Assembly (NCBI RefSeq): GCF_003576315.1
Contig: NZ_QWFZ01000032.1
Span: forward strand, 1-64,000
Direction of reading: 5' to 3'
DNA from: Henriciella mobilis
GTDB taxonomy: Bacteria; Pseudomonadota; Alphaproteobacteria; Caulobacterales; Hyphomonadaceae
DNA length: 64,000 nt
Part shown: in pieces, positions 1 through 64,000 of the stretch
How positions within the stretch are numbered: the first letter of the stretch is position 1
Layout: the number at the start of each line of letters is the position of its first letter
The notes under the pieces: generated by a model
What the model saw: only the letters and a program-made list of their open reading frames with translations
Databases searched by the model: none
Told to the model about the DNA's origin: nothing
Program-made: the position numbers and the translations under genes

Positions 1-2
1 TT

Positions 3-206
3 GCGAAGTCGATCGAACACCGCCGAGAAAATCTCCTCAGGGCACTACGAGCGATGGCAGGTATTTTCAGAGGCCTTGAAAGAGCCTCGCTGGAAACGAC
101 GAGCAACAGCCCGAACAGGCTCGGGACCGCGTGCGGTCAATGCGAAACAGCGATCTACGCTTTTCTTAAAGCAACCGAGCCTGACACTCAGGGGAGATTG
201 AAATGA
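3..206 (+). CDS. C-terminal end of an unidentified protein, cut by the window start
   Basis: An open frame enters at the window edge and ends with TGA at 204-206. It gives 67 residues, with a C-terminal CGQCETAIYAFLK stretch holding a CxxC pair. Its stop overlaps the ATG of the AraC-type regulator (ATGA at 203-206), the usual arrangement of a translationally coupled pair, which is the main reason to believe it is real. The start and most of the protein lie outside the window. I do not recognise the family; the Cys pair could bind metal, but that is a guess. Confidence 0.5.
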   Translation, partial: AKSIEHRRENLLRALRAMAGIFRGLERASLETTSNSPNRLGTACGQCETAIYAFLKATEPDTQGRLK

Positions 207-928
207 GCGCGGCGCCCTGGTCTGGCGCGTTGGCCATCGGGGTCGGCTGGGCCGCGCTCGACGCTCGCCTTGGCAAGAACACGGCACATGCTCATTTGGC
301 ACATCAGGCCATACTCGGGCTGGATGGCGCAGTCGTGGTGACGACAAACTCAGAGATAGTAGCCCCGACCGGCAAGGCTATTCACATCCCTACTGGGCAG
401 ACCCATTCCATCGGTCCTGAGGGACGCCTGACGCGCTCGATCTATATTGACCCGCGCTTTTCCGGAATTCGAAACGATCAGCAATGCAATCAGCCTGCCT
501 GCCTTTCGGATGATCTATCAGCCGCTCTGGAGCACATCACCGACACTAATCAGGCGCGCGATTGGGCGAAAAGGTTCGCGGGCCGGTTGCCTGGTTCGGC
601 CATAGATTCACGCCTACAAAAAGCCCTTGGCAACGTTCGCGCACTCGCCAATCCCGCCGCTCTGGCGCGCGAGCTCGCGCTGTCTCCAACTCGGCTGCGA
701 GAGATCGTCAAGGCGGACTTCGGTGTTCCGCCCAGCAACCTATTGCAATGGTTGCAATTGCTCGGCGCCGCTAAGGCAATGGAGGCGTCGTCCAGTCTCG
801 CTGATGCAGCGGCCGCGGGCGGTTTTGCTGACCAGGCGCATTTCACTCGCCGACTGCAACAATGGTTCGGGGTGACCCCAAAAATTGGCCTGTCGGGTTT
901 GGAGGTGTCCGTCGATGATCTCAGCTGA
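203..928 (+). CDS. AraC-family transcriptional regulator
   Basis: A 241-residue protein. The N-terminal ~140 residues resemble a cupin-like sensing domain (HAHLAHQAILGLDG, then IHIPTGQTHSIGPEG). The C-terminal ~90 residues are an AraC/XylS double helix-turn-helix: LARELALSPTRLREIVKADF is the first helix-turn-helix and GGFADQAHFTRRLQQWFGVTP is the conserved second motif. The start is taken at the ATG overlapping the upstream stop, with AGGGGAG just before it. It precedes the copper operon and could control it, but metals are not classical AraC ligands, so the inducer is unknown. An 18-bp palindrome at 960-977 lies between its stop and the operon. Confidence 0.85.
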   Translation: MSAAPWSGALAIGVGWAALDARLGKNTAHAHLAHQAILGLDGAVVVTTNSEIVAPTGKAIHIPTGQTHSIGPEGRLTRSIYIDPRFSGIRNDQQCNQPACLSDDLSAALEHITDTNQARDWAKRFAGRLPGSAIDSRLQKALGNVRALANPAALARELALSPTRLREIVKADFGVPPSNLLQWLQLLGAAKAMEASSSLADAAAAGGFADQAHFTRRLQQWFGVTPKIGLSGLEVSVDDLS

Positions 929-959
929 TCCCTCACCCAACGCGGATTGGTCGGCGCGC

Positions 960-977
960 TTGTCTTGCTCAAGACAA
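960..977. promoter_or_regulatory. Perfect palindrome downstream of the AraC gene
   Basis: TTGTCTT-GCTC-AAGACAA: two exact 7-bp arms around 4 bp. No T-tract follows, so it is a poor terminator. It sits about 35 bp upstream of the ATACCC-type operator of the copper operon and could be a regulator binding site. The function is inferred from position only. Confidence 0.35.
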
Positions 978-1011
978 CGATGCGGGCCCTAAGTATATAT
1001 ACGGAGTAACC

Positions 1012-1030
1012 AATACCCCCTATGGGTATT
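1012..1030. promoter_or_regulatory. CsoR/RcnR-type operator candidate before the copper operon
   Basis: AATACCC-CCTAT-GGGTATT is a perfect 7-bp inverted repeat with a 5-bp spacer. The layout (TACCC arms around a short C/G-rich centre) is that of operators for the DUF156 family of metal-sensing repressors (CsoR, RcnR, CstR). It lies 75 bp upstream of the DUF5676 gene that opens the copper operon. A near copy is at 52128-52144 before the multicopper oxidase. No csoR-like gene is visible in the window, so the repressor would act in trans. Confidence 0.55.
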
Positions 1031-1104
1031 AACTCATTTTCGAAGCAACGCATCGCTGTCGCACGAATTATGTGGCGGCAACAACCAAAGAGAAGGAAAA
1101 CACC

Positions 1105-1356
1105 ATGCGCCTCATCCCCACTGGGCACGCCCTATCCATTTTTCTCGCCATCACGTTTACGCTCTGTATCGCATGGGGGTTGGTCGCACCGCCTAGTCTC
1201 CACATGCACGGTGCGTGGGAAGAGCTCCTACCCGGATTTGAATTCATTTCGGTTTCAAGCTTCTTCCTCGGCCTCATCGAGTCCTACGTTTACGGCTGGT
1301 ATATCGCGCTTGTCTTCGTACCGCTCTACCGGCTGTTCAATCGCCAAAAAGCCTAA
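1105..1356 (+). CDS. DUF5676-like small membrane protein
   Basis: An 83-residue protein with two predicted membrane spans (residues ~8-28 and ~48-75). It resembles the DUF5676 family of small membrane proteins often found beside copper ATPases. The frame is open 33 bp further upstream, but the ATG at 1105 has AGAAGGA 8 bp before it and gives a normal N-terminus (MRLIPTGHALS). It is the first gene after the ATACCC palindrome, 86 bp before the copper ATPase. No function is known; a role in copper handling is inferred from context. Confidence 0.7.
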   Translation: MRLIPTGHALSIFLAITFTLCIAWGLVAPPSLHMHGAWEELLPGFEFISVSSFFLGLIESYVYGWYIALVFVPLYRLFNRQKA

Positions 1357-1442
1357 TGCAAGAACTCCATTAAAGATCAGCCGCCCAACCCGGGCGTTGA
1401 CCTTTAAGAGTGACACTGAAGCCAAACCCCGGAGGGGCGGAT

Positions 1443-3701
1443 ATGACCAATACCGATCATAAACATCACGAGCATGGACATCATGATCACCACCACGGGG
1501 ATGATCATGATTGTTGCCATGGTGGCGGAGACGCCGATGCCGGCGCGGACGGCAAATATGATCTCGTCCCGCAGGGCTACACAGGCACGGTCTATACATG
1601 CCCGATGCATCCAAACGTTCGCGACGTCCGAAACTCCGGGTGCCCTATCTGCGGCATGGCGCTGGAGCCAGAAGGTGTTGTCGTAGGCGAAGAAGACACT
1701 TCAGAACTCGACGATATGACCCGTAGATTCTGGATCAGCGCCATCTTCACCATCCCGCTTGCCATTTACGCCATGGGTGACCTGATCTCCGGCAAACCCC
1801 TCGAAGGGCTTTTGCCCGCCGGTTGGTCCCAATGGGCTCAATTCGTGCTGGCGGCTCCTGTCGTCCTCTGGGGCGGATGGCCATTCTTCGTCCGTGGTGT
1901 TCGGTCGGTACGGACGATGAACCTCAACATGTTCACCCTTATCTCTCTCGGCGTAGGCGTTGCTTTTGTCTTCTCGCTTGTTGCAACAGCTTTGCCAGGC
2001 ATCTTTCCGCACGCATTTCGCAATGAGGCTGGCGAAGTCGCTGTATATTATGAAGCGGCCGCGGTGATCACGACGCTCGTATTGCTCGGGCAGGTTCTTG
2101 AGCTGCGAGCCCGAAGCGCAACATCGGGAGCAATCCGCGCGCTCCTGGAACTCACCCCGCCGACAGCAAACCGAATCGTGGCGGACGGACAGGAAGAAGA
2201 GGTTTCCGTCGACGATGTCCAGAGCGGTGACCGGCTACGGGTCCGGCCAGGCGAAAAAGTACCTGTCGACGGCGAAGTTGTTGAAGGGCGTTCGAATGTC
2301 GACGAGTCCATGATCACTGGAGAACCTATTCCAGTCGAGAAAGCAGCAGGGGATCCGATTACCGGCGGTACAGTTAACGGCACCGGATCACTCGTCATGG
2401 CCGCGACGCGCGTCGGCGAAGATACAATGCTATCGCAAATCGTACGCATGGTCGCCGAAGCTCAGCGCTCACGCGCGCCCATCCAGAAGCTCGCCGACAC
2501 AGTGGCCGGCCTGTTTGTCCCGGCCGTCGTCGTGATCGCGATTATCACTTTCATCGTCTGGGCGATTTTTGGGCCTCACCCGGCCATGGCTTTTGCGATC
2601 GTCAACGCCGTGGCTGTGTTAATTATTGCGTGTCCCTGCGCGCTTGGCCTTGCAACGCCGATGTCAATTATGGTCGCCACAGGAAAGGGCGCACAGAGCG
2701 GCATTCTGATCAAAAATGCTGAAGCGCTCGAGACGTTTGAAAAAGTCGACACGATCGTCGTCGATAAGACCGGCACTTTGACAGAGGGCCACCCCAAACT
2801 TGTGACAGTCGAGCCTGCGAGTGGTCTCGCAGAAGCAGACTTCCTGGCTTACGCTGCCGCGATTGAACGCGGGAGCGAGCACCCTCTTGCGCAAGCCATC
2901 GTCAACGGGGCCGAAGAGCGCGGCGCAGCGCGCCTGAAGTCGACCGATTTTGAATCAGTCACCGGAGAAGGCGCGCAGGGCCGGGTCGATGGAAAGCTTT
3001 TCGCCATCGGCAACGCCAAGATGATGCGCCGGGTCGGTGCTTTTGACGAAACACTGAAAGCCCATGCTGAAACCTATCGCCGCGACGGCCAGACGGTGAT
3101 GTTCGCCGCTCTGGACGGCAAACCGGCGGGCCTGATTGGTGTCGCCGATCCAATCAAAGAAACGACCCCTGAAGCCATAGCCGCCTTGCACAAGGCTGGC
3201 ATGAAAGTCGTCATGCTGACAGGCGACAGCCTGGCAACAGCACAAGCGGTTGCACGCCAAATCGGCATTGATGAGGTAGAGGCCGATGTGTCACCAGAAG
3301 ACAAAAACCGGATCGTGCGCGAACTCCAATCGAAAGGTGCGGTCGTCGCCATGTGCGGCGACGGCATCAATGACGCGCCTGCCCTTGCTCAAGCGGATAT
3401 CGGAATAGCCATGGGAACCGGTACAGATGTGGCCATGGAGAGCGCCAGTGTCACCCTGGTCAAAGGCGATCTTCGCGGTGTCGCCCGCGCGCAGCGGCTG
3501 AGCCGCGCGACGATGGGCAATATTCGCGAAAACCTGTTCTTTGCCTTTATCTATAATTCGCTCGGCGTGCCGGTTGCTGCCGGCGTCCTCTATCCGTTCT
3601 TTGGACTGCTTCTCAGTCCAATTATCGCCGCCGCCGCGATGAGCCTCAGCTCATTCTCGGTCATCGCCAATGCGCTTCGATTGCGATCCGTAAAACTGTA
3701 A
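1443..3701 (+). CDS. copA: Copper-exporting P1B-type ATPase
   Basis: Pumps Cu+ (possibly Ag+) from cytoplasm to periplasm using ATP. The 752 residues begin with a His-rich tail (residues 5-25), then a heavy-metal-binding domain with YTCPMHP and GCPICGM at ~51-72 in place of the usual GMxCxxC domain. The metal-transfer motif CPC is at residues 397-399, the phosphorylation motif DKTGTLT starts at D441, and the hinge [10 protein letters not shown] follows. The last spans carry YNSLGVP and MSLSS, as in Cu+ pumps (P1B-1). The start is the ATG preceded by GGAGG rather than an in-frame codon 33 bp upstream. The DUF411 gene follows after 17 bp. SilP-like silver specificity cannot be excluded. Confidence 0.93.
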
Positions 3702-3718
3702 TTTGAAAGGAGACTCTC

Positions 3719-4216
3719 ATGTCGAAATGGATTCTTGGATCCCTGGGGGCGGCAGTCTTCGCCATCGTGGCTGGATTTGCCGTTATGAGCGGAACCGCCG
3801 GCCCGGCGAATGCGCAGACCATTACCGTCTACAAGACGCCCTGGTGCGGGTGTTGCACAGCCTGGGTCAAACATCTTCAGCGCGACGGCCTGGACGTCCG
3901 CGTCATCGAACGCGAGGACCTGGCTCCCGTGCGGGCCTCGCTTGGCGTGCCCGACCAACTTGCATCCTGCCACACCGCCGAGATTGATGGGTATGCGATT
4001 GAAGGCCATGTCCCGGCCGCGGACATCCGAAGGCTGCTGAAAGAACGTCCCGCCGGAGCGGGACTATCTGTGCCTGGCATGCCGATGGGCTCGCCGGGGA
4101 TGGAAACACCAAATTCGCCTGACGCCTATGATGTGATCCTGTTCGATGGTGAGGCGCAAAGCGTATTTGCCAGCTATGTTGGCCGTTTCCCAGCCGAGCA
4201 GGCAGCGGACCAATGA
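3719..4216 (+). CDS. DUF411 periplasmic metal-associated protein
   Basis: A 165-residue exported protein. A Sec signal peptide ends near AGPANA (residue ~32). A DUF411 domain follows: a thioredoxin-like fold with YKTPWCGCCTAW (Cys 43, 45, 46) and a later SCHTAEIDGYAIEGHVP segment. DUF411 proteins are commonly encoded with copper resistance genes and probably bind or hand over Cu+. The C-terminal tail is rich in Gly, Pro and Met (PGMPMGSPGME), like other copper-binding tails. Its stop overlaps the next ATG (ATGA), so it is cotranslated with the APC permease. GAAAGGAG precedes the start. Confidence 0.85.
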   Translation: MSKWILGSLGAAVFAIVAGFAVMSGTAGPANAQTITVYKTPWCGCCTAWVKHLQRDGLDVRVIEREDLAPVRASLGVPDQLASCHTAEIDGYAIEGHVPAADIRRLLKERPAGAGLSVPGMPMGSPGMETPNSPDAYDVILFDGEAQSVFASYVGRFPAEQAADQ

Positions 4217-5544
4217 CGTCCGAAACCTATAAGAAAGGTTCGCTAAGCCTCGCTGGCACTGTCGCGATGGGCACAGGCGTGATGATTGGCGCTGGTATCT
4301 TTGCCCTCACCGGCCAGGTTGCGCAATTTTCCGGTCCCGGCTTCCCGCTTGCGTTTCTGATTGCAGCCTTCATCAGCGGGTTCAGCGCCTACACCTATAT
4401 CAAGATGTCGAACAAATACCCGTCGGCAGGCGGCATCGCGATGATCTTGCAGAAGGCGTACGGGCCAACCACGATTGCCGCCGCCAGCGCGCTCCTGATG
4501 ACCATGTCCATGATTATCAATGAAAGCCTCGTCGCGCGTACCTTTGGGGCCTACACATTGCAGCTCTTCGATGTCGCTAAAGACAGCGTTCTGGTGCCGG
4601 TGCTTGCAGTCGGGTTAATCGTCTTTGCTTTTGTGATCAACATATCCGGCAACAAGATAATCGGCGGCGTGTCCAAAGTCGCGGCCGTGCTCAAAGTCGG
4701 CGGGATACTGGTCTTTGCTGGCGCAGCGCTCTGGGCGTCAGGCCTCTCCTTCGAAGCGGCATCCTCTGCGACCACTGAGCAGACCGGACCCGCCGGTTTC
4801 CTGGCCGGTGTCGCGCTTGCAATCCTGGCCTTTAAAGGCTTCACGACGATCACGAATAGCGGCGACGAGGTCCAGAACCCCAACAAGAATGTCGGCCGGG
4901 CGATCATCTGGTCGCTGGCCATCTGCCTCGTCGTTTATATGGCTGTGGCACTGGCCGTCGGCTCTTCGCTGACGCTGGACGAGATTGTTGCAGCCAAGGA
5001 CTTTTCATTGGCCGAAGCCTCGCGCCCGGCCTTTGGCGATCGTGGCGTGGCGTTCACCGTGATCATCGCGATCATAGCCACAGCGTCCGGACTTCTGGCC
5101 AGCGTGTTCGCCGTCTCACGTATGCTCGCCATGCTGACGAATATGAACCTGATCCCGCACAAGCATTTTGGCATGCCCGGCGGCATCCAGACGCATACGC
5201 TCGTCTACACCGTCGTGCTCGCTGCCTTTCTGGCCGCCTTCTTCGATCTTGGCCGGATCGCCTCACTCGGCGCGATCTACTATCTGGTCATGGATATCAT
5301 CATCCATTACGGTGTAGTGCGGTATTTGCGCGAGGATGTCGGTGCCCGCGCCTGGGTCCTGATCGCCGCCATTCTGTTCGACTTAATCGCGCTTGGCGCA
5401 TTCCTCTTCATCAAGGCCAGTGCTGACCCGATGATCGTTGTGATCGCACTGGGCTCCATGGCGGCAATCTTTGCCTTCGAAGCCCTCTACCTGGGCCGGA
5501 TCCGCGGCAAGGAGGCGCCCGATCATGCGCACTCACATTCGTGA
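4213..5544 (+). CDS. APC-superfamily amino acid permease
   Basis: A 443-residue inner-membrane protein with about 12 spans. It has the N-terminal APC signature GVMIGAGIFALTG and a conserved FKGFTTITNSGDE segment around residues 205-220. APC permeases move amino acids or polyamines by proton symport or exchange. The substrate cannot be read from the sequence. It ends in a His-containing tail (DHAHSHS). The position inside a copper operon, overlapping the DUF411 gene by 4 bp, is unusual; import of a copper-chelating or redox-buffering amino acid is one possibility, but that is speculation. Confidence 0.85.
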   Translation: MTSETYKKGSLSLAGTVAMGTGVMIGAGIFALTGQVAQFSGPGFPLAFLIAAFISGFSAYTYIKMSNKYPSAGGIAMILQKAYGPTTIAAASALLMTMSMIINESLVARTFGAYTLQLFDVAKDSVLVPVLAVGLIVFAFVINISGNKIIGGVSKVAAVLKVGGILVFAGAALWASGLSFEAASSATTEQTGPAGFLAGVALAILAFKGFTTITNSGDEVQNPNKNVGRAIIWSLAICLVVYMAVALAVGSSLTLDEIVAAKDFSLAEASRPAFGDRGVAFTVIIAIIATASGLLASVFAVSRMLAMLTNMNLIPHKHFGMPGGIQTHTLVYTVVLAAFLAAFFDLGRIASLGAIYYLVMDIIIHYGVVRYLREDVGARAWVLIAAILFDLIALGAFLFIKASADPMIVVIALGSMAAIFAFEALYLGRIRGKEAPDHAHSHS

Positions 5545-5565
5545 CTTGCCAGGGACACATAACTG

Positions 5566-5994
5566 ATGCGCCTGCTCGATCGCCCCATAATCTGGATTGT
5601 GATTTTCGGCTTCCTCACTGCCTTTGTCTGGGAGGCTTTGCAGATGCCTTTCTATGCAATGGATCACCTTAGCCACCGGCAGATGACCATGACCTGCGCC
5701 GTCGCGTCTATCGCGGACGCCGGTCTGATGGCGCTCGCTTACGGTCTTGCGGCGCGGGTTGGGTCGCCGGGCGTCTCGAACCCCATGCCGCTCCTGATCT
5801 ATGTGGGCGCCGGTTTGACTGCGACTGCGCTGGTCGAACAGGTCGTGGTCAGTGCATCCTGGGGCTGGCGCTATAGCGAAGCCATGCCGGTCATCCCCGG
5901 TACGACTATTGGCATTGTCCCACTCTTGATGTGGATCATGGTACCCTTAGTAACACTCTGGCTGGCGCGGCGCATGACGAGGCGCGCAGCATGA
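5566..5994 (+). CDS. Small four-span membrane protein, paralogue of the one at 51624-52103
   Basis: A 142-residue protein with four likely spans (residues ~8-26, 43-62, 73-92, 112-133). It shares the pattern WExxxxPxY near the N-terminus and WxYxEAMPxI...GxxPLLxW near the C-terminus with the protein encoded just before the multicopper oxidase at 51.6 kb, so the two form one family seen in both copper modules here. I do not recognise a named family. It is 21 bp after the APC permease and overlaps the next gene by ATGA. A role in metal stress is inferred from these two contexts. Confidence 0.7.
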   Translation: MRLLDRPIIWIVIFGFLTAFVWEALQMPFYAMDHLSHRQMTMTCAVASIADAGLMALAYGLAARVGSPGVSNPMPLLIYVGAGLTATALVEQVVVSASWGWRYSEAMPVIPGTTIGIVPLLMWIMVPLVTLWLARRMTRRAA

Positions 5995-6419
5995 TCCTGG
6001 CTATTCTCATCACCAGTTTCACCTTCGTGCTGTCAGGCGCTTTGCATTACGTGATGGTCTCAAGCGCGATCCGGCACCTTGGTGCGGCGACCTATCATCG
6101 CGGGTGCAAACTCGTTATCGCGCTCTGCGTGTCTGGTATCGCGCATATAGGAGCGGTCAGTCTCTACGCCCTCGCATATGGTGCAGGCCGCGCGTTGGGC
6201 ATTGGCGATCTGCGCGGCGAAACCCCGGCGACCGCGATGGATGTCTTTTACTTCTCATTGGTCAGCTACACCTCGCTCGGCCTCGGCGATATCGTCCCAA
6301 CCGGACATTTGCGCCTGATTGCAGGCGTCGAGGCACTGAACGGATTCCTGCTGATCAGCTGCTCGGCAGCCATGCTGTTCCTGTTCATCAGGGATGGGGA
6401 CAAGGCCAAATCACCATGA
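5991..6419 (+). CDS. Two-pore-helix ion channel-like protein
   Basis: A 142-residue membrane protein. The segment FSLVSYTSLGLGDIVPTGHLR (near residues 85-105) matches the pore loop and filter region of the Ion_trans_2 potassium-channel family, although the filter reads SLGLGD rather than TVGYGD. Three to four hydrophobic segments surround it. The ATG lies on the ATGA overlap with the preceding gene, which decides the start over an in-frame codon 60 bp upstream. Ion selectivity is uncertain because of the altered filter. It may adjust membrane potential or ion balance during metal stress. Confidence 0.7.
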   Translation: MILAILITSFTFVLSGALHYVMVSSAIRHLGAATYHRGCKLVIALCVSGIAHIGAVSLYALAYGAGRALGIGDLRGETPATAMDVFYFSLVSYTSLGLGDIVPTGHLRLIAGVEALNGFLLISCSAAMLFLFIRDGDKAKSP

Positions 6420-6528
6420 ACCGTTCGCCCCACCTTTCCATACACCTGAACCTGAAATGCTCCGCCCCACTGTGCGTCATTCAGGGAATAACCGCAGCCA
6501 TACGTATTATTGGGGGAAAGGGACGCGA

Positions 6529-7530
6529 ATGACTCGCCATTTCAAGCGCTATGGCCTGATTGCTATCGTCATTGTCTTCCTTGCGGCGGCGATCCTCGGC
6601 TGGACACAGCTTCAGGACCCCCACGAAGAGCAGGGTCATATTGAAGTCTTCGGCAATGTCGATGTGCGCCAGGTCAATCTTGGGTTCAAAATCCCGGGCC
6701 GGCTTGCAGAGATGAAGGTTGAGGAGGGCGACCAGGTCGCCGCGGGTGACGTGATCGCGGCGCTTGAACCGGTTGACTATGATAATGAAGTGAAATTGGC
6801 CCAGGCGCGCGTCGCAAGATCACAAGCAGCGCTCAATGTGCTGCTCGCTGGCGCGCGGCCCCAGGAAATCGCACAAGCTGAAGCGCTGCTGGCTGAGGCT
6901 GAAGCGGCGCTGAAAGTGGCTGAAACGACTCTTTCCCGGCAAACCTACCTCGCTGAACGCGACATCGCCTCTCATCAGGCGCATGAGGAGGCGGAGGCGC
7001 GCCGCGGCGGCGCGGTCGCCCAGCGCGATGCTGCCTCAGAAGGCCTCGAACTCGCCCGGATCGGACCGCGTGCGGAAGACATTGATCAGGCGCGCTCGGT
7101 CCTGGCGGCTGAACAGGCGGCGTTCGCACTCGCTGAGCAACGCGTTGCCGACACGGTGCTAACCGCGCCCAATGACGGGGTCATCCTGACCCGCGTCCGT
7201 GAACCAGGTTCGATCATAGGCGCGGGAGAAACAATCTACACCCTGACCCTGACCTCGCCGGTCTGGGTGCGCGCCTATATTGAAGAACCCGATCTTGATC
7301 TGATCCAGGCCGGGATGGACGCAGAAATCCGCACAGATTCCGGGCACGTCTATCACGGCCAGATCGGTTACATCTCACCCGTTGCCGAGTTCACGCCCAA
7401 AACAGTCGAGACGCGGTCATTGCGCACAAGCCTCGTCTACCGCGTGCGTATTATTGCTGAGGACCCCGAAAACCGTCTCAAACAGGGCATGCCGGTTACC
7501 GTATTGCTCAGCCCGGACAGGACTCGTTGA
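6529..7530 (+). CDS. HlyD-family membrane fusion protein (YbhG-like)
   Basis: The periplasmic adaptor of an ABC exporter. The 333 residues hold one N-terminal membrane anchor (~8-25), a barrel-sandwich half motif (GNVDVRQVNLGFKIPGRL), a long alpha-helical hairpin rich in Ala, Glu and Gln (residues ~85-205), the second lipoyl half (TVLTAPNDGVILTRVREPG) and a beta-barrel ending in VTVLLSPD. The start is the ATG at 6529 after GGGGAAAGGGA; the longer frame overlaps the channel gene and is unlikely. It is coupled to the ATPase gene (TTGA overlap). The homologous YbhG-YbhFSR system of E. coli exports drugs and cations. Confidence 0.88.
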   Translation: MTRHFKRYGLIAIVIVFLAAAILGWTQLQDPHEEQGHIEVFGNVDVRQVNLGFKIPGRLAEMKVEEGDQVAAGDVIAALEPVDYDNEVKLAQARVARSQAALNVLLAGARPQEIAQAEALLAEAEAALKVAETTLSRQTYLAERDIASHQAHEEAEARRGGAVAQRDAASEGLELARIGPRAEDIDQARSVLAAEQAAFALAEQRVADTVLTAPNDGVILTRVREPGSIIGAGETIYTLTLTSPVWVRAYIEEPDLDLIQAGMDAEIRTDSGHVYHGQIGYISPVAEFTPKTVETRSLRTSLVYRVRIIAEDPENRLKQGMPVTVLLSPDRTR

Positions 7531-9266
7531 GCGTGCCCGGTCCGCTCGTCCAGATTGATCAACTCACCAAGCGTTTTGCCCAGGGCAACCTGGCCGCGCT
7601 CGACGACGTAACAGCCAGCGTCAGCGCTGGCGAAGTGACCGGCCTTGTTGGCCCGGACGGCGCCGGCAAGACAACGCTCCTGCGACTGATCGCAGGCTTG
7701 CTGGTTCCCAATACGGGCAAAATCACCGTTCAAGGCCTTGATCCCGTCAGCGATGCCCGCGCCGTCCACCGGATCGTGTCGTACATGCCGCAGCGGTTTG
7801 GTCTTTACGAGGATCTCAGCGTCCAGGAGAACCTGACTCTGTATGCCGATCTGCGCTCGGTTACAGGCGCGGACCGCGATGACGCCTTCGAACGTCTTCT
7901 GCGCTTTACCGGCCTCACGGACTTCAAAAAACGACTGGCCGGGGCGCTGTCCGGAGGCATGAAACAAAAACTCGGCCTGGCTTGCGCACTGATCAAGACA
8001 CCCGATCTGCTCCTGCTGGATGAACCGAGCGTCGGAGTCGATCCAATCTCGCGGCGCGAGCTATGGCGCATGGTCTATGACCTTGTCGACCAGGGTATCG
8101 GGGTTGTCTGGAGCACCGCCTATCTCGATGAAGCTGAACGGTGCGCGCGCGTATTGCTCCTGAATGAGGGCTCATTGCTTTATGCAGGCTCGCCGCAAGA
8201 TCTGACCGACCGCGTCGCGGGACGAACCTACCAGATCCGTCATATCAGCACCGATCGGCGAAAGGTTCTGAGCGAAGCGACAAAGCTTGACGGCGTGATC
8301 GATGGCGTCATTCAGGGCAGCCGCGTCCGACTGGTCCTGGCTGAGGGCGCTGAACCGCCGTCCCTGGACCTGCTGGATGCTGGCGATCAGTCGGAAATGG
8401 CACTCACACCGCCGCGCTTCGAAGACGCCTTCATGGATTTGATCGGAGGCGGTTTCAAAGCCAACTCGCCCTTTGCCGACCGTCAGGACGCGGCCACCCA
8501 CACGGTTGATAAAGTGGTCGAGGCGAACGCGCTGACCCGCCGGTTCGGAGACTTCATCGCCGCAGACGATATAAGTTTTGACGTCGGGCGCGGCGAGATT
8601 TTCGGCCTGATCGGACCGAACGGCGCTGGCAAGTCGACGACATTCAAAATGCTGTGCGGGCTGCTTCGGCCAAGCGCTGGCTCTGCTCGCGTTGTCGGTC
8701 TCGACCTTCAAAACGCGCCCAGCAAAGCGCGCGGGCGGATTGGCTATATGGCCCAGAAATTCTCGCTCTATGGCGATTTGAGCGTGCGCCAGAATCTGGA
8801 CTTCTTCGCCGGTGTTTATGGCTTGCGCGGCCAGGTCCGCAAGGCGGCGATCGAACGTATGATCGATACGTTTGGACTATCCGATAAGCTGATCGTGAAT
8901 GCGCTCAGCCTGCCGCTTGGCTATAAGCAACGTCTGGCGCTTGCCTGCGCGGTGATGCACGACCCCGACGTCCTGTTTCTTGATGAACCGACATCTGGCG
9001 TCGATCCTCGCACACGCCGCGAGTTCTGGACCCATATCAATGCTATGGTTGCCAATGGTGTGACCATTATGGTGACGACGCACTTTCTTGACGAGGCCGA
9101 GTATTGCGATCGCATCGCTCTCATCTATCGTAGCCGGATGATCGCATCCGGGTCGCCGGACGATCTGAAGGAGAGCGCCCGCGCCCATGGTCTGGAAGAC
9201 CCCACGCTAGAGGATGCCTTTATCGCGCTTGTCGAACAAAGCGATCGGGAGCGCGAAGCGGCATGA
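7527..9266 (+). CDS. ABC exporter ATPase with two fused nucleotide-binding domains (YbhF-like)
   Basis: A 579-residue cytoplasmic ATPase made of two ABC domains. Domain 1 has Walker A GPDGAGKTT (~42-50), signature LSGGMKQK and Walker B LLLLDEPSVGVDP. Domain 2 has Walker A GPNGAGKST, Walker B VLFLDEPTSGVDP and a degenerate signature LPLGYKQRLAL, as is usual for YbhF-type fusions. It energises the two ABC-2 permeases that follow, with which it overlaps by 4 bp. The TTG start at 7527 lies on the stop codon of the HlyD gene. Confidence 0.92.
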   Translation: MSVPGPLVQIDQLTKRFAQGNLAALDDVTASVSAGEVTGLVGPDGAGKTTLLRLIAGLLVPNTGKITVQGLDPVSDARAVHRIVSYMPQRFGLYEDLSVQENLTLYADLRSVTGADRDDAFERLLRFTGLTDFKKRLAGALSGGMKQKLGLACALIKTPDLLLLDEPSVGVDPISRRELWRMVYDLVDQGIGVVWSTAYLDEAERCARVLLLNEGSLLYAGSPQDLTDRVAGRTYQIRHISTDRRKVLSEATKLDGVIDGVIQGSRVRLVLAEGAEPPSLDLLDAGDQSEMALTPPRFEDAFMDLIGGGFKANSPFADRQDAATHTVDKVVEANALTRRFGDFIAADDISFDVGRGEIFGLIGPNGAGKSTTFKMLCGLLRPSAGSARVVGLDLQNAPSKARGRIGYMAQKFSLYGDLSVRQNLDFFAGVYGLRGQVRKAAIERMIDTFGLSDKLIVNALSLPLGYKQRLALACAVMHDPDVLFLDEPTSGVDPRTRREFWTHINAMVANGVTIMVTTHFLDEAEYCDRIALIYRSRMIASGSPDDLKESARAHGLEDPTLEDAFIALVEQSDREREAA

Positions 9267-10405
9267 CACCGCACGCGCCTTTCTCGCACAAATGGCGGCG
9301 CCTGACGGGTTTGATCACCAAGGAGTCGCGCCAGGTTCTGCGCGATCCAAGTTCGGTTCTGATCGCGGGCGTGATGCCGCTTTTGCTTCTATTCCTGTTT
9401 GGATATGGCGTGACCTTCGATCCACGCGAACTCGACGTCGCGCTTGTGGTGGAGCAGCAATCATCCGAGACAGCGAGTTTTCAGGCGGCTCTTGAAAACT
9501 CGACCTTGTTCGAGGTCGAGGTCGGACCCGATCGACGCCTGTTTGAGAGAGATCTGTCGCTTGGCAAGATTGGTGGTTTGATCGTCCTGCCTGCCGATTT
9601 TTCTGCGAAGGCGTTTCGCGCGGACAGCGCACCCGTCCAGGTCATCGTTGACGGGAGCGATCCGAATACCGCCTATCTCGTCAGCGGCTATGTTGAGCTC
9701 TTATGGGGTAACTGGCTGGAACAGGAATGGATCAGGCGGGGACGCCCGGCCCTGCCGCCGAGCGTGCAGCTTCAGCCGCAAGTCTGGTTCAATCCGGAAA
9801 TCTCGAGCCGCAACTATCTTGTGCCGGGATCGGTTGCGATCATTTTGACGACAATTGGCGCTCTGCTTACGGCACTGGTCGTCGCACGCGAATGGGAACG
9901 CGGTACGATGGAAGCCCTGCTCGCGACACCGGTTGGGATTTTCGAATTGCTGATCGGAAAACTGGTGCCCTATTATCTGCTTGGGATGGGCTCTATGGCC
10001 CTTGCGGTCATCACCGCTGTTTGGTTGTTTGGCGTGCCGTTCCGCGGGTCTCTCGGCGTCCTCATCCTGTCTTCGTCCTTGTTCATGCTGTGCTCGCTCG
10101 GTCAGGGTTTGCTCATATCAACCCTCACCCGAAACCAGTTGGTCGCGGCGCAGGCATCGGTTCTGACCGCCTTCCTGCCTGCCTTCTATTTCTCCAATTT
10201 CGTGTTTGAAATTGATAGTATGCCGCTGGCCCTGAGGCTCATCAGTTACGCGGTTCCTGCCCGCTATTATGTTTCTACATTGCAAACCGAGTTTCTCGCG
10301 GGCGATGTCTGGAATGTTATCCTGGCGGATCTGGCCGGGCTTGGACTCTTTGCCCTGATTGTCTTCGGACTTACTGCGCTGACCACGCGCACACGGCTGG
10401 AGTAG
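9263..10405 (+). CDS. ABC-2 type permease (YbhS-like)
   Basis: A 380-residue inner-membrane subunit of the ABC exporter. One span lies near residues 30-47, a periplasmic domain of about 130 residues follows, and five spans fill the C-terminal half, the ABC-2 layout. The conserved segment AREWERGTMEALLATPVG precedes the transmembrane block, as in YbhS and YhhJ. It overlaps the ATPase gene (ATGA) and is followed after 4 bp by a second permease, so the exporter is probably a heterodimer. Confidence 0.9.
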   Translation: MTPHAPFSHKWRRLTGLITKESRQVLRDPSSVLIAGVMPLLLLFLFGYGVTFDPRELDVALVVEQQSSETASFQAALENSTLFEVEVGPDRRLFERDLSLGKIGGLIVLPADFSAKAFRADSAPVQVIVDGSDPNTAYLVSGYVELLWGNWLEQEWIRRGRPALPPSVQLQPQVWFNPEISSRNYLVPGSVAIILTTIGALLTALVVAREWERGTMEALLATPVGIFELLIGKLVPYYLLGMGSMALAVITAVWLFGVPFRGSLGVLILSSSLFMLCSLGQGLLISTLTRNQLVAAQASVLTAFLPAFYFSNFVFEIDSMPLALRLISYAVPARYYVSTLQTEFLAGDVWNVILADLAGLGLFALIVFGLTALTTRTRLE

Positions 10406-10409
10406 GAAC

Positions 10410-11516
10410 ATGTTTCTGCGTATCCTGTCTCTCATCATCAAGGAACTTCTCGCCAGCGCACGAGATCCCCAAACCCGGTGGGTCGTTCTCTTCTCTCCGC
10501 CTTTCCTTCTGGTGATCTATGCCTTCGCAATTACCCAGGAAATCTCCAGCGTGAATTTGGGCGTGTACACGCAGGATCGCGGCGCTGAGGCGCGTGCACT
10601 GATCAGCAGGTTCGAGGGGTCTCCAATTTTCGAAGATATCATCTATCTGCGCAGCGACTCAGAAATCCCGGCGGCTATCGACGCGCGATCCGTTGATCTG
10701 GTGCTACGAATCGGGCCCGACTTTTCTCGGACCCTGGAACGCGGCGAACACGCGACTGTTCAGTTGATCCTGGACGGGCGAGCCTCCAATGCCGCGCAGA
10801 TTCTGGCCGGGTATTCAGGCCGGATCGTGCAGAATTTCAATGAGGAGACGGCTGCAGCACTCGGCATTCCGCCGCTTACAAAGTTGGTAACCCGGGTCTG
10901 GTACAATCCCAATCTCGACCCGCTTTGGTCTGCGGTACCGGCATTGTTCGCCGTGCTGACAGCCATTGTCGGGTTCATGGTCTCGGCGCTGTCGATTGCG
11001 CGTGAACGCGAGCTTGGCACATTCGAGCAGCTGCTGGTTTCTCCATTGCGACCGACGGAAATCCTCATCGGAAAAGCGGTTCCTGCACTTCTGATCGGAC
11101 TGGCCAGCGCAACTGCGATGCTGATCCTGGGCTGGCTGGTGCTGGATGTCCCGCTACGCGGATCATTGATCCTCCTCTATGCCAGCATGGTCGTCTATCT
11201 GGCGGCGATCATTGGGATCGGTCTGTTCATTTCGTCCCTGGCGGCGACACAGCAACAAGCGATCATTGGTCTCTTCATCTATATGATGCCGGCTGTTTTG
11301 CTGTCGGGCTATGCAACTCCGGTCGCGAACATGCCTGATTGGCTGCAGGTTTTGAGCGAGACCAATCCGATCATGCATTTCATCGTGATCAGCAAGGCCG
11401 TCTACATGAAGGACGCGCCTGCCGAACTCTTCATCCATCACACCTGGCCCATGGCGGTGATCGCGGTCGTAACGCTCACTGCAGGTGCCTGGCTATTTCG
11501 CAGGCGCATGTCCTGA
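10410..11516 (+). CDS. ABC-2 type permease (YbhR-like)
   Basis: A 368-residue second membrane subunit with the same architecture as its neighbour: an N-terminal span, a periplasmic domain and five C-terminal spans. ARERELGTFEQLLVSPLRPTE is the ABC-2 signature segment. The pair with the preceding permease matches ybhS-ybhR order. Substrates of this family include drugs and cations; the copper-operon context suggests metal or metal-damage related efflux, but this is inferred. The start ATG is 4 bp after the previous stop, with GGAGTAGGA before it. Confidence 0.9.
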   Translation: MFLRILSLIIKELLASARDPQTRWVVLFSPPFLLVIYAFAITQEISSVNLGVYTQDRGAEARALISRFEGSPIFEDIIYLRSDSEIPAAIDARSVDLVLRIGPDFSRTLERGEHATVQLILDGRASNAAQILAGYSGRIVQNFNEETAAALGIPPLTKLVTRVWYNPNLDPLWSAVPALFAVLTAIVGFMVSALSIARERELGTFEQLLVSPLRPTEILIGKAVPALLIGLASATAMLILGWLVLDVPLRGSLILLYASMVVYLAAIIGIGLFISSLAATQQQAIIGLFIYMMPAVLLSGYATPVANMPDWLQVLSETNPIMHFIVISKAVYMKDAPAELFIHHTWPMAVIAVVTLTAGAWLFRRRMS

Positions 11517-11547
11517 ACAACAAATAGGCAATCCGGGAGAAAATCAT

Positions 11548-12237
11548 ATGTGTCTGTCAGCAGAAGTCAGTTTCATCGCCGCCGCCGGGCTTATTCCAGC
11601 TGGTATGCTCAGCATTCGGCAAGCCTGGCGGGGCGACCGGCGCTATCTGCCCCTGGCAACCCTGCCGCTGTTGTTTGGAATTCAACAATTGGCCGAAGGC
11701 GTGGTCTGGGTCGCCGGGTCCAGCCAGAACACCGAACTGATCGCAAGTGCCTCTCTCCTATACATGTTTTTTTCCTGGTTGGCCTGGCCGGTCTGGATTC
11801 CGGTCTCGACCTTCGCCCTCGAACCGGCCCGGCGTAAACCCTATTTCCTCGTCTTCGTAATAGCCGGCGCGATGTTGGGCGCACTGCAATACATTCCCTA
11901 TTTTGCGCACGAGGGCTGGCTCAATACCCGCTTCCTGTCGCATGTAATCGTCTATGAAGGCACCGAACTCCTCGATTTTGTCGGACGCCGAGAGATTACC
12001 TATGCGATCTATGTGTCAGTTGTGATCCTGCCACTTTTACTATCATCGGTACGCGGCGTGCGTATCTTCGGTTTTCTCGCGTTTGGCGTTCTCATCACAA
12101 CCTATACGTTCTTCGCATACGCCTATGTTTCGGTCTTCTGTTTCGGCGGGGCGGTCATGTCATCCTATCTGGTCTGGATGATGTACCGGGGTGACGGTTC
12201 GAAACACGGCACACGACCTCAAACAACACCTGCGTGA
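11548..12237 (+). CDS. DUF6629-like multi-span membrane protein
   Basis: A 229-residue protein with about seven membrane spans, opening with MCLSAEVSFIAAAGLIPAG, typical of the DUF6629 family of unknown function. The start at 11548 is preceded by GGGAGAA; the longer open frame overlaps the permease gene. It is the last clear gene of the copper/exporter operon, 31 bp after the permease. Nothing in the sequence indicates substrate or activity. Confidence 0.75.
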   Translation: MCLSAEVSFIAAAGLIPAGMLSIRQAWRGDRRYLPLATLPLLFGIQQLAEGVVWVAGSSQNTELIASASLLYMFFSWLAWPVWIPVSTFALEPARRKPYFLVFVIAGAMLGALQYIPYFAHEGWLNTRFLSHVIVYEGTELLDFVGRREITYAIYVSVVILPLLLSSVRGVRIFGFLAFGVLITTYTFFAYAYVSVFCFGGAVMSSYLVWMMYRGDGSKHGTRPQTTPA

Positions 12238-12247
12238 GCCAGAAGTG

Positions 12248-12370
12248 ATGGCACTCGACCCATTCGCCATTGCCGGCATTGACACCGCCCGCCTGACACG
12301 CGTGAGCAGTCGTTTCGAGCCGCGTTTGGCGTCCGCAGTGTCGGCCCGTGTCGCAAAATGCAGGAAATAG
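12248..12370 (+). CDS. Possible 40-residue ORF after the DUF6629 gene
   Basis: ATG at 12248 to TAG at 12370, in a 183-bp gap. The peptide begins MALDPFAIAGIDTARLTRVS and matches nothing I know. The ribosome site is weak (CCAGAAG). It may be a genuine small protein, the stump of a longer gene, or chance. Confidence 0.2.
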   Translation: MALDPFAIAGIDTARLTRVSSRFEPRLASAVSARVAKCRK

Positions 12371-12405
12371 GTGCATCGCTTTTTTAGAGTGGGTGAAGAC
12401 CGGCG

Positions 12406-12428
12406 CCTTCTGAGCCCCCCTCAGAAGG
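12406..12428. terminator. Stem-loop at the end of the copper/exporter operon
   Basis: CCTTCTGAG-CCCCC-CTCAGAAGG, a perfect 9-bp stem with a 5-nt loop. It overlaps the stop codon of the minus-strand TonB-receptor remnant. There is no T-tract on either side, so factor-independent termination is not assured. Confidence 0.45.
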
Positions 12429-12883
12429 ATAGCTCAACGCCCATCAGGAACTCAAACGGCTTTCCCGGGCGAAGACCGGCCGGGTCTATTGAGGCAACAT
12501 ACACGTCGTCAAAAAGTTTCTCGGCCTTTACCCGCACGCGGATGCGATCCGTCAGGTCACTCCATATTGCAGCATCCGCCACCCAACGCGCCTCGATGAG
12601 TTGCGCCGCCTCGATTGCGCCCTGCCCGGCGCGCCCGTGCATCGGACACATAGTTTGCCGACAGATCCCTACCCCAGCGATTGGTCTCGACACCTGCGTT
12701 CCATGTCAGCTGTTTGTCGGACACATAGGGTAACTTGTCCCCAGCGGCGACATAATCCCACGGTACATAGTCGCGCTCGAAACGCCGCTGGAATTTTGCA
12801 TCTGTGAGCGTATAGACGAACCCTGGCGGAAGGGCGAATTCTACCCCCAAAAGGGTTGCCGCATCACAGCTGGCAGTGGCTTA
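12421..12883 (-). pseudogene. Frameshifted C-terminal remnant of a TonB-dependent receptor (FecA-like)
   Basis: Two minus-strand frames together give the last ~145 residues of an outer-membrane TonB receptor barrel. The upstream part (about 12625-12883) has LPPGFVYTLTDAKFQ, WDYVAAGDKLPYVSDKQLT and WGRDLSANYVSDARA. The downstream part (12421-~12640) has GAIEAAQLIEARWVADAA and ends in FDDVYVASIDPAGLRPGKP followed by the terminal Phe of a barrel protein. The reading frame shifts near 12625-12645 inside SDARA/AGQGAIE. The plug and most of the barrel are missing. The family imports ferric citrate or siderophores; this copy cannot work. Confidence 0.8.
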
Positions 12884-12995
12884 CATGGACTTGCACGCTC
12901 ACTTCACCGCCATTGAACGGGTCACCAAAGTACAGTCGTCGCCGAACGACGCCGTGCAGGTTCCGATAGTCGCTGACAATCCGGATACGGGACAT
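12864..12995 (-). other. Short orphan frame next to the receptor remnant
   Basis: A 43-codon frame 6 bp after the thioesterase stop, starting MSRIRIVSDYRNLHGVV and containing YFGDPFNGGEVSVQV. It could be a further scrap of the TonB receptor or a fused small peptide; I cannot assign it. Confidence 0.2.
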
Positions 12996-13001
12996 GCTCT
13001 C

Positions 13002-13499
13002 TTATATGATCAGCTCAGTGCGCAGGCTCGCATCCGCAACGAGGCGCCGCTGCAATCCCGGTTCAACCTGATATGCCAGCGCGAACACATCGGGCATACG
13101 GGCGGGCTTGCCGGTGGAAAGCGCGATACAGACATATTTGGATGCGCCCAGAATCAGTGTTTGATGATCATCTGCCCGCACGACCTGGAAGTACCGATTG
13201 GCTCGCAATCTGCCATCATTGAACGTTATCCAGTTTGCGATGATGACCCCGTCGCCAAGTCGCGCAGGCCGCTGATAAACCAGCCTAGTTTCCCGAACCG
13301 CCATACCTCGGTCCAGATCGACGCACGCTTCAGCGGGCAGTCCAACCGACGCTGAATGTTCCATGGCGCAGTCATTCATCCATTTCAGATAAACTGCATT
13401 GTTCACATGGCTGAACGCATCAATGTCTGACGCAGCGACAGTCAAGCGAGATGTGAATGCGTCGGAAAACAGGAGGCCGCTCTGCTGATCGACAGGCAT
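13002..13499 (-). CDS. Hotdog-fold acyl-CoA thioesterase
   Basis: A 165-residue 4HBT-type protein. The segment SDIDAFSHVNNAVYLKWM holds the catalytic Asp and the HVNN motif of the family, followed by the strand-rich second half (YQRPARLGDGVIIANWI). Such enzymes hydrolyse acyl-CoA or acyl-ACP thioesters. Its ATG is 5 bp after the stop of the AlbA_2 protein gene, so it is probably the last gene of the extended arginine deiminase operon. The link between thioester cleavage and arginine fermentation is not obvious. Confidence 0.8.
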   Translation of the reverse strand: MPVDQQSGLLFSDAFTSRLTVAASDIDAFSHVNNAVYLKWMNDCAMEHSASVGLPAEACVDLDRGMAVRETRLVYQRPARLGDGVIIANWITFNDGRLRANRYFQVVRADDHQTLILGASKYVCIALSTGKPARMPDVFALAYQVEPGLQRRLVADASLRTELII

Positions 13500-13504
13500 G
13501 ACTT

Positions 13505-14332
13505 CTACCTCCCTCTTCGCTGAATATGATCATGTGCTTCCGCGGCGTTCAATTCGCGCGTCGAATTTCCGGTGCGGACATAATATTTCGAGGTATCCGA
13601 CAAGACGAGAAAGACTGGTTCTGCGGCGCGCTCTACGAGCACCCAGCATATTGTCATGTCGTCGATCTTCAGGAACCGGCACCTGATCAGCGTGCAAGCG
13701 ACACCCCCCAGATACGTCTTTACGATCCCCGTCAAGGCGCGCTCAAATTCATCAACTGACGGCTGCCGAAGCGTTTTAAGATCCTGTTCAATTCCGGTCA
13801 GCTCGCCTGCATCTGTCACGCCGATTAGGAGACGACCGCCTTCATGGTTCATCAATCCAGCGATTGTCTTGGCAATGACTTGCTCAAGACTTCTATTGGT
13901 CCTCGATTCATTGATATCCCACCGCAAAGTGGATTTGAACTCGGTGAATTCGTTCTCACCTCCGGCAATGACACTTGGCAATGCCGTTTGGAGATCCTCA
14001 AGGAGTCCCTCAGCTTTACGCAACTGAACAGAGAGTGCACGTGTCAGAACGGCAAAGACCATTCCGATTGCCGCGCCGAGTGCAGCGAAAATGCCATTCA
14101 TAGCCATGAGATGGTAAACTGGCGCGCCACTCACCCGCTCCCAGGCAAATCGGCCAAAGTCAGAATATTCGGGTGAAAACAGAGCGCCATACTCCATCCA
14201 CAAGACGAGCGTAATGATGGGGTGAAGAACAATGACCCCTATGATCGCGCCCATGGCGGCATAAAGAAGAAAATGCCGTACAGGACGGTAAAGTCCGATT
14301 CCTGAGCGTCCAAGAGCAAGACGGCGTGTCAA
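13505..14332 (-). CDS. Membrane-anchored Schlafen/AlbA_2-domain protein
   Basis: A 275-residue protein. Two hydrophobic spans lie at ~18-45 and ~75-98, then a short coiled segment, then an AlbA_2 (Schlafen-type, putative DNA/RNA-binding or ATP-binding) domain from ~118: [34 protein letters not shown], then [20 protein letters not shown] at the end. This is the membrane-tethered form of a domain usually found in regulators. It overlaps arcC by 4 bp (ATGA), so it belongs to the arginine deiminase operon. A local regulatory or nucleic-acid role is inferred; no function is known. Confidence 0.75.
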
Positions 14333-15264
14333 ACTGATTCCTCTCTCAGGCCGCGAACCGAGTTGATGATGAGGGTGCCAGCCGCACCTGCAACAATCGC
14401 CTCGATATCCTTCAATGCACCGATCGCTGCTTTTGCGCCGCTATGGCGCACAAACGCGCAGGCAGCTCTGACTTTTGGGCCCATTGATCCTGCCGGGAAC
14501 TCATACGTGTCCAGAGCATCAGGCCCCGCTTCTATAATGCGCCGCTGTGAGGGTTGCCCCCAGTCGACATAGACCGCATCGACATCGGTCGCCATGATGA
14601 AGAGATCCACTTCAAGTTCGCGGGCCAGCAACGCGCTGGCAAAATCCTTGTCGATGACGGCTTCAACTCCCTTGAGCCGACCATCTTCTCCCCGGATTGT
14701 CGGAATCCCCCCTCCACCGGCGCAGATAACAATTACGCCGCGGTCGAGCATCCATTTGATTGGATCCAGTTCAAGAATTTTCTGAGGTTTGGGCGACGCA
14801 ACAACCCGGCGCCAATCCTGACCATCCGCTTTGATCTGCCATTTTTTTTCGGCCGCAAGACGTTCTGCATCAGCCCGGGAATAAACCGGTCCGACAAATT
14901 TGCTCGGCGCGTCAAACGCCGGATCAAGCGTATCGACCTCGATCATGGTGAGCAGTGTCGCGATCTCTTTGTCCCCTTGCAGGCAGTTTCGAAGCTCGCG
15001 CTCGATCACGTACCCGATCATGCCCTCGGTCTCGGCGCCGAGAACATCCAAAGGGAAGGCTTCGTCTGGCTTGTAGGCCGCCCCTTGCAGTGCCAGCAAT
15101 CCGACCTGGGGCCCATTGCCATGCGTAACAATCAGTTCGTGATTCCGAGCCAGGGGGGCAAGCGCGCTTGCTGCAATTTTTACATTGGCGCGCTGGTTTT
15201 CGACCGTCAGCGCTTCACCGCGTTTCAAAAGGGCGTTTCCGCCAAGGGCAACCAGTATACGCAT
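14329..15264 (-). CDS. arcC: Carbamate kinase
   Basis: Converts carbamoyl phosphate and ADP to ATP, CO2 and ammonia, the energy-yielding last step of the arginine deiminase pathway. The 311 residues begin [16 protein letters not shown] and contain [30 protein letters not shown] and a [16 protein letters not shown] segment, all hallmarks of carbamate kinase rather than of glutamate or UMP kinases. The length matches the family. It starts 3 bp after arcB and overlaps the AlbA_2 gene at its end. Confidence 0.95.
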
Positions 15265-15267
15265 GGA

Positions 15268-16269
15268 TCAACCGCCGATCGTGGCCACAAGAATGGCCTT
15301 GATCGTGTGCAGCCGGTTCTCGGCCTGTTCGAACTGGATTCCCGCGGGCGATTCAAAGACCGCGTCAGTAACTTCCATTTCGGATATCCCGAATTTCTCC
15401 AGCATGTCCCGGCCGACGTCGGTTTCTGCATTGTGGAATGCCGGCAGGCAATGCATGAATTTGGTTGTCGGCTTGCCTGTTGCCGCCATCAAATCGGCAT
15501 TGACCTGATAAGGCCTGAGCAATTTGATCCGTTCTTCCCAGACCTCGGCTGGCTCGCCCATCGACACCCAGACATCAGTATTGATGAAGTCACAGTCCTT
15601 GACGGCTTCGACCGGGTCTTCGGTGATCGTCAGCCGGGCTCCATACCGGGCTGCCAGCTCTTTGGCAGGCTGCAAATAGTCGTCGCTTGGCCAGAGGCTC
15701 CCGGGCGAAGCGATGCGGACATCCATACCCATCAGACACCCGGCGATCATGAGGGAATGACCCACATTGCTATGGGCATCGCCGACAAAGGCGTAGGATA
15801 TGTCGCGGAGCGGCTTGTCGGCATGTTCGTGCATCGTCATCAGGTCCGCCAGCATCTGGGTCGGGTGCCATTCATCCGTCAGACCGTTGAATACGGGCAC
15901 GCCCGCATAGGCGGCAAGTTCTTCGACCTTTCCCTGCCCAAACCCGCGATATTCGATCGCATCGTACATTCGCCCAAGGACCCGAGCCGTGTCCTTCATT
16001 GATTCCTTGTGACCGATATGCGAGCCGGACGGCCCGAGATAGGTAAAGCCTGCTCCCTGATCCATGGCCGCAACTTCGAACGCACACATCGTACGCGTCG
16101 AGGCCTTCTCGAAGATCAGGCAGATATTCTTGCCTTTCAGGCTTTGGTGTTCGATGCCGGAATATTTCGCGCGTTTCAGATCACGCGACAGATCGAGAAG
16201 ATAGCGCATTGCGCGCTGGTCGAAATCCAGCAGTTTCAGGAAACTGCGTCCTTGAAGATTATAGGCCAT
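15268..16269 (-). CDS. arcB: Ornithine carbamoyltransferase (catabolic)
   Basis: Splits citrulline with phosphate into ornithine and carbamoyl phosphate in the arginine deiminase pathway. The 333 residues contain the carbamoyl phosphate site [13 protein letters not shown] (~52-64), the [12 protein letters not shown] motif and the ornithine-site motif HCLPAFHN near residue 270. It lies between arcA and arcC, which argues for the catabolic role over anabolic argF. It starts 41 bp after the arcA stop. Confidence 0.95.
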
Positions 16270-16310
16270 TATACGTCCTCATCATGAATATACGGGTGCC
16301 AAACGGGCAC

Positions 16311-17540
16311 TTAAAAATCGACCGGATCGCGCCAGACCGGGCAGGTCATGCAATGGCCGCCGCCGCGGCCTCGCCCGAGTTCGGATCCACGGATCGTGAT
16401 CACTTCGATACCGGCTTTGCGCAGGAGCGTGTTGGTCGATGTGTTGCGGTCGTACGCGACAACGACCCCCGGTTCGAGGGCGACGACATTGTTGCCGTCG
16501 TCCCATTGCTCGCGCTCCTGATTGTAGGCGTCGCCGCCCGTTTGAACGATGTTCAGCTTTTTGAGCCCAAGCGCCTCAGCCGCTATCACAAAAAGGTGAC
16601 GGCTCTCCTTTGTGACGCATACGTGGTCGGGCTTGTCGCAGGGTTGCAATGTATAGCATTGGATCTGGTCGCAAACCTCGACAAAAGCCGTCGCGACATC
16701 CCGGTCACAATGGGAAAAGACCGTGTCCAGGTGCATCGCGCTGCGTGCGCGCGGCATCTGACAGGCGATGACACGGGTCGCGGCCCCGTTTTTAAACAAG
16801 GCGCGCGCCACTTGTCCAACCGCCTGCGGGCTGGTGCGTTCGCCCATCCCGATAAGGACAGTGCCGTTGCCCCATGGCATGACGTCGCCGCCCTCCAGCG
16901 TCGCGGGGCCGTGATCGGTATCCGGATCGCCCCACCAGACTTTGAAATCACCGTGTGCAAATGCCGGGTGAAATTTGTAGACAGCGGCGACGAGCAGCGT
17001 TTCGGGCCGCCGCGCGGGCCAGAACATCGGGTTCAATGTCAGGCCGTTGCCGATCCAGCAACTATTGTCGCGCGGGAACTGCGTGTTTGGCAGTGGCGGT
17101 ATGACAAATCCGTCCGGACCCAGATAGCTGCCGAACATGTCAGTGGCCTTAAACGGCAGGTCATGAACGGCAATTCCGCCTATCAGAAACACCGCCAGTT
17201 GATAGGGGGGAAGTTCGCTCAGCCAGGCGCGCAACTCCTCCGGCATGCCGACGCCGACCTGGTCGTCGGTCACCCGCCGGTCGAGGATCCAGTTGCGGGC
17301 CTCAGGCATCGCGACAATCTCACTCAAGAGGTCATGAAATTCGTAGACTTCAACCCCGCGATTGGCCATTTTCATGCGAAAGTCGGCATGATCGGTTCTG
17401 GCTTCCTGCACCCAGAGAACATCATCGTAGAGCAACGCATCGGCGTTTGCGGGCGTTAGCCGTGAGTGCGCGAGCCCTGGCTGACAGGTAATGACTTTGC
17501 GCAGCTTGCCGATTTCAGAATGTACACCGAAGCCTGTCAT
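16311..17540 (-). CDS. arcA: Arginine deiminase
   Basis: Hydrolyses arginine to citrulline and ammonia, first step of the pathway. The 409 residues begin [19 protein letters not shown] and have the catalytic core pieces [33 protein letters not shown] and the nucleophile Cys in [13 protein letters not shown] close to the C-terminus. The length is normal for the family. The YfcC antiporter gene ends 66 bp upstream, arcB follows 41 bp downstream. Confidence 0.95.
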
Positions 17541-17606
17541 TGGAGAGGTCCTTTCAAAAACACGTTGAATTGCGGTTCAGTATGCGGCGTTGAAGACTGT
17601 GCCCGC

Positions 17607-19052
17607 TCAGTTGATCAGGGTTGCGATCGTCAGAGACCCCATAACCAGGACGACCAGCCCGAGCAGGAGCGGCCACATGAACCGGAGCCAGCGCTGGTAG
17701 GGCACACCGCCAATCGCGAGTGCTCCCATGACGACCGCAAAGGTCGGGTTGATGAGGTTCACCAGCCCGTTCGCCGACTGATAGGCGGTCACCACAAGCG
17801 AGCGGTCAACGTCCGAGAAATCGGCAAGCGGTGCCATGATTGGCATGCTCAAGACGGCAAGACCCGAGGACGATGGTACCAGGAAGGACAATCCAAGCTC
17901 TATCCCGAACATGGTGTTGATGAACCCGATGGGCCCGAGCCCGCTCAAGGCGCCTTCGCCCGCATGCAGGATCGTGTCCGTCATCTTGCCTGCGTCCATG
18001 ATCACCACGATTCCGCGTGCAATGCCGATTATGAGCGCCACGCCGAGAAGGTCTTTCGCGCCCGCCATGAAGGCGTCGATAAAGCCCTCTTCACCCATCC
18101 AGGAGGCGACCCCGACAAGGATAGATGCAGCGATGAACAGGGCCGACATCTTGTCCATCCACCAGCCTTGCGAAGATACGCCCCATATCATGATGGCGAA
18201 GGTCGCAGCGAAAATGATCAGGGTCAGGATTTGTGATCGTGAGAGCGGCGCGTCCGGATCATGGCCGTCGCTCTTGAAGCGGGCAGCGATTTCGTTTTTC
18301 TTGTCGGCGATGATCGATTTGGAGGGATCTGCTCTCACCTTGACGGCGTAGCGCATCACGTAGGCCGAACAGATCGCCCAGCCTGTTACCAGAATGAAAA
18401 CCCGCAGGGTCAGCCCGTCCGTAAACGCGATGCCAGCCGCGTTTGAAGCGATAACCGTGGCGAACGGGTTTATCGTCGAACCGAGGACGCCGATCCCCGC
18501 CCCGAGCAGGATAACGGCAACGGCGACGACGGCATCAAACCGGGCGGCCAGCATGACCGGTATCAGGAGCCCATAAAAGGCGAGCGATTCTTCGGCCATG
18601 CCATAGGTCGTGCCGCCAACAGCAAAGAAGGCCATAAGGATCGGGATCATCCAGATCTCTCGCCCCCTCAAGGCCGACATGCAGCGTTCGATTGCATGAT
18701 CGATGGCGCCTGTCCGGGTCACAACGCCGAGAAATCCACCGATGATGATCACGAACAGCGCGACATCGATAGCCTGCGCTTGATTGCTGTCCGGGTTATA
18801 GAACCCGCCAATCGGTGCGAGAAATACATCGACAATCCCTTGCGGGTTGGCATCAACGGTTTCGTATGTCCCTGGAATCGGTACCTCACGGCCCAGTTCC
18901 GCATTCTCCGCTCGCTGATATTGCCCTGCCGGTACAATCCATGTCCCCAACGCAACGAGGGCAATGAGCGCGAACAGGATTGTATAGGCAGTTGGAAACT
19001 TGAAGCCCTTCGATGGGGCCTGTGCATCGTCCGTTTCAATTGAGTCTGACAT
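17607..19052 (-). CDS. YfcC-family transporter, probable arginine/ornithine antiporter
   Basis: A 481-residue inner-membrane protein of about 12 spans, YfcC/C4-dicarboxylate carrier-like. It contains FFAVGGTTYGMAEESLAFYG and FLVPSSSGLAVLSMPIMAPL, both typical of the family. In arginine deiminase operons such proteins often replace ArcD and are thought to swap external arginine for ornithine. The start at 19052 is chosen for GGAGAGGGG upstream and because a longer frame would run into the porin gene. The porin stop is 16 bp upstream. Confidence 0.85.
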   Translation of the reverse strand: MSDSIETDDAQAPSKGFKFPTAYTILFALIALVALGTWIVPAGQYQRAENAELGREVPIPGTYETVDANPQGIVDVFLAPIGGFYNPDSNQAQAIDVALFVIIIGGFLGVVTRTGAIDHAIERCMSALRGREIWMIPILMAFFAVGGTTYGMAEESLAFYGLLIPVMLAARFDAVVAVAVILLGAGIGVLGSTINPFATVIASNAAGIAFTDGLTLRVFILVTGWAICSAYVMRYAVKVRADPSKSIIADKKNEIAARFKSDGHDPDAPLSRSQILTLIIFAATFAIMIWGVSSQGWWMDKMSALFIAASILVGVASWMGEEGFIDAFMAGAKDLLGVALIIGIARGIVVIMDAGKMTDTILHAGEGALSGLGPIGFINTMFGIELGLSFLVPSSSGLAVLSMPIMAPLADFSDVDRSLVVTAYQSANGLVNLINPTFAVVMGALAIGGVPYQRWLRFMWPLLLGLVVLVMGSLTIATLIN

Positions 19053-19068
19053 GTTTTCAGCCCCTCTC

Positions 19069-20445
19069 CTAGAATGCGACGGATGCGTAGAGCATGAAGT
19101 GAGACCAGGTCTCATCACCGCCCGTAAATTGTTTGGCGCCGTCGCCCGGCACCATCACAGCGGCTGCCGCCGACAGGAACAAGCGATCGGTCGCCTGCCA
19201 GTCGAGGAAGATATCGACTTCGTCTCCGAACGCCTCATCGTCCACACCGATCTGGCCAGGTTCATCCAGAGTGAAATTGAGCCAGGAAGCGGTCAGCGAC
19301 ACGGTGTCAGTCAGCGTGGCAGAGCCTTTGACCATATGGGTTTTCTGGTTGGAGTTCCCGAAAATCCAGTTGCCCGTGATCTCACCCTGATACCATTGGC
19401 CGTAATCGGTGAAGCCGTAGGCGAGCGGTACGAATTCTTCATTTTGCGGCGTCGACGGATCATCGCCTGTGACGACGGCGTAGCGATAGGTGATTGTCGG
19501 CTCAAACGGCAAGCTATCGAGCTTGTAGCGGCCTTGAAGGTAGCCGCCTTGGCCCTCATAGAAACCGGCCCCTTCCTGCAGGGCGTACTCGCCAGAAAAT
19601 GTTAACCGGTCAGAGACGTCAATCGCGGCGCGCACATCGTAGGTTTTCAGTTCCTCGGCTGTGTTTGCGGTGACCGGGTCATCAAAATGGGCAACTTCGA
19701 CATAGGTTGCGCCAATTGAGGCGCGCTCGGAGATGTCATACTCGGCATTGACCCCGCCGACATGCGCCTTGATACCGGCCCGGCCCGGATTGTTGCCAAG
19801 CCAGAACCCTTCCAGCAGCAGATCTCCTTGCTTCAGGCGAACGAGGCCGCTGCTGCGCGACGCCGAACGGGCACCCAGGTAGAAGCCGCCTCGGTCGCCG
19901 CCATCACGGCCACCATCCTTGATCAGGAAGCCGGTACCAATTTCATAGTCAAAATCGCCGCCGATGACCTCGAAGAAATCATCTTCGCCAAGTTCTGCCT
20001 TCCAGCCGACATAGAGCTTTTCGAGCGTCGCCTTGCCGGGGTCGCTGATCCCGGCGGCGAAACCTTCTGCGCTCTCGCCGTATGTCTTCGTCCCGACAGC
20101 AGACAGGCCGGCTGACAATTCCCCCCCAAATACATTTTTCAATGTCAGGTACAGTTGCGGCTCAACTGCGAACTCCGCCCATGTGCTTGTATCGACACCG
20201 ATGTTCGCTTCGGGCTCTCCAAACCAGGGATTGCTTTGCGCAAAAACGACTGTGGCTGCGTCGAGACCAACATCAATGGCGACAACGTCACTGTCGTAGA
20301 GATTGATCTGGGCCATGGCTGGAAGGGCCGCAACGCCGAGTCCAATAATTGACAGAAGCGCTGTTCTGCAGGCAGGGCCCCGGGGACAATGCGCACGCAC
20401 GTGTGAGTGAGGCGTATACGTGTCGGCCTTGAGGTTTCTCATCAT
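19069..20445 (-). CDS. Outer-membrane beta-barrel porin of the arginine operon
   Basis: About 458 residues. An N-terminal signal peptide ends ALPAMA-Q near residue 45, and the rest alternates in the way of a barrel, ending in MLYASVAF with a C-terminal Phe. The barrel holds many acidic residues (AELGEDDFFEVIGGDFDYE), which would suit uptake of a basic substrate such as arginine; that is inference. It resembles alginate-export-like or DUF-type porins in general shape. The start ATG at 20445 has GGAGAC before it. First gene of the arginine deiminase operon. Confidence 0.7.
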   Translation of the reverse strand: MMRNLKADTYTPHSHVRAHCPRGPACRTALLSIIGLGVAALPAMAQINLYDSDVVAIDVGLDAATVVFAQSNPWFGEPEANIGVDTSTWAEFAVEPQLYLTLKNVFGGELSAGLSAVGTKTYGESAEGFAAGISDPGKATLEKLYVGWKAELGEDDFFEVIGGDFDYEIGTGFLIKDGGRDGGDRGGFYLGARSASRSSGLVRLKQGDLLLEGFWLGNNPGRAGIKAHVGGVNAEYDISERASIGATYVEVAHFDDPVTANTAEELKTYDVRAAIDVSDRLTFSGEYALQEGAGFYEGQGGYLQGRYKLDSLPFEPTITYRYAVVTGDDPSTPQNEEFVPLAYGFTDYGQWYQGEITGNWIFGNSNQKTHMVKGSATLTDTVSLTASWLNFTLDEPGQIGVDDEAFGDEVDIFLDWQATDRLFLSAAAAVMVPGDGAKQFTGGDETWSHFMLYASVAF

Positions 20446-20569
20446 CGGTGTCTCCAATGCGCATGGGACCAAGCCTGCCGCAAATGGGAGCGATCAGCCT
20501 TTATGGTGATACGGCATGGACGCCACCTTCCCTCACTCATTACACCGGGAACTTACACAGCCGCCGTTT

Positions 20570-20597
20570 TTCAATACAGTTGAAACATTCAATACTG
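20570..20597. promoter_or_regulatory. Paired direct repeat in the divergent porin/methyltransferase promoter
   Basis: TTCAATACAG and TTCAATACTG, 9 of 10 bases identical, start 18 bp apart with TTGAAACA between. They lie 125 bp upstream of the arginine operon porin and 30 bp upstream of the methyltransferase. A dimeric regulator could bind here. The centre TTGAAACATTCAA is palindromic but 1 bp too short for an FNR box. Confidence 0.35.
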
Positions 20598-20626
20598 GCG
20601 GGTTTGCTCCGCTCTAGGGTCGGGTG

Positions 20627-21295
20627 ATGACCAAGTTACCAGCTCCTAACTACACGCCCGCACTCGGCCCTCATGGTTCGATAGAACTTTATGATCGCGC
20701 CATTGCTCTCCTGACCCGTGAGAAAACATGGCGAGCCAGGCTGCTCGTCGCTTTGGCCCCCAGAGGCGGAGAGACAATCATCGATATCGGCGCGGGCACT
20801 GCGAGCATGGCGTGTCTGATCAAAACAACGCAGCCTGGCATTCGCATGATCGCAATTGATCCGGACCCCGACATACGAACGATCGCCGAAGCGAAAGCGG
20901 TAAGAGCTGGAGCCGCTATCGAATTCGTAACCGCGATGGGCGACAAAAAGATTGACCACATTGTCCGGCCGGGAAGCGCGGACAAGATTCTGATCAGCCT
21001 CGTGCTCCACCAGTGCCCGGTCTCTGTTAAAACAAGTATCCTCGCAAACGCTTTTCGCCTCCTCAAACCCGGTGGCGAGTTGCTGATCGCTGATTACGGT
21101 CGGCAGCGCTCAATACCGATGAAGCTTGCTTTCAACCTGGTCCGCCTGACCGATGGCTATGCCGACACCAGAGCCAACAAGGACGGCCGGCTGCCCGAAT
21201 TCATGCGGGGTGCGGGATTTACGCATGCCAAAGAGCAGAGCGTCACGCTCACGCCGACCGGATCGATCTCCATCTATTCGGGCACCAAACCCTAG
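20627..21295 (+). CDS. Class I SAM-dependent methyltransferase
   Basis: A 222-residue protein. ETIIDIGAGTASMACLIK (~47-64) is the SAM-binding motif I, IAIDPD follows as motif II, ILISLVLHQCPV is motif IV and LLKPGGELLIADYG is the post-motif segment. It looks like a small-molecule methyltransferase of the UbiE/Methyltransf_25 kind; the substrate is not evident. A GTG codon directly before the ATG is an alternative start. It is transcribed away from the arginine operon. Confidence 0.85.
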   Translation: MTKLPAPNYTPALGPHGSIELYDRAIALLTREKTWRARLLVALAPRGGETIIDIGAGTASMACLIKTTQPGIRMIAIDPDPDIRTIAEAKAVRAGAAIEFVTAMGDKKIDHIVRPGSADKILISLVLHQCPVSVKTSILANAFRLLKPGGELLIADYGRQRSIPMKLAFNLVRLTDGYADTRANKDGRLPEFMRGAGFTHAKEQSVTLTPTGSISIYSGTKP

Positions 21296-21371
21296 GCTCA
21301 CTGCCAGGCGGTTTGGCGCCGCGACGTACCGATCTTGCAACGCACACGCCTCGGTCCACGCCATCACGGTT

Positions 21372-22409
21372 TCAATAGAGCGCCGATCCAATACCGAGGG
21401 CGGCATTGGTCTTCGCGATGGATTTTTGTGAATCTGTCGAAAGCCCTGTCAGCGCCCTGATCGCATCAATCGTTTCCGGGATGACGATCGCCTGATTGTC
21501 GACCATATAGGCATAAAAGAGTTCATTATTCTGAATCGTAACCAGGTCTTCCCAAAGAGCGACTTCGTATAGGTTGTCATTTGGACGTTTCAGGTCGGCC
21601 ATGAGTTCCTTGACACTGTTTATACCCGTCAGTCCGTCGTCCAGTCTGACCATGGCGATACGCGTCGAAGAGTGAAATGCCGCCAATACCTCCTCTCGGT
21701 CGGCGGCGCGCGACAGTTCAACGTTCCAATAATGCAGATGCGCAAGTGTTTCCGGCACCTTGACCGCCATCGTCACGACATCGAAATCCGGATCGACGCT
21801 TTGGGCATCCGGGCCTTGATGGCTTGGAATGCTTTGTTCCGGGACTAGCGTGTTCATGATGCCGCTCTGATGGCTTTCCCAGGGATCGGTGGCGCGGCGC
21901 AAAAGCGTGCCGCGCGCCTTTTTGAGCAAACCTGCCCGTTTCAGCGCGCCGAGCGTTCGAACAATCGACGTCGTGTTGCAGGAGACAATCCGCGTTTCAT
22001 ATCTGCCCACAGCGCTGTCAAAATTCGATTCGGCGACGAATGAGTGCTCGGTAAGGGCGTGGGGTTCGCCACCTTGTACAATGAATCTGAGCCCCCGCTT
22101 TCGGAAGAGAGCAACATTTCCGGTTGCAACATGTTTCGGTGTGCAATCGACGACAATATCTGCCTCGTCCAGGAGGTCATCCAAATTGCCTGACAGTACT
22201 ATACCCGCTTTGCTCATCGATGTGTGCGCCTTTGGGGTTGCCGCAAAGACTCGATAGCCTCGCTGGTTCGCGACACGCAGCCGCCAGTCAACAGATGTAT
22301 CAGCGATGCCTGCCAGCTGCATATCGTCCTGGCGTGTCACGGCATCGGCAACGCGTTTGCCGATGACACCGTAACCGTTTACGGCGACCCGGATTGACTT
22401 GTCAGACAT
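21372..22409 (-). CDS. gap: Type II (archaeal-type) glyceraldehyde-3-phosphate dehydrogenase
   Basis: Oxidises glyceraldehyde 3-phosphate to 1,3-bisphosphoglycerate with NAD(P). The 345 residues follow the archaeal class: VAVNGYGVIGKRVADAV at the N-terminus, IVVDCTPKHVATGN, and the active-site Cys in SCNTTSIVRTLGALKRAGLL. Bacterial type I enzymes have SNASCTTN and a different N-terminus, so this is a type II enzyme. Its start overlaps the end of the D-2-hydroxyacid dehydrogenase gene by 8 bp, so triose oxidation and reduction of the 2-oxoacid are coexpressed. Confidence 0.9.
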   Translation of the reverse strand: MSDKSIRVAVNGYGVIGKRVADAVTRQDDMQLAGIADTSVDWRLRVANQRGYRVFAATPKAHTSMSKAGIVLSGNLDDLLDEADIVVDCTPKHVATGNVALFRKRGLRFIVQGGEPHALTEHSFVAESNFDSAVGRYETRIVSCNTTSIVRTLGALKRAGLLKKARGTLLRRATDPWESHQSGIMNTLVPEQSIPSHQGPDAQSVDPDFDVVTMAVKVPETLAHLHYWNVELSRAADREEVLAAFHSSTRIAMVRLDDGLTGINSVKELMADLKRPNDNLYEVALWEDLVTIQNNELFYAYMVDNQAIVIPETIDAIRALTGLSTDSQKSIAKTNAALGIGSALY

Positions 22410-23442
22410 GCTCTTGCTCCTTCAGTGACAGATTTTTCTGCGTTGCGACCAGGTTTTGCGGCTCGCCCGCTAGATACGTCTTGATGTTCTTGATTGTGGT
22501 TTCGGCAATGCGGGCGATGGCTTCTCGCGTATTGAAAGCGGAGTGAGGTGTCACGATCACATTGGGCATTCGCAATAGAACCTGGTCGGCAACCAGGGTG
22601 CGCAGATCATCTCCGTCACAATCAACCGAACAGATCAGCTCTGCCTCTTCGCGAAGCATGGGTTCATCAGGCAGGACGTCAAGTCCGGCCGCCGCCACCT
22701 TTCCGCTCTTTAAAGCCTCGATGAGCGCATGGCTATCGACCACGTCGCCGCGCGCCGTGTTGATGATTACGACACCGTCCTTCATGCGCATGAAGGCGTC
22801 CGCAGATAGGAGATGACGGGTCTGAGGCGTGGACGGCACGTGCAGGGATATTATGTCTGCGGTCGTTAGGAGGTCGTCAAAAGTCCGATAAGAAAAGCCC
22901 TCGCGCGTCGCAAAATCGGAATCCGGCACGATGTCAAATGCACAAACATGCATGCCAAACCCGTGAGCAATGCGGACAACATGCCGCCCGATGGCGCCGG
23001 TGCCCACCAGGCCTAGTGTCTTACCGGCGAGATCGAAGCCCGTCAGTCCGGCAGGAGAGAATGGCCCTGAGCGAGCGCGCTCCACCGCCTCGAGCAAGCG
23101 ATGGCTGAGTGCAAGGAGGAGGGCGAAGACATGTTCGGCGACGGTATTTTCGCCATAGACCGGCACATTGCAGACACGAATGCCGCGTTCGGCGCACAGG
23201 GCGGTGTCAATGTGGTCAAATCCTGTCGATCGCGTCGCGATCAATTTGAGCGCTGGCAGCTGATCCAGAACCGCACGATCGATGGCCGAATTTATGAAGG
23301 TGGAAACAATTTCGGCATCAACGAAGGCGCCGGCATTTCCGGCCGAGAGAGCTTCATCTGTCAGTCTCAGACTGTTGCCTGGCTTCAGACTGTCAAACGT
23401 TGCCGCGTCTCGCGGCTCTATTTCGAAAAACGCAATTTGCAT
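22402..23442 (-). CDS. D-2-hydroxyacid dehydrogenase, probably fermentative D-lactate dehydrogenase
   Basis: 346 residues. The NAD-binding motif is GLVGTGAIGRHVVRIAHGFG (~150-169). The catalytic set of the family is present: Arg in INTARGDVVD, Glu in LDVLPDEPM and His in VIVTPHSAFNTREA. ATRSTGFDHIDTALCAERGI and VCNVPVYGENTVAEH resemble D-lactate dehydrogenase (LdhA). It would recycle NADH by reducing pyruvate. The start at 23442 fits the usual N-terminus (MQIAFFEIEPRD); the frame is open to 23625 but the added 61 residues look non-homologous. Confidence 0.87.
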   Translation of the reverse strand: MQIAFFEIEPRDAATFDSLKPGNSLRLTDEALSAGNAGAFVDAEIVSTFINSAIDRAVLDQLPALKLIATRSTGFDHIDTALCAERGIRVCNVPVYGENTVAEHVFALLLALSHRLLEAVERARSGPFSPAGLTGFDLAGKTLGLVGTGAIGRHVVRIAHGFGMHVCAFDIVPDSDFATREGFSYRTFDDLLTTADIISLHVPSTPQTRHLLSADAFMRMKDGVVIINTARGDVVDSHALIEALKSGKVAAAGLDVLPDEPMLREEAELICSVDCDGDDLRTLVADQVLLRMPNVIVTPHSAFNTREAIARIAETTIKNIKTYLAGEPQNLVATQKNLSLKEQEHV

Positions 23443-23743
23443 CACTCTGAACCATGCTCCTCGATGGCGACAACCTGTACGAAACTGAAGCCGGGCCGCC
23501 GCGGATTCAGCGCGTTCTTTCGCAGAGGCAACCCAGGCGATCGGGGGCCTTCCCGGTGCGAACTGGCTCATTTGGCTCAAAGTAAATGACGGTTTTTTCC
23601 GACGCCTGTGCTCAGCATGTTTCATGAAAGACTAATACAGATACGCGGCAGTGGTCCGGCGCACTCATACGCAGACGAAATTCTTCACGAGGCATGATGC
23701 TGCGCAGAACTGATCACCAGCCCCCATCGCGGGAAAAGCGCTC
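23443..23743. other. Divergent intergenic region between the D-2-hydroxyacid dehydrogenase and nhaA
   Basis: About 300 bp holding the promoters of both genes. I find no FNR-type box, repeat or RNA gene in it. The dehydrogenase frame stays open as far as 23625, so part of this region could be a coding extension, but it reads as non-homologous. Confidence 0.4.
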
Positions 23744-25078
23744 TTGGTTTCATACAACGCGAATAGTTTGCGCTTGTCAGGATACCTTGATCTATTGACG
23801 GCCTGGCCAAGGGGTGAACCCCAACCAGACGTATCTGACTGTGTGGATAAAGCCCCTTTCATTCCAGATCCGAAGGCAGCCACCGCAGACGCCGGCCATC
23901 TGCCTGCCGATTCAAGCGCGTCGACACGGCATGCTGCGCTTGCCGTTTTCGCAGCCATGTCCATCGCTTTTATCTGGGTTAATTCTCCGGCTGTTGGGAC
24001 CTACGATTTTATCCATCATACGCCTTTCTCGATTCAACTCGGAGAGGTCGGGCTGTCCAAACCACTTGTCGATTGGATCAATGAGGGCCTGATGGTCTTC
24101 TTCTTCTTTGCGGTCGGGCTCGAAATCAAACGAGAAGTTTTGGTCGGCGACCTTGCATCGCCGCGCAGGATCGCCCTTCCCGCGATTGGCGCACTGGGCG
24201 GTATGCTCGCCCCTGCTGCAATCTATCTGATGTTCAATGCGGGTAATCCGGACACCGAACATGGCTGGGCGGTACCGGTCGCGACCGATATTGTACTCGC
24301 ACTCGCCGTCTTGTCGGTACTTGGTGCCCGCGTTCCGGCCAGTCTGAAAGTCTTCCTGATGGCGCTCGCCGTATTCGATGATTTCGGAACGCTGGCTGTC
24401 ATCGCGCTCTTCTATACTGAGGGGGTGAGCCTCGTCTCGCTGACTATGGCTGGTTTCGGCCTTGCCGTCCTGATCGGGTTCAACCGAATGCGCATTTCAA
24501 ATATGACGCCCTATGTCCTGATAGGCATATTTGTGTGGGTCGCGGTTCTGGAATCAGGCGTGCATGCGACCATTGCCGGTGTCCTCGTGGCCTGGACCAT
24601 TCCGCTTACAATCAATGGGCGCCCCGTACTTGCGGTCATCGAAGCGGGCATGAAGCCATGGGTCGCTTATGGGGTTGTCCCGATCTTCGCCTTTTTCAAC
24701 TCCGGCATTCACTTGGCGGGCATAACGCCATCCTCCCTGCTCGGACCCGCCAGCCTCGGCGCCGGGCTGGGCCTTTTCCTTGGCAAGCCGCTTGGTGTAT
24801 TTGGTGCGGCCAGCCTGGCTGTCTGGAGTGGGTTAGGCAAACGACCTTTCGGCGTCAGCTGGCTGCATTTGCTCGGCGCGTCCTTTCTGGCGGGGGTTGG
24901 GTTTACAATCAGCCTGTTCGTGGCGGCGCTCGCATTCGATAGTCCAACCGCTTTGCAAGGGGTCACTTTGAGTGTGATCATCGGGTCCACGCTTTCGGCG
25001 GTGACCGGGCTTGGCCTGCTTGCTGCCGCCAGACAAAGGCTCCAGCCACTCAGACCCGATGAGACATTCGCTCGATGA
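23744..25078 (+). CDS. nhaA: NhaA-type sodium/proton antiporter
   Basis: Exchanges internal Na+ for external protons. The core of about 390 residues matches NhaA: GLMVFFFFAVGLEIKREVL, GWAVPVATDIVLALAVLSVLG, and VFDDFGTLAVIALFYTEG with the transport Asp pair, then FFNSGIHL. The N-terminal ~55 residues before RHAALAVFAAM look unlike the family. The true start is uncertain: TTG at 23744 follows GGGAAAAG, while GTG at 23843 is an alternative. In this setting it may help pH balance during fermentation. Confidence 0.9.
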   Translation: MVSYNANSLRLSGYLDLLTAWPRGEPQPDVSDCVDKAPFIPDPKAATADAGHLPADSSASTRHAALAVFAAMSIAFIWVNSPAVGTYDFIHHTPFSIQLGEVGLSKPLVDWINEGLMVFFFFAVGLEIKREVLVGDLASPRRIALPAIGALGGMLAPAAIYLMFNAGNPDTEHGWAVPVATDIVLALAVLSVLGARVPASLKVFLMALAVFDDFGTLAVIALFYTEGVSLVSLTMAGFGLAVLIGFNRMRISNMTPYVLIGIFVWVAVLESGVHATIAGVLVAWTIPLTINGRPVLAVIEAGMKPWVAYGVVPIFAFFNSGIHLAGITPSSLLGPASLGAGLGLFLGKPLGVFGAASLAVWSGLGKRPFGVSWLHLLGASFLAGVGFTISLFVAALAFDSPTALQGVTLSVIIGSTLSAVTGLGLLAAARQRLQPLRPDETFAR

Positions 25079-25571
25079 TAATGTTGCTGGTGCGCCCTTA
25101 CTGGCCATTTGCGGCGATGCCAATCGTGTTGCCACCCAATTGGCGTCCCCACCGATGAAGACCTCGTACGGCTGAGCCGGATGCGGTCGCAGGCGTTCAA
25201 ATCGACCACACAATCACCTGAAATATTTGGACCGCTTGCAAGCCAGGATACACCGACCTGCCAGCTGGGATAGAAACGATATCCGAATATTGGGCGCAAT
25301 CCTGCAATGATTCCTTAGGTGGCGTCGCCTTCGACTTGGCACGTTCACTCCGAGGGCGCGAACGGCTGCGGTCCCAGCCTCGTGAGTGAGTCTAGAATGG
25401 GTCTCGCAATGTCGCGGAAGCGCCTGCGGGCTGGACGTCTTGTTTCGTTTAGCTGCAAAAAAACTGAAACGTGTAATGCGCGGCCAAGGTCTGCGTCTGT
25501 TCGTCTTGCAGTCCTATTGGCTGCGATGTGGCTCGGACGGCGAACCACATCACAATACAGGAAAGTTTAAG
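25079..25571. other. 493-bp gene-poor stretch
   Basis: No convincing gene here. Several short frames exist on both strands (for example a minus frame beginning near 25299 with FGYRFYPSWQVGVSW), but none has a ribosome site or recognisable family. It may hold the decayed end of a former gene plus the promoter of the small membrane protein at 25572. Confidence 0.4.
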
Positions 25572-25904
25572 ATGAACTCTCACCAAAGTCCCCGCCGGCA
25601 AACTTCCGATGGCTCAAGCCACTCCTCCCACACTTTACCCAAGGTCTTGACCTGCGTCATATCCAGCCTTGGGATTGGCCTGTTTGGCGTGGGACTAGGT
25701 GCAATCGTGGCACCTTATATCGCAGAAACCGCTGCGCTGATTGCCCTTCTCGGACTGACGGTTCACCTTGTCGCCTTGATCCGCAGCGTTCGCCACAGAC
25801 GCCCAGGCATATCCGATCAGCAACTTTGGCTCACAGCAATCTATCTAAGCTGCTGGACCATACTGATCGTGCTCACTTTACGCCTGTTTAAGGTTTGGTT
25901 TTGA
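25572..25904 (+). CDS. Small two- or three-span membrane protein of unknown function
   Basis: 110 residues: a polar, Ser/His-rich N-terminus (~1-24), then hydrophobic segments at ~26-45, 50-68 and 86-105. The start follows AGGAAAG by 7 bp; the longer in-frame extension is Cys- and Arg-rich and unlikely. I do not recognise a family. It is convergent with the DUF47 gene. Confidence 0.5.
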   Translation: MNSHQSPRRQTSDGSSHSSHTLPKVLTCVISSLGIGLFGVGLGAIVAPYIAETAALIALLGLTVHLVALIRSVRHRRPGISDQQLWLTAIYLSCWTILIVLTLRLFKVWF

Positions 25905-26086
25905 TGGATCCTGGGCAATTGATACCTCATTGAAGGAATACGGAGCGGCCATGACGAGGCGTTCAAAGTTGACGAGAAAGAGTGATTGCGCGCGTCTTTC
26001 GCTGAATGTCGCGTCTGCTTGCGGGCGGCAAAGTCCAAAAAGCGCAAGGGGATTGGTTTGAGCCAGGATATCAGGGACCGACAATA

Positions 26087-26857
26087 TCAGGCGGATTTGA
26101 CGGTAATATCGTGCAGAATATCGCCGGCATGCGCAAAGTGATCGGCCGCATTTGAGAGGTGGCGATAAATTTCCCGACGCTTGAGCGTCTCCATGACAAA
26201 GGAAACCCCTTTCAGGACAGAGTCGCAGCTCGCCTTATCGTCCGGTTCGAGCAAAGGTCGTAAATCCTCACTGAGGTCCTTGCGTCGCGCCGCCAAATCG
26301 TTGGCATAATGCTGCGGGCTGAATAATTCGGCTATCGCTCGCCGATAGACTTTCTCAACGTGACGCTCGGTCTTGCGAACAGCGTTTGCGGCGCGTTCCG
26401 CTTCCCCCGGATTGGTTTTCAGAACACTGAATCCGCGTTGCAGTGATCTGGCGCCCTGCAGCAGCAAGTCAGCCATTTCAGCCATAGGCTTGTCGGGGCT
26501 CACTCCAAGAACATCCATCTCCCACACCGAGGTTTTGGCATAGTTGAGCCCATCATCGATAGCGGTAATCGCGCGGTAGATGTCTTCACGATCATAGGGC
26601 GTTGCGAAGGAACGGTTCAGTATATCGATGTTTCTTGCTTTCAAACTGTCGCCTTCGTGTTCGAGCTGGCGAACCCTGTCGGCAGCGGCTTGGTCCCCCG
26701 TCATCATGAATTCAGCAAAAACCTCCATCCCCTGCACGACGAGTTCACATTGATCATTGAGCAACTGATGAAAATCTGGCGTGCGCGGAAACAGTCCGTT
26801 CAAAATCCGAACAAGGCTCGGAGGACGCTTAACGTCACCTGGGCGTTTCGACATCAT
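26087..26857 (-). CDS. DUF47/PhoU-like phosphate transport regulator
   Basis: A 256-residue, mostly helical cytoplasmic protein. FPRTPDFHQLLNDQCELVVQGMEVFAEF opens like the TIGR00153/DUF47 family, and LEHEGDSLKARNIDILNRSFATPYDREDIYRA is the metal-binding ExxxD core shared with PhoU. These proteins pair with PiT carriers, as here, where the PiT stop is 33 bp upstream. It is thought to control phosphate uptake by the partner. Confidence 0.88.
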   Translation of the reverse strand: MMSKRPGDVKRPPSLVRILNGLFPRTPDFHQLLNDQCELVVQGMEVFAEFMMTGDQAAADRVRQLEHEGDSLKARNIDILNRSFATPYDREDIYRAITAIDDGLNYAKTSVWEMDVLGVSPDKPMAEMADLLLQGARSLQRGFSVLKTNPGEAERAANAVRKTERHVEKVYRRAIAELFSPQHYANDLAARRKDLSEDLRPLLEPDDKASCDSVLKGVSFVMETLKRREIYRHLSNAADHFAHAGDILHDITVKSA

Positions 26858-26890
26858 ACTTCCTTTCTCGCGTGCCCCGAGGGCGTCCTG

Positions 26891-27931
26891 CTAAACGATT
26901 GCGCCAAGCGCTTGCATAAGAAGATACAGCGCGATCGATATCGCGGCTGCACCGGGCATGGTAATCAGCCAGGCGCCTATGATGTGCTGCGCCGTGCCCC
27001 AGCGGACCGACTTTGGACGCTCAGATGCACCGATGCCCATTATGGACGTGCTCACGACCTGAGTGGTTGAAACCGGCGCGCCCGTCATGGACGCGGCCAG
27101 AATCAGGCTTGCCGATGCAAGCTGGGCATCAAGCGCATGAATGGGTCTGACTTTGTAGATCCCGAAGCCGAGCGTTCGAACGATCCGCCAACCACCTGAA
27201 AACGTGCCCAAAGTGATGGAAGTTGCGCTTGCGAGGATCACCCAAATCGGCACGGTGAACTCTGCATTGACGCCGCTGATCACAAGTAACATGGCGATAA
27301 TCCCCATCCCCTTTTGAGCGTCATTCGTACCATGAGAAAAGGCGAGCGCTGCGGTCGCCACCCATTGAAATCCGCGCAAGTTACGATTGACGGCCGGACG
27401 AGCGCCGCGCAGCGCAAATCTTACCAAGCGGTGGATAATCCAGCCGAACAGAAATCCGAGGACTGGCGAAATAAGCAGCGCACCCAGGACCTTGGTGACG
27501 CCGCTCACGCGCCCTGCGTTCAACTCGGACATCCCCCATACGACATGCTCTGGTCCGGCAGAAACCAGCACAGCCCCAACCAGACCGCCTACGAGCGCTT
27601 GAGAAGAGGATGCTGGCAGTCCGAACCACCAGGTAATTAAATTCCACCCGATTGCGCCCCCCAAGCCTGAAAGCACAATCGTGAGCGACGCGATATTCTG
27701 TAGATCAGTGACATCAATAAAGTTGCCGATCGTATTGGCAACGGCTGTTCCACCCAGAACAGGGCCAAGAAAGGTGAATACGGACACAAGTATCGCGGCT
27801 TGTATTGGCGTTGCTGCTCGCGAGGCGACAATTGTGGCAAGCATATTCGCGGCGTCCTGGAGGCCATTGGTATAATCATAGGCCAGCACGATCAGAATTC
27901 CGGCGATCAACAAGACAAGAGTGTTGGTCAT
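26891..27931 (-). CDS. pit: PiT-family inorganic phosphate transporter
   Basis: Low-affinity phosphate (metal-phosphate) symporter of the inner membrane. The 346 residues carry both PiT signature repeats: DYTNGLQDAANMLATIVASR (~19-38) and FSHGTNDAQKGMGIIAM (~205-221), with about ten spans. The usual GANDxAN of the first repeat is changed to GLQDAAN. The start at 27931 gives a normal N-terminus. It is cotranscribed with DUF47. Phosphate supply fits the neighbouring polyphosphate kinase. Confidence 0.92.
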   Translation of the reverse strand: MTNTLVLLIAGILIVLAYDYTNGLQDAANMLATIVASRAATPIQAAILVSVFTFLGPVLGGTAVANTIGNFIDVTDLQNIASLTIVLSGLGGAIGWNLITWWFGLPASSSQALVGGLVGAVLVSAGPEHVVWGMSELNAGRVSGVTKVLGALLISPVLGFLFGWIIHRLVRFALRGARPAVNRNLRGFQWVATAALAFSHGTNDAQKGMGIIAMLLVISGVNAEFTVPIWVILASATSITLGTFSGGWRIVRTLGFGIYKVRPIHALDAQLASASLILAASMTGAPVSTTQVVSTSIMGIGASERPKSVRWGTAQHIIGAWLITMPGAAAISIALYLLMQALGAIV

Positions 27932-28034
27932 CGACCCGCCCGCAGGATTTAAGAGACTGAAGACACAGCAGCTGCGCTGCGCACACGCCACAATCGCTTC
28001 CCTGTCGCGGGTTCGTTTGGCCGGGAGAGACAGC

Positions 28035-28247
28035 TCATTCTGCGGCAGTCAACCGGATCTGGCGATCGTCGCAAGATCTCGATTTGGTCAGGCCGAGATC
28101 TATGCGCGCCAGTGTCCGGCGAAGTCGCACAGCTTCTGGTGTATGGCCGTCCCCGCGACGTTCCAGCTTTGCCAGTTTCTCCCGGAAGATTGGCACATAG
28201 ACCATGATGACTGGTCGCCCGTCACATTGATCCTGACTGTCTGTCAT
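28035..28247 (-). CDS. Small hypothetical protein, 70 residues
   Basis: Starts at the ATG with a perfect AGGAGG 7 bp upstream, the best ribosome site in the area, instead of an in-frame codon 72 bp earlier. The sequence is basic, with IMVYVPIFREKLAKLERRGDG and RLRRTLARIDLGLTKS. No family recognised. An FNR-type box is 59 bp upstream (28306-28319), so it may be induced without oxygen. The PiT gene follows about 100 bp downstream. Confidence 0.55.
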   Translation of the reverse strand: MTDSQDQCDGRPVIMVYVPIFREKLAKLERRGDGHTPEAVRLRRTLARIDLGLTKSRSCDDRQIRLTAAE

Positions 28248-28305
28248 CTGGCGGCCTCCTGGTCGGCGATCGACGCGGAAAACGGATTGTCGCGTCTGCG
28301 ATAGG

Positions 28306-28319
28306 GTGATCAACATCAA
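28306..28319. promoter_or_regulatory. FNR/CRP-type box
   Basis: On the minus strand this reads TTGAT-GTTG-ATCAC, 9 of 10 conserved bases of the FNR consensus TTGAT-N4-ATCAA. It lies 59 bp upstream of the 70-residue ORF that precedes the PiT/DUF47 genes. A second, perfect box is at 63813-63826. Confidence 0.45.
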
Positions 28320-28383
28320 ACGGATGCAAACGTTTGAGTTTACTCTGATATGATACGCATATGACGCGCGAGGCCCTCATACG

Positions 28384-28542
28384 TTACAGTTCCAACTGTT
28401 TGGACCGAGCTGCGGCCGCATCGAAAATCAGCCGAACGGGCTGCTCTGACATTTCCATGCTGGCAAGAGTCCGGGTCGAGAGTGCGCCCCTGTTCCAGGT
28501 TACAGCGTTTAGCATCGTGTGCTGGAAGACGAAGTGAATCAT
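28384..28542 (-). CDS. 52-residue ORF translationally coupled to ppk2
   Basis: ATG at 28542 overlaps the ppk2 stop (ATGA); TAA at 28384. The peptide begins MIHFVFQHTMLNAVTWN and ends with the amphipathic EQPVRLIFDAAAARSKQLEL. The coupling and the coherent, non-repetitive composition argue that it is a real small protein. No family recognised; a PPK2 partner or polyphosphate-related role is a guess from position. A truncated gene end is an alternative. Confidence 0.5.
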   Translation of the reverse strand: MIHFVFQHTMLNAVTWNRGALSTRTLASMEMSEQPVRLIFDAAAARSKQLEL

Positions 28543-29342
28543 CGATGCAGGGCTGCAATGGTTTTCTTTGTGGCCTGCAAGACAATTGTTTCATCGGGAA
28601 CGGCCAGGGCCTTGTCCGTCTCCGGACAATCAATCGATTTGATGATATGCCGGATCGTATTCAATCGCGCCTGGCGCTTGTCGTCGGTGTGAACGGCAAA
28701 CCACGGCGCGTGCGTCAAGTCCGTACGACGCAGCATGTCATCGCGCGCAGCCGTATAGTCATCCCACTTTTCGAGTGCGACCGCATCAATCGGGCTTTTC
28801 TTCCATTGTTTGAGCGGATCTTTATCACGGTCTGCGAGGCGGCGCGACTGTTCAGGCTTGCTTATGTCGAGATAGTATTTGAGAATCTGGGTTCCGTCGC
28901 CAACCAGCATTTTTTCGAACGCGCCAACATTGTCATAAAACGCTTCAACCTGGTCATCACTGGCAAATCCCATGACCCGTTCCACCCCGGCGCGATTGTA
29001 CCATGACCGATTGAACAGGACGATTTCTCCATCGGCTGGCAAATGCGACGCGTAGCGTTGGAAATACCAGCTCCGCGTGTCCCGGTCTGACGGCTTTCCA
29101 AGCGCAACGACGCGCGTCTCTCGCGGACTGAGATGTTCGGTGATCCGCTTGATGATGCCGTCTTTGCCAGCCGCATCCCGTCCTTCAAATATTATTAGTA
29201 TACGATGGTTATGCGCTATTGCCCGTCGCTGAATTTTGACAAGCTCAATCTGCAGGTCACGCAAGTCATGTTTGTAGACTTTCTTGGAGCGTCCTGCCTC
29301 TTTTTTGTCATCTCTGGGCATTGGCGAACGGTCTTTCATCAT
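28539..29342 (-). CDS. ppk2: Polyphosphate kinase 2
   Basis: Transfers phosphate between polyphosphate and nucleotides, mostly to make NDP or NTP. The 267 residues hold Walker A FEGRDAAGKDGIIKR (~50-64), the lid segment and Walker B region VLFNRSWYNRAGVERVMGF, and KYYLDISKPEQSRRL, all PPK2 marks. The single domain and length fit class I or III. The start is uncertain: ATG at 29342 or at 29321. It overlaps the end of the CFA synthase gene, and its own stop overlaps a 52-residue ORF. Confidence 0.92.
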   Translation of the reverse strand: MMKDRSPMPRDDKKEAGRSKKVYKHDLRDLQIELVKIQRRAIAHNHRILIIFEGRDAAGKDGIIKRITEHLSPRETRVVALGKPSDRDTRSWYFQRYASHLPADGEIVLFNRSWYNRAGVERVMGFASDDQVEAFYDNVGAFEKMLVGDGTQILKYYLDISKPEQSRRLADRDKDPLKQWKKSPIDAVALEKWDDYTAARDDMLRRTDLTHAPWFAVHTDDKRQARLNTIRHIIKSIDCPETDKALAVPDETIVLQATKKTIAALHR

Positions 29343-30582
29343 TTACGGGCGACACCTGTCGAAGGGGGCCACGCGCGGGCTCAGTCCGATACAGATAGTC
29401 GCGTGTCAGCGGCACAGCATCCTGGCGTTTGGCGAGTTGAAGCTGGAAGACGTTGTGGACGCCATGCCGGAATGACAATTCACTGCACACGAGGTAGAAA
29501 TCCCACATACGTACAAAGCGATCATCATAGAGCGCTTTGGCCTCGTCTGCTCGCGCGAGAAACCGTGATCGCCAGGCTTTGAGGGTTTCTGCATAGTGCA
29601 GGCGCAGGATTTCAACATCGAGGACCATCAGGCCGGCTTTTTCGATCGCAGGCAGGATTTCAGATAGCGCCGGTATGTAACCGCCTGGAAAAATGTGGCG
29701 GGCGATCCATGGATTCGTCGCTCCCGGTCCTGGGGTCCGCCCAATCGTGTGAATGAGCGCCGTGCCGTTATCTTTCAGGCACGTCGCAATCTGATCGAAA
29801 TATTCGCGATAGTGCGGCACACCGACATGCTCAAACATGCCTACCGAGACGATACGGTCATAACGCCCGGTCAGATTGCGATAATCCTGAAGCTCGAACT
29901 CCACTCTGTCGCTGACGCCCATGTCGTCCGCGCGCTCGCGGGCAAGGCAATGCTGCTCGCATGACAGAGTGACCCCGTGAACACGGACATTTTCACGGCC
30001 GGCAAGATGTAAGGCCAGTCCGCCCCACCCGCATCCGATATCGAGCACAGTGTCGCCCGGTTTCAGGCACAGCTTGCGTGCGACATGATCTTTCTTGAAG
30101 CGTTGTGCATCGGCCAGAGACGTCTCCGGGTCAGGGAAGTAGGCGCATGAATACTGCATGTCCTCATCGAGGAAGAGGCGGTAAAGATCGTTGCCGATAT
30201 CATAATGGTGCGCGACATTTCGAGCCGAGCGTGCGCGTGGATTGAACTGCGCGACCGCCCGAAACGTCTTTCTGAGGAATGCCGGTAGCGAGGCACTCGG
30301 GCTGCCATCAGACAATATATTCGTCCAGAAAATATCCAGCAGATCATAAAGGTCGCCCGCTTCCAGCACCAGCCCCCCCTCCATATAGGCCTCGCCGAGC
30401 TGCAGTTCCGGATCGAGCAGGATGCGGCGAAGCCATGCTTCCGATTTGATTGCGATACGGATCGGGCTAACGCAGTATGAGCCGAAGAGGGACGTCGCGC
30501 CATTTGGAAACGTGACTTCCAGGCATCCTTTGCGAATAGATCGGTCAAGCCGGCTCCTGGCGATTGCACTCCAAAGGCTCAT
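29308..30582 (-). CDS. cfa: Cyclopropane-fatty-acyl-phospholipid synthase
   Basis: Adds a methylene from SAM across double bonds of membrane lipids, which stiffens membranes under acid or starvation stress. The 424 residues carry ARNVAHHYDIGNDLYRLFLD, the SAM motif VLDIGCGWGGLALHLAG (~175-191), VSVGMFEHVGVPHYREYF and FPGGYIPALSEI. The start at 30582 is preceded by AAGGA; a 30-residue longer frame looks unrelated. It is transcribed divergently from the sigma factor gene and upstream of ppk2 in one operon. Confidence 0.93.
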   Translation of the reverse strand: MSLWSAIARSRLDRSIRKGCLEVTFPNGATSLFGSYCVSPIRIAIKSEAWLRRILLDPELQLGEAYMEGGLVLEAGDLYDLLDIFWTNILSDGSPSASLPAFLRKTFRAVAQFNPRARSARNVAHHYDIGNDLYRLFLDEDMQYSCAYFPDPETSLADAQRFKKDHVARKLCLKPGDTVLDIGCGWGGLALHLAGRENVRVHGVTLSCEQHCLARERADDMGVSDRVEFELQDYRNLTGRYDRIVSVGMFEHVGVPHYREYFDQIATCLKDNGTALIHTIGRTPGPGATNPWIARHIFPGGYIPALSEILPAIEKAGLMVLDVEILRLHYAETLKAWRSRFLARADEAKALYDDRFVRMWDFYLVCSELSFRHGVHNVFQLQLAKRQDAVPLTRDYLYRTEPARGPLRQVSPVNDERPFANAQR

Positions 30583-30793
30583 TGGGAAAATCCTTCTCGT
30601 CTGGCGCAAGCGCAACGTCCGGCGCTCACCACATACTCTGATACGGGTAAGACGGCCCGGCCCCTGAACCATTACACTCAGGGCCCAGCGCCATATTAAA
30701 AGTGACCGAAAATCCGTTCGCGCTTGAGGGCGATTCTGGCGGCGTGCGTATCACACTCCTCAAGCCCCAATATACGTGGAACCGCTTACGAAT

Positions 30794-31423
30794 ATGACGT
30801 CCGACCCAAGCCCTTCAGAACGGCGCAAACGAGCCATTGAAGCTGCGCTCATCGAGTCGCATCAGGACATGTTTCGGTTTCTGAAGCGAAAATTGCGCAA
30901 CGATGCGGATGCCAAGGATGTGCTGCAAGAATTCTATGTTAAGGCGCTGACCCGGTTTAATGATCTTAAAGATGAAGACCGGCTTCGAGGCTGGTTGTCT
31001 CAGATTCTTCGTTCGACAATCGCTGATCATTTTCGAGCAATGACGCGCTCAGACAAAGCGCTGGAAACCTATGCGGCAGAGGCTGCCCTCCTGTTCGATG
31101 ATGATGAGATCGACTTTGTTATTTGCGCATGCCTATACAAAATGTTGCCGACACTGAATCCCGACTACGCGGATCTGATCTGGCGGGCTGACCTTATCGG
31201 TGAAGATCGCTCTGTGATTGCTCATGATCTCGGCCTGTCTGAGAATGCGCTTCGAGTGAAACTTCACCGCGCACGCCGGGCCATGCGCCAGCGCCTGGAA
31301 CAAACCTGCCTGACCTGTATCGAACACGGCTATTTTCAATGCGCCTGTCCGGGCGCTGAAGACTTGCGAAAACGCGTTGAAGCGACCGCCTTGTCCATAC
31401 CTCCGGGCCAGGTTGTTCCTTGA
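30794..31423 (+). CDS. ECF sigma factor with Cys-rich C-terminal tail
   Basis: 209 residues. Region 2 contains HQDMFRFLKRKLRNDADAKDVLQEFYVKAL and RLRGWLSQILRSTIADHFR; region 4 has GEDRSVIAHDLGLSENALRVKLHRARRAM. After region 4 comes TCLTCIEHGYFQCACPG, a CxxC-x8-CxC cluster likely to bind zinc and perhaps to sense redox or metal stress within the sigma factor itself. No anti-sigma gene is adjacent. A GTG 18 bp upstream is an alternative start. It is divergent from cfa-ppk2, a plausible target. Confidence 0.85.
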   Translation: MTSDPSPSERRKRAIEAALIESHQDMFRFLKRKLRNDADAKDVLQEFYVKALTRFNDLKDEDRLRGWLSQILRSTIADHFRAMTRSDKALETYAAEAALLFDDDEIDFVICACLYKMLPTLNPDYADLIWRADLIGEDRSVIAHDLGLSENALRVKLHRARRAMRQRLEQTCLTCIEHGYFQCACPGAEDLRKRVEATALSIPPGQVVP

Positions 31424-31434
31424 TACGTTTTCGC

Positions 31435-31456
31435 AGCGGCGGGGTGTAACGCCGCT
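31435..31456. terminator. Stem-loop after the ECF sigma gene
   Basis: AGCGGCG-GGGTGTAA-CGCCGCT, a 7-bp GC-rich stem 12 bp after the stop codon. No T-tract follows, so it may be a weak or factor-dependent terminator. Confidence 0.4.
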
Positions 31457-31548
31457 CCGGTTCGCGCGTCTTTGTTTTCAGGTCCGCAATAGGCGGTTTT
31501 TGCTTGTGCTCGCCGAGCCAGGACGAAATTGAAGAGAAGGAGATCGCC

Positions 31549-31701
31549 ATGAACCGTGTCAAGAAAAGCGCCGTCCAAACGCCCAAAGCCAAAGTCAAAC
31601 CGCCCGTCAAAAAGGGCTGTTGTTGCGCAGGCGGCTCGAAGCCGGGCCGAGGCAAGGAAAAATCGATGCCAGCGCTAAAAAGCGCTGGTGACGCAGCCTG
31701 A
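31549..31701 (+). CDS. 50-residue Lys-rich protein with a CCC cluster
   Basis: A small basic protein with KAKVKPPVKKGCCCAGGSK in the middle. The three adjacent Cys could bind a metal or be modified, and the Lys/Pro/Ala-rich flanks resemble histone H1-like tails. The start has GAAGGAGATCGCC before it, a strong ribosome site. No family recognised. It sits between the Cys-tailed sigma factor and the DUF3141 gene, which also begins with a Lys/Arg-rich tail. Confidence 0.6.
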   Translation: MNRVKKSAVQTPKAKVKPPVKKGCCCAGGSKPGRGKEKSMPALKSAGDAA

Positions 31702-31745
31702 CCCTTTCGTTCTCAATCGCCCCCTTACCGCGAAAGCCTCAAGCC

Positions 31746-33566
31746 ATGCCAGATGATCAACGTATGACAGCTAAAAAACCCCGCAAAGCCAAACGCTCTG
31801 ATCCCAAAAAGAAAGCGTCCAAGAGCGCCCGCCGGGCGCAATCAAGGCCGGAGTCCGCAAAGCCCATTCAAGCCTCGTCCCGGCCCAGCCTGCCAGACGC
31901 CGCTGCTTATGGGGTTGATCTCATGCAGAGACAAACTCTGTTCTTTGACGCGTTGCGCCAGCGCGCCAACACAATGCTCGCCCATGAGCGAGACGGCATG
32001 CCACCTGTCTTGAAGTTCAAGTATGAGCTCGTGGCGGACGCAGCGACATTTGAACCTGCGTGCAATTATCAACTTCTAAAAATACTCGAGATTGGCGATA
32101 TCTGCCTCGACGATTGTCTTGATCCAGACAAACCACCCGTGATCATTATCGATCCCCGCGCGGGTCATGGCCCCGGCATTGGCGGATTCAAAGACGATTC
32201 TGAAGTCGGCATCGCTCTACATGAAGGCTACCCCGTATACTTCGTCGTGTTCACGCCTGACCCTGTTTCCGGTCAAACGCTAGCCGATGTGTTGGCGGGC
32301 CTGCGCCAGTTTGTAGAACTCGTGGCCGAGCGACATGATGGCGAGGCGCCAGTGCTCTATGGCAATTGCCAAGGCGGATGGGCGGCGGCACTTCTGGCGG
32401 CTGATTGCGAAGGCCTTGCCGGACCGATTGTGATGAACGGGTCACCGCTCTCCTATTGGGCCGGTGAACCCGGTGCCAATCCGATGCGGCTTGCGGCAGG
32501 ATTCCTCGGAGGGGCCTGGATCAATCACTTCTTGTCTGATCTCGGAAATGGCCGGTTCGATGGCGCCTGGCTGGTCCAGAATTTCGAAACCCTCAAACCT
32601 GAAGGGGCAATCTTCCGGAAATATGCCGATCTGTTTGAAAACGTCGATACAGCCGCCGACAGGTTCCTGGATTTCGAGCGTTGGTGGGGCGGCTTCTACC
32701 GCCTGAGCCGCGAAGAGATTCTTGCGATTGTCGAAAACCTCTTTATCGGCAACCGGCTTGAAAAAGGTCTGGTGAAACTCGGGGCCCATTGTGAGATTGA
32801 TTTAAAACAGATCCGCAATCCTCTCGTCATCTTCGCCTCACATGGCGACAATATCACCCCGCCACATCAGGCACTTGGTTGGATCCCAGCGGTTTATGAG
32901 ACGACCGAGGCACTCATCGCAGCCGATCAACGCATTGTCTATCTGATCAATCAACATGCCGGGCATCTCGGCATCTTTGTATCTGCGAGTGTCGCGCGCC
33001 TCGAACATCGCGCGATGCTGGAAAACCTTTCCGATATCGAAGCGCTGGAGCCTGGGCTCTATGAAATGAGGATCGATAATCCGACCGGCGATCCTGATTG
33101 CGACCACGACCAGTACATTGTGCGGTTTGAACCCCGCCGGGTTGAGGACCTGGTATTCGAAACCCAGCCTGAGGCATTTGAGCGTGTCGGGCGTCTGTCG
33201 GCGCAATTGGAGACGGCTTATTCGAACTTCGCCAGCCCGTGGGTGCGCGCCTGGTCTAATCCGGTCACAGCAGAGCTTATGAAATGGTCTCATCCGATGC
33301 GGGTGACACGCTACATGTTCTCAGAACGGTTCAATCCAGCTATGGCGATGACCGCCGCGTTTGCACCCATGGTTCGCGCCAATCGAAAGGCTGTCAATGA
33401 GGACAATCGCTTTCGCACAGCTGAAAAGATGGGCGTCGACTGGATCGAGACCGGCCTGACCCGCATGCGCGAGTCTCGCGATGCCGCATCCGAACTGGCC
33501 TTCAGCTGGCTCTATGACTGGCCCGTATTGCCTGAACCTATAAAGGACGAGGCGGCAAAGAAATGA
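31746..33566 (+). CDS. DUF3141 alpha/beta-hydrolase, PhaC-like
   Basis: 606 residues. A Lys/Arg/Ser-rich tail (~1-45) leads into a DUF3141 domain related to polyhydroxyalkanoate synthase: VIIIDPRAGHGPGIGGF, a nucleophile elbow GNCQGGW with Cys at the catalytic place, the acid segment IFASHGDNITPP and the His in INQHAGHLG. Proteins of this family accompany phosphotransacetylase and acetate kinase, as here; the role may lie in polyhydroxybutyrate or acyl-CoA metabolism, but the reaction is not established. It overlaps ackA by 4 bp (ATGA). Confidence 0.85.
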   Translation: MPDDQRMTAKKPRKAKRSDPKKKASKSARRAQSRPESAKPIQASSRPSLPDAAAYGVDLMQRQTLFFDALRQRANTMLAHERDGMPPVLKFKYELVADAATFEPACNYQLLKILEIGDICLDDCLDPDKPPVIIIDPRAGHGPGIGGFKDDSEVGIALHEGYPVYFVVFTPDPVSGQTLADVLAGLRQFVELVAERHDGEAPVLYGNCQGGWAAALLAADCEGLAGPIVMNGSPLSYWAGEPGANPMRLAAGFLGGAWINHFLSDLGNGRFDGAWLVQNFETLKPEGAIFRKYADLFENVDTAADRFLDFERWWGGFYRLSREEILAIVENLFIGNRLEKGLVKLGAHCEIDLKQIRNPLVIFASHGDNITPPHQALGWIPAVYETTEALIAADQRIVYLINQHAGHLGIFVSASVARLEHRAMLENLSDIEALEPGLYEMRIDNPTGDPDCDHDQYIVRFEPRRVEDLVFETQPEAFERVGRLSAQLETAYSNFASPWVRAWSNPVTAELMKWSHPMRVTRYMFSERFNPAMAMTAAFAPMVRANRKAVNEDNRFRTAEKMGVDWIETGLTRMRESRDAASELAFSWLYDWPVLPEPIKDEAAKK

Positions 33567-34798
33567 GCGCCCTCGACACCCCCCAGCGCGAAAGTCATCG
33601 CGTCCTCACCGTCAATAGCGGGTCTTCAAGCCTGAAAATCGCGCTCTTCCGGGTCGGAAACGACGTGGTCAAGACAATGTCGGGCGCCGTCACCGGCATT
33701 GGCGCATCAGAGGCGAGAATGTCAGCTGAGACCGCTTATGGCGACACACTTTGGGACGAACGCACCTGCTGCATCAACCACCCCGTTGCGCTGGAAACCT
33801 TCTTTCATGAGATGGCCGCTCATGTCGATCTCGGCGGCATTTCTGCGGTGGGACACCGGGTTATGCATGGAGGTCCCGACTACACAACGGCCCAGCGTCT
33901 GACTCCGAGAGTCGAAGCGGATCTGCGCGAACTGATTCCATTGGCGCCGCTGCATATGCCTGCAAACCTTGATGGCATCGTTGCCACGCGCCTGCGTTTA
34001 CCGAATGCGATGCAATATGCCTGTTTTGATACGGGCTTTCATGCAGACATGCCGATCGCGGCCCAACGCACAGGACTGCCGCCTGCGATGGAAGACAGAT
34101 ATGTCCGCCGGTTCGGCTTTCATGGCCTCTCCTACGCATTTATTGTCTCAGATCTTGCCGCCCGCGCCGGTGAGGCGATGTCCAGGCAACGTCTGCTGGT
34201 TGCGCATCTCGGTGCGGGCGCAAGTATGGCCTCAATCGAGAATGGCCAAACCATAGATACAAGCACGGGATTTTCGGCGCTTGCGGGACTGCCCATGGCG
34301 ACCCGAAGCGGCGATGTCGATCCCGGGCTGCTCTTATACCTCATACTGGAAAAAGGCTGGGCCCCATCAGTCTTGCACGACCAGCTTTATCATGGCGCAG
34401 GCTTGCTTGGGCTTTCGGGTCTGAGCGGTGATGTAAAAACTCTGCTCAAAACAGACGACCCGCGCGCGAGCGACGCGCTTGCGCAATTTGCCTATCAAGC
34501 TCGCAAGCAAGCTGGCGCACTGATCACCGCCATGGGCGGTGTTGACCGGATCATCTTTACCGGCGGCGTTGGCGAACACGCGCCCTCGATCCGCGCCGCC
34601 ATCTGCGAGCCACTTAGCGATCTCTATGGAATAAATTTTGACACCCGAGCAAATGATCTGGGTGAAACGTGTATTTCAAAGCCGGACAGTTCGGTGATTG
34701 TCGAAACGGTTCACACTGACGAGGCGATGATGATCGCCCGTTACGGACGCGCGATGCTTGAAGCCACCCCAGTGCAGATAGAGCGCCGGGTCTCATGA
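33563..34798 (+). CDS. ackA: Acetate kinase
   Basis: Makes ATP from acetyl phosphate. The 411 residues start LTVNSGSSSLKIALF, then HRVMHGG, FDTGFHADMP, RRFGFHGLSY and FTGGVGEHAPSIRA, all diagnostic for the acetate/propionate kinase family. It overlaps DUF3141 and the phosphotransacetylase gene by ATGA on both sides. It would also serve the phosphoketolase at 57.6 kb, which yields acetyl phosphate. Confidence 0.95.
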   Translation: MSALDTPQRESHRVLTVNSGSSSLKIALFRVGNDVVKTMSGAVTGIGASEARMSAETAYGDTLWDERTCCINHPVALETFFHEMAAHVDLGGISAVGHRVMHGGPDYTTAQRLTPRVEADLRELIPLAPLHMPANLDGIVATRLRLPNAMQYACFDTGFHADMPIAAQRTGLPPAMEDRYVRRFGFHGLSYAFIVSDLAARAGEAMSRQRLLVAHLGAGASMASIENGQTIDTSTGFSALAGLPMATRSGDVDPGLLLYLILEKGWAPSVLHDQLYHGAGLLGLSGLSGDVKTLLKTDDPRASDALAQFAYQARKQAGALITAMGGVDRIIFTGGVGEHAPSIRAAICEPLSDLYGINFDTRANDLGETCISKPDSSVIVETVHTDEAMMIARYGRAMLEATPVQIERRVS

Positions 34799-35859
34799 CT
34801 GGTTTTCGAGATTTTGCCGACCTCAAGACCGCTGCCGACTCAGGACCGCCCGTGAAGGTCGCCATTGTCTGTGCGGCGCAACGAGACGTCCTACTCTCGG
34901 TCGACGAAGCCGTTAAGCGCGGCTGGATCCATCCAATCCTGATCGGCGACCCTGATGCGATCAAGGCCGAAGCCGAGGCGGCAAATCTCACATTCCATCC
35001 CGATCAGGTCTTGCCCGCCTGGAATGAGGCAGAAGCAGCCCAACGCGCAGCCGGTTTACTGAAATCGGGCAGCACGCATGCCGCCATGAAAGGCCTGATC
35101 CATACCGACGTCTTGCTAAAAGAACTGCTCAACGCCAATGCTGGTCTGCGTCAGCCTGGAGCGCGGGTCAGCCATGTCTTTCTGGCGGACATTCCAGCCT
35201 ATCCGAAACTGCTTGCGATTACAGATGCCGCAGTCAACATCGCCCCGGATTTGGGCGCGAAAGCCGCTATCCTGCAGCACGCTATCGATCTTATGGTTTC
35301 TATTGGTATCGACCAGCCCAAAGCCGCAATCCTTTCAGCAATTGAGACTGTCAATCCGCTGATCAGTTCCAGCCTTGATGCCGCGGCACTCTCGGTCATG
35401 TCCCTGCGCGGTCAGGTGCGCGGCGCAGTCGTTGACGGACCGCTCGCCTTTGACAACGCAATTTCGCTTAAAGCCGCGGAAATCAAAGGCATTGCCTCGC
35501 CTGTGGCTGGGGATGCCGACATTCTACTCGTCCCAGATCTCGTTTCTGGCAATATCCTCGCTAAGAATCTGGAATATATGGCTGACGCGATGCTTGCCGG
35601 CCTGGTGCTTGGCCTGAACGCACCCATCGTCTTGCCATCGCGTGCCGATCCGGTGAACGCACGGCTCGCAGGTCTGGCGCTGGCGCGCCTTAGCCTAGCC
35701 GCAAAGGACCGCAAATCCGCGACGCGAGACAAAGCCCCGGTCTGGCCGGTGCACGCAACGCGCAGCTCACCTTTACCGGAAGCGGACTGCTGCCCGCCCA
35801 GCCATCCCACGCCAACCTCCCCCACATCACTCAATGGAGACGCTCATGCCAAGTCATGA
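34795..35859 (+). CDS. Phosphate acetyl/butyryltransferase
   Basis: Interconverts acyl-CoA and acyl phosphate. The 354 residues show the Pta/Ptb fold: AIVCAAQRDVLLSVDEAVKRGWI, MKGLIHTDVLLKELLN, VSHVFLADIPAYPKLLAITDAAVNI and VDGPLAFDNAISLKAA. The C-terminal ~45 residues (after LARLSLAAK) are Pro/Ser-rich, unlike the family, and overlap the thiolase start; a frameshift near the end could have made this tail. Acetyl or butyryl preference cannot be told. Coupled to ackA (ATGA). Confidence 0.9.
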   Translation: MTGFRDFADLKTAADSGPPVKVAIVCAAQRDVLLSVDEAVKRGWIHPILIGDPDAIKAEAEAANLTFHPDQVLPAWNEAEAAQRAAGLLKSGSTHAAMKGLIHTDVLLKELLNANAGLRQPGARVSHVFLADIPAYPKLLAITDAAVNIAPDLGAKAAILQHAIDLMVSIGIDQPKAAILSAIETVNPLISSSLDAAALSVMSLRGQVRGAVVDGPLAFDNAISLKAAEIKGIASPVAGDADILLVPDLVSGNILAKNLEYMADAMLAGLVLGLNAPIVLPSRADPVNARLAGLALARLSLAAKDRKSATRDKAPVWPVHATRSSPLPEADCCPPSHPTPTSPTSLNGDAHAKS

Positions 35860-37036
35860 CCCCGTTATCTGCGCGCCAGTGCGCACCGCCATCGGCGCCT
35901 TTGGCGGTAGTTTGAAAAACGTCCCGGCGTCCGATCTTGGCGCTATAGCGATCAAGGCCGCTCTGGAACGGGCAGGACTTGCACCGGATCGGGTCGATAC
36001 CGTTATTATGGGCCAGGTTCTGCAAGCCGGCGCCGGAATGAACCCGGCGCGTCAGGCAGCGATAGGTGCGGGTCTTCCTGTCAACGTCCCCGCGATGACC
36101 GTCAACCGGGTCTGCGGATCCGGCGCGCAGGCGGTCATAACCGCCGCGCAAGACGTCATGCTTGGCCACGCGGCGTGCGCCGTCGCTGGCGGCATGGAGA
36201 ATATGGACCAAGCCCCGTTTCTGCTTGGCAAAGCGCGTTACGGCTATCGTCTGGGCGACGGGGCGCTCATTGACAGTCTTCTTAGGGACGGGCTGAACGA
36301 TGCCTTTTCCGGCGAGCATTCCGGCTGGCATACCGAAGACTTAGCCGAACAGAACCAAATCAGCCGTGCCGCTCAGGATGCCTGGGCGTTGCGTTCGCAA
36401 AGCCGGTTCTCGAAAGCCCAGAGTGACGGTCTTTTCGACGCCGAGATTGTGCCCGTTGAGATGAAAACCCGTAAAGGGATTTCGGTATTCGATCGGGACG
36501 AGCACAATCGCCCGGATACGACTCTAGACAGTCTTGCGCATCTGAAGCCGGCCTTCCGAGAGCATGGAACGATCACAGCCGGGAATGCTCCCGGATTGAA
36601 CGCGGGCGCTGCTGCAATGATCGTTGCTGACCGGGCCTGGGCAGAGACAAACCAGCTGCAGCCTGCGGTCCGGATTGCCGGCATGGGCGTCGGCGCCGTC
36701 GAACCCGGACTGTTCGGCCTTGGTCCTGTACCTGCTGTGAAACAGGCATTGGAGCGGGCCGCCTGGCCACTTGCATCGGTGGAACGGGTCGAAATTAACG
36801 AGGCCTTCGCGGCCATTGCCGTCGCTTTGGTCGGCGAGCTGGGATTCTCCGAGGACATAGTGAATGTCGAGGGCGGCGCCATTGCACATGGCCATCCAAT
36901 CGGCGCGACGGGCGCTGTTCTGTCCGTACGGCTGATCCATGCCATGCAACGAGACAATCTTAAGCGCGGCATCGTCACCCTCTGCATTGGCGGCGGACAG
37001 GGCGTCGCGCTCGCGCTCGAACGTATCCCATCCTGA
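35846..37036 (+). CDS. Acetyl-CoA acetyltransferase (thiolase)
   Basis: Condenses or cleaves acetoacetyl-CoA. The 396 residues carry the nucleophile Cys90 in VNRVCGSGAQAV, EINEAFAAIAVAL, GGAIAHGHPIGATGA and the second active Cys in CIGGGQGVAL, the thiolase II set. The start at 35846 has GGAGA 8 bp before it. It overlaps the preceding gene's end by 14 bp. With DUF3141, Pta and AckA it could turn polyhydroxybutyrate-derived acetoacetyl-CoA into acetyl phosphate and ATP, or run the other way. Confidence 0.93.
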   Translation: MPSHDPVICAPVRTAIGAFGGSLKNVPASDLGAIAIKAALERAGLAPDRVDTVIMGQVLQAGAGMNPARQAAIGAGLPVNVPAMTVNRVCGSGAQAVITAAQDVMLGHAACAVAGGMENMDQAPFLLGKARYGYRLGDGALIDSLLRDGLNDAFSGEHSGWHTEDLAEQNQISRAAQDAWALRSQSRFSKAQSDGLFDAEIVPVEMKTRKGISVFDRDEHNRPDTTLDSLAHLKPAFREHGTITAGNAPGLNAGAAAMIVADRAWAETNQLQPAVRIAGMGVGAVEPGLFGLGPVPAVKQALERAAWPLASVERVEINEAFAAIAVALVGELGFSEDIVNVEGGAIAHGHPIGATGAVLSVRLIHAMQRDNLKRGIVTLCIGGGQGVALALERIPS

Positions 37037-37082
37037 CCCGGCGCATCTCCCCCCAACTGCCCCGACGCCGGTTAACAGGGAA

Positions 37083-37123
37083 CGCCGTCTCTCACGATTG
37101 CCTCCGTGAGGGACGGCGGCTTT
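37083..37123 (+). terminator. Stem-loop between thiolase and fabI
   Basis: CGCCGTC...GACGGCG outer stem with CTCACG/CGTGAG inner stem and a loop ATTGCCTC, followed by GCTTT. A good intrinsic terminator shape with a short T-run, so fabI may have its own promoter or be fed by read-through. Confidence 0.6.
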
Positions 37124-37153
37124 GGCTGCGTATTATTCTGCAAGGAGCTGGAT

Positions 37154-37942
37154 GTGAGCACACCCGATTGTGATCTTCGCGGAAAAACCGCACTGATTGT
37201 CGGCATTGCGAATAGTGATAGTCTGGCCTGGGCGGCGGCCACGTCCCTTCGCGGTGCAGGCGCGCGCCTGGCGATCACCTATTTGAACGAGAAGGCTCGC
37301 CCGCATGTTGAACCTTTAGCGAGAAAGGCAGATGCAGATCTCATTCTCGAATGCGATGTCACCAAACCTGGATCGCTGGACGCTGTCTTCGACGCGGTCG
37401 CAGCAAAATGGGATCGGCTTGATCTTGTCTTTCACGGGATTGCAAGTGCGCCAAAATCTGATCTTCAGGGGCGTTTGACAGACTGTTCGGCCGACGGTTT
37501 CGCAGCCGCCATGACGGTGTCTTGCTATTCGCTCCTTCATATGGCGCGGCGGGCTGAACCATTAATGCGACGCGGCGGCTCTCTGATCACGCTCAGTTTC
37601 TATGGCTCAGAAAAAGTCGTTGATCACTATAATGTCATGGGCCCGGTCAAAGCTGCGCTTGAAAGCGCTGTACGCTACCTTGCCCATGAGCTCGGACCCG
37701 CCGGCATCCGCGTCAATGCCATTTCCGCCGGACCCGTTGCGACAAGAGCCGCGTCTGGCCTCACCCATTTCGAAGAATTGCTAAACGAGGCCGCAGCCAA
37801 ATCACCGCTGCGACGAACAATCGATGCCAGCGAAGTCGGAAAAGCGGCTTTGTTTTTGGCCAGCGATCTGTCCAGCGGCGTGACCGGTGAAATCGTTCAT
37901 GTCGATGCCGGGTTCCATATCGATGGCATGATTTTTCATTGA
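37154..37942 (+). CDS. fabI: Enoyl-ACP reductase, FabI type
   Basis: Reduces enoyl-ACP in fatty acid synthesis. The 262 residues contain the atypical Rossmann motif GIANSDSLAWA (~16-26), FHGIASAPK and the catalytic stretch HYNVMGPVKAALE (Tyr and Lys). The second Tyr position reads LSFYGSEK. It starts at GTG with AAGGAG 7 bp upstream; a longer frame overlaps the terminator stem-loop. Located in an accessory cluster, so it may be a second copy rather than the housekeeping one. Confidence 0.9.
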   Translation: MSTPDCDLRGKTALIVGIANSDSLAWAAATSLRGAGARLAITYLNEKARPHVEPLARKADADLILECDVTKPGSLDAVFDAVAAKWDRLDLVFHGIASAPKSDLQGRLTDCSADGFAAAMTVSCYSLLHMARRAEPLMRRGGSLITLSFYGSEKVVDHYNVMGPVKAALESAVRYLAHELGPAGIRVNAISAGPVATRAASGLTHFEELLNEAAAKSPLRRTIDASEVGKAALFLASDLSSGVTGEIVHVDAGFHIDGMIFH

Positions 37943-37953
37943 GAAGAGAAACG

Positions 37954-38163
37954 ATGATGACCGTAGAAGACCCTGTTTGCCGCAACACGATCCCCCTCGA
38001 AAACGCTCACGCGTCAGAGGAATATGGTGGATGGGCCTATTTCTTTTGCTCTAACCGTTGCCACACAGCTTTCAAACTAAATCCCGAACGCTATGCAGAC
38101 GCGCGCATTCCCGCCGCCTTCAGCGCGCCGAGCGACGCCTCTCACCCATCCCGCAAAGCATGA
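37954..38163 (+). CDS. YHS-domain small protein
   Basis: 69 residues. VEDPVCRNTI with a following GGWAYFFCSNRCHTAFKLNPERY is the YHS domain (metal-binding Cys pairs), here with DPVC and FFCSNRC. YHS domains are often found in or next to copper ATPases, and the CPH-type ATPase follows after 24 bp. It probably binds Cu+ or passes it to the pump. Starts after AGAAGAGAAACG; a second ATG directly follows. Confidence 0.82.
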   Translation: MMTVEDPVCRNTIPLENAHASEEYGGWAYFFCSNRCHTAFKLNPERYADARIPAAFSAPSDASHPSRKA

Positions 38164-38187
38164 CTTAGCAGACAAAGACCCTCCACC

Positions 38188-40236
38188 ATGGATCACTCCA
38201 CCCACGCCCCCCCCTCTCGCCACGCGCCTCATGCCGGTCACGGACAGAAAAAAACGGACCCGCATGGCGGCCACGACCATGAAGGCATGATTGCCGATTA
38301 TCGCCGGCGGTTTTGGGTTGTGCTGGTGGCCACGATCCCCATCCTCGCTTTGGCGCCGATGATCCAAGGCTGGCTTGGCCTCGAAGATGCCTTGCGGTTT
38401 CCGGGTGACCGTTATGTGCTGGCAGGGCTTTCAAGTCTTGTTTTCTTCTATGGCGGTTGGCCGTTCCTGAAAGGGTTTTTGCAAGAGATCACCGCCCGCG
38501 ACATCGGTATGATGACGCTGATTTCGGTCGCGATTACGGCTGCTTACGCCTATTCCATCGGCATGGTCGCAATCGGCAGTGATGAGACCTTTTTTTGGGA
38601 GCTCGCAACCCTGATTGCGGTGATGTTGCTCGGGCACTGGATCGAGATGAAATCGGTGCTTGGCGCTGGGCGCGCCTTGGAAAAACTTGCAAGCCTGATG
38701 CCGGATGAAGCCCACCTGGTGGCGGATGACGGCAGCGTAATCGATGTGTCCGTTTCGACGCTGAAAGGCGGCGAACATCTTCTGATCAAGCCAGGCGAGA
38801 AAGTCCCAGCTGACGGGATCATTGTCAGGGGCGAGTCGTCTCTCAATGAATCCATGCTCACCGGCGAGTCCAAGCCGATTTTCAAGACCGTGGAGACCGA
38901 AGTGATCGGCGGATCAATCAATGGCGAAGGTTCGCTAACAATCCGGGTCGACAAGACCGGTGATGAGACTTTCCTGTCGAGCGTCATCAAGCTGGTTAAG
39001 GAAGCCCAAGCCAGCAAATCCAAAACCCAGGATCTCGCCAACACGGCGGCCAAGTGGCTGACTTTTATCGCACTTGGCGGAGGCCTATCGACCGTCTTGT
39101 TCTGGACCCTGTTCACCGATCAGGGATTTGGGTTTGCTATGGCGCGCGCCGTTACCGTGATGGTCATCGCCTGCCCGCACGCGCTTGGTTTGGCTGTGCC
39201 GCTTGTGGTTGCGCGCTCGACCGCGATCGCGGCCACCAATGGATTGCTCATTCGGGATCGGACGGCATTCGAAGAAGCGCGCAACATCAATGCCATCATT
39301 TTCGACAAAACCGGCACGCTGACCAAGGGCGAGTTTGGGATCACCGATACGCTTGTTTTTGATACGACATTCACTGAGAGCGATATCGTCGCCTACGCGG
39401 CGTCTATTGAAGCTCATTCTGAACACCCAATCGCCCAGGGGATCGTTCGCGATGCGCCGCAGGCATGGGGTGTCGACAAGTTTAAGGCGATCCCTGGCAA
39501 AGGTGCAGAAGGCCTCGTTAAGGACCGCGACGTGAAAGTCGTCAGCCCCGGCTATTTGCGCGACCAGGGTCTTGAAATGGATGATCCCCGGTTCGAAACC
39601 CTGAGCGCGCAGGGCAAGACAGTCGTCTTCGTGCTCATTGATGACAAGCTCGCTGGCGCAATCGCGCTGGCCGATATCATTCGTGAGGAATCCGCTAAAG
39701 CCATCCTCATGCTTCAGGCCATGGGCATTCAGTGCATCATGCTCACTGGCGACAATCAACAGGTGGCGGAATGGGTCGGCCAGGAAATCGGCCTCGACGA
39801 AGTGATTGCCGAAGTATTGCCGGAAGAAAAAGCCGCTAAAGTCCGAGAGGTTCAGTCCCGCGGTCTGATCGTGGCGATGACCGGTGACGGTGTGAACGAT
39901 GCGCCGGCGCTGGCTCAAGCGAATGTCGGGATCGCAATCGGTGCTGGCACGGATGTCGCGATCGAAACCGCCGACATTATTCTTGTCCGGTCCAGCCCGT
40001 CAGATGTCGTAGCGATCATTGAACTCGCTCGCGCGACCTATAATAAAATGATGCAAAACCTCGCTTGGGCGACCGGCTACAACACGTTCGCCATTCCAGC
40101 GGCAGCGGGCGTGTTTTTCCCCTGGGGCGTAATCCTCACACCCGCGCTTGGGGCGGTGTTCATGTCGGCGAGCACCGTGATCTGCGCCATCAACGCCCAA
40201 CTCCTCAAACTGTCTCGATCCCGGGTGTCGACATGA
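38188..40236 (+). CDS. copB: CPH-type copper-translocating P1B ATPase
   Basis: Exports copper (Cu+/Cu2+ or Ag+) from the cytoplasm. 682 residues with a His-rich N-terminus ([20 protein letters not shown]), TGES, the transfer motif CPH at residues 329-331, [10 protein letters not shown] from D373 and [17 protein letters not shown] marks the CopB/P1B-3 subgroup, different from the CPC pump at 1.4 kb. It lacks the CPMHP-type domain; the separate YHS protein upstream may replace it. The next small gene overlaps its stop (ATGA). Confidence 0.93.
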
Positions 40237-40481
40237 CAGTGCGAGGTTTTGTTCCGGGTTTCGGATTTTTGACGCTCTGCCTCAGAGCGCTCAGCATCGG
40301 AGCCCTCCTGCTCCTGGTCCTGGTCCTGGTCCTGGTCCTGGATCATGCCGGGCATTTGAGCTGGCAAGACTGGCTGCTGATCGTTTTCATTTTTGCGGCG
40401 CAACTAACCGGTTTGAGGCCTTCAGGCCGGAGCCGCGTAACAAACCCATCATCGTCAACCCGCGGATCCCGTCCGTTCTGA
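40233..40481 (+). CDS. Small membrane protein with a repeat-encoded span
   Basis: An 82-residue ORF whose ATG overlaps the ATPase stop. One membrane span (~17-36) ends in LLLVLVLVLVLD, encoded by CCTGGT hexamers at 40313-40341; a second span follows (LLIVFIFAAQL). The C-terminus is basic. No family recognised. The coupling supports it as a gene; the repeat could vary in length. Confidence 0.5.
   Translation: MTVRGFVPGFGFLTLCLRALSIGALLLLVLVLVLVLDHAGHLSWQDWLLIVFIFAAQLTGLRPSGRSRVTNPSSSTRGSRPF
40313..40342 (+). repeat. Hexanucleotide tandem repeat CCTGGT x4 plus one variant unit
   Basis: Four exact CCTGGT units followed by CCTGGA, preceded by the related CTCCTG. In the coding frame each unit adds Leu-Val to a membrane span, so copy-number changes would keep the frame. 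Confidence 0.85.
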
Positions 40482-40503
40482 TCCCGCCATAGGAGCAATC
40501 GCC

Positions 40504-40782
40504 GTGCACAACCATTCTGATCATGACGACCATCAGCCAAAAGGCAGCCGGTTTTGGCTGCCGCTTTTGGTCTTCGCCGGAGCGATCGGGTTTCTTTTAT
40601 TCTATGAACACCGCGCTCACATTCCCGCTGATGCGGTCTTCCTTGTTGGCTTCCTGCTTCTTTGCGGCGTGATGCACCTCTTCATGCATAGCGCGATGGG
40701 CGGCCATGGAGGCCACGGAAGCCATGGAGATCGGCGCCCTTCCCAACTCGATGAGGAAGATGACTGGAGGACAAGGCGATGA
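40504..40782 (+). CDS. DUF2933-like small membrane protein
   Basis: 92 residues: a His/Asp-rich start (MHNHSDHDDHQ), two spans (~19-35 and 43-62) and a His/Gly-rich cytoplasmic or periplasmic tail (MGGHGGHGSHGDR). It fits the DUF2933 family found with copper and heavy-metal genes. GTG start with AGGAGCAATCGCC before it. It overlaps the next ATG. The His clusters suggest metal binding. Confidence 0.75.
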   Translation: MHNHSDHDDHQPKGSRFWLPLLVFAGAIGFLLFYEHRAHIPADAVFLVGFLLLCGVMHLFMHSAMGGHGGHGSHGDRRPSQLDEEDDWRTRR

Positions 40783-41444
40783 ATGAGAACATGGCCCATT
40801 CTGAATATGGCCTCTGGTTTCTGGTGATCCTGAACTCTGCCATCTTTATCATTTTCGCGTTCAGTTTCGCCAAACCATCCAAGTCAAAAGACTGGACGTC
40901 ATTTGGAGCGTTCAGCGCTTTTGTGATCGCTCTTTTTACCGAGATGTATGGATTCCCGCTTTCGATTTACTTCCTCTCTCCGTGGCTTGAATCGCAGTTT
41001 CCTGATGTCAATTGGTTCGCCCATGACTCAGGGCATTTCTGGGAGATGATTTTCGGCTGGCAAGGCAATCCGCATTTTGGCCCATTCCACTTCGCAAGCC
41101 TCGGCTTCATTTTGCTGGGCTTCAGCGTTCTGTCATGGGGGTGGCCGATCCTGCACGGGGCGCTGCGCAGCGGCAAGCTCGCCAAAACCGGCATTTATGC
41201 CCGCATGCGCCACCCGCAATATGCCGGCTTCGTGCTGATCATGTTTGGTTTCCTGCTGCAATGGCCGACCATCCTAACCCTGATCATGTTCCCGGTTCTT
41301 GTCTTCATGTATGTCCGTCTCGCTCTGAAAGAGGAGAAGGACGCCGAAGCCGCATTCGGCGGCGAGTATCGCGCCTACGCCGCGGTCACTCCGCGCTTCT
41401 GGCCGCGTTGGGGAACGCTAGCCGTGGTAGAGAACGAAAGCTGA
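40779..41444 (+). CDS. Isoprenylcysteine carboxyl methyltransferase-like membrane enzyme
   Basis: 221 residues with five spans. The C-terminal ICMT/PEMT block is clear: GIYARMRHPQYAGFVLIMFG, then EEKDAEAAFGGEYRAYAAVTPRF. Homologues methylate prenyl-cysteine or lipids, but bacterial ones beside copper genes have no known substrate. The N-terminal part (SAFVIALFTEMYGFPLSIYFL) is the same as in other bacterial metal-island copies. It overlaps DUF2933 and abuts the RND gene (TGATG). Confidence 0.85.
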   Translation: MNENMAHSEYGLWFLVILNSAIFIIFAFSFAKPSKSKDWTSFGAFSAFVIALFTEMYGFPLSIYFLSPWLESQFPDVNWFAHDSGHFWEMIFGWQGNPHFGPFHFASLGFILLGFSVLSWGWPILHGALRSGKLAKTGIYARMRHPQYAGFVLIMFGFLLQWPTILTLIMFPVLVFMYVRLALKEEKDAEAAFGGEYRAYAAVTPRFWPRWGTLAVVENES

Positions 41445-43852
41445 TGCTCTGGCTGTCCAAAGCAGCAGCGAAAAGGCGCAAAGGATTCTTTGTGTTCAGT
41501 TTGGCCTTTGCGTTTATACTAACAACCTTGGCGCTTGCACCGAGCGTCATGCCCGGCGCTCTGCCATTTTTGAAACCACTGACCATCGACACCGATCCGG
41601 AAAACATGCTGCCTGCGGATGCGACGGTGCGCGTACGCAATGGTGAGCTTAAAACAGTCTTTGATATTTATGATTTTGTCGTGGTTGGCGTTCTCAACGA
41701 AACGCACCCTCAAGGCGTTTTTAACGCCAAGGATCTCGCCAACGTAAAAACTCTGACAGACTATGCCAAAACGCTAAGCTACGAACAAAGGGCTGGGACG
41801 TTTGCGAACGTCATAGCCTCAGACATTATTGCGCCCTCGACCGTCGATAATATTGAAACGGAAAGTTTGGGAGCTGTTTCGTTCACCTGGCTGATGAAAA
41901 CCGCCCCCTCAACCGATCAAGAGGCCGCGCTCATCCGTGATCGAATGCTCAAAATCCCTATGTACAAGGGTACGATGATCTCGGACGATGGAGCGGCGTT
42001 GGCGCTCTACTATCCGTTAAGCGAAAAAAGTATATCCCACGCCGTGGCGCAGGATCTACAAGAACTGATAGATACGTTCGAAAACACCGGCGCAGTTTAT
42101 CATATTACTGGGTTGCCCGTTGCCGAAGACCGGTTTGGCTCTGAAATGTTCTTCCAGATGGCCGTATCTGCACCGCTGGCCATGCTTTTTGTTTTCGGAC
42201 TTTTGTGGCTCTTCTTTGGTCACGTACGGATCATTCTGATCTCACTCCTTGCGGCGATGGCTTCTGTGATCTGCACAATGGCTTTGCTCGTTCTGTCAGG
42301 ACAAACCATTCACATCATGAGCTCGATGATCCCGATATTTATCATCCCAATTGCGGTGCTCGATGACATTCATATCCTGTCTGATTTCTATGATAAATAT
42401 ACGCCCGAACGCGATCGACTGGAGATTGTAAATGAAGTTATGGCGGACCTTTGGCGCCCGATGTGGTATACGACGCTGACAACGGCGGTGGGGTTCGCCT
42501 CGCTCATGTTGACACCGATCCCGCCCGTTCAGGTCTTTGGATTGTTTGTGGCAATCGGTGTGTTTGTTGCCTGGTTTTTCACAGTCACACTTTTACCGGC
42601 CTATTTTATGAGCCTGCCAGACAAGGCGTTGGCAGATTTCGGCGCGCTCCAGACATCTGAGCGCGCAATTCGTGATCAAAGCTGGCTTGGACGGTTTTTA
42701 CGAACAGCAGGCCCTTTTGCCGGTCACCGCGCCAAGTCCATTATTGTATTAAGCCTCGCGCTGGTCGTGTGGGCTGGCATTGGGATTGTGAATATCAGTG
42801 TCAATGACAACCCGATCAAATGGTTTGAGACGTCAGACCAGATCCGCGTGGCTGATCGCATCATTAATGAAGAGTTCGCTGGTAGTTATATGGCCTACTT
42901 GCATCTCAGTTCTGATAGTGCCGTCAACGATGAGCCTTTCAAGGCTCCAGAGACGCTTCGCTATATTGCCAAAATGAGCGCTGATCTTGAGGCTGAGAGT
43001 AACGTCATCGGCAAGGTTTCTGGATTGTATGATATTGTATCGACGGTCTATCGTGAACTATACAATGATCCTGCAGCTTACCGTATTCCCGATACCAGGC
43101 CTGCGATCGCGCAAACCCTGCTCATGTACGAGAACTCACATCGCCCAGATGATATTTGGACTTTCGTCACGCCAGACTTCCAAGATGCCGTTTTGTGGTT
43201 TCAGCTCAAAAGCGGCGACAATACAGACATGGCGCAAGTGGAGAAACTTGTCGGTGACTACCTGAACCGCAACCCTCCACCGCGCACCTTAGCGTCCGAA
43301 TGGTTTGGACTGACTTATATCAATCTCGTCTGGCAAGATGAGATGGTGACCGGCATGCTCAAAGCGTTTCTGGGGAGCTTCATAGTTGTCTTGATACTCA
43401 CTTCGCTTCTGTTCCGATCTTTGAGCTGGGGAATTATGGCAATGATTCCGCTCGCCCTTACCGTCGCAACGATCTACGGCGCGGTTGGATGGGCCGGTAT
43501 GGACTATGATATGCCAACCGCCGTACTTTCTTCGTTGTCACTCGGGTTAGCCGTAGACTATGCAATTCACTTCCTCGCTAGGACACGAGAAATTTTCCGA
43601 AGACAGCAAGCATGGGAACCAACGCTTCGAGAGATGTTCGAGGAGCCGAGCCGGGCGATTTCTCGAAATGTCATCGTCGTCGGAGTTGGTTTCCTCCCAT
43701 TGTTGGCTGCAAATCTTGTTCCCTATCAAACAGTTGGCATCTTGATTTCAAGCATCCTGATCCTCGCAGGCGCGGCGAGCCTGATCCTCTTGCCAGCTCT
43801 GATTTCTGTTTTCCAAAAACCACTCTTTCACCGCGAAAGGATAACAGAATGA
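41444..43852 (+). CDS. RND/MMPL-superfamily exporter
   Basis: An 802-residue inner-membrane protein. Span 1 lies at ~15-33, a periplasmic domain at ~40-230, a block of five or six spans (LAMLFVFGLLWLFFGHVRIIL to PVQVFGLFVAIGVFV), a second span near 440, a second periplasmic domain, and a second span block (FLGSFIVVLILTSLLF to the end). IPIAVLDDIHIL and LSLGLAVDYAIHFL hold the acidic residues of proton relay. MMPL-type RND pumps paired with a lipoprotein-sorting protein and a barrel, as here, are thought to move lipids or hydrophobic compounds. Starts at the ATG overlapping the ICMT stop. Confidence 0.88.
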   Translation: MLWLSKAAAKRRKGFFVFSLAFAFILTTLALAPSVMPGALPFLKPLTIDTDPENMLPADATVRVRNGELKTVFDIYDFVVVGVLNETHPQGVFNAKDLANVKTLTDYAKTLSYEQRAGTFANVIASDIIAPSTVDNIETESLGAVSFTWLMKTAPSTDQEAALIRDRMLKIPMYKGTMISDDGAALALYYPLSEKSISHAVAQDLQELIDTFENTGAVYHITGLPVAEDRFGSEMFFQMAVSAPLAMLFVFGLLWLFFGHVRIILISLLAAMASVICTMALLVLSGQTIHIMSSMIPIFIIPIAVLDDIHILSDFYDKYTPERDRLEIVNEVMADLWRPMWYTTLTTAVGFASLMLTPIPPVQVFGLFVAIGVFVAWFFTVTLLPAYFMSLPDKALADFGALQTSERAIRDQSWLGRFLRTAGPFAGHRAKSIIVLSLALVVWAGIGIVNISVNDNPIKWFETSDQIRVADRIINEEFAGSYMAYLHLSSDSAVNDEPFKAPETLRYIAKMSADLEAESNVIGKVSGLYDIVSTVYRELYNDPAAYRIPDTRPAIAQTLLMYENSHRPDDIWTFVTPDFQDAVLWFQLKSGDNTDMAQVEKLVGDYLNRNPPPRTLASEWFGLTYINLVWQDEMVTGMLKAFLGSFIVVLILTSLLFRSLSWGIMAMIPLALTVATIYGAVGWAGMDYDMPTAVLSSLSLGLAVDYAIHFLARTREIFRRQQAWEPTLREMFEEPSRAISRNVIVVGVGFLPLLAANLVPYQTVGILISSILILAGAASLILLPALISVFQKPLFHRERITE

Positions 43853-44655
43853 ATAAAGCCGCTCTGGTCTTCTTGATTATTGTAAGCGCTTTCGGACCAC
43901 CAGCCCATGCGCAGAATACCGATGCGAATGACATCGCACGACAAGCGGAAAAGACTGCATTTTATCAGGGCGAAGATGGCCGTGCGCGTGTCTCTATGCA
44001 AATCATCGACAAACAGGGACGTACGAGATCGAGGGATATCACGATCCTACGCAAAGACGAAATCAACGATAATTCTGAATCAGGCGATCAGCGATTCTTT
44101 GTCTACTTTCGTGCGCCTAGCGACGTTCGCGATACTGTATTTTTGGTTTGGAAACATCCACAAGCAGATGATGATCGCTGGCTATATTTACCAGCGCTGG
44201 ATCTGGTGCGCCGAATTGCGGCTGGAGACGAGAGATCAAGCTTTGTTGGATCTGACTTTTTCTATGAAGACGTATCTGGGCGAAGCGCTGAGGAAGATAC
44301 ACACGTTGTCCAAGATACAACTGAAACCTATTATATCTTAAAGAGCACACCAAAAGATCCAAATCGCGTGGAATTTGCCTATTATATTTCCTACATCCAC
44401 AAAGAAAGCTACTTACCCGTCCAAGTCGAATATTATCAGTCTGACCATTCGAAATACCGCGAGTACACGGCAGAGGCGGTTGAAACCATTCAAGGGTTTC
44501 CAACTGTAACACGTGCAACGATGAAAGACCTCGCGGATGGAGGGCGGACAACACTTACCTATAGTGACATTCATTACGACATTGATCTTAGCGACGACAT
44601 CTTCACGGAACGATATTTAAGAAATCCACCGCGGCAGTTCTTCGGCGAGAATTAA
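43849..44655 (+). CDS. Outer-membrane lipoprotein-sorting-like periplasmic protein
   Basis: 268 residues with a Sec signal peptide ending PPAHA-Q (~21). It matches the LolA/LppX-like 'outer membrane lipoprotein-sorting protein' group: RSRDITILRKDEIND, FFVYFRAPSDVRDTVFLVW, DDRWLYLPALDLVRRIAAGDERSSFVGSDF. Such proteins carry hydrophobic ligands through the periplasm and are typical partners of MMPL-type RND pumps. It overlaps the RND gene by ATGA. The codon use is more A/T-rich than in the copper ATPase genes. Confidence 0.85.
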   Translation: MNKAALVFLIIVSAFGPPAHAQNTDANDIARQAEKTAFYQGEDGRARVSMQIIDKQGRTRSRDITILRKDEINDNSESGDQRFFVYFRAPSDVRDTVFLVWKHPQADDDRWLYLPALDLVRRIAAGDERSSFVGSDFFYEDVSGRSAEEDTHVVQDTTETYYILKSTPKDPNRVEFAYYISYIHKESYLPVQVEYYQSDHSKYREYTAEAVETIQGFPTVTRATMKDLADGGRTTLTYSDIHYDIDLSDDIFTERYLRNPPRQFFGEN

Positions 44656-44658
44656 GAA

Positions 44659-46083
44659 ATGTCACTCCGTACGATCTTTCTAATAGGCTTCCTCTTAGCC
44701 TTGACTTCGCGAGCCGGTGCGGTGCCGCCGCTACCAGAGGGGTTGAAGCCTCCAATCGAAACTGAGAGAGACGCTGCCCGAACTCAATCAGAGCCGGACT
44801 TGCCTGAAGGATTGATCAATCTCGACCTTAAAGAACCGCCGAAGGCTGACTCTGCTACCGAGGTAGCCGCGACAAAACCAGATTGGCGTCCAAGCGCGTT
44901 TATTGACACGCGCCTTGGTACCAGGTTGCGCGACCCGATCGATCAAGAACAGCTTTCGCTCGCAGAAACGCGGCTACAACTGAAGGCGGTCCGACGCTGG
45001 AGTAATATTACCGCAACAGTTGCGGTCGATATTCTCGCCGATGCAATCAGTGATTCGAATACGCCTGATTTGAATACGGGTGAAGGATTTGTCGATTTAC
45101 GCGAGGCGAACGTGCTTTGGCGTCCATTATCTTGGATCGATATCAAAGCGGGCCGGCAGATATTAACTTGGGGTACTGGGGAATATTTATTCCTCAACGA
45201 TCTCTTCCCGAAAGATTATAACTCATTTTTCATCGGGCGCCCCGACGCCTATTTGAAGGCACCTTCGGATGCGGTGAAGGTTTCTCTGTTCGGTGATATC
45301 GCTAATCTCGATATTGTCTATTCGCCGCAATTCGATTCCGATCGATTTGCGGATGGAGCAAGACTAAGCGTTTTTAACCCATTTCAAACTCAAGTCACTG
45401 GGAATAGATCCATAATAGAAAGCACACGACCTGCTGATGTATTTCAGGACGACGAATTGGCTGCGCGCATCTACCAAACAATTGGTGCCTATGAAGGCGC
45501 GTTGTATTTTTATAGCGGCTTTTGGAAAAGCCCGCTTGGATTTTCGTCAAATGAATCTGCGCTGCGACACAACACGCTGACATCATATGGAGGCAGCATA
45601 CGCGGCCCAGCGAAGGGTGGTATCGCCAATTTAGAAGTCGCCTACTATAACAGCACAGAAGACCCAAGCGGTGACGAACCGTCAGTTCCAAATTCCCAGG
45701 TTCGGTTCCTTTTGGGGTATGAACGTGAATTGGCGAAGGACTTTACCGGTGCAGTTCAAGTCTACTTGGAACAGACAATTGATTACGGTGCTCTCACGCA
45801 ATCGATACCTGTCGCGGCTCTGCGCCCAGATAAAACAAGACAGGTTGTGACGCTCCGCGCTCGAAAGGTCTGGCCTGAGAATCAAGTGACCGCTACAATC
45901 TTCGCAGCGTTCTCATCAACAGATCAAGATGGGTATATTCGCGCGAACCTCAACTGGAGTATCACCGATAACCTAACCCTGGAGGCCGGTTCCAACATCC
46001 TCTATGGCGCGCAGCAAACAACCCAGTTTGCTCAGCTCCAAAGCAATTCAAACATTTTTGTTGCCGCTCGCTATGGCTTCTAA
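44659..46083 (+). CDS. Outer-membrane beta-barrel protein (DUF1302-like)
   Basis: 474 residues. A signal peptide ends around SRAGA-V (~21), then a Pro/Glu-rich linker to ~75 with PPLPEGLKPP and LPEGLINLDL, then a barrel with DIKAGRQILTWGTGEYLFLNDLFP, a segment typical of DUF1302-like porins, and a terminal Phe (AARYGF). It is 3 bp after the sorting-protein gene and likely provides the outer-membrane end of the RND system. Confidence 0.75.
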   Translation: MSLRTIFLIGFLLALTSRAGAVPPLPEGLKPPIETERDAARTQSEPDLPEGLINLDLKEPPKADSATEVAATKPDWRPSAFIDTRLGTRLRDPIDQEQLSLAETRLQLKAVRRWSNITATVAVDILADAISDSNTPDLNTGEGFVDLREANVLWRPLSWIDIKAGRQILTWGTGEYLFLNDLFPKDYNSFFIGRPDAYLKAPSDAVKVSLFGDIANLDIVYSPQFDSDRFADGARLSVFNPFQTQVTGNRSIIESTRPADVFQDDELAARIYQTIGAYEGALYFYSGFWKSPLGFSSNESALRHNTLTSYGGSIRGPAKGGIANLEVAYYNSTEDPSGDEPSVPNSQVRFLLGYERELAKDFTGAVQVYLEQTIDYGALTQSIPVAALRPDKTRQVVTLRARKVWPENQVTATIFAAFSSTDQDGYIRANLNWSITDNLTLEAGSNILYGAQQTTQFAQLQSNSNIFVAARYGF

Positions 46084-46213
46084 AGCGCCGCACATTCATG
46101 ACGATAGCCAAGAGGCTCAGAGAGCGAGGTCTAATAGATCATTTGGACTCGTCCTCGCGGGCGGCGGTGCGCGCGGGATGGCGCATGTTGGAGCCCGTGA
46201 TCCAGCCCCGTGA
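46073..46213 (+). pseudogene. 5' fragment of a patatin-like phospholipase
   Basis: ATG at 46073 opens MASKAPHIHDDSQEAQR and then FGLVLAGGGARGMAHVG, the patatin oxyanion-loop signature. After GMAHVGA the reading frame leaves the family and stops at 46213 (ARDPAP). The rest, including GxSxG, is gone. It overlaps the barrel gene's end, so it probably was the next gene of the RND operon before a deletion or rearrangement. Confidence 0.7.
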
Positions 46214-47186
46214 TCCACAAGACGTGCTCGACGAGCTTGTCTCAGCAGGTATTAATACAAGTTTCGAACACTGCGGCGTAAGGCAAGGCGTTGTTTTCGA
46301 CAGCCAGACCAAGCCTCGTCGCGTGCATGGCGCACGGCCTTTGTTCTACTTGCTGAGGCGAGGTCGCGCAGACGGCAGTTTGGACCGCGCGCTTCTCGAA
46401 CAAGCCCTCGCGGCTGGCGTGGAGGTTCGCTTCAATGACCGCGTAACACAAACATCCGGCGAGATGGTGCTTGCTGGAGGGCCGCGGCGCGCCGACATTA
46501 TTGCAGTCGGAAAGATCTTCGATACGGATATGGCGGATGGCGCTTGGCTCGCATTGGACCCTGCGCTAGCGCCAAAAGGGTACGCCTATTTGCTTGTGCA
46601 TCGGGGACGAGGGACAGTGGCAAGCTGCATGTTTACGGGCTTTCGCGACCAGGCATCACACCTTTCCGAGACATTAGCGTTCTTCGAGCGTCATGCCGGA
46701 TTGTGTATGAAGAACCCTCAGCCGTTTGGCGGCTTCGGTAACACCCGCTTGCTCCGCACGGCGCTGCAGGGCGGATATCCCGTGATCGGTGAACATGCCG
46801 GCTTCCAGGATGCACTGGCCGGCTTCGGATTGCGCTACGCTATTCGGTCAGGTCGATTGGCCGCTGAAAGCATGATCCATGGAACCAGCTATAGACAGGC
46901 TTGGCGGAAAACGCTCCAGCCAACGCTTAGAACTGGCGTGGTCAATCGCTTCTTGTTCAATATCACTGGGCGTCGCGGAATCGATTTCATGCTTGGACAC
47001 CTTGCCCGCGCCGACACAGGCGAGGCCCTCAGGCGAGCATACCGCCCGTCAACTCTAAAACGTCTTCTATTCCCTCTGGCGCGGCGCCGTTTTCGAGCGC
47101 CGCTCGCAGACCCCAGCTGCACCCATGAAAATTGCGACTGCATCTGGTGCGAGCATGGCACCCACAATCAGTCACCCAACTCTTGA
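46195..47186 (+). pseudogene. 5'-truncated FAD-dependent oxidoreductase (geranylgeranyl-reductase-like)
   Basis: From about 46195 the sequence codes for a flavoprotein lacking the N-terminal GxGxxG dinucleotide fold: DELVSAGINTSFEH, LDRALLEQALAAGVEVRFND, ADIIAVGKIFDTD, GGFGNTRLLRTALQGGYPVIG and AGFQDALAGFGLRYAIRSGRLAAESM, which match geranylgeranyl-reductase/lycopene-cyclase-type flavoenzymes. The upstream 30 residues of the open frame are the patatin fragment read in another frame. The C-terminus has a Cys cluster (CTHENCDCIWC). Without the FAD fold it should not work. Confidence 0.7.
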
Positions 47187-47197
47187 GTGCAATTTTT

Positions 47198-47692
47198 TTA
47201 GCATGCCTTCGACCGGGCCTGCACGATGGAATCAAGGTCCGCGTATCTCACGAATGGCGAAGCATTGAGCTGCTGTGATATTTCGTCGAGCGTTGGGCGT
47301 GGTATTCTGTCATCCATGCGAGGGTCGTAAATCAGCAGCGCTTCACCAGAGTATGCGACTCGATCCAGCGCCAATCCGCGAAACGCTGATTTGTCTCGCG
47401 CCCAAACGCCGAATGCCTGAACAGCGCGCTCGCGCTGGGGGCGGTAAAGCGCAAGAATTTCAGCTAATCCCTCATCCGCTTTGAACTTCACGATGAACAC
47501 GTAGGATCTGCCGGGATGAAGTTCAGCGCCATCGGCAGGTCCTGCCGCCAGATCAGCGCGTTGCAGCTCGCCGTGAAATTGGTTGGCATCGCCGCCGCTA
47601 CGGGCCGTCCCTGAAAGACTCAAGCCCGTCAGGGCAAGCAGGCAAAGTACAAGAAAGACGATCAGGTGTGAGTTTTCCAATTGGCGTTTCAT
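47198..47692 (-). CDS. Exported protein of unknown function
   Basis: 164 residues with a Sec signal or N-terminal anchor (LIVFLVLCLLALTGLSLSG, ~10-28) and a mixed alpha/beta body: RSYVFIVKFKADEGLAEIL, AVQAFGVWARDKSAF and IPRPTLDEISQQLNASPFVRY. A single Cys ends the protein. I do not recognise a family. It is 40 bp downstream of the Rieske gene on the same strand, so the two may be cotranscribed. Confidence 0.55.
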   Translation of the reverse strand: MKRQLENSHLIVFLVLCLLALTGLSLSGTARSGGDANQFHGELQRADLAAGPADGAELHPGRSYVFIVKFKADEGLAEILALYRPQRERAVQAFGVWARDKSAFRGLALDRVAYSGEALLIYDPRMDDRIPRPTLDEISQQLNASPFVRYADLDSIVQARSKAC

Positions 47693-47732
47693 TGTCTGTC
47701 GCTCTTGGTGCCAAGCGCTCCAACTCGGTTTC

Positions 47733-48287
47733 TCAAATCGAGATCGTCACTAAATCATCAGTCAGATAGACATAGTCTGGGACAGGCAGATTCAGCGGTG
47801 CCGGTCCCTTTCTGATCCGCCCGGAAATGTCATAGTGCGATCCATGGCAGGGGCAGTACCACCCGCCATAATCTCCGACCGCGCCCTGATTTGGGCCTAC
47901 AGGCACACAGCCAAGATGCGTACAGACGCCCGATGTAATCAATATAGCGGGGTTGAGCGTGCCATCACGGCGGGGCCTAAGACGGGCATCATCTGTTTCC
48001 GGGTCTGGCAATCGGTCGAAATTAACGGCGTTGGCAGCGGCGATCTCCGCTTCAGTGCGTCGGCGAATAAAAAACGGCTTACCGCCGATCAAAACCCGGA
48101 TTTCGCCACCGACCGGAATCTTCGAAACGTCGACATCCAAGGAACTCGACGCGCGTGTGTCGCTCGCCGGATTCATTTGATCGACAAGCGGCCAGGCCGC
48201 CAGTCCCGTTCCAATAGCTGCGGCGGCAGTCGTCGCAATAAAGATAAAATCACGTCGTTCAACTTCTGTGGGAACGGAGTCTGACAT
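47733..48287 (-). CDS. petA: Rieske iron-sulfur protein (ubiquinol-cytochrome c reductase type)
   Basis: 184 residues. The N-terminus ERRDFIFIATTAAAAIGTG is a Tat-like signal anchor with R-R. The cluster-binding motifs are CTHLGCVP and CPCHGSHYD, as in the bc1 complex. Neither cytochrome b nor cytochrome c1 is next to it, so it is a solitary extra copy or a moved gene. The start at 48287 is preceded by CAGGGAG; a longer frame overlaps no known domain. Confidence 0.9.
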   Translation of the reverse strand: MSDSVPTEVERRDFIFIATTAAAAIGTGLAAWPLVDQMNPASDTRASSSLDVDVSKIPVGGEIRVLIGGKPFFIRRRTEAEIAAANAVNFDRLPDPETDDARLRPRRDGTLNPAILITSGVCTHLGCVPVGPNQGAVGDYGGWYCPCHGSHYDISGRIRKGPAPLNLPVPDYVYLTDDLVTISI

Positions 48288-48360
48288 AAAAATACTCCCT
48301 GAAATTCTCATCATTGGAACAGACGCCGGGCACGCTGTGTCCATTACAGGTGCAGCTGCG

Positions 48361-48425
48361 GCGTCCCATGCAGCGATGAATATATTGCCGCGCCCCATAT
48401 TGGCTTTGGGGGGAGCATGGGACGC
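48361..48425. repeat. Long-spaced perfect inverted repeat
   Basis: GCGTCCCATGC at 48361-48371 and its exact complement GCATGGGACGC at 48415-48425, 43 nt apart. The spacer itself can fold (GCCCC with GGGGG). It lies in the 304-bp gap (48288-48591) between the Rieske gene and the Met/His-rich protein gene; that gap also holds a terminator and otherwise no gene I can support. Confidence 0.6.
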
Positions 48426-48480
48426 GGCAAGTTCAGAGCGAGATCGAGCGAGAGGGGAGGGCTAATCTCATTCTGCTTCA

Positions 48481-48505
48481 TTGTTCGTCGAAGCGAACAA
48501 TTTTT
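48481..48505 (+). terminator. Stem-loop with T-tract
   Basis: TTGTTCG-TCGAAG-CGAACAA-TTTTT: a 7-bp stem followed by five T on the plus strand. The flanking genes are on the minus strand, for which no T-tract follows, so it may instead end antisense transcription or serve as a transcript 3' stem. Confidence 0.5.
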
Positions 48506-48591
48506 GGTCCGGGCTTTCACAGTTGGGGGGGACGTAGTGCGAAGGCCCGGGACCAAGGCGGCGGCGCCGAAGAACGACACCCGAACACGCC

Positions 48592-49050
48592 TTATTCTGT
48601 GGCAACCTCCTCCTCGCCCGTCATCATTGGGCAGTGCTCAGCTGGATCATGGCCCATAGCTTCATGTTTGGCCTCGCAGTCTTCCGCAGACATTGGATGA
48701 TCACCAGATGCGGCATGCATTTGGTGGCCATCTGCGCCATGTTCCGTCATTTTATCCATGTCCATCGCCATGCCGCCCTCGCCCATCATGGGTTTGTCGC
48801 GACCCATCATGTGATCGCCGCCATGATCCATCATATGACCTTCAGCCATCTTACCTTCCATATTGGCCATGCAGCCCTCCATACCTTCCATGCCTTCATG
48901 ACCAGCCATGCAGGTTTTGGCACTGGCGGGGTCCGTCTCCGCCTCAACGGCAGGTGTTTCGCTTTGATCATGTGTCTTGTGGCCGTCTTGAGCCAAGGCC
49001 ATAGGCGACAAAGCAAAAACAGCGGCGGCGGTGATCCAGATCGGTTTCAT
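48592..49050 (-). CDS. Met/His-rich periplasmic copper-binding candidate
   Basis: 152 residues with a signal peptide ending SPMALA-Q (~20). The mature part has about 21 Met, 13 His and 4 Cys in ~132 residues, in clusters such as MEGMEGCMANMEGKMAEGHMM and HCPMM. This is the composition of periplasmic Cu+ sponges (CopC/PcoE/SilE-like), though there is no clear homology to one of them. The low complexity makes family assignment unsafe. An imperfect AATACCC-TT-GGGTT is 28 bp upstream. Confidence 0.65.
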   Translation of the reverse strand: MKPIWITAAAVFALSPMALAQDGHKTHDQSETPAVEAETDPASAKTCMAGHEGMEGMEGCMANMEGKMAEGHMMDHGGDHMMGRDKPMMGEGGMAMDMDKMTEHGADGHQMHAASGDHPMSAEDCEAKHEAMGHDPAEHCPMMTGEEEVATE

Positions 49051-49137
49051 GAGGGGTATCCTTTTTACAACTGTTCGAACCCAAGGGTATTGGGCACTTG
49101 CAACGTATTACGCAGCACACAGGCGGCGCCCTCATAA

Positions 49138-50085
49138 TTGGCTCCACTCTTTCAAGTGTTTCACCGGAGCCCTGGTTTGATTGTCAGCCCCCGCATTCTC
49201 GCAGCCATCGTCATGGTCTTATGGGCCTCCTGCTATCCGCTCATCACGCTGGGGCTCGCTTATGCACCTCACCTGACCTTTGCAGCCCTGCGCGCTGTTC
49301 TGGCTGGTAGTGTTTTAATAGGTGTCGCCGCTCTGCGCCGAGCCGCGTTGCCTCGCGGGTGGACCGTTTGGGGCTGGATCACGCTTGCTGGTCTTGGAAT
49401 GACCGGCATTGGCTACTTCGGGATGTTTCACGCCGCGGAGTTTGTATCACCTGGTCTTGCGACCGTGATAGAAAGTCTCCAGCCGTTGATCGCCGCCGTG
49501 CTCGCTGTCGTGTTTCTGCGCGAACGTCTTGGACCGATTGGCTGGTTTGGGCTTTGCCTCGGCGTCGGCGGCGTGGCGCTCATCGCCATACCGCGCGTAC
49601 TGGCCTCGGGCGGGGGGTCAACAGCCTTCGGTCTGGTCCTGGTAATTATGGCGACGAGCGGCGTCGCTGTAGGTAACATCGCCATTAAGTCATTAGCGAT
49701 GCGCGTCGATGCGGCGATGGCGATGGGGTTACAGCTTTTGGTTGGAGCGATCCCGATCTCAATTTTGGCGTTCGCGACCGAATCCCCAACGGCCATCGAC
49801 TGGTCGGCGCAATTCATAATTTCACTTCTTGGACTCGCCCTGCCCGGGACGGCGCTGGCCTATTGGTTATGGCAGGTGACTTTGCAGTCGCTGGATGTAT
49901 CCAAGGCGGCCGCATTTAGTTTTCTCGTTCCGATCATTGGCGTTTCGATTGGCGCGCTATTCTTCTCAGAGCCACTGACGATAAATGTCATTGGCGGCGG
50001 CGCGCTCGCTGCCATCGGGATCTATCTCGCATCGCGCCCGAGGTCCGAAACGTCGCCGCTAATGTCTGCTAAAAAAGAAGCCTAA
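49138..50085 (+). CDS. EamA/DMT-family transporter
   Basis: About 300 residues with ten spans in two EamA halves. The first half has WASCYPLITLGLAYAPHLTF and GMFHAAEFVSPGLATVIESLQPLIAAVL; the second ends KAAAFSFLVPIIGVSIGALFF. Substrate unknown (metabolite or drug export). The start is uncertain: TTG at 49138, GTG at 49156 or TTG at 49177 (the last has GGAG 8 bp before it). It converges with and just touches the sigma gene (4-bp overlap of 3' ends). Confidence 0.85.
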   Translation: MAPLFQVFHRSPGLIVSPRILAAIVMVLWASCYPLITLGLAYAPHLTFAALRAVLAGSVLIGVAALRRAALPRGWTVWGWITLAGLGMTGIGYFGMFHAAEFVSPGLATVIESLQPLIAAVLAVVFLRERLGPIGWFGLCLGVGGVALIAIPRVLASGGGSTAFGLVLVIMATSGVAVGNIAIKSLAMRVDAAMAMGLQLLVGAIPISILAFATESPTAIDWSAQFIISLLGLALPGTALAYWLWQVTLQSLDVSKAAAFSFLVPIIGVSIGALFFSEPLTINVIGGGALAAIGIYLASRPRSETSPLMSAKKEA

Positions 50086-50651
50086 TCGAGCTTTTCGACC
50101 TGTTCCTGCAAGATTTTCCGGGCGCGGTAGACCCGTGTTTCCACCGCCTTGATGGAGACACTAAGTATTTCGGCCACTTCACTTTGGGGCATGTCTTGAA
50201 GGACCTGCAGCGTAAAGGCCTGCCTCAACTTATCTGGCAGCGCGTCCACCATTTTCGAGACACGGTTGAGCTCATCGCGGTGCTCATAATCGTCTTGAAC
50301 ATTTTGCGAGTGGTCCGCGATATCGGGCCGATCCGGGCTCTCCAGAGGTGCTGCTTGAAAGAAAAAGCTTCGCACGGCGCGTTTACGGCCATGATCACGA
50401 ACTTTGTTGAGCGCAATGTGGTAGATCCAGGTCGAGAACTTCCGCGACGGGTCATAACGGTCAATCGAACGCCAGGCTGCGGTAAAGGCTTCCTGCAGCA
50501 CATCATAGGCGTCTTCATTGCCACGCATCAAGCGTTGAACGTAGCGGTAGAGCGGTTCCTTGTAACGGCGCATAAGCTCGGTGAAAGCGCGTTCCTCGCC
50601 CCCCGCTGCGGCTACAGCAAGCTCTGCATCTGTTCGCTCTGTGTTGTGCAC
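50082..50651 (-). CDS. ECF sigma factor, CnrH-like
   Basis: 189 residues. Region 2: FTELMRRYKEPLYRYVQRLM and DAYDVLQEAFTAAWRSIDRY; region 4: LPDKLRQAFTLQVLQDMPQSEVAEILSVSIKAVETRVYRARK. It is the last gene of a minus-strand operon after a CnrX-like periplasmic sensor and a short membrane protein in the CnrY position, the cnrYXH order known in Cupriavidus. It is likely released when the sensor binds metal. The copAB and Met/His-rich genes nearby are plausible targets. Confidence 0.9.
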   Translation of the reverse strand: MHNTERTDAELAVAAAGGEERAFTELMRRYKEPLYRYVQRLMRGNEDAYDVLQEAFTAAWRSIDRYDPSRKFSTWIYHIALNKVRDHGRKRAVRSFFFQAAPLESPDRPDIADHSQNVQDDYEHRDELNRVSKMVDALPDKLRQAFTLQVLQDMPQSEVAEILSVSIKAVETRVYRARKILQEQVEKLD

Positions 50652-50661
50652 GTGTATATGT

Positions 50662-51096
50662 CTAAAGCTCCGTCAGTGCTCGAACGACTTCCGCGTCAAA
50701 GACGATCGCTTGTTCCTCGGTAAGGATCTCGCGCATCTCAAACACATGCTCGATAGTGACTTTTTGCAGCTCCCCCATGGCTGTGTGGAAATCATCGATG
50801 GCCGCCTGAACAGCGGGCGAATAGGATTTGTCGGCCTCCATTGCGCCAGCAAGTGCCAAGTTGGCCGCGCGAAGCTTTTGTTCCAGCTCAGCCTTTCTGG
50901 CCGCGAAACGGTGTTCGATTAGCTCGAGTTCTGCTTCCTGATCCGCTGAGAGATCCAAGTCGTGATGGACCAGCTCATGCAAACCAGAAGCTGTTTCGAC
51001 CGGATGCGTTACAGACCAGTTTCCAGCGACAAACACGCCGGTCATGCCCGCGCACAGGGCTAGGAAAACGACAATGATCCAGTGTTCTAGTTTCAT
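50662..51096 (-). CDS. Periplasmic metal sensor, CnrX-like
   Basis: 144 residues: an N-terminal membrane anchor (~8-26), then an all-helical periplasmic domain with HELVHHDLDLSADQEAELELIEHRFAARKAEL, which holds His, Glu and Asp at the metal-binding positions of CnrX/heavy-metal sensor (Spy/CpxP-like) proteins. It begins 8 bp after the anti-sigma gene and ends 10 bp before the sigma gene. Which metal it binds cannot be read; copper is likely from context. Confidence 0.82.
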   Translation of the reverse strand: MKLEHWIIVVFLALCAGMTGVFVAGNWSVTHPVETASGLHELVHHDLDLSADQEAELELIEHRFAARKAELEQKLRAANLALAGAMEADKSYSPAVQAAIDDFHTAMGELQKVTIEHVFEMREILTEEQAIVFDAEVVRALTEL

Positions 51097-51104
51097 TACT
51101 CCTC

Positions 51105-51422
51105 TTACCTCAGAAGCCCGGAAGGGGCATATGGGGCGTCAACAGAGAAGACCGAAAAATCGCTCGGCGATGACTGGCTGGGCGCCCCGAACAATCCGAC
51201 CAAAAGGCCGATTGCAACGGCAAGCGCAACCGCCGCGGTTCGACTTACTGCCGGTGTCGCAAAAAGGCGTCTGTCTGTGGCAATCGCTGCGGGCGAAGCT
51301 GGGTGTCCGGCTGGGTTGCGCGCGTCAATCCGCTCCCAAACCTCGGCTTCGAGATTGTGAAGGTCGCGATCAAGGGGCGCCGCCTTCAGATCTTTGATGA
51401 GCGCGTCTATGTCATTTTTCAT
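51105..51422 (-). CDS. Single-span anti-sigma factor, CnrY-like position
   Basis: 105 residues. A charged cytoplasmic part (MKNDIDALIKDLKAAPLDRDL..., ~1-60), one span (AAVALAVAIGLLVGLFGA, ~62-79) and a short periplasmic tail. The gene order (this, sensor, sigma) and shape match CnrY: a membrane anti-sigma that binds the sigma factor with its N-terminus. Sequence identity to CnrY is not evident; the call rests on context. An inverted repeat CGTAT-N6-ATACG lies at 51461-51476, before its start. Confidence 0.72.
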   Translation of the reverse strand: MKNDIDALIKDLKAAPLDRDLHNLEAEVWERIDARNPAGHPASPAAIATDRRLFATPAVSRTAAVALAVAIGLLVGLFGAPSQSSPSDFSVFSVDAPYAPSGLLR

Positions 51423-51623
51423 GGCACTCTCCTTTCGAGAAGCAAATTTAGGGAGGATTACGTATTGTCAGATACGCAGCAGCTATAGCGCTCCCTCAAA
51501 AAACATTCATAAAAATCAGTATGCACCGATCGCGCGCCTGACAATGCCGATCTGCATGTGAGGGATGATACCTGTCGACACGTAGAAATTGGCAACCTGA
51601 TCGCATTTTCGCAAGAGACGCCA

Positions 51624-52103
51624 ATGACGCAAGAACTGGACATCCCGAAACCAACCACAGCTCCAAACTGGCGGTTGTTACAGTTCTTTTTCGCCTACAT
51701 TCTGATTATCGCGGTCGCAAACTTGATCTGGGAAATCGCCCACGCGCCGCTTTACACGATCTGGATTGATGGGACACGCGCCGAGATCGCATTCGCGATT
51801 GCTCACTGCACATTTGGCGATGTCCTAATCGCCGGGTCTTCGCTGTCGATCGCCTGGCTCATCGCGGGGCGCCGTGGATGGCCAGACAAAAACTATTGGC
51901 GAGTCGCAGGTTTAAGCCTCCTGATCGGACTGACCTATACAGTGTTCAGCGAATGGCTGAATATTTCGATCCGCGAAAGCTGGGCCTACCGCGAAGCAAT
52001 GCCGACGATCGGACCGCTCAACACCGGGCTGTCGCCGCTCTTGCAGTGGCTGATCATCCCCAGTCTGATCTTTGCCTGGCTGAAAAGCGCGATGCGTCGG
52101 TGA
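51624..52103 (+). CDS. Four-span membrane protein, paralogue of the one at 5566-5994
   Basis: 159 residues with four spans. NLIWEIAHAPLY and WAYREAMPTIGPLNTGLSPLLQW correspond to FVWEALQMPFY and WRYSEAMPVIPGTTIGIVPLLMW in the protein at 5.6 kb. Both paralogues sit in copper modules, here directly before the multicopper oxidase. The start at 51624 is the ATG after CAAGAGACGCC; an upstream frame is open but lacks a ribosome site. Function unknown. Confidence 0.7.
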   Translation: MTQELDIPKPTTAPNWRLLQFFFAYILIIAVANLIWEIAHAPLYTIWIDGTRAEIAFAIAHCTFGDVLIAGSSLSIAWLIAGRRGWPDKNYWRVAGLSLLIGLTYTVFSEWLNISIRESWAYREAMPTIGPLNTGLSPLLQWLIIPSLIFAWLKSAMRR

Positions 52104-52127
52104 CGGTTCGCTAAAGTGTCGCACCTC

Positions 52128-52144
52128 ATACCCCAAGGGGGCAT
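52128..52144. promoter_or_regulatory. CsoR/RcnR-type operator candidate before copA (oxidase)
   Basis: ATACCC-CAAGG-GGGCAT: one mismatch in the second arm from the perfect ATACCC-N5-GGGTAT site at 1013-1029. It lies 94 bp upstream of the multicopper oxidase start, in the 135-bp gap after the membrane protein gene. The shared site suggests one repressor for both copper modules. Confidence 0.5.
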
Positions 52145-52238
52145 AAGGGGTGCCCGGTCTGGCCGCGTAACCATCCGACAACGACGCCTATTCCTCCCCC
52201 AATATTCCAGCGGCGTCCAACGCAATAAGGAGAACATC

Positions 52239-53837
52239 ATGCGTTCCAAACTCGCCGGACTGCTCATCGCGACAAGCAGCTTGATCGCGCCCGCCGCACT
52301 CGCAGACGTTTATAATCTGGAGATCGACCAGTTTGAACGGACGGTCGATGGCAAGACGCTGACCGGCGTCAGCATCAACGGGACGAGCCCTGGCCCTCTA
52401 CTGCGACTGCGTGAAGGCGAAGACGTCACCATCAATGTCACCAATACACTCGATGTAGATACCTCGCTTCACTGGCATGGGATTATCCTGGACGCTGGTA
52501 TGGATGGCGTTCCGGGGATCAGTTTTGACGGCATCGCGCCGGGCGAGACCTACACTTACAACTTCACCGCCAACCAGTCAGGCACCTACTGGTACCATGG
52601 ACACTCTGCGCTGCAGGAACAGGAGGGCGTCTTCGCGCCCATCATAATCGAACCGGCACAGCCGGACCCCTTCGAGTATGATCGCGAGCATGTGATCATT
52701 CTCGCCGACTGGCTGAACGACAGTCCCTACAAAGCGCTCGCCAATCTCAAGAAGCGCTCGAACTATTACAATTACAATCGCCGAACCGTTTTCGACCTCT
52801 GGCGTGATTGGACAAATGCTGATGGCGGCGAAAAGACCGACGTCATCCAGGAGCGACTGGCGTGGGGCCGGATGCGCATGGATCCAACCGACATTGTCGA
52901 CATTACCGGCTACTCGTTTCTGGTGAACGGTGAAACGCCTGAAGACAATTGGAGCGGTCTTTTCGAACCGGGCGAGAAAGTCCGTCTCCGGTTCATCAAT
53001 GCTGCCGCCATGACCTATTTCGACGTCAAGATTCCGGGACTCAAAATGACAGTGGTCCAGGCCGATGGTCAGAACATCGAGCCAGTCTCGGTTGATGAGT
53101 TCCCGATCGCTATCGCTGAAACCTTCGACGTTATCGTCGAGCCTGAGGCGGGACAATCATATACGATCTTCGCCGCTGCAAAGGACCGATCAGGATATGC
53201 CCGCGGCACACTCAGCGAGACACCCGGCGCCGAAGCGGCGATCCCGGAACTTGGGCCCCGGCCAGAGCTGACAATGGCAGCGATGGGCGAAGGCCATGCC
53301 AGCCACGGCGCGATGGCTGATGGTGAAGCTACCGGCATGGATGAGATGACCATGGACATGAGTGGAGACGCCCATAGCGGACATGGCGAAATGCCTGCGA
53401 TGGAGCAAGGACAGAAAGTCCTCACCTATGACGATCTCCGCGCGCTCACGCCATATACGGACCGGCGAGCTCCAGATCGCGAGGTCGAGCTTCGTCTCAC
53501 AGGGAACATGGAACGGTATTTCTGGTCGATTAACGACGTGAAGTTCGGTGACGCCGGCCCGCTGGAGTTTAATTACGGCGAACGCGTTCGTATCACATTC
53601 AAGAATGAAACCATGATGGAGCACCCGATGCACCTGCATGGATTGTGGATGGATCTGGTGAATGGCGAGGGCGACATGGCGCCCCGCAAGCACACGATCA
53701 CGATCCGGCCAGGTGAAACTATCTCCGCCGATGTAACCGTCGATGCCACCGGATCCTGGGCCTTCCACTGCCACATTCTCCAGCACGCCGCGACCGGCAT
53801 GTTCCGGCAAGTCGACGTCATTGGCGGCGCTCAATAA
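52239..53837 (+). CDS. copA: Multicopper oxidase, CopA/PcoA family
   Basis: Oxidises Cu+ to the less harmful Cu2+ in the periplasm. 532 residues with the copper sites SLHWHGIILDAGMDGVPG, GTYWYHGHSALQEQEG, HPMHLHGLWMDL and WAFHCHILQHAATGMF (type 1/2/3 ligands). Between domains 2 and 3 is a Met/His-rich loop (MGEGHASHGAMADGEATGM...). PcoA/CopA proteins normally have a Tat signal; here the N-terminus MRSKLAGLLIATSSLIAPAALA shows no twin Arg and looks Sec-type. Shorter than the typical ~600 residues. AAGGAG precedes the ATG at 52239. Confidence 0.92.
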   Translation: MRSKLAGLLIATSSLIAPAALADVYNLEIDQFERTVDGKTLTGVSINGTSPGPLLRLREGEDVTINVTNTLDVDTSLHWHGIILDAGMDGVPGISFDGIAPGETYTYNFTANQSGTYWYHGHSALQEQEGVFAPIIIEPAQPDPFEYDREHVIILADWLNDSPYKALANLKKRSNYYNYNRRTVFDLWRDWTNADGGEKTDVIQERLAWGRMRMDPTDIVDITGYSFLVNGETPEDNWSGLFEPGEKVRLRFINAAAMTYFDVKIPGLKMTVVQADGQNIEPVSVDEFPIAIAETFDVIVEPEAGQSYTIFAAAKDRSGYARGTLSETPGAEAAIPELGPRPELTMAAMGEGHASHGAMADGEATGMDEMTMDMSGDAHSGHGEMPAMEQGQKVLTYDDLRALTPYTDRRAPDREVELRLTGNMERYFWSINDVKFGDAGPLEFNYGERVRITFKNETMMEHPMHLHGLWMDLVNGEGDMAPRKHTITIRPGETISADVTVDATGSWAFHCHILQHAATGMFRQVDVIGGAQ

Positions 53838-53861
53838 CAAACACCCATAAGGATAAAACAG

Positions 53862-54557
53862 ATGAAACCCAATTTCCTGATCGTGGGTGCGCTCGCCATG
53901 GCGACCGCCCTGCCGGCCCTCGCAACCGAAGGTGACCCGGTCTACAATTACACGTTGATCGAAGCCGATATTGCCGAGATTGATGATGAAACCGTCGGTG
54001 CCTTTGATGCCCAAGGCTGGGTCGGCGGTGATTATAATCGCTTTTGGTGGAAGACTGAAGGTGAGTTTGCCGATGGCGACTTCGAGGACGCCGAGGTCCA
54101 AGCGCTGTATTCACGCTACATTTCAAAATTCTGGGATGCGCAGATTGGTGTGCGCTACGACCTTGAGCCTAAAGGCGAGACCTATGGCGTTATAGGGCTG
54201 CAAGGTCTTGCGCCCTACTTCTTCGAAGTTGATGCCGCCGCCTTTGTCTCTTCGAGTGGCGATGTCAGCGCCCGATTTGAAGCCACGGGCGAACTTTTGT
54301 TCACGCAACGCCTGATCCTCGAACCCGGCATTGCGCTAGATTTCTATGCCGAAGACGATCCGTCCCGGCAGATTGGTTCGGGATTAGCGACGGCGGAATA
54401 TAGCGCTCAATTGCGCTATGAATTCACCCGTGAATTCGCACCTTATGTCGAGCTTGCCTATGAAGAAGCCTATGGCGACACCGCTGACTTTCAACGATTG
54501 GAAACCGGCAGCGCGGATGACACCGTTTTTAAAGTCGGCTTGCGAACCATGTTCTAG
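53862..54557 (+). CDS. copB: Outer-membrane copper resistance protein CopB
   Basis: 231 residues with a signal peptide ending LPALA-T (~21) and a barrel of the CopB/PcoB family: GWVGGDYNRFWWKTEGE, ALYSRYISKFWDAQIGVRYD, FFEVDAAAFVSSSGDVSARFEA and the end VGLRTMF. The Met-rich N-terminal extension of PcoB is absent. It is 24 bp after the oxidase gene, the classical copAB pair. Thought to bind copper at the outer membrane. Confidence 0.9.
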   Translation: MKPNFLIVGALAMATALPALATEGDPVYNYTLIEADIAEIDDETVGAFDAQGWVGGDYNRFWWKTEGEFADGDFEDAEVQALYSRYISKFWDAQIGVRYDLEPKGETYGVIGLQGLAPYFFEVDAAAFVSSSGDVSARFEATGELLFTQRLILEPGIALDFYAEDDPSRQIGSGLATAEYSAQLRYEFTREFAPYVELAYEEAYGDTADFQRLETGSADDTVFKVGLRTMF

Positions 54558-54623
54558 CGATTCTTAGGAGGCAGCGTTTCTATTGGCGACTCCGGACCGG
54601 CAATCAATCAGCAGACGGAAGCT

Positions 54624-54651
54624 AAGGCCCGCATCGAAGGATGCGGGCCTT
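54624..54651 (+). terminator. copAB terminator, partly taken over by the IS left end
   Basis: AAGGCCCGCATC-GAAG-GATGCGGGCCTT is a perfect 12-bp stem with a GAAG loop, 66 bp after the copB stop. The last T of the stem is directly followed by the IS inverted repeat (GACCTGAGCCC), so any native T-tract has been replaced. Confidence 0.75.
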
Positions 54652-54676
54652 GACCTGAGCCCTTCGGCTCCCTCGT

Positions 54677-55552
54677 TTATTTCGAGAGTCTGACCCTTTC
54701 ATAGTCCAAGGTTTGATGTCTGGCGAGCGCGCCGGGAGTGGAGCCCCCGACAAGCTCGAGCGACCGGCGCGCTGCGGGCGTCAGCCCGCCCAGCGATGAG
54801 TGAGGCCGGTGATGATTGTAATCGTGCCGCCAGCGCCCCAGTACCTTTCTGGCGTGGGAGAGACTGTCGAAGACTTCCTCGTTGAGGCATTCGTCACGGA
54901 GCTTGCCATTGAAGCTCTCGACGAAGCCGTTCTGCTGCGGCTTGCCCGGCGCGATGTAGTGCCAGGCGATGCCGGTCTCGTTCTGCCATTCCAGGATGGC
55001 GCGCGAGGTCAGCTCGGTCCCATTGTCCGAGACGATGGTCTCCGGCCGGCCATAGAGGCGGATGCAGCGATCAAGCTCCCGCGCCACACGCGCGCCTGAC
55101 AGGGAGGTGTCGGCCACCAGTGCCAGGCATTGCCGGGTATAGTCGTCGATCACGTTCAGCATCCGGAACCGCCGCGCCGGACCGAAGACATCAGACACAA
55201 AGTCAAGGCTCCAGCGTTTCGATGGACCGTCCGGGACAGGCATCGGCTCGCGCGTCCCGGTGGCGCGCTTGCGTCCCCGTCGTCGCTTCACCGCCAGGCC
55301 TTCCTCCCTGTAGAGGCGCCTCAGCTTCTTGTGGTTCATAACGATGCCTTCGCGTTCGAGCATCAAGCCGATGCGGCGATAGCCGAACCGGCGGCGCGTT
55401 GCCGCGATCTCGCGCATACATTTGCGGATCTCCGGATTATCCGGCTCCGCTTCTCGCCTGACAGTCTTCGGATCGACGCTGACCAGTCGGCAGGCGCGAC
55501 GCTGGGAGATGTCATGATCCGACATCGCTCCGAGCGCCGCCACCCGCTTCAA
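54677..55552 (-). CDS. IS3 transposase OrfB (DDE integrase domain)
   Basis: 291 residues from this start. HTH_21-type region [23 protein letters not shown], then the rve catalytic core: D in [11 protein letters not shown] in [10 protein letters not shown] in [14 protein letters not shown], and [15 protein letters not shown] at the end. The frame is open upstream to GTACTGACGACG, so translation most likely arises by -1 frameshift from orfA at GGGAAAG (about 55570) to give OrfAB, as is known for IS3 elements. Confidence 0.93.
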
Positions 55553-55563
55553 CTGGGGCGTCG

Positions 55564-55827
55564 TCAGTACTTTCCCAGCAGATCCTTCAGAACGACATTA
55601 TCAAGCATCGCATCCGCCAGAAGGCGCTTCAATTTCGCGTTCTCACCCTCCAGCGTCTTCAGCCGGCGGGCATCGGACACGTCCATCCCGCCGAACTTTG
55701 CCTTCCATTTGTAGAAGGTGGCCGAGCTGACGCCATGACGCCGGCAGACATCCGCCGTCGACATGCCGCGCTCCTGTTCCGCCAGGATCGCGATGATCTG
55801 TTCTTCCGTGAATTTGCTCTTGCGCAT
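55564..55827 (-). CDS. IS3 transposase OrfA
   Basis: 87 residues. [42 protein letters not shown] is the HTH_Tnp_1 DNA-binding domain, followed by a leucine-zipper-like helix ([20 protein letters not shown]). It binds the IS ends and supplies the N-terminal part of OrfAB. The stop is close to the GGGAAAG slip site. Confidence 0.93.
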
Positions 55828-55888
55828 TGTCTGTCTCCATAACGACAGACTCTCAATTCAAATGCGGGACCAATCGGGGCTCAGGTCA

Positions 55889-55966
55889 ATACCCGCGTTG
55901 AAGCAACGCCTTAGCGACACGCTTTTCAGGCGCGGCCAATGAGCCTTGTTTTGATCGCTTAGCCAT
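55889..55966 (-). pseudogene. 26-codon start of a gene cut by the IS element
   Basis: ATG at 55966 opens MAKRSKQGSLAAPEKRVAKA and runs in frame straight into the right end of the IS at 55888. The remainder is not found on the other side of the IS, where the copAB terminator lies, so the insertion went with a deletion or recombination. The sequence looks like the basic N-terminus of a DNA- or RNA-related protein, but I cannot name it. The 185 bp to 56151 are AT-rich and hold no other gene I can support. Confidence 0.55.
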
Positions 55967-56151
55967 TTCAAAAAACTAGCACAGATCTCTTAAGAGTTGA
56001 TTTTTTGATTTTCTTCAACTCGTCCGAGTTGCGGACGATTTGGCTAATTGAACTCAGATTGGCGCTAAATCGAGAGGCAGCGATGAGCGCCCTAGTTAGA
56101 GCGTTTGGTGTGACTTCGCACCATTATCCGAAAACGAAGCATGCCAGATCA

Positions 56152-57435
56152 TCAGAACTGATACACCGGCGCAAACCCGCCGCCGCTGGTGCGGAAGTTG
56201 GTCGTCTGTCCCTGATAAACGCGGGCAGCCAACAGCAGTGTTTTCCCGGCATAAGTGTAAAGCCGAACGTCATACTTCAGTGTTACCGGCTCTTGGTCGA
56301 CAGTTACAGCGCGCACCGTCGGCGGGACCAGGGCTTGAGCAATATAATCCCCTTCCAGGATTGCCGACCAGACGCGTTTCGTCAGCTTGTCACCACGATA
56401 AGCAGCACGGCTGCCAAAACCCGCGGCGGGTTTAAAGAAGTATCCTCGCCGCGTCGCCCAAAGCTCATCAGCGACGTCTTCGGTAACGCGCCGCGTATCG
56501 GGGATCGCCGCAAGCACCTGTCGGTCTGCGTCATCCGCGCCAAACGATTTAAGCGAATCTGGATCGCTAAGCCAAATCAGGTTTCGTTTGTTGGCATAGA
56601 GCGCGTGGTGGCGCGGCGCCGGACTGATAACCACCGCCTCGTCGAGGAGCGCGGCGCGCAGATGTGCATGACCTGGCTCGGACAGATCAAAATCCGTTAG
56701 CCGATTATAGACCATGTCGATAGCTCTTCCACCGTGCGCAAGATCGCCGTTCTCATAGGTGAGCGCCTCGGGGTCAAGGATGAGGGTTTCGATGCCGTTG
56801 CGGGCCAACAAGTCTCTCGCGAGCACCATGTCCGGATAGAGATACTGCCCAGATGCGTCCTGATCGAGAATAGCCAACCTGCCCGGACGGCCCTCCCGTC
56901 CCGTCGCCTGCCACTCAGAGATGAAGCTTTCAACAAGGACTGCATCGATTGCGTCCGAATCCGCGAGACGCGCGTCTCCGCAAGCCTCAGCATGTTTCGC
57001 CGCAGCGCGCTGGAGCTCGCTGACCAGGAAGGCTCCGCCGGCATTTGTATTTATCTCAATGAGTTTGGGTCCGTCTTCAGAGATGTGAAAATCGTATCCC
57101 ATGAACAGACCGCGTGCGCCGGTCTGAGCGCTGAAAATATTATCATTTGAGCGTGCCAGGGCGACCTCTTGATAAGACGTCAGGGATGCCACCGCTTCAA
57201 TTGCAGACACTTGCGCCTGCATCGCCCGCAGGTCCGATGGTGAGACAAAAACGGCCGTGGCCGCAAATAGATTGGGCCGCGCCGCCAGAAGCGCCGAGAG
57301 CTCATCATTGCCGGCATGATCCAAAATGGCTTCATCAAGATCGGCCCTGCCGAGCGTCATGCAAAAGCAGGACTTGTTGAGGGAAATCAAATCACTTGCG
57401 CCAGGCAGTTCGCAGGTTTTATCGCACCGCATCAA
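56152..57435 (-). CDS. ATP-grasp-like protein of unknown function
   Basis: 427 residues. GLFMGYDFHISEDGPKLIEINTNAGGAF and, towards the end, RRGYFFKPAAGFGSRAAYRGDKLT, LKYDVRLYTYAGKTLLLAARVYQGQ and NFRTSGGGFAPVY look like the nucleotide and metal-binding parts of an ATP-grasp or glutathionylspermidine-synthase-like ligase. The substrate cannot be told. It is divergent from the phosphoketolase operon with a 190-bp shared region, and its 3' end points to the IS scar. A Cys-rich start (MMRCDKTCELPG, SLNKSCFCMTLG) is unusual. Confidence 0.55.
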   Translation of the reverse strand: MMRCDKTCELPGASDLISLNKSCFCMTLGRADLDEAILDHAGNDELSALLAARPNLFAATAVFVSPSDLRAMQAQVSAIEAVASLTSYQEVALARSNDNIFSAQTGARGLFMGYDFHISEDGPKLIEINTNAGGAFLVSELQRAAAKHAEACGDARLADSDAIDAVLVESFISEWQATGREGRPGRLAILDQDASGQYLYPDMVLARDLLARNGIETLILDPEALTYENGDLAHGGRAIDMVYNRLTDFDLSEPGHAHLRAALLDEAVVISPAPRHHALYANKRNLIWLSDPDSLKSFGADDADRQVLAAIPDTRRVTEDVADELWATRRGYFFKPAAGFGSRAAYRGDKLTKRVWSAILEGDYIAQALVPPTVRAVTVDQEPVTLKYDVRLYTYAGKTLLLAARVYQGQTTNFRTSGGGFAPVYQF

Positions 57436-57625
57436 AACCCCTTTCTGGGCGAGACTGAACCATCACACTCATCGCCTTTCTCCTGCTTATAGGCTGCGTT
57501 TCTGGACCGCGAAAGCCAGCCTGAATCCACGCAAATCTGATCGTGAGGGTTTGCCCGCCACGCGCCGTATCAAGACTGCTCACCTGATTTTTGATGCGCG
57601 AACTGGCAGGGGGATATCGACGATC

Positions 57626-60013
57626 ATGACAGAACAATGGACCAGCGGATATGGCGTGATCGTCCATGATACCGAGACGCAGCAGCGACTTCAGAGTATC
57701 TTGCAGAACGCCGACCGCGGGCTTTTGGCGCTCACACAAACCGAGGCCGCAGACGTGTTCTCGGCGACGGACAGACTCGCGAATGCGGCAATGTGGCTCA
57801 TCGCGCACATGTCATATGCACGTCGCGTCGACCTGTCTGGCGCACCCCTGAAGGCGGGGGATTTCAAACCCTCGCCAGAAGGCCATATGGGCGGATCGTT
57901 TAACATGGCGATCGCATTTGCAGGCTATCTCGCCGCCAATGCGTTGAGTGGCCATACCCGTGCTTGGACCCTTGGGCAGGGTCATTGCGTCGCTGCAATT
58001 GAAGCCATCAACGCACTCACAGGCGATGTCTCAGCCGCGCAGCAAGGGCGCTATGATCGCAGTGAAGCAGGCCTTTCCCGGCTCGTCAGTGACTTTTACG
58101 GCTATGCGATCACCCCCGATGGCCGCCCCGGCGTGCCGCTCGGCAGCCACGTCAACCCGAATACAGCTGGCGGGTTGTCGGAAGGCGGGTATCTTGGATT
58201 CACCAGCCTGCAATATATCCACATGCCATTGCTGGGCGAGCGCCTTGTCGCCTTTCTGAGCGACGGCGCTTTCGAAGAGCAGCGCGGATCCGACTGGGCG
58301 CCGCGCTGGTGGCGCGCCAGCGATAGTGGTTTCGCCGTGCCTGCGATGGTGCTGAATGGCCGGCGGATCGAACAGCGTACCGAAATCAGTCAGGAAGGCG
58401 GACTTGATTGGTTAGTCAAGCATTTGACCTTAAGCGGGTTCGACCCAATCATTGTCGATGGCCATGATCCCCTCTCTTATGCATGGGGCATATTGGAAGC
58501 GGAGGCCCGGCTTTCAAAACTGAGCGATACGGACGGCCCCTACCCCGCGCGGCTGCCTTATCTGATTGCGCCCTGCATCAAGGGTTTTGGGTTTCCAGGG
58601 GCTGGGGGAAATAGCGCGCACAATCTCCCACTGGAAGGAAATCCGCGCACCAATAAGGGCGCACGCGTGCTCTTCAATGAAGGCGTACAAGCGCTCTACA
58701 CACCGCCTGACATGCTTGATGATGCGGTCCGGACCCTAAGCGTCCACAAAATACAAAACCGCATGTTGGAAAGTCAGAACGCCCTCGCCGTTCGCAAGGT
58801 TTCTGATCCCGTATTGCCTAGGTCAGACGCGCGTTCGCTCGGCACCCCCCGCCCAAATTGCGCAATGGACGCGATCGATCAGTGTTTCACCGAAATTGTG
58901 CGCGCCAATCCGCATTTGCGGGTCCGCGTTGCAAACCCTGACGAGCTTCGCAGCAACCACATGCCGCTGACGCTCGAGATGCTCAAGCATCGGGTCAATG
59001 CGCCTGAGCCCGGCACGCCTGAATCCAAAAATGGTCGCCTCATCACGGCGCTGAATGAAGAGGCTGTGATAGCTGCAGCCCTTGGCAATAAGGGCGGGCT
59101 GAATCTCGCAGTGAGCTACGAGGCCTTCGCCATGAAGATGCTCGGCGCGCTGCGCCAGGAGATTATCTTCGCGCGTCGACAGAAAGAACTCGGTCAAATT
59201 CCGGGCTGGATCAGCGTCCCGCTTATTGCAACTTCGCATACTTGGGAAAATGCCAAGAATGAACAATCCCACCAGGACCCGACACTGCCCGAAGCGCTGC
59301 TCGGAGAAATGTCGGAGACCGCTCGGGTGATCTTCCCGGTCGACGCGCCAAGCGCTGCTGAAGCGCTGCGCAACATCTATCGTGGGCGCGGCGAAATCGC
59401 CTGCCTCGTGACACCGAAACGAGATGTCCCAAACCTTCTATCCGAAGAGGAAGCCGAACACGCGCTGGAAAATGGAGCGCTCCACATCGCCGGTGATATC
59501 ATGGCAGCCGACATTCAATTGGTCGCGATCGGCGCTTATCAGGCTCACGAAGCCCTCGCCGCATTCCAGCGACTCACTGAACGCGGCGTGCCATGCTGTG
59601 TCACCTTGATCCTTGAACCGGGCAGGTTCCGCATGGGACGCGACGCAATGGAGCAGGCATTCACAGCGAGCGAAGACAGGCTTGAAGCCCTTTTCCCGCG
59701 CGGGCTGGCAAGAGTGCTGCTGACGCATACGCGGCCCGAACCGATGACGGGTGTGCTGAGACGACTGGATGGCGGGCCGGAACAATTGCGCGCGCTCGGC
59801 TACATTTCTCGCGGCGGAACATTTGATGTCGCAGGCATGCTGTTCGCCAATCGCTGCACCTGGGCTCATACTGTCGATGCCGCCATGGCGTTGCTGCCGA
59901 AAAAAACTCTCGATCTCCTTTCGGAGGATGAACGGCGCGCCATTGATGGGCAAGGCGATCCATCCGCTCTCGAGCGCTCAAAACCTGTCCTGCGCCGGGA
60001 GCACGCATCATGA
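57626..60013 (+). CDS. xfp: Phosphoketolase (xylulose 5-phosphate/fructose 6-phosphate)
   Basis: Splits xylulose 5-phosphate or fructose 6-phosphate with phosphate into acetyl phosphate and a triose or tetrose phosphate, using thiamine diphosphate. 795 residues, normal length. Family marks: EGHMGGSFNMAIAFAGYLAANAL, GQGHCVAAIEAINALTG, GSHVNPNTAGGLSEGGYLGF, FLSDGAFEEQRGSDWAPRWW, KGFGFPGAGGNSAHNLPL and HTWENAKNEQSHQDP. The ATG at 57626 is preceded by GGGGG about 12 bp before. First gene of an operon; its stop overlaps the hydrolase start (ATGA). Acetyl phosphate would feed the acetate kinase at 33.6 kb. Confidence 0.93.
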   Translation: MTEQWTSGYGVIVHDTETQQRLQSILQNADRGLLALTQTEAADVFSATDRLANAAMWLIAHMSYARRVDLSGAPLKAGDFKPSPEGHMGGSFNMAIAFAGYLAANALSGHTRAWTLGQGHCVAAIEAINALTGDVSAAQQGRYDRSEAGLSRLVSDFYGYAITPDGRPGVPLGSHVNPNTAGGLSEGGYLGFTSLQYIHMPLLGERLVAFLSDGAFEEQRGSDWAPRWWRASDSGFAVPAMVLNGRRIEQRTEISQEGGLDWLVKHLTLSGFDPIIVDGHDPLSYAWGILEAEARLSKLSDTDGPYPARLPYLIAPCIKGFGFPGAGGNSAHNLPLEGNPRTNKGARVLFNEGVQALYTPPDMLDDAVRTLSVHKIQNRMLESQNALAVRKVSDPVLPRSDARSLGTPRPNCAMDAIDQCFTEIVRANPHLRVRVANPDELRSNHMPLTLEMLKHRVNAPEPGTPESKNGRLITALNEEAVIAAALGNKGGLNLAVSYEAFAMKMLGALRQEIIFARRQKELGQIPGWISVPLIATSHTWENAKNEQSHQDPTLPEALLGEMSETARVIFPVDAPSAAEALRNIYRGRGEIACLVTPKRDVPNLLSEEEAEHALENGALHIAGDIMAADIQLVAIGAYQAHEALAAFQRLTERGVPCCVTLILEPGRFRMGRDAMEQAFTASEDRLEALFPRGLARVLLTHTRPEPMTGVLRRLDGGPEQLRALGYISRGGTFDVAGMLFANRCTWAHTVDAAMALLPKKTLDLLSEDERRAIDGQGDPSALERSKPVLRREHAS

Positions 60014-61386
60014 CCCTCACCCTGACCAGTCTTGGCGGGGCTGGAACCGTGACCGGCTCACGCCATCTTCTTGAATATGAAGGTCAGCGTATACTGATCG
60101 ATTGTGGTCTGTTCCAGGGCTATAAGGCGTTGCGCCAGCGCAACTGGGCGCCCTTCCCGATTGATCCAAAATCCATCGACGCCATTGTCCTCACGCACGC
60201 CCACATTGATCATAGTGGTTATCTGCCAAAACTGGTCAGAGAAGGTTATCGCGGTCCCGTTTATTGCTCGAGCGCGACCAAGGATCTTTGCGGAATCCTG
60301 CTGCGCGACAGCGCGTATATTTCAGAACGAGACGCCGAGCGGGCCAACCGCCTTCGCTACACCCGCCACAAACCGGCTCAGCCACTTTATACGATCGCCG
60401 ACGCCGAAGCGGCGATTGAAAAGCTCACCCCAATCGACTTTCACCAGGACGTTCATCTCGCGATTGGGGCCGATATCTATTTACGCCGCGCCGGGCATAT
60501 TCTTGGGGCATCGACCGTTGAAGTCCGTTGGGGCGGCAAAACCATTATCTTTTCTGGTGACCTTGGCCGCTATGACGACCCTTTCATGTTTGACCCTGAG
60601 CCGGTGCAAAATGCCGATTACGTCGTCATAGAGTCCACCTATGGAGATCGCACTCATCCGAAGCTCGATCCCATGGAACAGCTGGGTGACGTGATTGCAC
60701 GCACCGCCAGGCGCGGCGGGACAGTGGTTATTCCAGCCTTTGCGGTCGGGCGCGCTCAACTCATTCTCTACCATATCTGGATGCTCAAAAAAGCGGGACG
60801 GCTCGAGAATGTCGCGATCTATCTCGACAGCCCAATGGCGATAAACGCAACTGAACTTCTCTGCACACACCTCGATGATCACAGATTTGCGCGGCAGGTT
60901 TGTGAAGAGACTTGCGCGATTGCGACTTATGCGCGTGACGTCGACGCTTCAAAAGCCATTACCAATGATCTGATGCCAAAGGTTGTGATCGCAGCGAGCG
61001 GTATGATCACAGGCGGCCGCGTTCTGCACCATATTCAGGCATTTGGTGGAGACCGGAAAAATACGATCCTGTTTGCTGGATATCAGGCCGGTGGCACGCG
61101 TGGAGACAAGATTCTCAAGGGCGCAAGCAAGGTCAAAATGTTCGGCCACGACGTTCATATCGGCGCCGAGATCGCCAGCCTGCCCGCTTTGTCAGCCCAT
61201 GCGGATGCCGACGAGCTGATCTCCTGGCTTGGCGGCTTTGAAAAGCGTCCGGCAAAAGCATTTATTGTTCACGGCGAACCCGATGCATCAGAGGCGCTAA
61301 GCACGCGTATGCAGGATGAGCTCGGCTGGCGCACTGATGTTGTTGCCATCGAGAAGGCCTATGAGCTTGGAAGCGGCGACGAATGA
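60010..61386 (+). CDS. Beta-CASP metallo-beta-lactamase hydrolase, RNase-like
   Basis: 458 residues. The metal site is LTHAHIDHSGYLPKLV (HxHxDH), then GHILGASTVEVRWGGKTI, STYGDRTHP, FAVGRAQLILYHIWML and a C-terminal RMMBL part with IASLPALSAHADADELISWLGG and AFIVHGEPDASEAL. This is the CPSF/RNase J-related 'MBL fold, RNA specificity domain' family, whose members cut or degrade RNA. Its stop overlaps the AMP-phosphorylase gene. In this operon it could release nucleotides from RNA, an inference. Confidence 0.9.
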   Translation: MTLTLTSLGGAGTVTGSRHLLEYEGQRILIDCGLFQGYKALRQRNWAPFPIDPKSIDAIVLTHAHIDHSGYLPKLVREGYRGPVYCSSATKDLCGILLRDSAYISERDAERANRLRYTRHKPAQPLYTIADAEAAIEKLTPIDFHQDVHLAIGADIYLRRAGHILGASTVEVRWGGKTIIFSGDLGRYDDPFMFDPEPVQNADYVVIESTYGDRTHPKLDPMEQLGDVIARTARRGGTVVIPAFAVGRAQLILYHIWMLKKAGRLENVAIYLDSPMAINATELLCTHLDDHRFARQVCEETCAIATYARDVDASKAITNDLMPKVVIAASGMITGGRVLHHIQAFGGDRKNTILFAGYQAGGTRGDKILKGASKVKMFGHDVHIGAEIASLPALSAHADADELISWLGGFEKRPAKAFIVHGEPDASEALSTRMQDELGWRTDVVAIEKAYELGSGDE

Positions 61387-62903
61387 CGCAGGATAATCAA
61401 CCCCACGCCGCCACGACCCTGTCCGCGCGACGCCTGAAATGGCATGCTCAGGACGAAGCGATCATTCTAATGCGGACCGACTGCCCGGTCTGCCGTTCAG
61501 AAGGACTGACGTCGCGCGCCCGTGTGCTGATCAGTTGCGACGGGCGGGACGTGGTCGCGACCCTGCACCAGATCGACGATGATTGGCTGGCCCTTAGCGA
61601 GGCTGGTCTTTCTGAAGCGGCTTGGAGCCGGCTTGGTGCCGAGCCCGGCGCAGATCTTAAAGTCAGCCACGCTCCAACGCTTCGGTCTCTCTCTGATGTG
61701 CGTCAACGGATGACCGGCAAACGGCTGCCAAGCGATGGATTTGACCGGATCGTGACTGATATCGCCGCCGGACTGTATTCTGATATTCATCTGGCCGCCT
61801 TTATCTCAGCCTGTTCCACGCTGAGCCTCGACATAGACGAAATCACCTCGCTGACCGGCGCCATGGTGAACGTCGGAGAGCAACTCGACTGGAATACCGA
61901 CATGGTCATCGACAAACACTGCGTGGGCGGCCTACCCGGAAATCGCACGACGCCGATTGTTGTTGCGATCTTGGCCAGCCTGGGTTTGACGGTCCCAAAG
62001 ACCTCCTCGCGCGCCATCACATCGCCCGCCGGAACTGCAGATACGATGGAGACGCTCACCCAAGTCGATCTGTCACTGCCAGACATCAGGCGGGTTGTTG
62101 AAACGGAAGGTGGATGCCTTGCCTGGGGCGGCGCGGTCCAGCTCAGCCCGGCTGATGATATTCTCATCCGCATTGAACGGGCCCTCGACATCGACGCCGA
62201 AGGTCAGCTGATCGCGTCTGTTTTGTCAAAGAAGATCGCCGCCGGCGCGAGCCATGTGGTGCTCGACTTGCCCGTCGGACCAACCGCTAAACTGCGTAGT
62301 GCTGCCGGTGCCCGCGCCCTTGCCCAGCACATGACGATCGTTGCACGTGGGTTTGGCCTCAAGACCCATTGCGTGTTCAGCGACGGGCTCCAACCCGTCG
62401 GGCGCGGCATCGGACCGGCGCTCGAAGCCTGGGACGTGCTCAGGGTCTTGCAAAGAAGCAAAAGCGCGCCGCCAGATCTTCGCGAACGGGCGCTGACGCT
62501 GGCTGGCGCCGCCCTTGAACTTGCGGGCCGTGCCAAACCGGATACCGGAGCGGCCATGGCTCAGGACGCGCTCGACAATGGATCTGCCTGGTCGAAGTTT
62601 CAGGCCATATGCGCCGCTCAAGGCGGTTTGCGCGAACCACCACGCGCAGCGCAAACTGCGCCCGTCGCGGCAATTCGGTCAGGGGTCTTGAAAGCAATCG
62701 ATAATAGAAAGCTCTCCAGGCTCGCAAAACTTGCTGGTGCTCCCGAACGCCCGGCCGCTGGTCTGACCGTTCACAAACGCCTAGGCGAACAAATCACGAT
62801 TGGTGAGCCGCTTCTCACCATCCACGCAGAGGCGTCGGGCGAGATCGACTATGCCATGAGCTACGCTCACGCCAATGCCGGCCTCTTCACCATTGAGGGT
62901 TAA
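61383..62903 (+). CDS. AMP phosphorylase-type nucleoside/nucleotide phosphorylase
   Basis: 506 residues: an N-terminal double-psi domain of ~80 residues, absent from bacterial thymidine phosphorylases, then the phosphorylase fold. VIDKHCVGGLPGNRTTPIVV and KTSSRAITSPAGTADTMETL follow the archaeal AMP phosphorylase pattern (DKHxxGGxPGN, SSRAITSxAGTADTME) rather than the thymidine one (DKHSTGGVGD). AMP phosphorylase turns NMP and phosphate into ribose 1,5-bisphosphate and a base. Annotated copies are usually called thymidine phosphorylase. Overlaps the preceding stop (ATGA). Confidence 0.82.
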   Translation: MTQDNQPHAATTLSARRLKWHAQDEAIILMRTDCPVCRSEGLTSRARVLISCDGRDVVATLHQIDDDWLALSEAGLSEAAWSRLGAEPGADLKVSHAPTLRSLSDVRQRMTGKRLPSDGFDRIVTDIAAGLYSDIHLAAFISACSTLSLDIDEITSLTGAMVNVGEQLDWNTDMVIDKHCVGGLPGNRTTPIVVAILASLGLTVPKTSSRAITSPAGTADTMETLTQVDLSLPDIRRVVETEGGCLAWGGAVQLSPADDILIRIERALDIDAEGQLIASVLSKKIAAGASHVVLDLPVGPTAKLRSAAGARALAQHMTIVARGFGLKTHCVFSDGLQPVGRGIGPALEAWDVLRVLQRSKSAPPDLRERALTLAGAALELAGRAKPDTGAAMAQDALDNGSAWSKFQAICAAQGGLREPPRAAQTAPVAAIRSGVLKAIDNRKLSRLAKLAGAPERPAAGLTVHKRLGEQITIGEPLLTIHAEASGEIDYAMSYAHANAGLFTIEG

Positions 62904-62906
62904 CCC

Positions 62907-63767
62907 ATGACGATTTACATTCCGCTTCCCGGTAATGAAGCTATGGCTTCTGAGCTTGCCAAAATCACAAGTTCTGAACTTGGCACCCTTGAACACCGCA
63001 GATTCCCGGACGAAGAGACCTATGTGCGCCTCACCTCAGATGTCTCTGGAAAAGCAGTCGAACTGGTTTGCACGCTCGCCCGGCCTGACCCGCAATTGCC
63101 AGGACTTCTTTTTGCCGCTTATACAGCGCGCGAGCTTGGCGCCACATCGGTTGGGCTGATTGCCCCCTACCTTGCCTATATGCGTCAGGATAAGAGATTT
63201 TCAGACGGCGAGTCTGTGTCATCAGGACACTTTGCCAGATTGCTCTCAGGTGCGTTTGAAAGGGTGGTCACCGTCGATCCGCATTTGCACCGCATCCACG
63301 ATCTCAATGACGTTTTTTCAATCAATACAAAGGTTGTGCACGCCGCCCCGGCACTGTCCGATTGGATCAAGGCCCATGTCGACAAGCCGCTCATCATTGG
63401 CCCGGACGCTGAGAGCGAGCAATGGGTGTCCGACGTGGCCGACCGAGCGAGCGCCCCGCATCTTGTGCTCTCCAAAGTCCGCCATGGCGACCGCAATGTA
63501 GAAGTGACAGCGCCTGGCCTTAAAAACTGGACCGGCCATCAACCCGTTCTTGTCGACGACATTGCCTCTTCCGGGCGAACCATGATGGAAGCGGCCCGCC
63601 ACTTTGAGACCGCTGGCTTTGCAAAACCGGTCTGCGTGATCGTCCATCCGCTCTTTGCCGGCAATGCCTATGAGGACCTTAAGTCTGTCTCGACACGTGT
63701 CGTATCGACCAATGCGGTCCAACATGCCTCAAATGAGATTTCGATCACGCCCTTACTGATCGGCTAG
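62907..63767 (+). CDS. prs: PRPP-synthetase-like enzyme (short, archaeal-like form)
   Basis: 286 residues, shorter than the ~315 of housekeeping PRPP synthetase. RRFPDEETYVRL, PYLAYMRQDKRFSDGESVSSG, VDPHLHRIHDLNDVF and GPDAESEQWVSDVA match the family; the PRPP loop reads VLVDDIASSGRT instead of VDDxxDTGGT. It may make PRPP from ribose 5-phosphate, or act on ribose 1,5-bisphosphate; the reaction is not proven. It is 3 bp after the phosphorylase gene, and a terminator follows. Confidence 0.85.
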   Translation: MTIYIPLPGNEAMASELAKITSSELGTLEHRRFPDEETYVRLTSDVSGKAVELVCTLARPDPQLPGLLFAAYTARELGATSVGLIAPYLAYMRQDKRFSDGESVSSGHFARLLSGAFERVVTVDPHLHRIHDLNDVFSINTKVVHAAPALSDWIKAHVDKPLIIGPDAESEQWVSDVADRASAPHLVLSKVRHGDRNVEVTAPGLKNWTGHQPVLVDDIASSGRTMMEAARHFETAGFAKPVCVIVHPLFAGNAYEDLKSVSTRVVSTNAVQHASNEISITPLLIG

Positions 63768-63792
63768 CCGCTGCAAAGAGGGCGCGCAGTTT

Positions 63793-63814
63793 GACCGGTC
63801 CCAACGGTCTTTTT
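63793..63814 (+). terminator. Intrinsic terminator of the phosphoketolase operon
   Basis: GACCG-GTCCCAA-CGGTC followed by TTTTT, 25 bp after the PRPP-synthetase stop. A short stem, but with a proper T-tract. Confidence 0.6.
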
Positions 63815-63826
63815 GATAGAAATCAA
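63813..63826 (+). promoter_or_regulatory. Perfect FNR box
   Basis: TTGAT-AGAA-ATCAA, exact match to the FNR/ANR consensus TTGAT-N4-ATCAA. A candidate -10 (TATCAA, 63848-63853) lies about 31 bp from the box centre, the class II activation layout. It would drive the truncated gene at 63916. Oxygen-limited induction is inferred. Confidence 0.75.
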
Positions 63827-63876
63827 ACCGGCAGGGTCGCCATGCTTTATCAAACAAACCGGCTTTGGAAAAAAAC

Positions 63877-63899
63877 GCCTGACCGTGTCACGGTCAGGC
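63877..63899 (+). promoter_or_regulatory. Leader hairpin before the last gene
   Basis: GCCTGACCGTG-T-CACGGTCAGGC, perfect 11-bp arms around one base, 7 bp before GGAG of the gene at 63916 and downstream of the FNR box. It would form in the 5' leader of that mRNA and might protect it or affect translation. Confidence 0.5.
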
Positions 63900-63915
63900 C
63901 TTCATGGAGTGTGTC

Positions 63916-64000
63916 ATGAAACACAAAGCTACACGTCTTATCTCAACCTTGCTCACCACTTCGTTACTCCTGACGAGCATTGCCGCAGCTGAAACCCCAA
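63916..64000 (+). CDS. Start of an exported protein, cut by the window end
   Basis: ATG at 63916 after GGAGTGTGTC opens MKHKATRLISTLLTTSLLL, a Sec signal peptide ending SIAAA-E; only 28 codons are visible. It is under the FNR box at 63813-63826. The identity of the mature protein cannot be told. Confidence 0.6.
   Translation, partial: MKHKATRLISTLLTTSLLLTSIAAAETP

Follow-up and report, generated by a model that had tools for sequence, protein, structure and literature searches.

It is an open question of practical importance how strictly respiring bacteria survive when oxygen suddenly disappears, and the four adjacent genes at positions 57626-63767 of the window (the whole 64-kb stretch of DNA analysed here) raise it in a specific form, i.e., whether such a gene set might turn the ribose of RNA or nucleotides into acetate and ATP, as proposed in an initial annotation.

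Organization and Conservation of the Operon

The four-gene operon is real. All genes lie on the forward strand and encode, in this order, a divergent phosphoketolase of 795 aa (57626..60013, from the ATG at 57626 to a stop ending at 60013), an MBL/beta-CASP/RMMBL RNase-like protein of 458 aa (60010..61386), an NMP(AMP)-phosphorylase-type enzyme of 506 aa (TIGR02645/NF003338; 61383..62903), and a PRPP-synthetase-like (Prs-like) enzyme of 286 aa belonging to the NF005537 subfamily (62907..63767). The first three genes are joined by ATGA overlaps and the fourth follows after a 3-bp gap; the coordinates and families initially annotated hold. The acetate kinase (AckA) reported at 33.6 kb, the proposed ATP-forming step, is encoded outside the operon (33563..34798, forward strand; PF00871, 310 bits) and overlaps a phosphate acetyl/butyryltransferase gene (34795..35859, forward strand; PF01515, 118 bits). 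A GAPDH-like gene on the reverse strand (21372..22409; PF02800, 36 bits, cut-off 24.4), which we take to be of the archaeal type, is a possible sink for glyceraldehyde 3-phosphate; its relatives occur in 11/80 phosphoketolase loci (best 80 of 364 relatives). The window also carries genes for arginine deiminase and PPK2, which we assume, together with ackA-pta, to be low-oxygen-type genes. The divergent gene neighbouring the operon (56152-57435) gave only chance-level matches in a profile search of solved structures.

The survey of gene order covered the 80 of 364 relatives most similar to the window query, so that near relatives weigh more heavily in its counts. A locus was counted if the phosphoketolase gene had 6 kb or more of flank on each side, which left 57/80 (21 were dropped for too little flank, and two, L096 and L109, had no phosphoketolase ORF in the gene clustering). 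All four genes occur together in 34 of these 57 loci, or in 31/54 without five near-identical Henriciella/Hyphomonas loci, and they stay grouped in several rearranged orders (e.g., PRS-XFP-MBL-TP and XFP-MBL-TP-PRS). The objection that the four genes might rarely be found together fails, and their order is not due to chance. An ackA-family gene is located near 19 of the same 57 loci. The five near-identical loci were kept in the column, motif/residue, pyrophosphate-loop, and 34/57 synteny counts, and excluded from the FNR-box count and the divergence correlation.

The Phosphorylase and Ribose 1,5-Bisphosphate as Its Likely Product

The phosphorylase scores above the cut-offs of NF003338 (651 bits; cut-off 434) and TIGR02645 (568 bits; cut-off 434.6). 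The AMP-phosphorylase equivalog TIGR03327 gives 473.5 bits against a cut-off of 535, so the protein is not filed as an AMP-phosphorylase equivalog. The family-invariant columns favour the AMP-phosphorylase type: across 87 sequences, 36 columns are common to the Thermococcus-type reference (T. kodakarensis AMP phosphorylase) only and four to the pyrimidine phosphorylase (PyNP) only, one reference of each kind being used. These columns agree with the AMP-phosphorylase-type label of the initial annotation, and the assignment of the enzyme to the archaeal AMP/NMP-phosphorylase type, and not to the ordinary thymidine phosphorylases, is supported by sequence comparison.

The name carried by NCBI's top-scoring model, thymidine phosphorylase, would instead suggest an ordinary thymidine/pyrimidine nucleoside phosphorylase that serves nucleoside salvage beside unrelated neighbours. 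This explanation appears very improbable, since the median identity of the family is 42% to AMP phosphorylase vs 30% to pyrimidine phosphorylase, the Prs partner is conserved, relatives carry a PhnN fusion, and the phosphopentomutase DeoB is absent in 31/36 genomes carrying the operon-type phosphorylase; it was rejected on the basis of the AMP-phosphorylase-like columns and the missing DeoB. DeoB was found in 57/60 genomes having thymidine phosphorylase only, vs 1/31 genomes with the operon-type enzyme.

Archaeal AMP phosphorylase yields ribose 1,5-bisphosphate (R15P), which is normally passed on to an isomerase and RuBisCO. Since the phosphorylase goes without DeoB, and in some relatives (9/150 genomes of one family) is fused to PhnN, an R15P kinase, it is likely that R15P would be its product. 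The absence of R15P isomerase and RuBisCO, initially noted for this stretch, extends to the whole genome, where neither model had a match at E 0.001; the archaeal route from R15P to RuBP was consequently rejected for this organism. No R15P isomerase scored above the cut-off in any of the 36 phosphorylase genomes; in 18 of them, TIGR00511 gave matches of 139-187 bits against a cut-off of 314, presumably paralogues such as MtnA. RuBisCO was found in 18/36 and hence is not generally absent. PhnN was above the cut-off in 8/36, and in the window genome neither PhnN nor DeoB models had an above-cut-off match; the sole PhnN match (36 bits), presumably a guanylate kinase, led to the rejection of a PhnN route there.

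The Prs-like Enzyme

The tightest pair of the operon is formed by the phosphorylase and the Prs-like enzyme, whose genes are adjacent in 30 of 32 independent loci and whose divergences are matched over 66 loci (r 0.94, 0/999 permutations, host ancestry still being included in this value). The two proteins very probably act in one pathway. The Prs-like enzyme scores 403.5 bits with NF005537 (cut-off 322) and 187.6 bits with TIGR01251 (cut-off 113), and the PRPP loop VDDIASSGRT initially reported is present. In comparison with PRPP synthetase, it keeps the catalytic loop Lys/Arg and the RQD, FPD, and PRPP motifs, whereas the canonical pyrophosphate loop SPDVGG is replaced by GPDxES. Among its relatives, RQD and the catalytic K.R loop are found in 74/74, GPDxES in 72/74, and the canonical [SA]PDxG in 0/74. 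The window genome harbors a canonical Prs elsewhere (399 bits), and the Prs-like gene is an additional one.

The fact that the Prs family makes PRPP opens another explanation, i.e., a PRPP/base-exchange unit in which the phosphorylase, together with the Prs-like enzyme or a fused PhnN, converts NMPs to PRPP or swaps their bases for NAD/nucleotide salvage. The product of nadC is a PRPP-using enzyme, and the PhnN-phosphorylase fusion gene is located downstream of nadC, on the same strand, in 9/9 loci; this points to PRPP or NAD synthesis for the fused version and counts against an energy route. Moreover, the conversion of R15P into PRPP by PhnN is described in a passage of PMC9700705. Nevertheless, such a unit seems unlikely for the operon: the canonical Prs is already available, the pyrophosphate loop differs from the canonical one in 72 of the 74 relatives, the Prs-like version keeps company with phosphoketolase, RNase, and AckA, and a nadC relative is found near it in just 1/121 fetched loci, which is the fusion locus itself.

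An action of the Prs-like enzyme on R15P is a guess. In its most specific form, the enzyme would be an R15P:AMP phosphotransferase (R15P + AMP -> R5P + ADP) performing a truncated reverse PRPP synthetase reaction and handing ribose 5-phosphate (R5P) to a specialised phosphoketolase, a proposal that we consider quite improbable. If it were true, the phosphorolysis of RNA-derived nucleotides would be coupled to ADP formation, and cells would burn their own RNA for ATP at oxygen loss without RuBisCO or R15P isomerase.

The Phosphoketolase and the Beta-CASP Protein

The phosphoketolase scores above the cut-offs of PF03894 (XFP; 131 bits, cut-off 22) and PF09364 (41 bits, cut-off 23.7), and below those of all six listed NCBIfam phosphoketolase models, which cover PRK05261 subfamilies (best 132 bits, cut-off 777). 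A profile search matched it to the phosphoketolases of the PDB (E 3e-30), and the top 20 matches in a fold comparison of its AlphaFold model were all phosphoketolases; since this model is mediocre (mean pLDDT 69.8), fold-class matches alone were taken from it. The fold, the catalytic histidines, and the glutamate, among other residues, are common to the canonical xylulose/fructose phosphoketolases of Bifidobacterium, Lactococcus, and Synechococcus, from which the window enzyme differs in having about 25% identity to them, in match scores, which drop from 776 bits to 82 bits where its own clade ends, and in five substitutions. Among 16 positions checked in 86 clade members, 11 are invariant in 86/86, including the catalytic H64, H142, H320, H553, and E479, and five are altered (Q321N, Q546N, H548K, D547A/S/G, and mostly R442H/K), B. 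breve/B. longum residue numbers having been transferred to the window enzyme by hand from a profile alignment. The ATP-regulatory motif of the canonical enzymes was found in 0/86 members. A usable protein was obtained from 17/18 canonical-phosphoketolase loci. The window enzyme is therefore intact in its catalytic residues and has a rewired pocket, and because of the changed pocket residues xylulose 5-phosphate is not assured as its substrate.

The MBL protein has Beta-Casp, RMMBL, and metallo-beta-lactamase Pfam domains, all above the cut-off, and its nearest solved structure is the RNase TTHA0252 (E 8e-79). Among 81 relatives, no fewer than 97% retain the metal-site motif HxHxDH. On the basis of domains and metal motifs, it may be regarded as beta-CASP RNase-like.

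The initial annotation had passed over both the divergence of the phosphoketolase and a second MBL-phosphorylase-Prs trio, which is located elsewhere in the same genome beside ackA-pta and has no phosphoketolase of its own.

Distribution of the Genes across Genomes

A phosphoketolase is lacking in 24/36 phosphorylase genomes, and the phosphorylase is missing in 8/12 genomes having the window-type phosphoketolase clade; the route is, therefore, not obligatory, and the phosphoketolase is dispensable. In two genomes with the clade phosphoketolase and without the phosphorylase (G138 and G174), none of the three partners lies within about 9 kb, and in others lacking the phosphorylase (e.g., G023 and G058) the phosphoketolase adjoins the MBL gene. 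The phosphorylase and a phosphoketolase of any kind are found together in 12/299 genomes vs 5.9 expected (p 0.006, kinship ignored), and the phosphoketolase clade is accompanied by the phosphorylase, with a weak excess, in 4/12 genomes vs 1.4 expected (p 0.04, kinship ignored); genomes are not independent, and both p-values are indicative only.

This distribution might also be explained by two independent modules in one low-oxygen island, co-located by shared regulation and without any RNA-to-acetate flux: the phosphoketolase (with MBL and AckA) would serve sugar phosphate overflow or fermentation, and phosphorylase, Prs, and MBL would serve nucleotide turnover. Such an arrangement is possible, albeit rather doubtful. 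Each half can be found alone, as in G023 and G058, the second trio of the window genome has no phosphoketolase, and the window contains the other presumed low-oxygen-type genes mentioned above. However, the four window genes overlap or almost touch, they remain grouped despite reordering in the 34/57 loci (best 80 of 364), and the 12 genomes combining phosphoketolase and phosphorylase exceed the expected number.

Possible Relationship with Low Oxygen

Proteins bearing all four names appear in one table of PMC6515984, in which the Bradyrhizobium genes bll3115-3117 (MBL, Prs, and thymidine-phosphorylase-family) and the phosphoketolase gene bll2518 are up in microoxia; in that table, bll3115-3117 are marked neither as FixK2 targets nor as changed in soybean bacteroids. 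P. aeruginosa PA3613/PA3614 are included in an anaerobic-regulation table of PMC8575079, which lists a phosphoketolase and an MBL protein. The low-oxygen-induced genes of these tables are probable relatives of the operon genes. In the window, a weak FNR-like box with one mismatch precedes the operon by about 235 bp (57377..57390, forward strand), and an FNR-type box without mismatch follows the operon (63813-63826). FNR boxes were not enriched upstream of the clusters of relatives (2/115 loci vs 47/1680 control windows), and FNR control was dropped as evidence.

Proposed Route and Its Meaning

The best explanation, which we hold tentatively, is a low-oxygen nucleotide-ribose catabolism operon comprising the whole route from RNA to acetate. 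The beta-CASP enzyme would cut RNA to 5'-NMPs, and the phosphorylase, judging from its family, the DeoB distribution, and the fusion, would convert NMP and phosphate to base and R15P. The Prs-like partner, whose pairing is observed, might turn R15P into a pentose monophosphate or link it to the PRPP/AMP pool; an ordinary isomerase and epimerase are assumed to lead to xylulose 5-phosphate. The divergent phosphoketolase, with its fold and catalytic residues, might then release acetyl phosphate and glyceraldehyde 3-phosphate, and AckA, assigned by family, would form ATP and acetate from the former. In genomes without a phosphoketolase, the freed pentose might enter the ordinary pentose phosphate pathway.

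The RNA-to-acetate reading of the initial annotation is, as a whole, partly supported. The likely production of R15P, the widespread linkage, and the intact RNase motifs and phosphoketolase catalytic residues speak for it; its non-obligatory nature, the changed phosphoketolase pocket, and the fact that no enzyme leading from R15P to R5P was identified count against it. If it is true, a widespread gene set would convert rRNA to ATP and acetate, naming both an internal fuel and a route, bacterial R15P would gain a catabolic role, and functions would be available for proteins labelled thymidine phosphorylase, ribose-phosphate pyrophosphokinase, and phosphoketolase.

Comparison with Known Systems

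No account uniting the four genes as one route was found in the published material consulted in part, and a review on ribosyl 1,5-bisphosphate, Aono 2012, or Wrighton 2016 may mention one. In the low-oxygen-activated (lxa) locus described in PMC6127331, M0300 belongs to the MBL superfamily and M0298 is a putative phosphate acetyl/butyryltransferase; in a term search, "phosphoketolase" and "thymidine phosphorylase" were absent from the main text of that paper. The pentose bisphosphate pathway of T. kodakarensis has the same type of phosphorylase, whose archaeal core motifs are kept, whereas the window genome gave no match to the R15P isomerase and RuBisCO of that pathway and the operon has a Prs-like partner instead. 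The entry through AMP phosphorylase is also common to the bacterial RuBisCO/AMP nucleoside pathway of uncultivated phyla, as cited in a passage of PMC9700705; that pathway is RuBisCO-based, whereas the route proposed here would be based on phosphoketolase.

Organization of the four-gene operon

The four genes are arranged in a compact operon (57626-63767), in which the phosphoketolase gene (57626-60013) is followed by an MBL/beta-CASP RNase-like gene (60010-61386) and by an AMP-type phosphorylase gene (61383-62903), each joined to the preceding one by an ATGA overlap, and, after a gap of 3 bp, by a PRPP-synthetase-like (Prs-like) gene (62907-63767). Both this layout, with its two overlaps and one gap, and the family names proposed in the initial annotation agree with the coordinates and with the family scans. 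A genome-wide search retrieved a single phosphoketolase match; elsewhere, the same genome carries another MBL-phosphorylase-Prs trio, with convergent ackA-pta genes after it, and its Prs complement comprises one canonical and two cluster-type genes.

The gene divergent from the operon (56152-57435, - strand) had no match in the Pfam and NCBIfam scans, and its product had none in the PDB profile search; it lies near the cluster in 19/80 phosphoketolase loci (the best 80 of 364 relatives), seven relatives align with its product at 46-79%, and its motifs look similar to those of ATP-grasp proteins. An IS3-family transposase gene (54677-55552, - strand) is also located near the operon, adjoining a small ORF that, by eye, resembles its partner.

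A divergent phosphoketolase

The operon phosphoketolase scores far under the cut-offs of all six listed NCBIfam phosphoketolase models and belongs to a separate clade, whose members (at least 776 bits) occur in 12/299 Pseudomonadota genomes, including the one under study, the next match scoring 82 bits. An identical protein (100%) is present in a Henriciella aquimarina record (L035), and relatives were found in Alpha-, Beta- and Gammaproteobacteria (best 80 of 364, classes being assigned from record titles).

A 17-member profile matched phosphoketolases in the PDB with an E-value of 3e-30 and transketolases with only 4e-4, and the best 20 fold matches of a predicted structure of mediocre quality were phosphoketolases throughout. 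Eleven of 16 checked positions are invariant in 86/86 clade members; among them are four histidines that appear in the titles of PDB mutant entries (H64, H142, H320, H553), together with the counterparts of Y492, N540 and K593. Changes affect Q321 (N in 85/86), R442 (mostly H or K, R being retained in 6 of 86), Q546 (N), D547 (A/S/G) and H548 (K). The core of the ATP-regulatory motif, as searched, occurs in 0/86 members versus 6/17 canonical phosphoketolases. Y492, N540, K593 and D538, the last corresponding to D547 here, are named among the conserved catalytic residues in a Synechococcus study (PMC10365998). By fold and catalytic core, the protein is predicted to be a phosphoketolase with an altered pocket.

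Gene partnership

Of the phosphoketolase loci, 57 had flanks of 6 kb or more on either side. MBL genes occur in 50 of these, phosphorylase genes in 42, Prs-like genes in 36 and ackA in 19, and three loci lack them all. The four core genes occur together, in various orders, in 34/57. The partnership of the genes is well established.

The phosphorylase was found in 36/299 genomes. Of these, 32 are devoid of the clade phosphoketolase, and 32 loci representing 31 of them were examined (G236, a fragment, was omitted): the Prs-like gene directly adjoins the phosphorylase on the same strand in 30 loci, MBL is present in 14 and a canonical phosphoketolase in two. Since the phosphorylase-Prs pair adjoins in 30/32 loci and the other two genes are less constant, the pair is the core unit, which MBL and phosphoketolase often accompany. 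Across 66 loci, the distances among phosphorylases correlate with those among the Prs-like proteins (r 0.94), part of which could derive from shared ancestry of the hosts. The two loci without an adjoining Prs-like gene carry a truncated phosphorylase (L185) and a PhnN fusion (L186). At L185 (9095-10969) the truncated gene continues into other sequence, alongside a full-length MBL gene. In another locus (L167, 4900-10200) the phosphorylase-Prs pair has a phosphoketolase of the canonical kind in its vicinity, which suggests an independent pairing.

Product of the phosphorylase

Phosphopentomutase (DeoB) is required downstream of ordinary thymidine phosphorylase. It is present in 57/60 genomes with thymidine phosphorylase only, in 1/31 with the AMP-type enzyme only, and in four of five further genomes with both. 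The operon phosphorylase scores over its own subfamily cut-offs and under the AMP-phosphorylase equivalog one; 36 near-invariant columns of its family are common to the Thermococcus kodakarensis AMP phosphorylase alone and four to a single pyrimidine phosphorylase alone. One family, represented by 150 genomes, includes nine in which the phosphorylase follows a domain of the ribose 1,5-bisphosphate (R15P) kinase PhnN within a fused protein; this domain is over its cut-off in the one fusion scanned (168.8 vs 156). These fusions (L186, 7925-10577, and L187-L195) lie downstream of nadC, on the same strand, in 9/9 loci, four directly adjacent and five about 1 kb off; a route from NMP through PRPP to NAD is possible. 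A Prs-like gene lies nearby in 10/11 unfused loci retrieved in the same search.

In archaea, NMP phosphorolysis yields R15P (PMC8376864, PMC9700705), which is the substrate of PhnN (PMC9700705). Taken together, the T. kodakarensis-type columns, the DeoB pattern and the PhnN fusions make R15P the likely product. The AMP-phosphorylase type first assigned to the enzyme is upheld, and the case for a bacterial NMP phosphorylase is strong.

Low-oxygen context

In the microoxia-responsive protein table of Bradyrhizobium diazoefficiens (PMC6515984), MBL-fold bll3115 (protein log2 2.9, transcript 15.4-fold), ribose-phosphate pyrophosphokinase bll3116 (4.4, 7.7-fold), thymidine phosphorylase family bll3117 (2.1, 5.1-fold) and phosphoketolase bll2518 (4.3, 8.2-fold) are listed, none bearing a FixK2-target or bacteroid-change mark in that table. 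An anaerobic-regulation gene table of Pseudomonas aeruginosa includes PA3613 and PA3614 (phosphoketolase, MBL; PMC8575079), and tables of FixK targets list the putative phosphoketolase Rpal_1869, with effects that depend on the condition (PMC3050613); judged by their published names, all these proteins are probable relatives of the operon families.

The window also contains ackA-pta, arginine deiminase, PPK2 and a GAPDH-like gene, a content that would fit a low-oxygen survival island. The stretch 31746-37942 is a single run of close or overlapping genes that code for a DUF3141 protein, AckA, Pta, a protein judged thiolase-like by eye and one of the enoyl-ACP-reductase type. At 16311-23625, the genes for arginine deiminase and for what resembles, by eye, a transporter are accompanied by a GAPDH-like gene, which overlaps that of a 2-hydroxyacid dehydrogenase; these are possibly further fermentative genes. 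No shared FNR box was found in the operon and related loci; a perfect FNR-type palindrome (63813-63826) lies between the operon and the next downstream gene.

The Prs-like enzyme and the putative route

The complete route from RNA to acetate is plausible, if held tentatively, its middle step being hypothetical; no description of it was found in the literature searched, key reviews lying outside that search. Because both PhnN-fused and Prs-paired phosphorylases exist, the partner is suggested to handle R15P or PRPP. The Prs-like enzymes keep the ATP-site and catalytic-loop residues (RQD 74/74, K.R loop 74/74), but their pyrophosphate loop is altered: it reads GPDxES in 72/74 relatives, against SPDVGG in the genome's own canonical Prs. 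We hypothesize that the enzyme would convert R15P and AMP into R5P and ADP, which may suit the rest of the operon. If so, R5P would be freed for phosphoketolase; if not, its release must come from a phosphatase or the general pool. Compared with PRPP synthetase, such a reaction would be the reverse one minus one phosphate.
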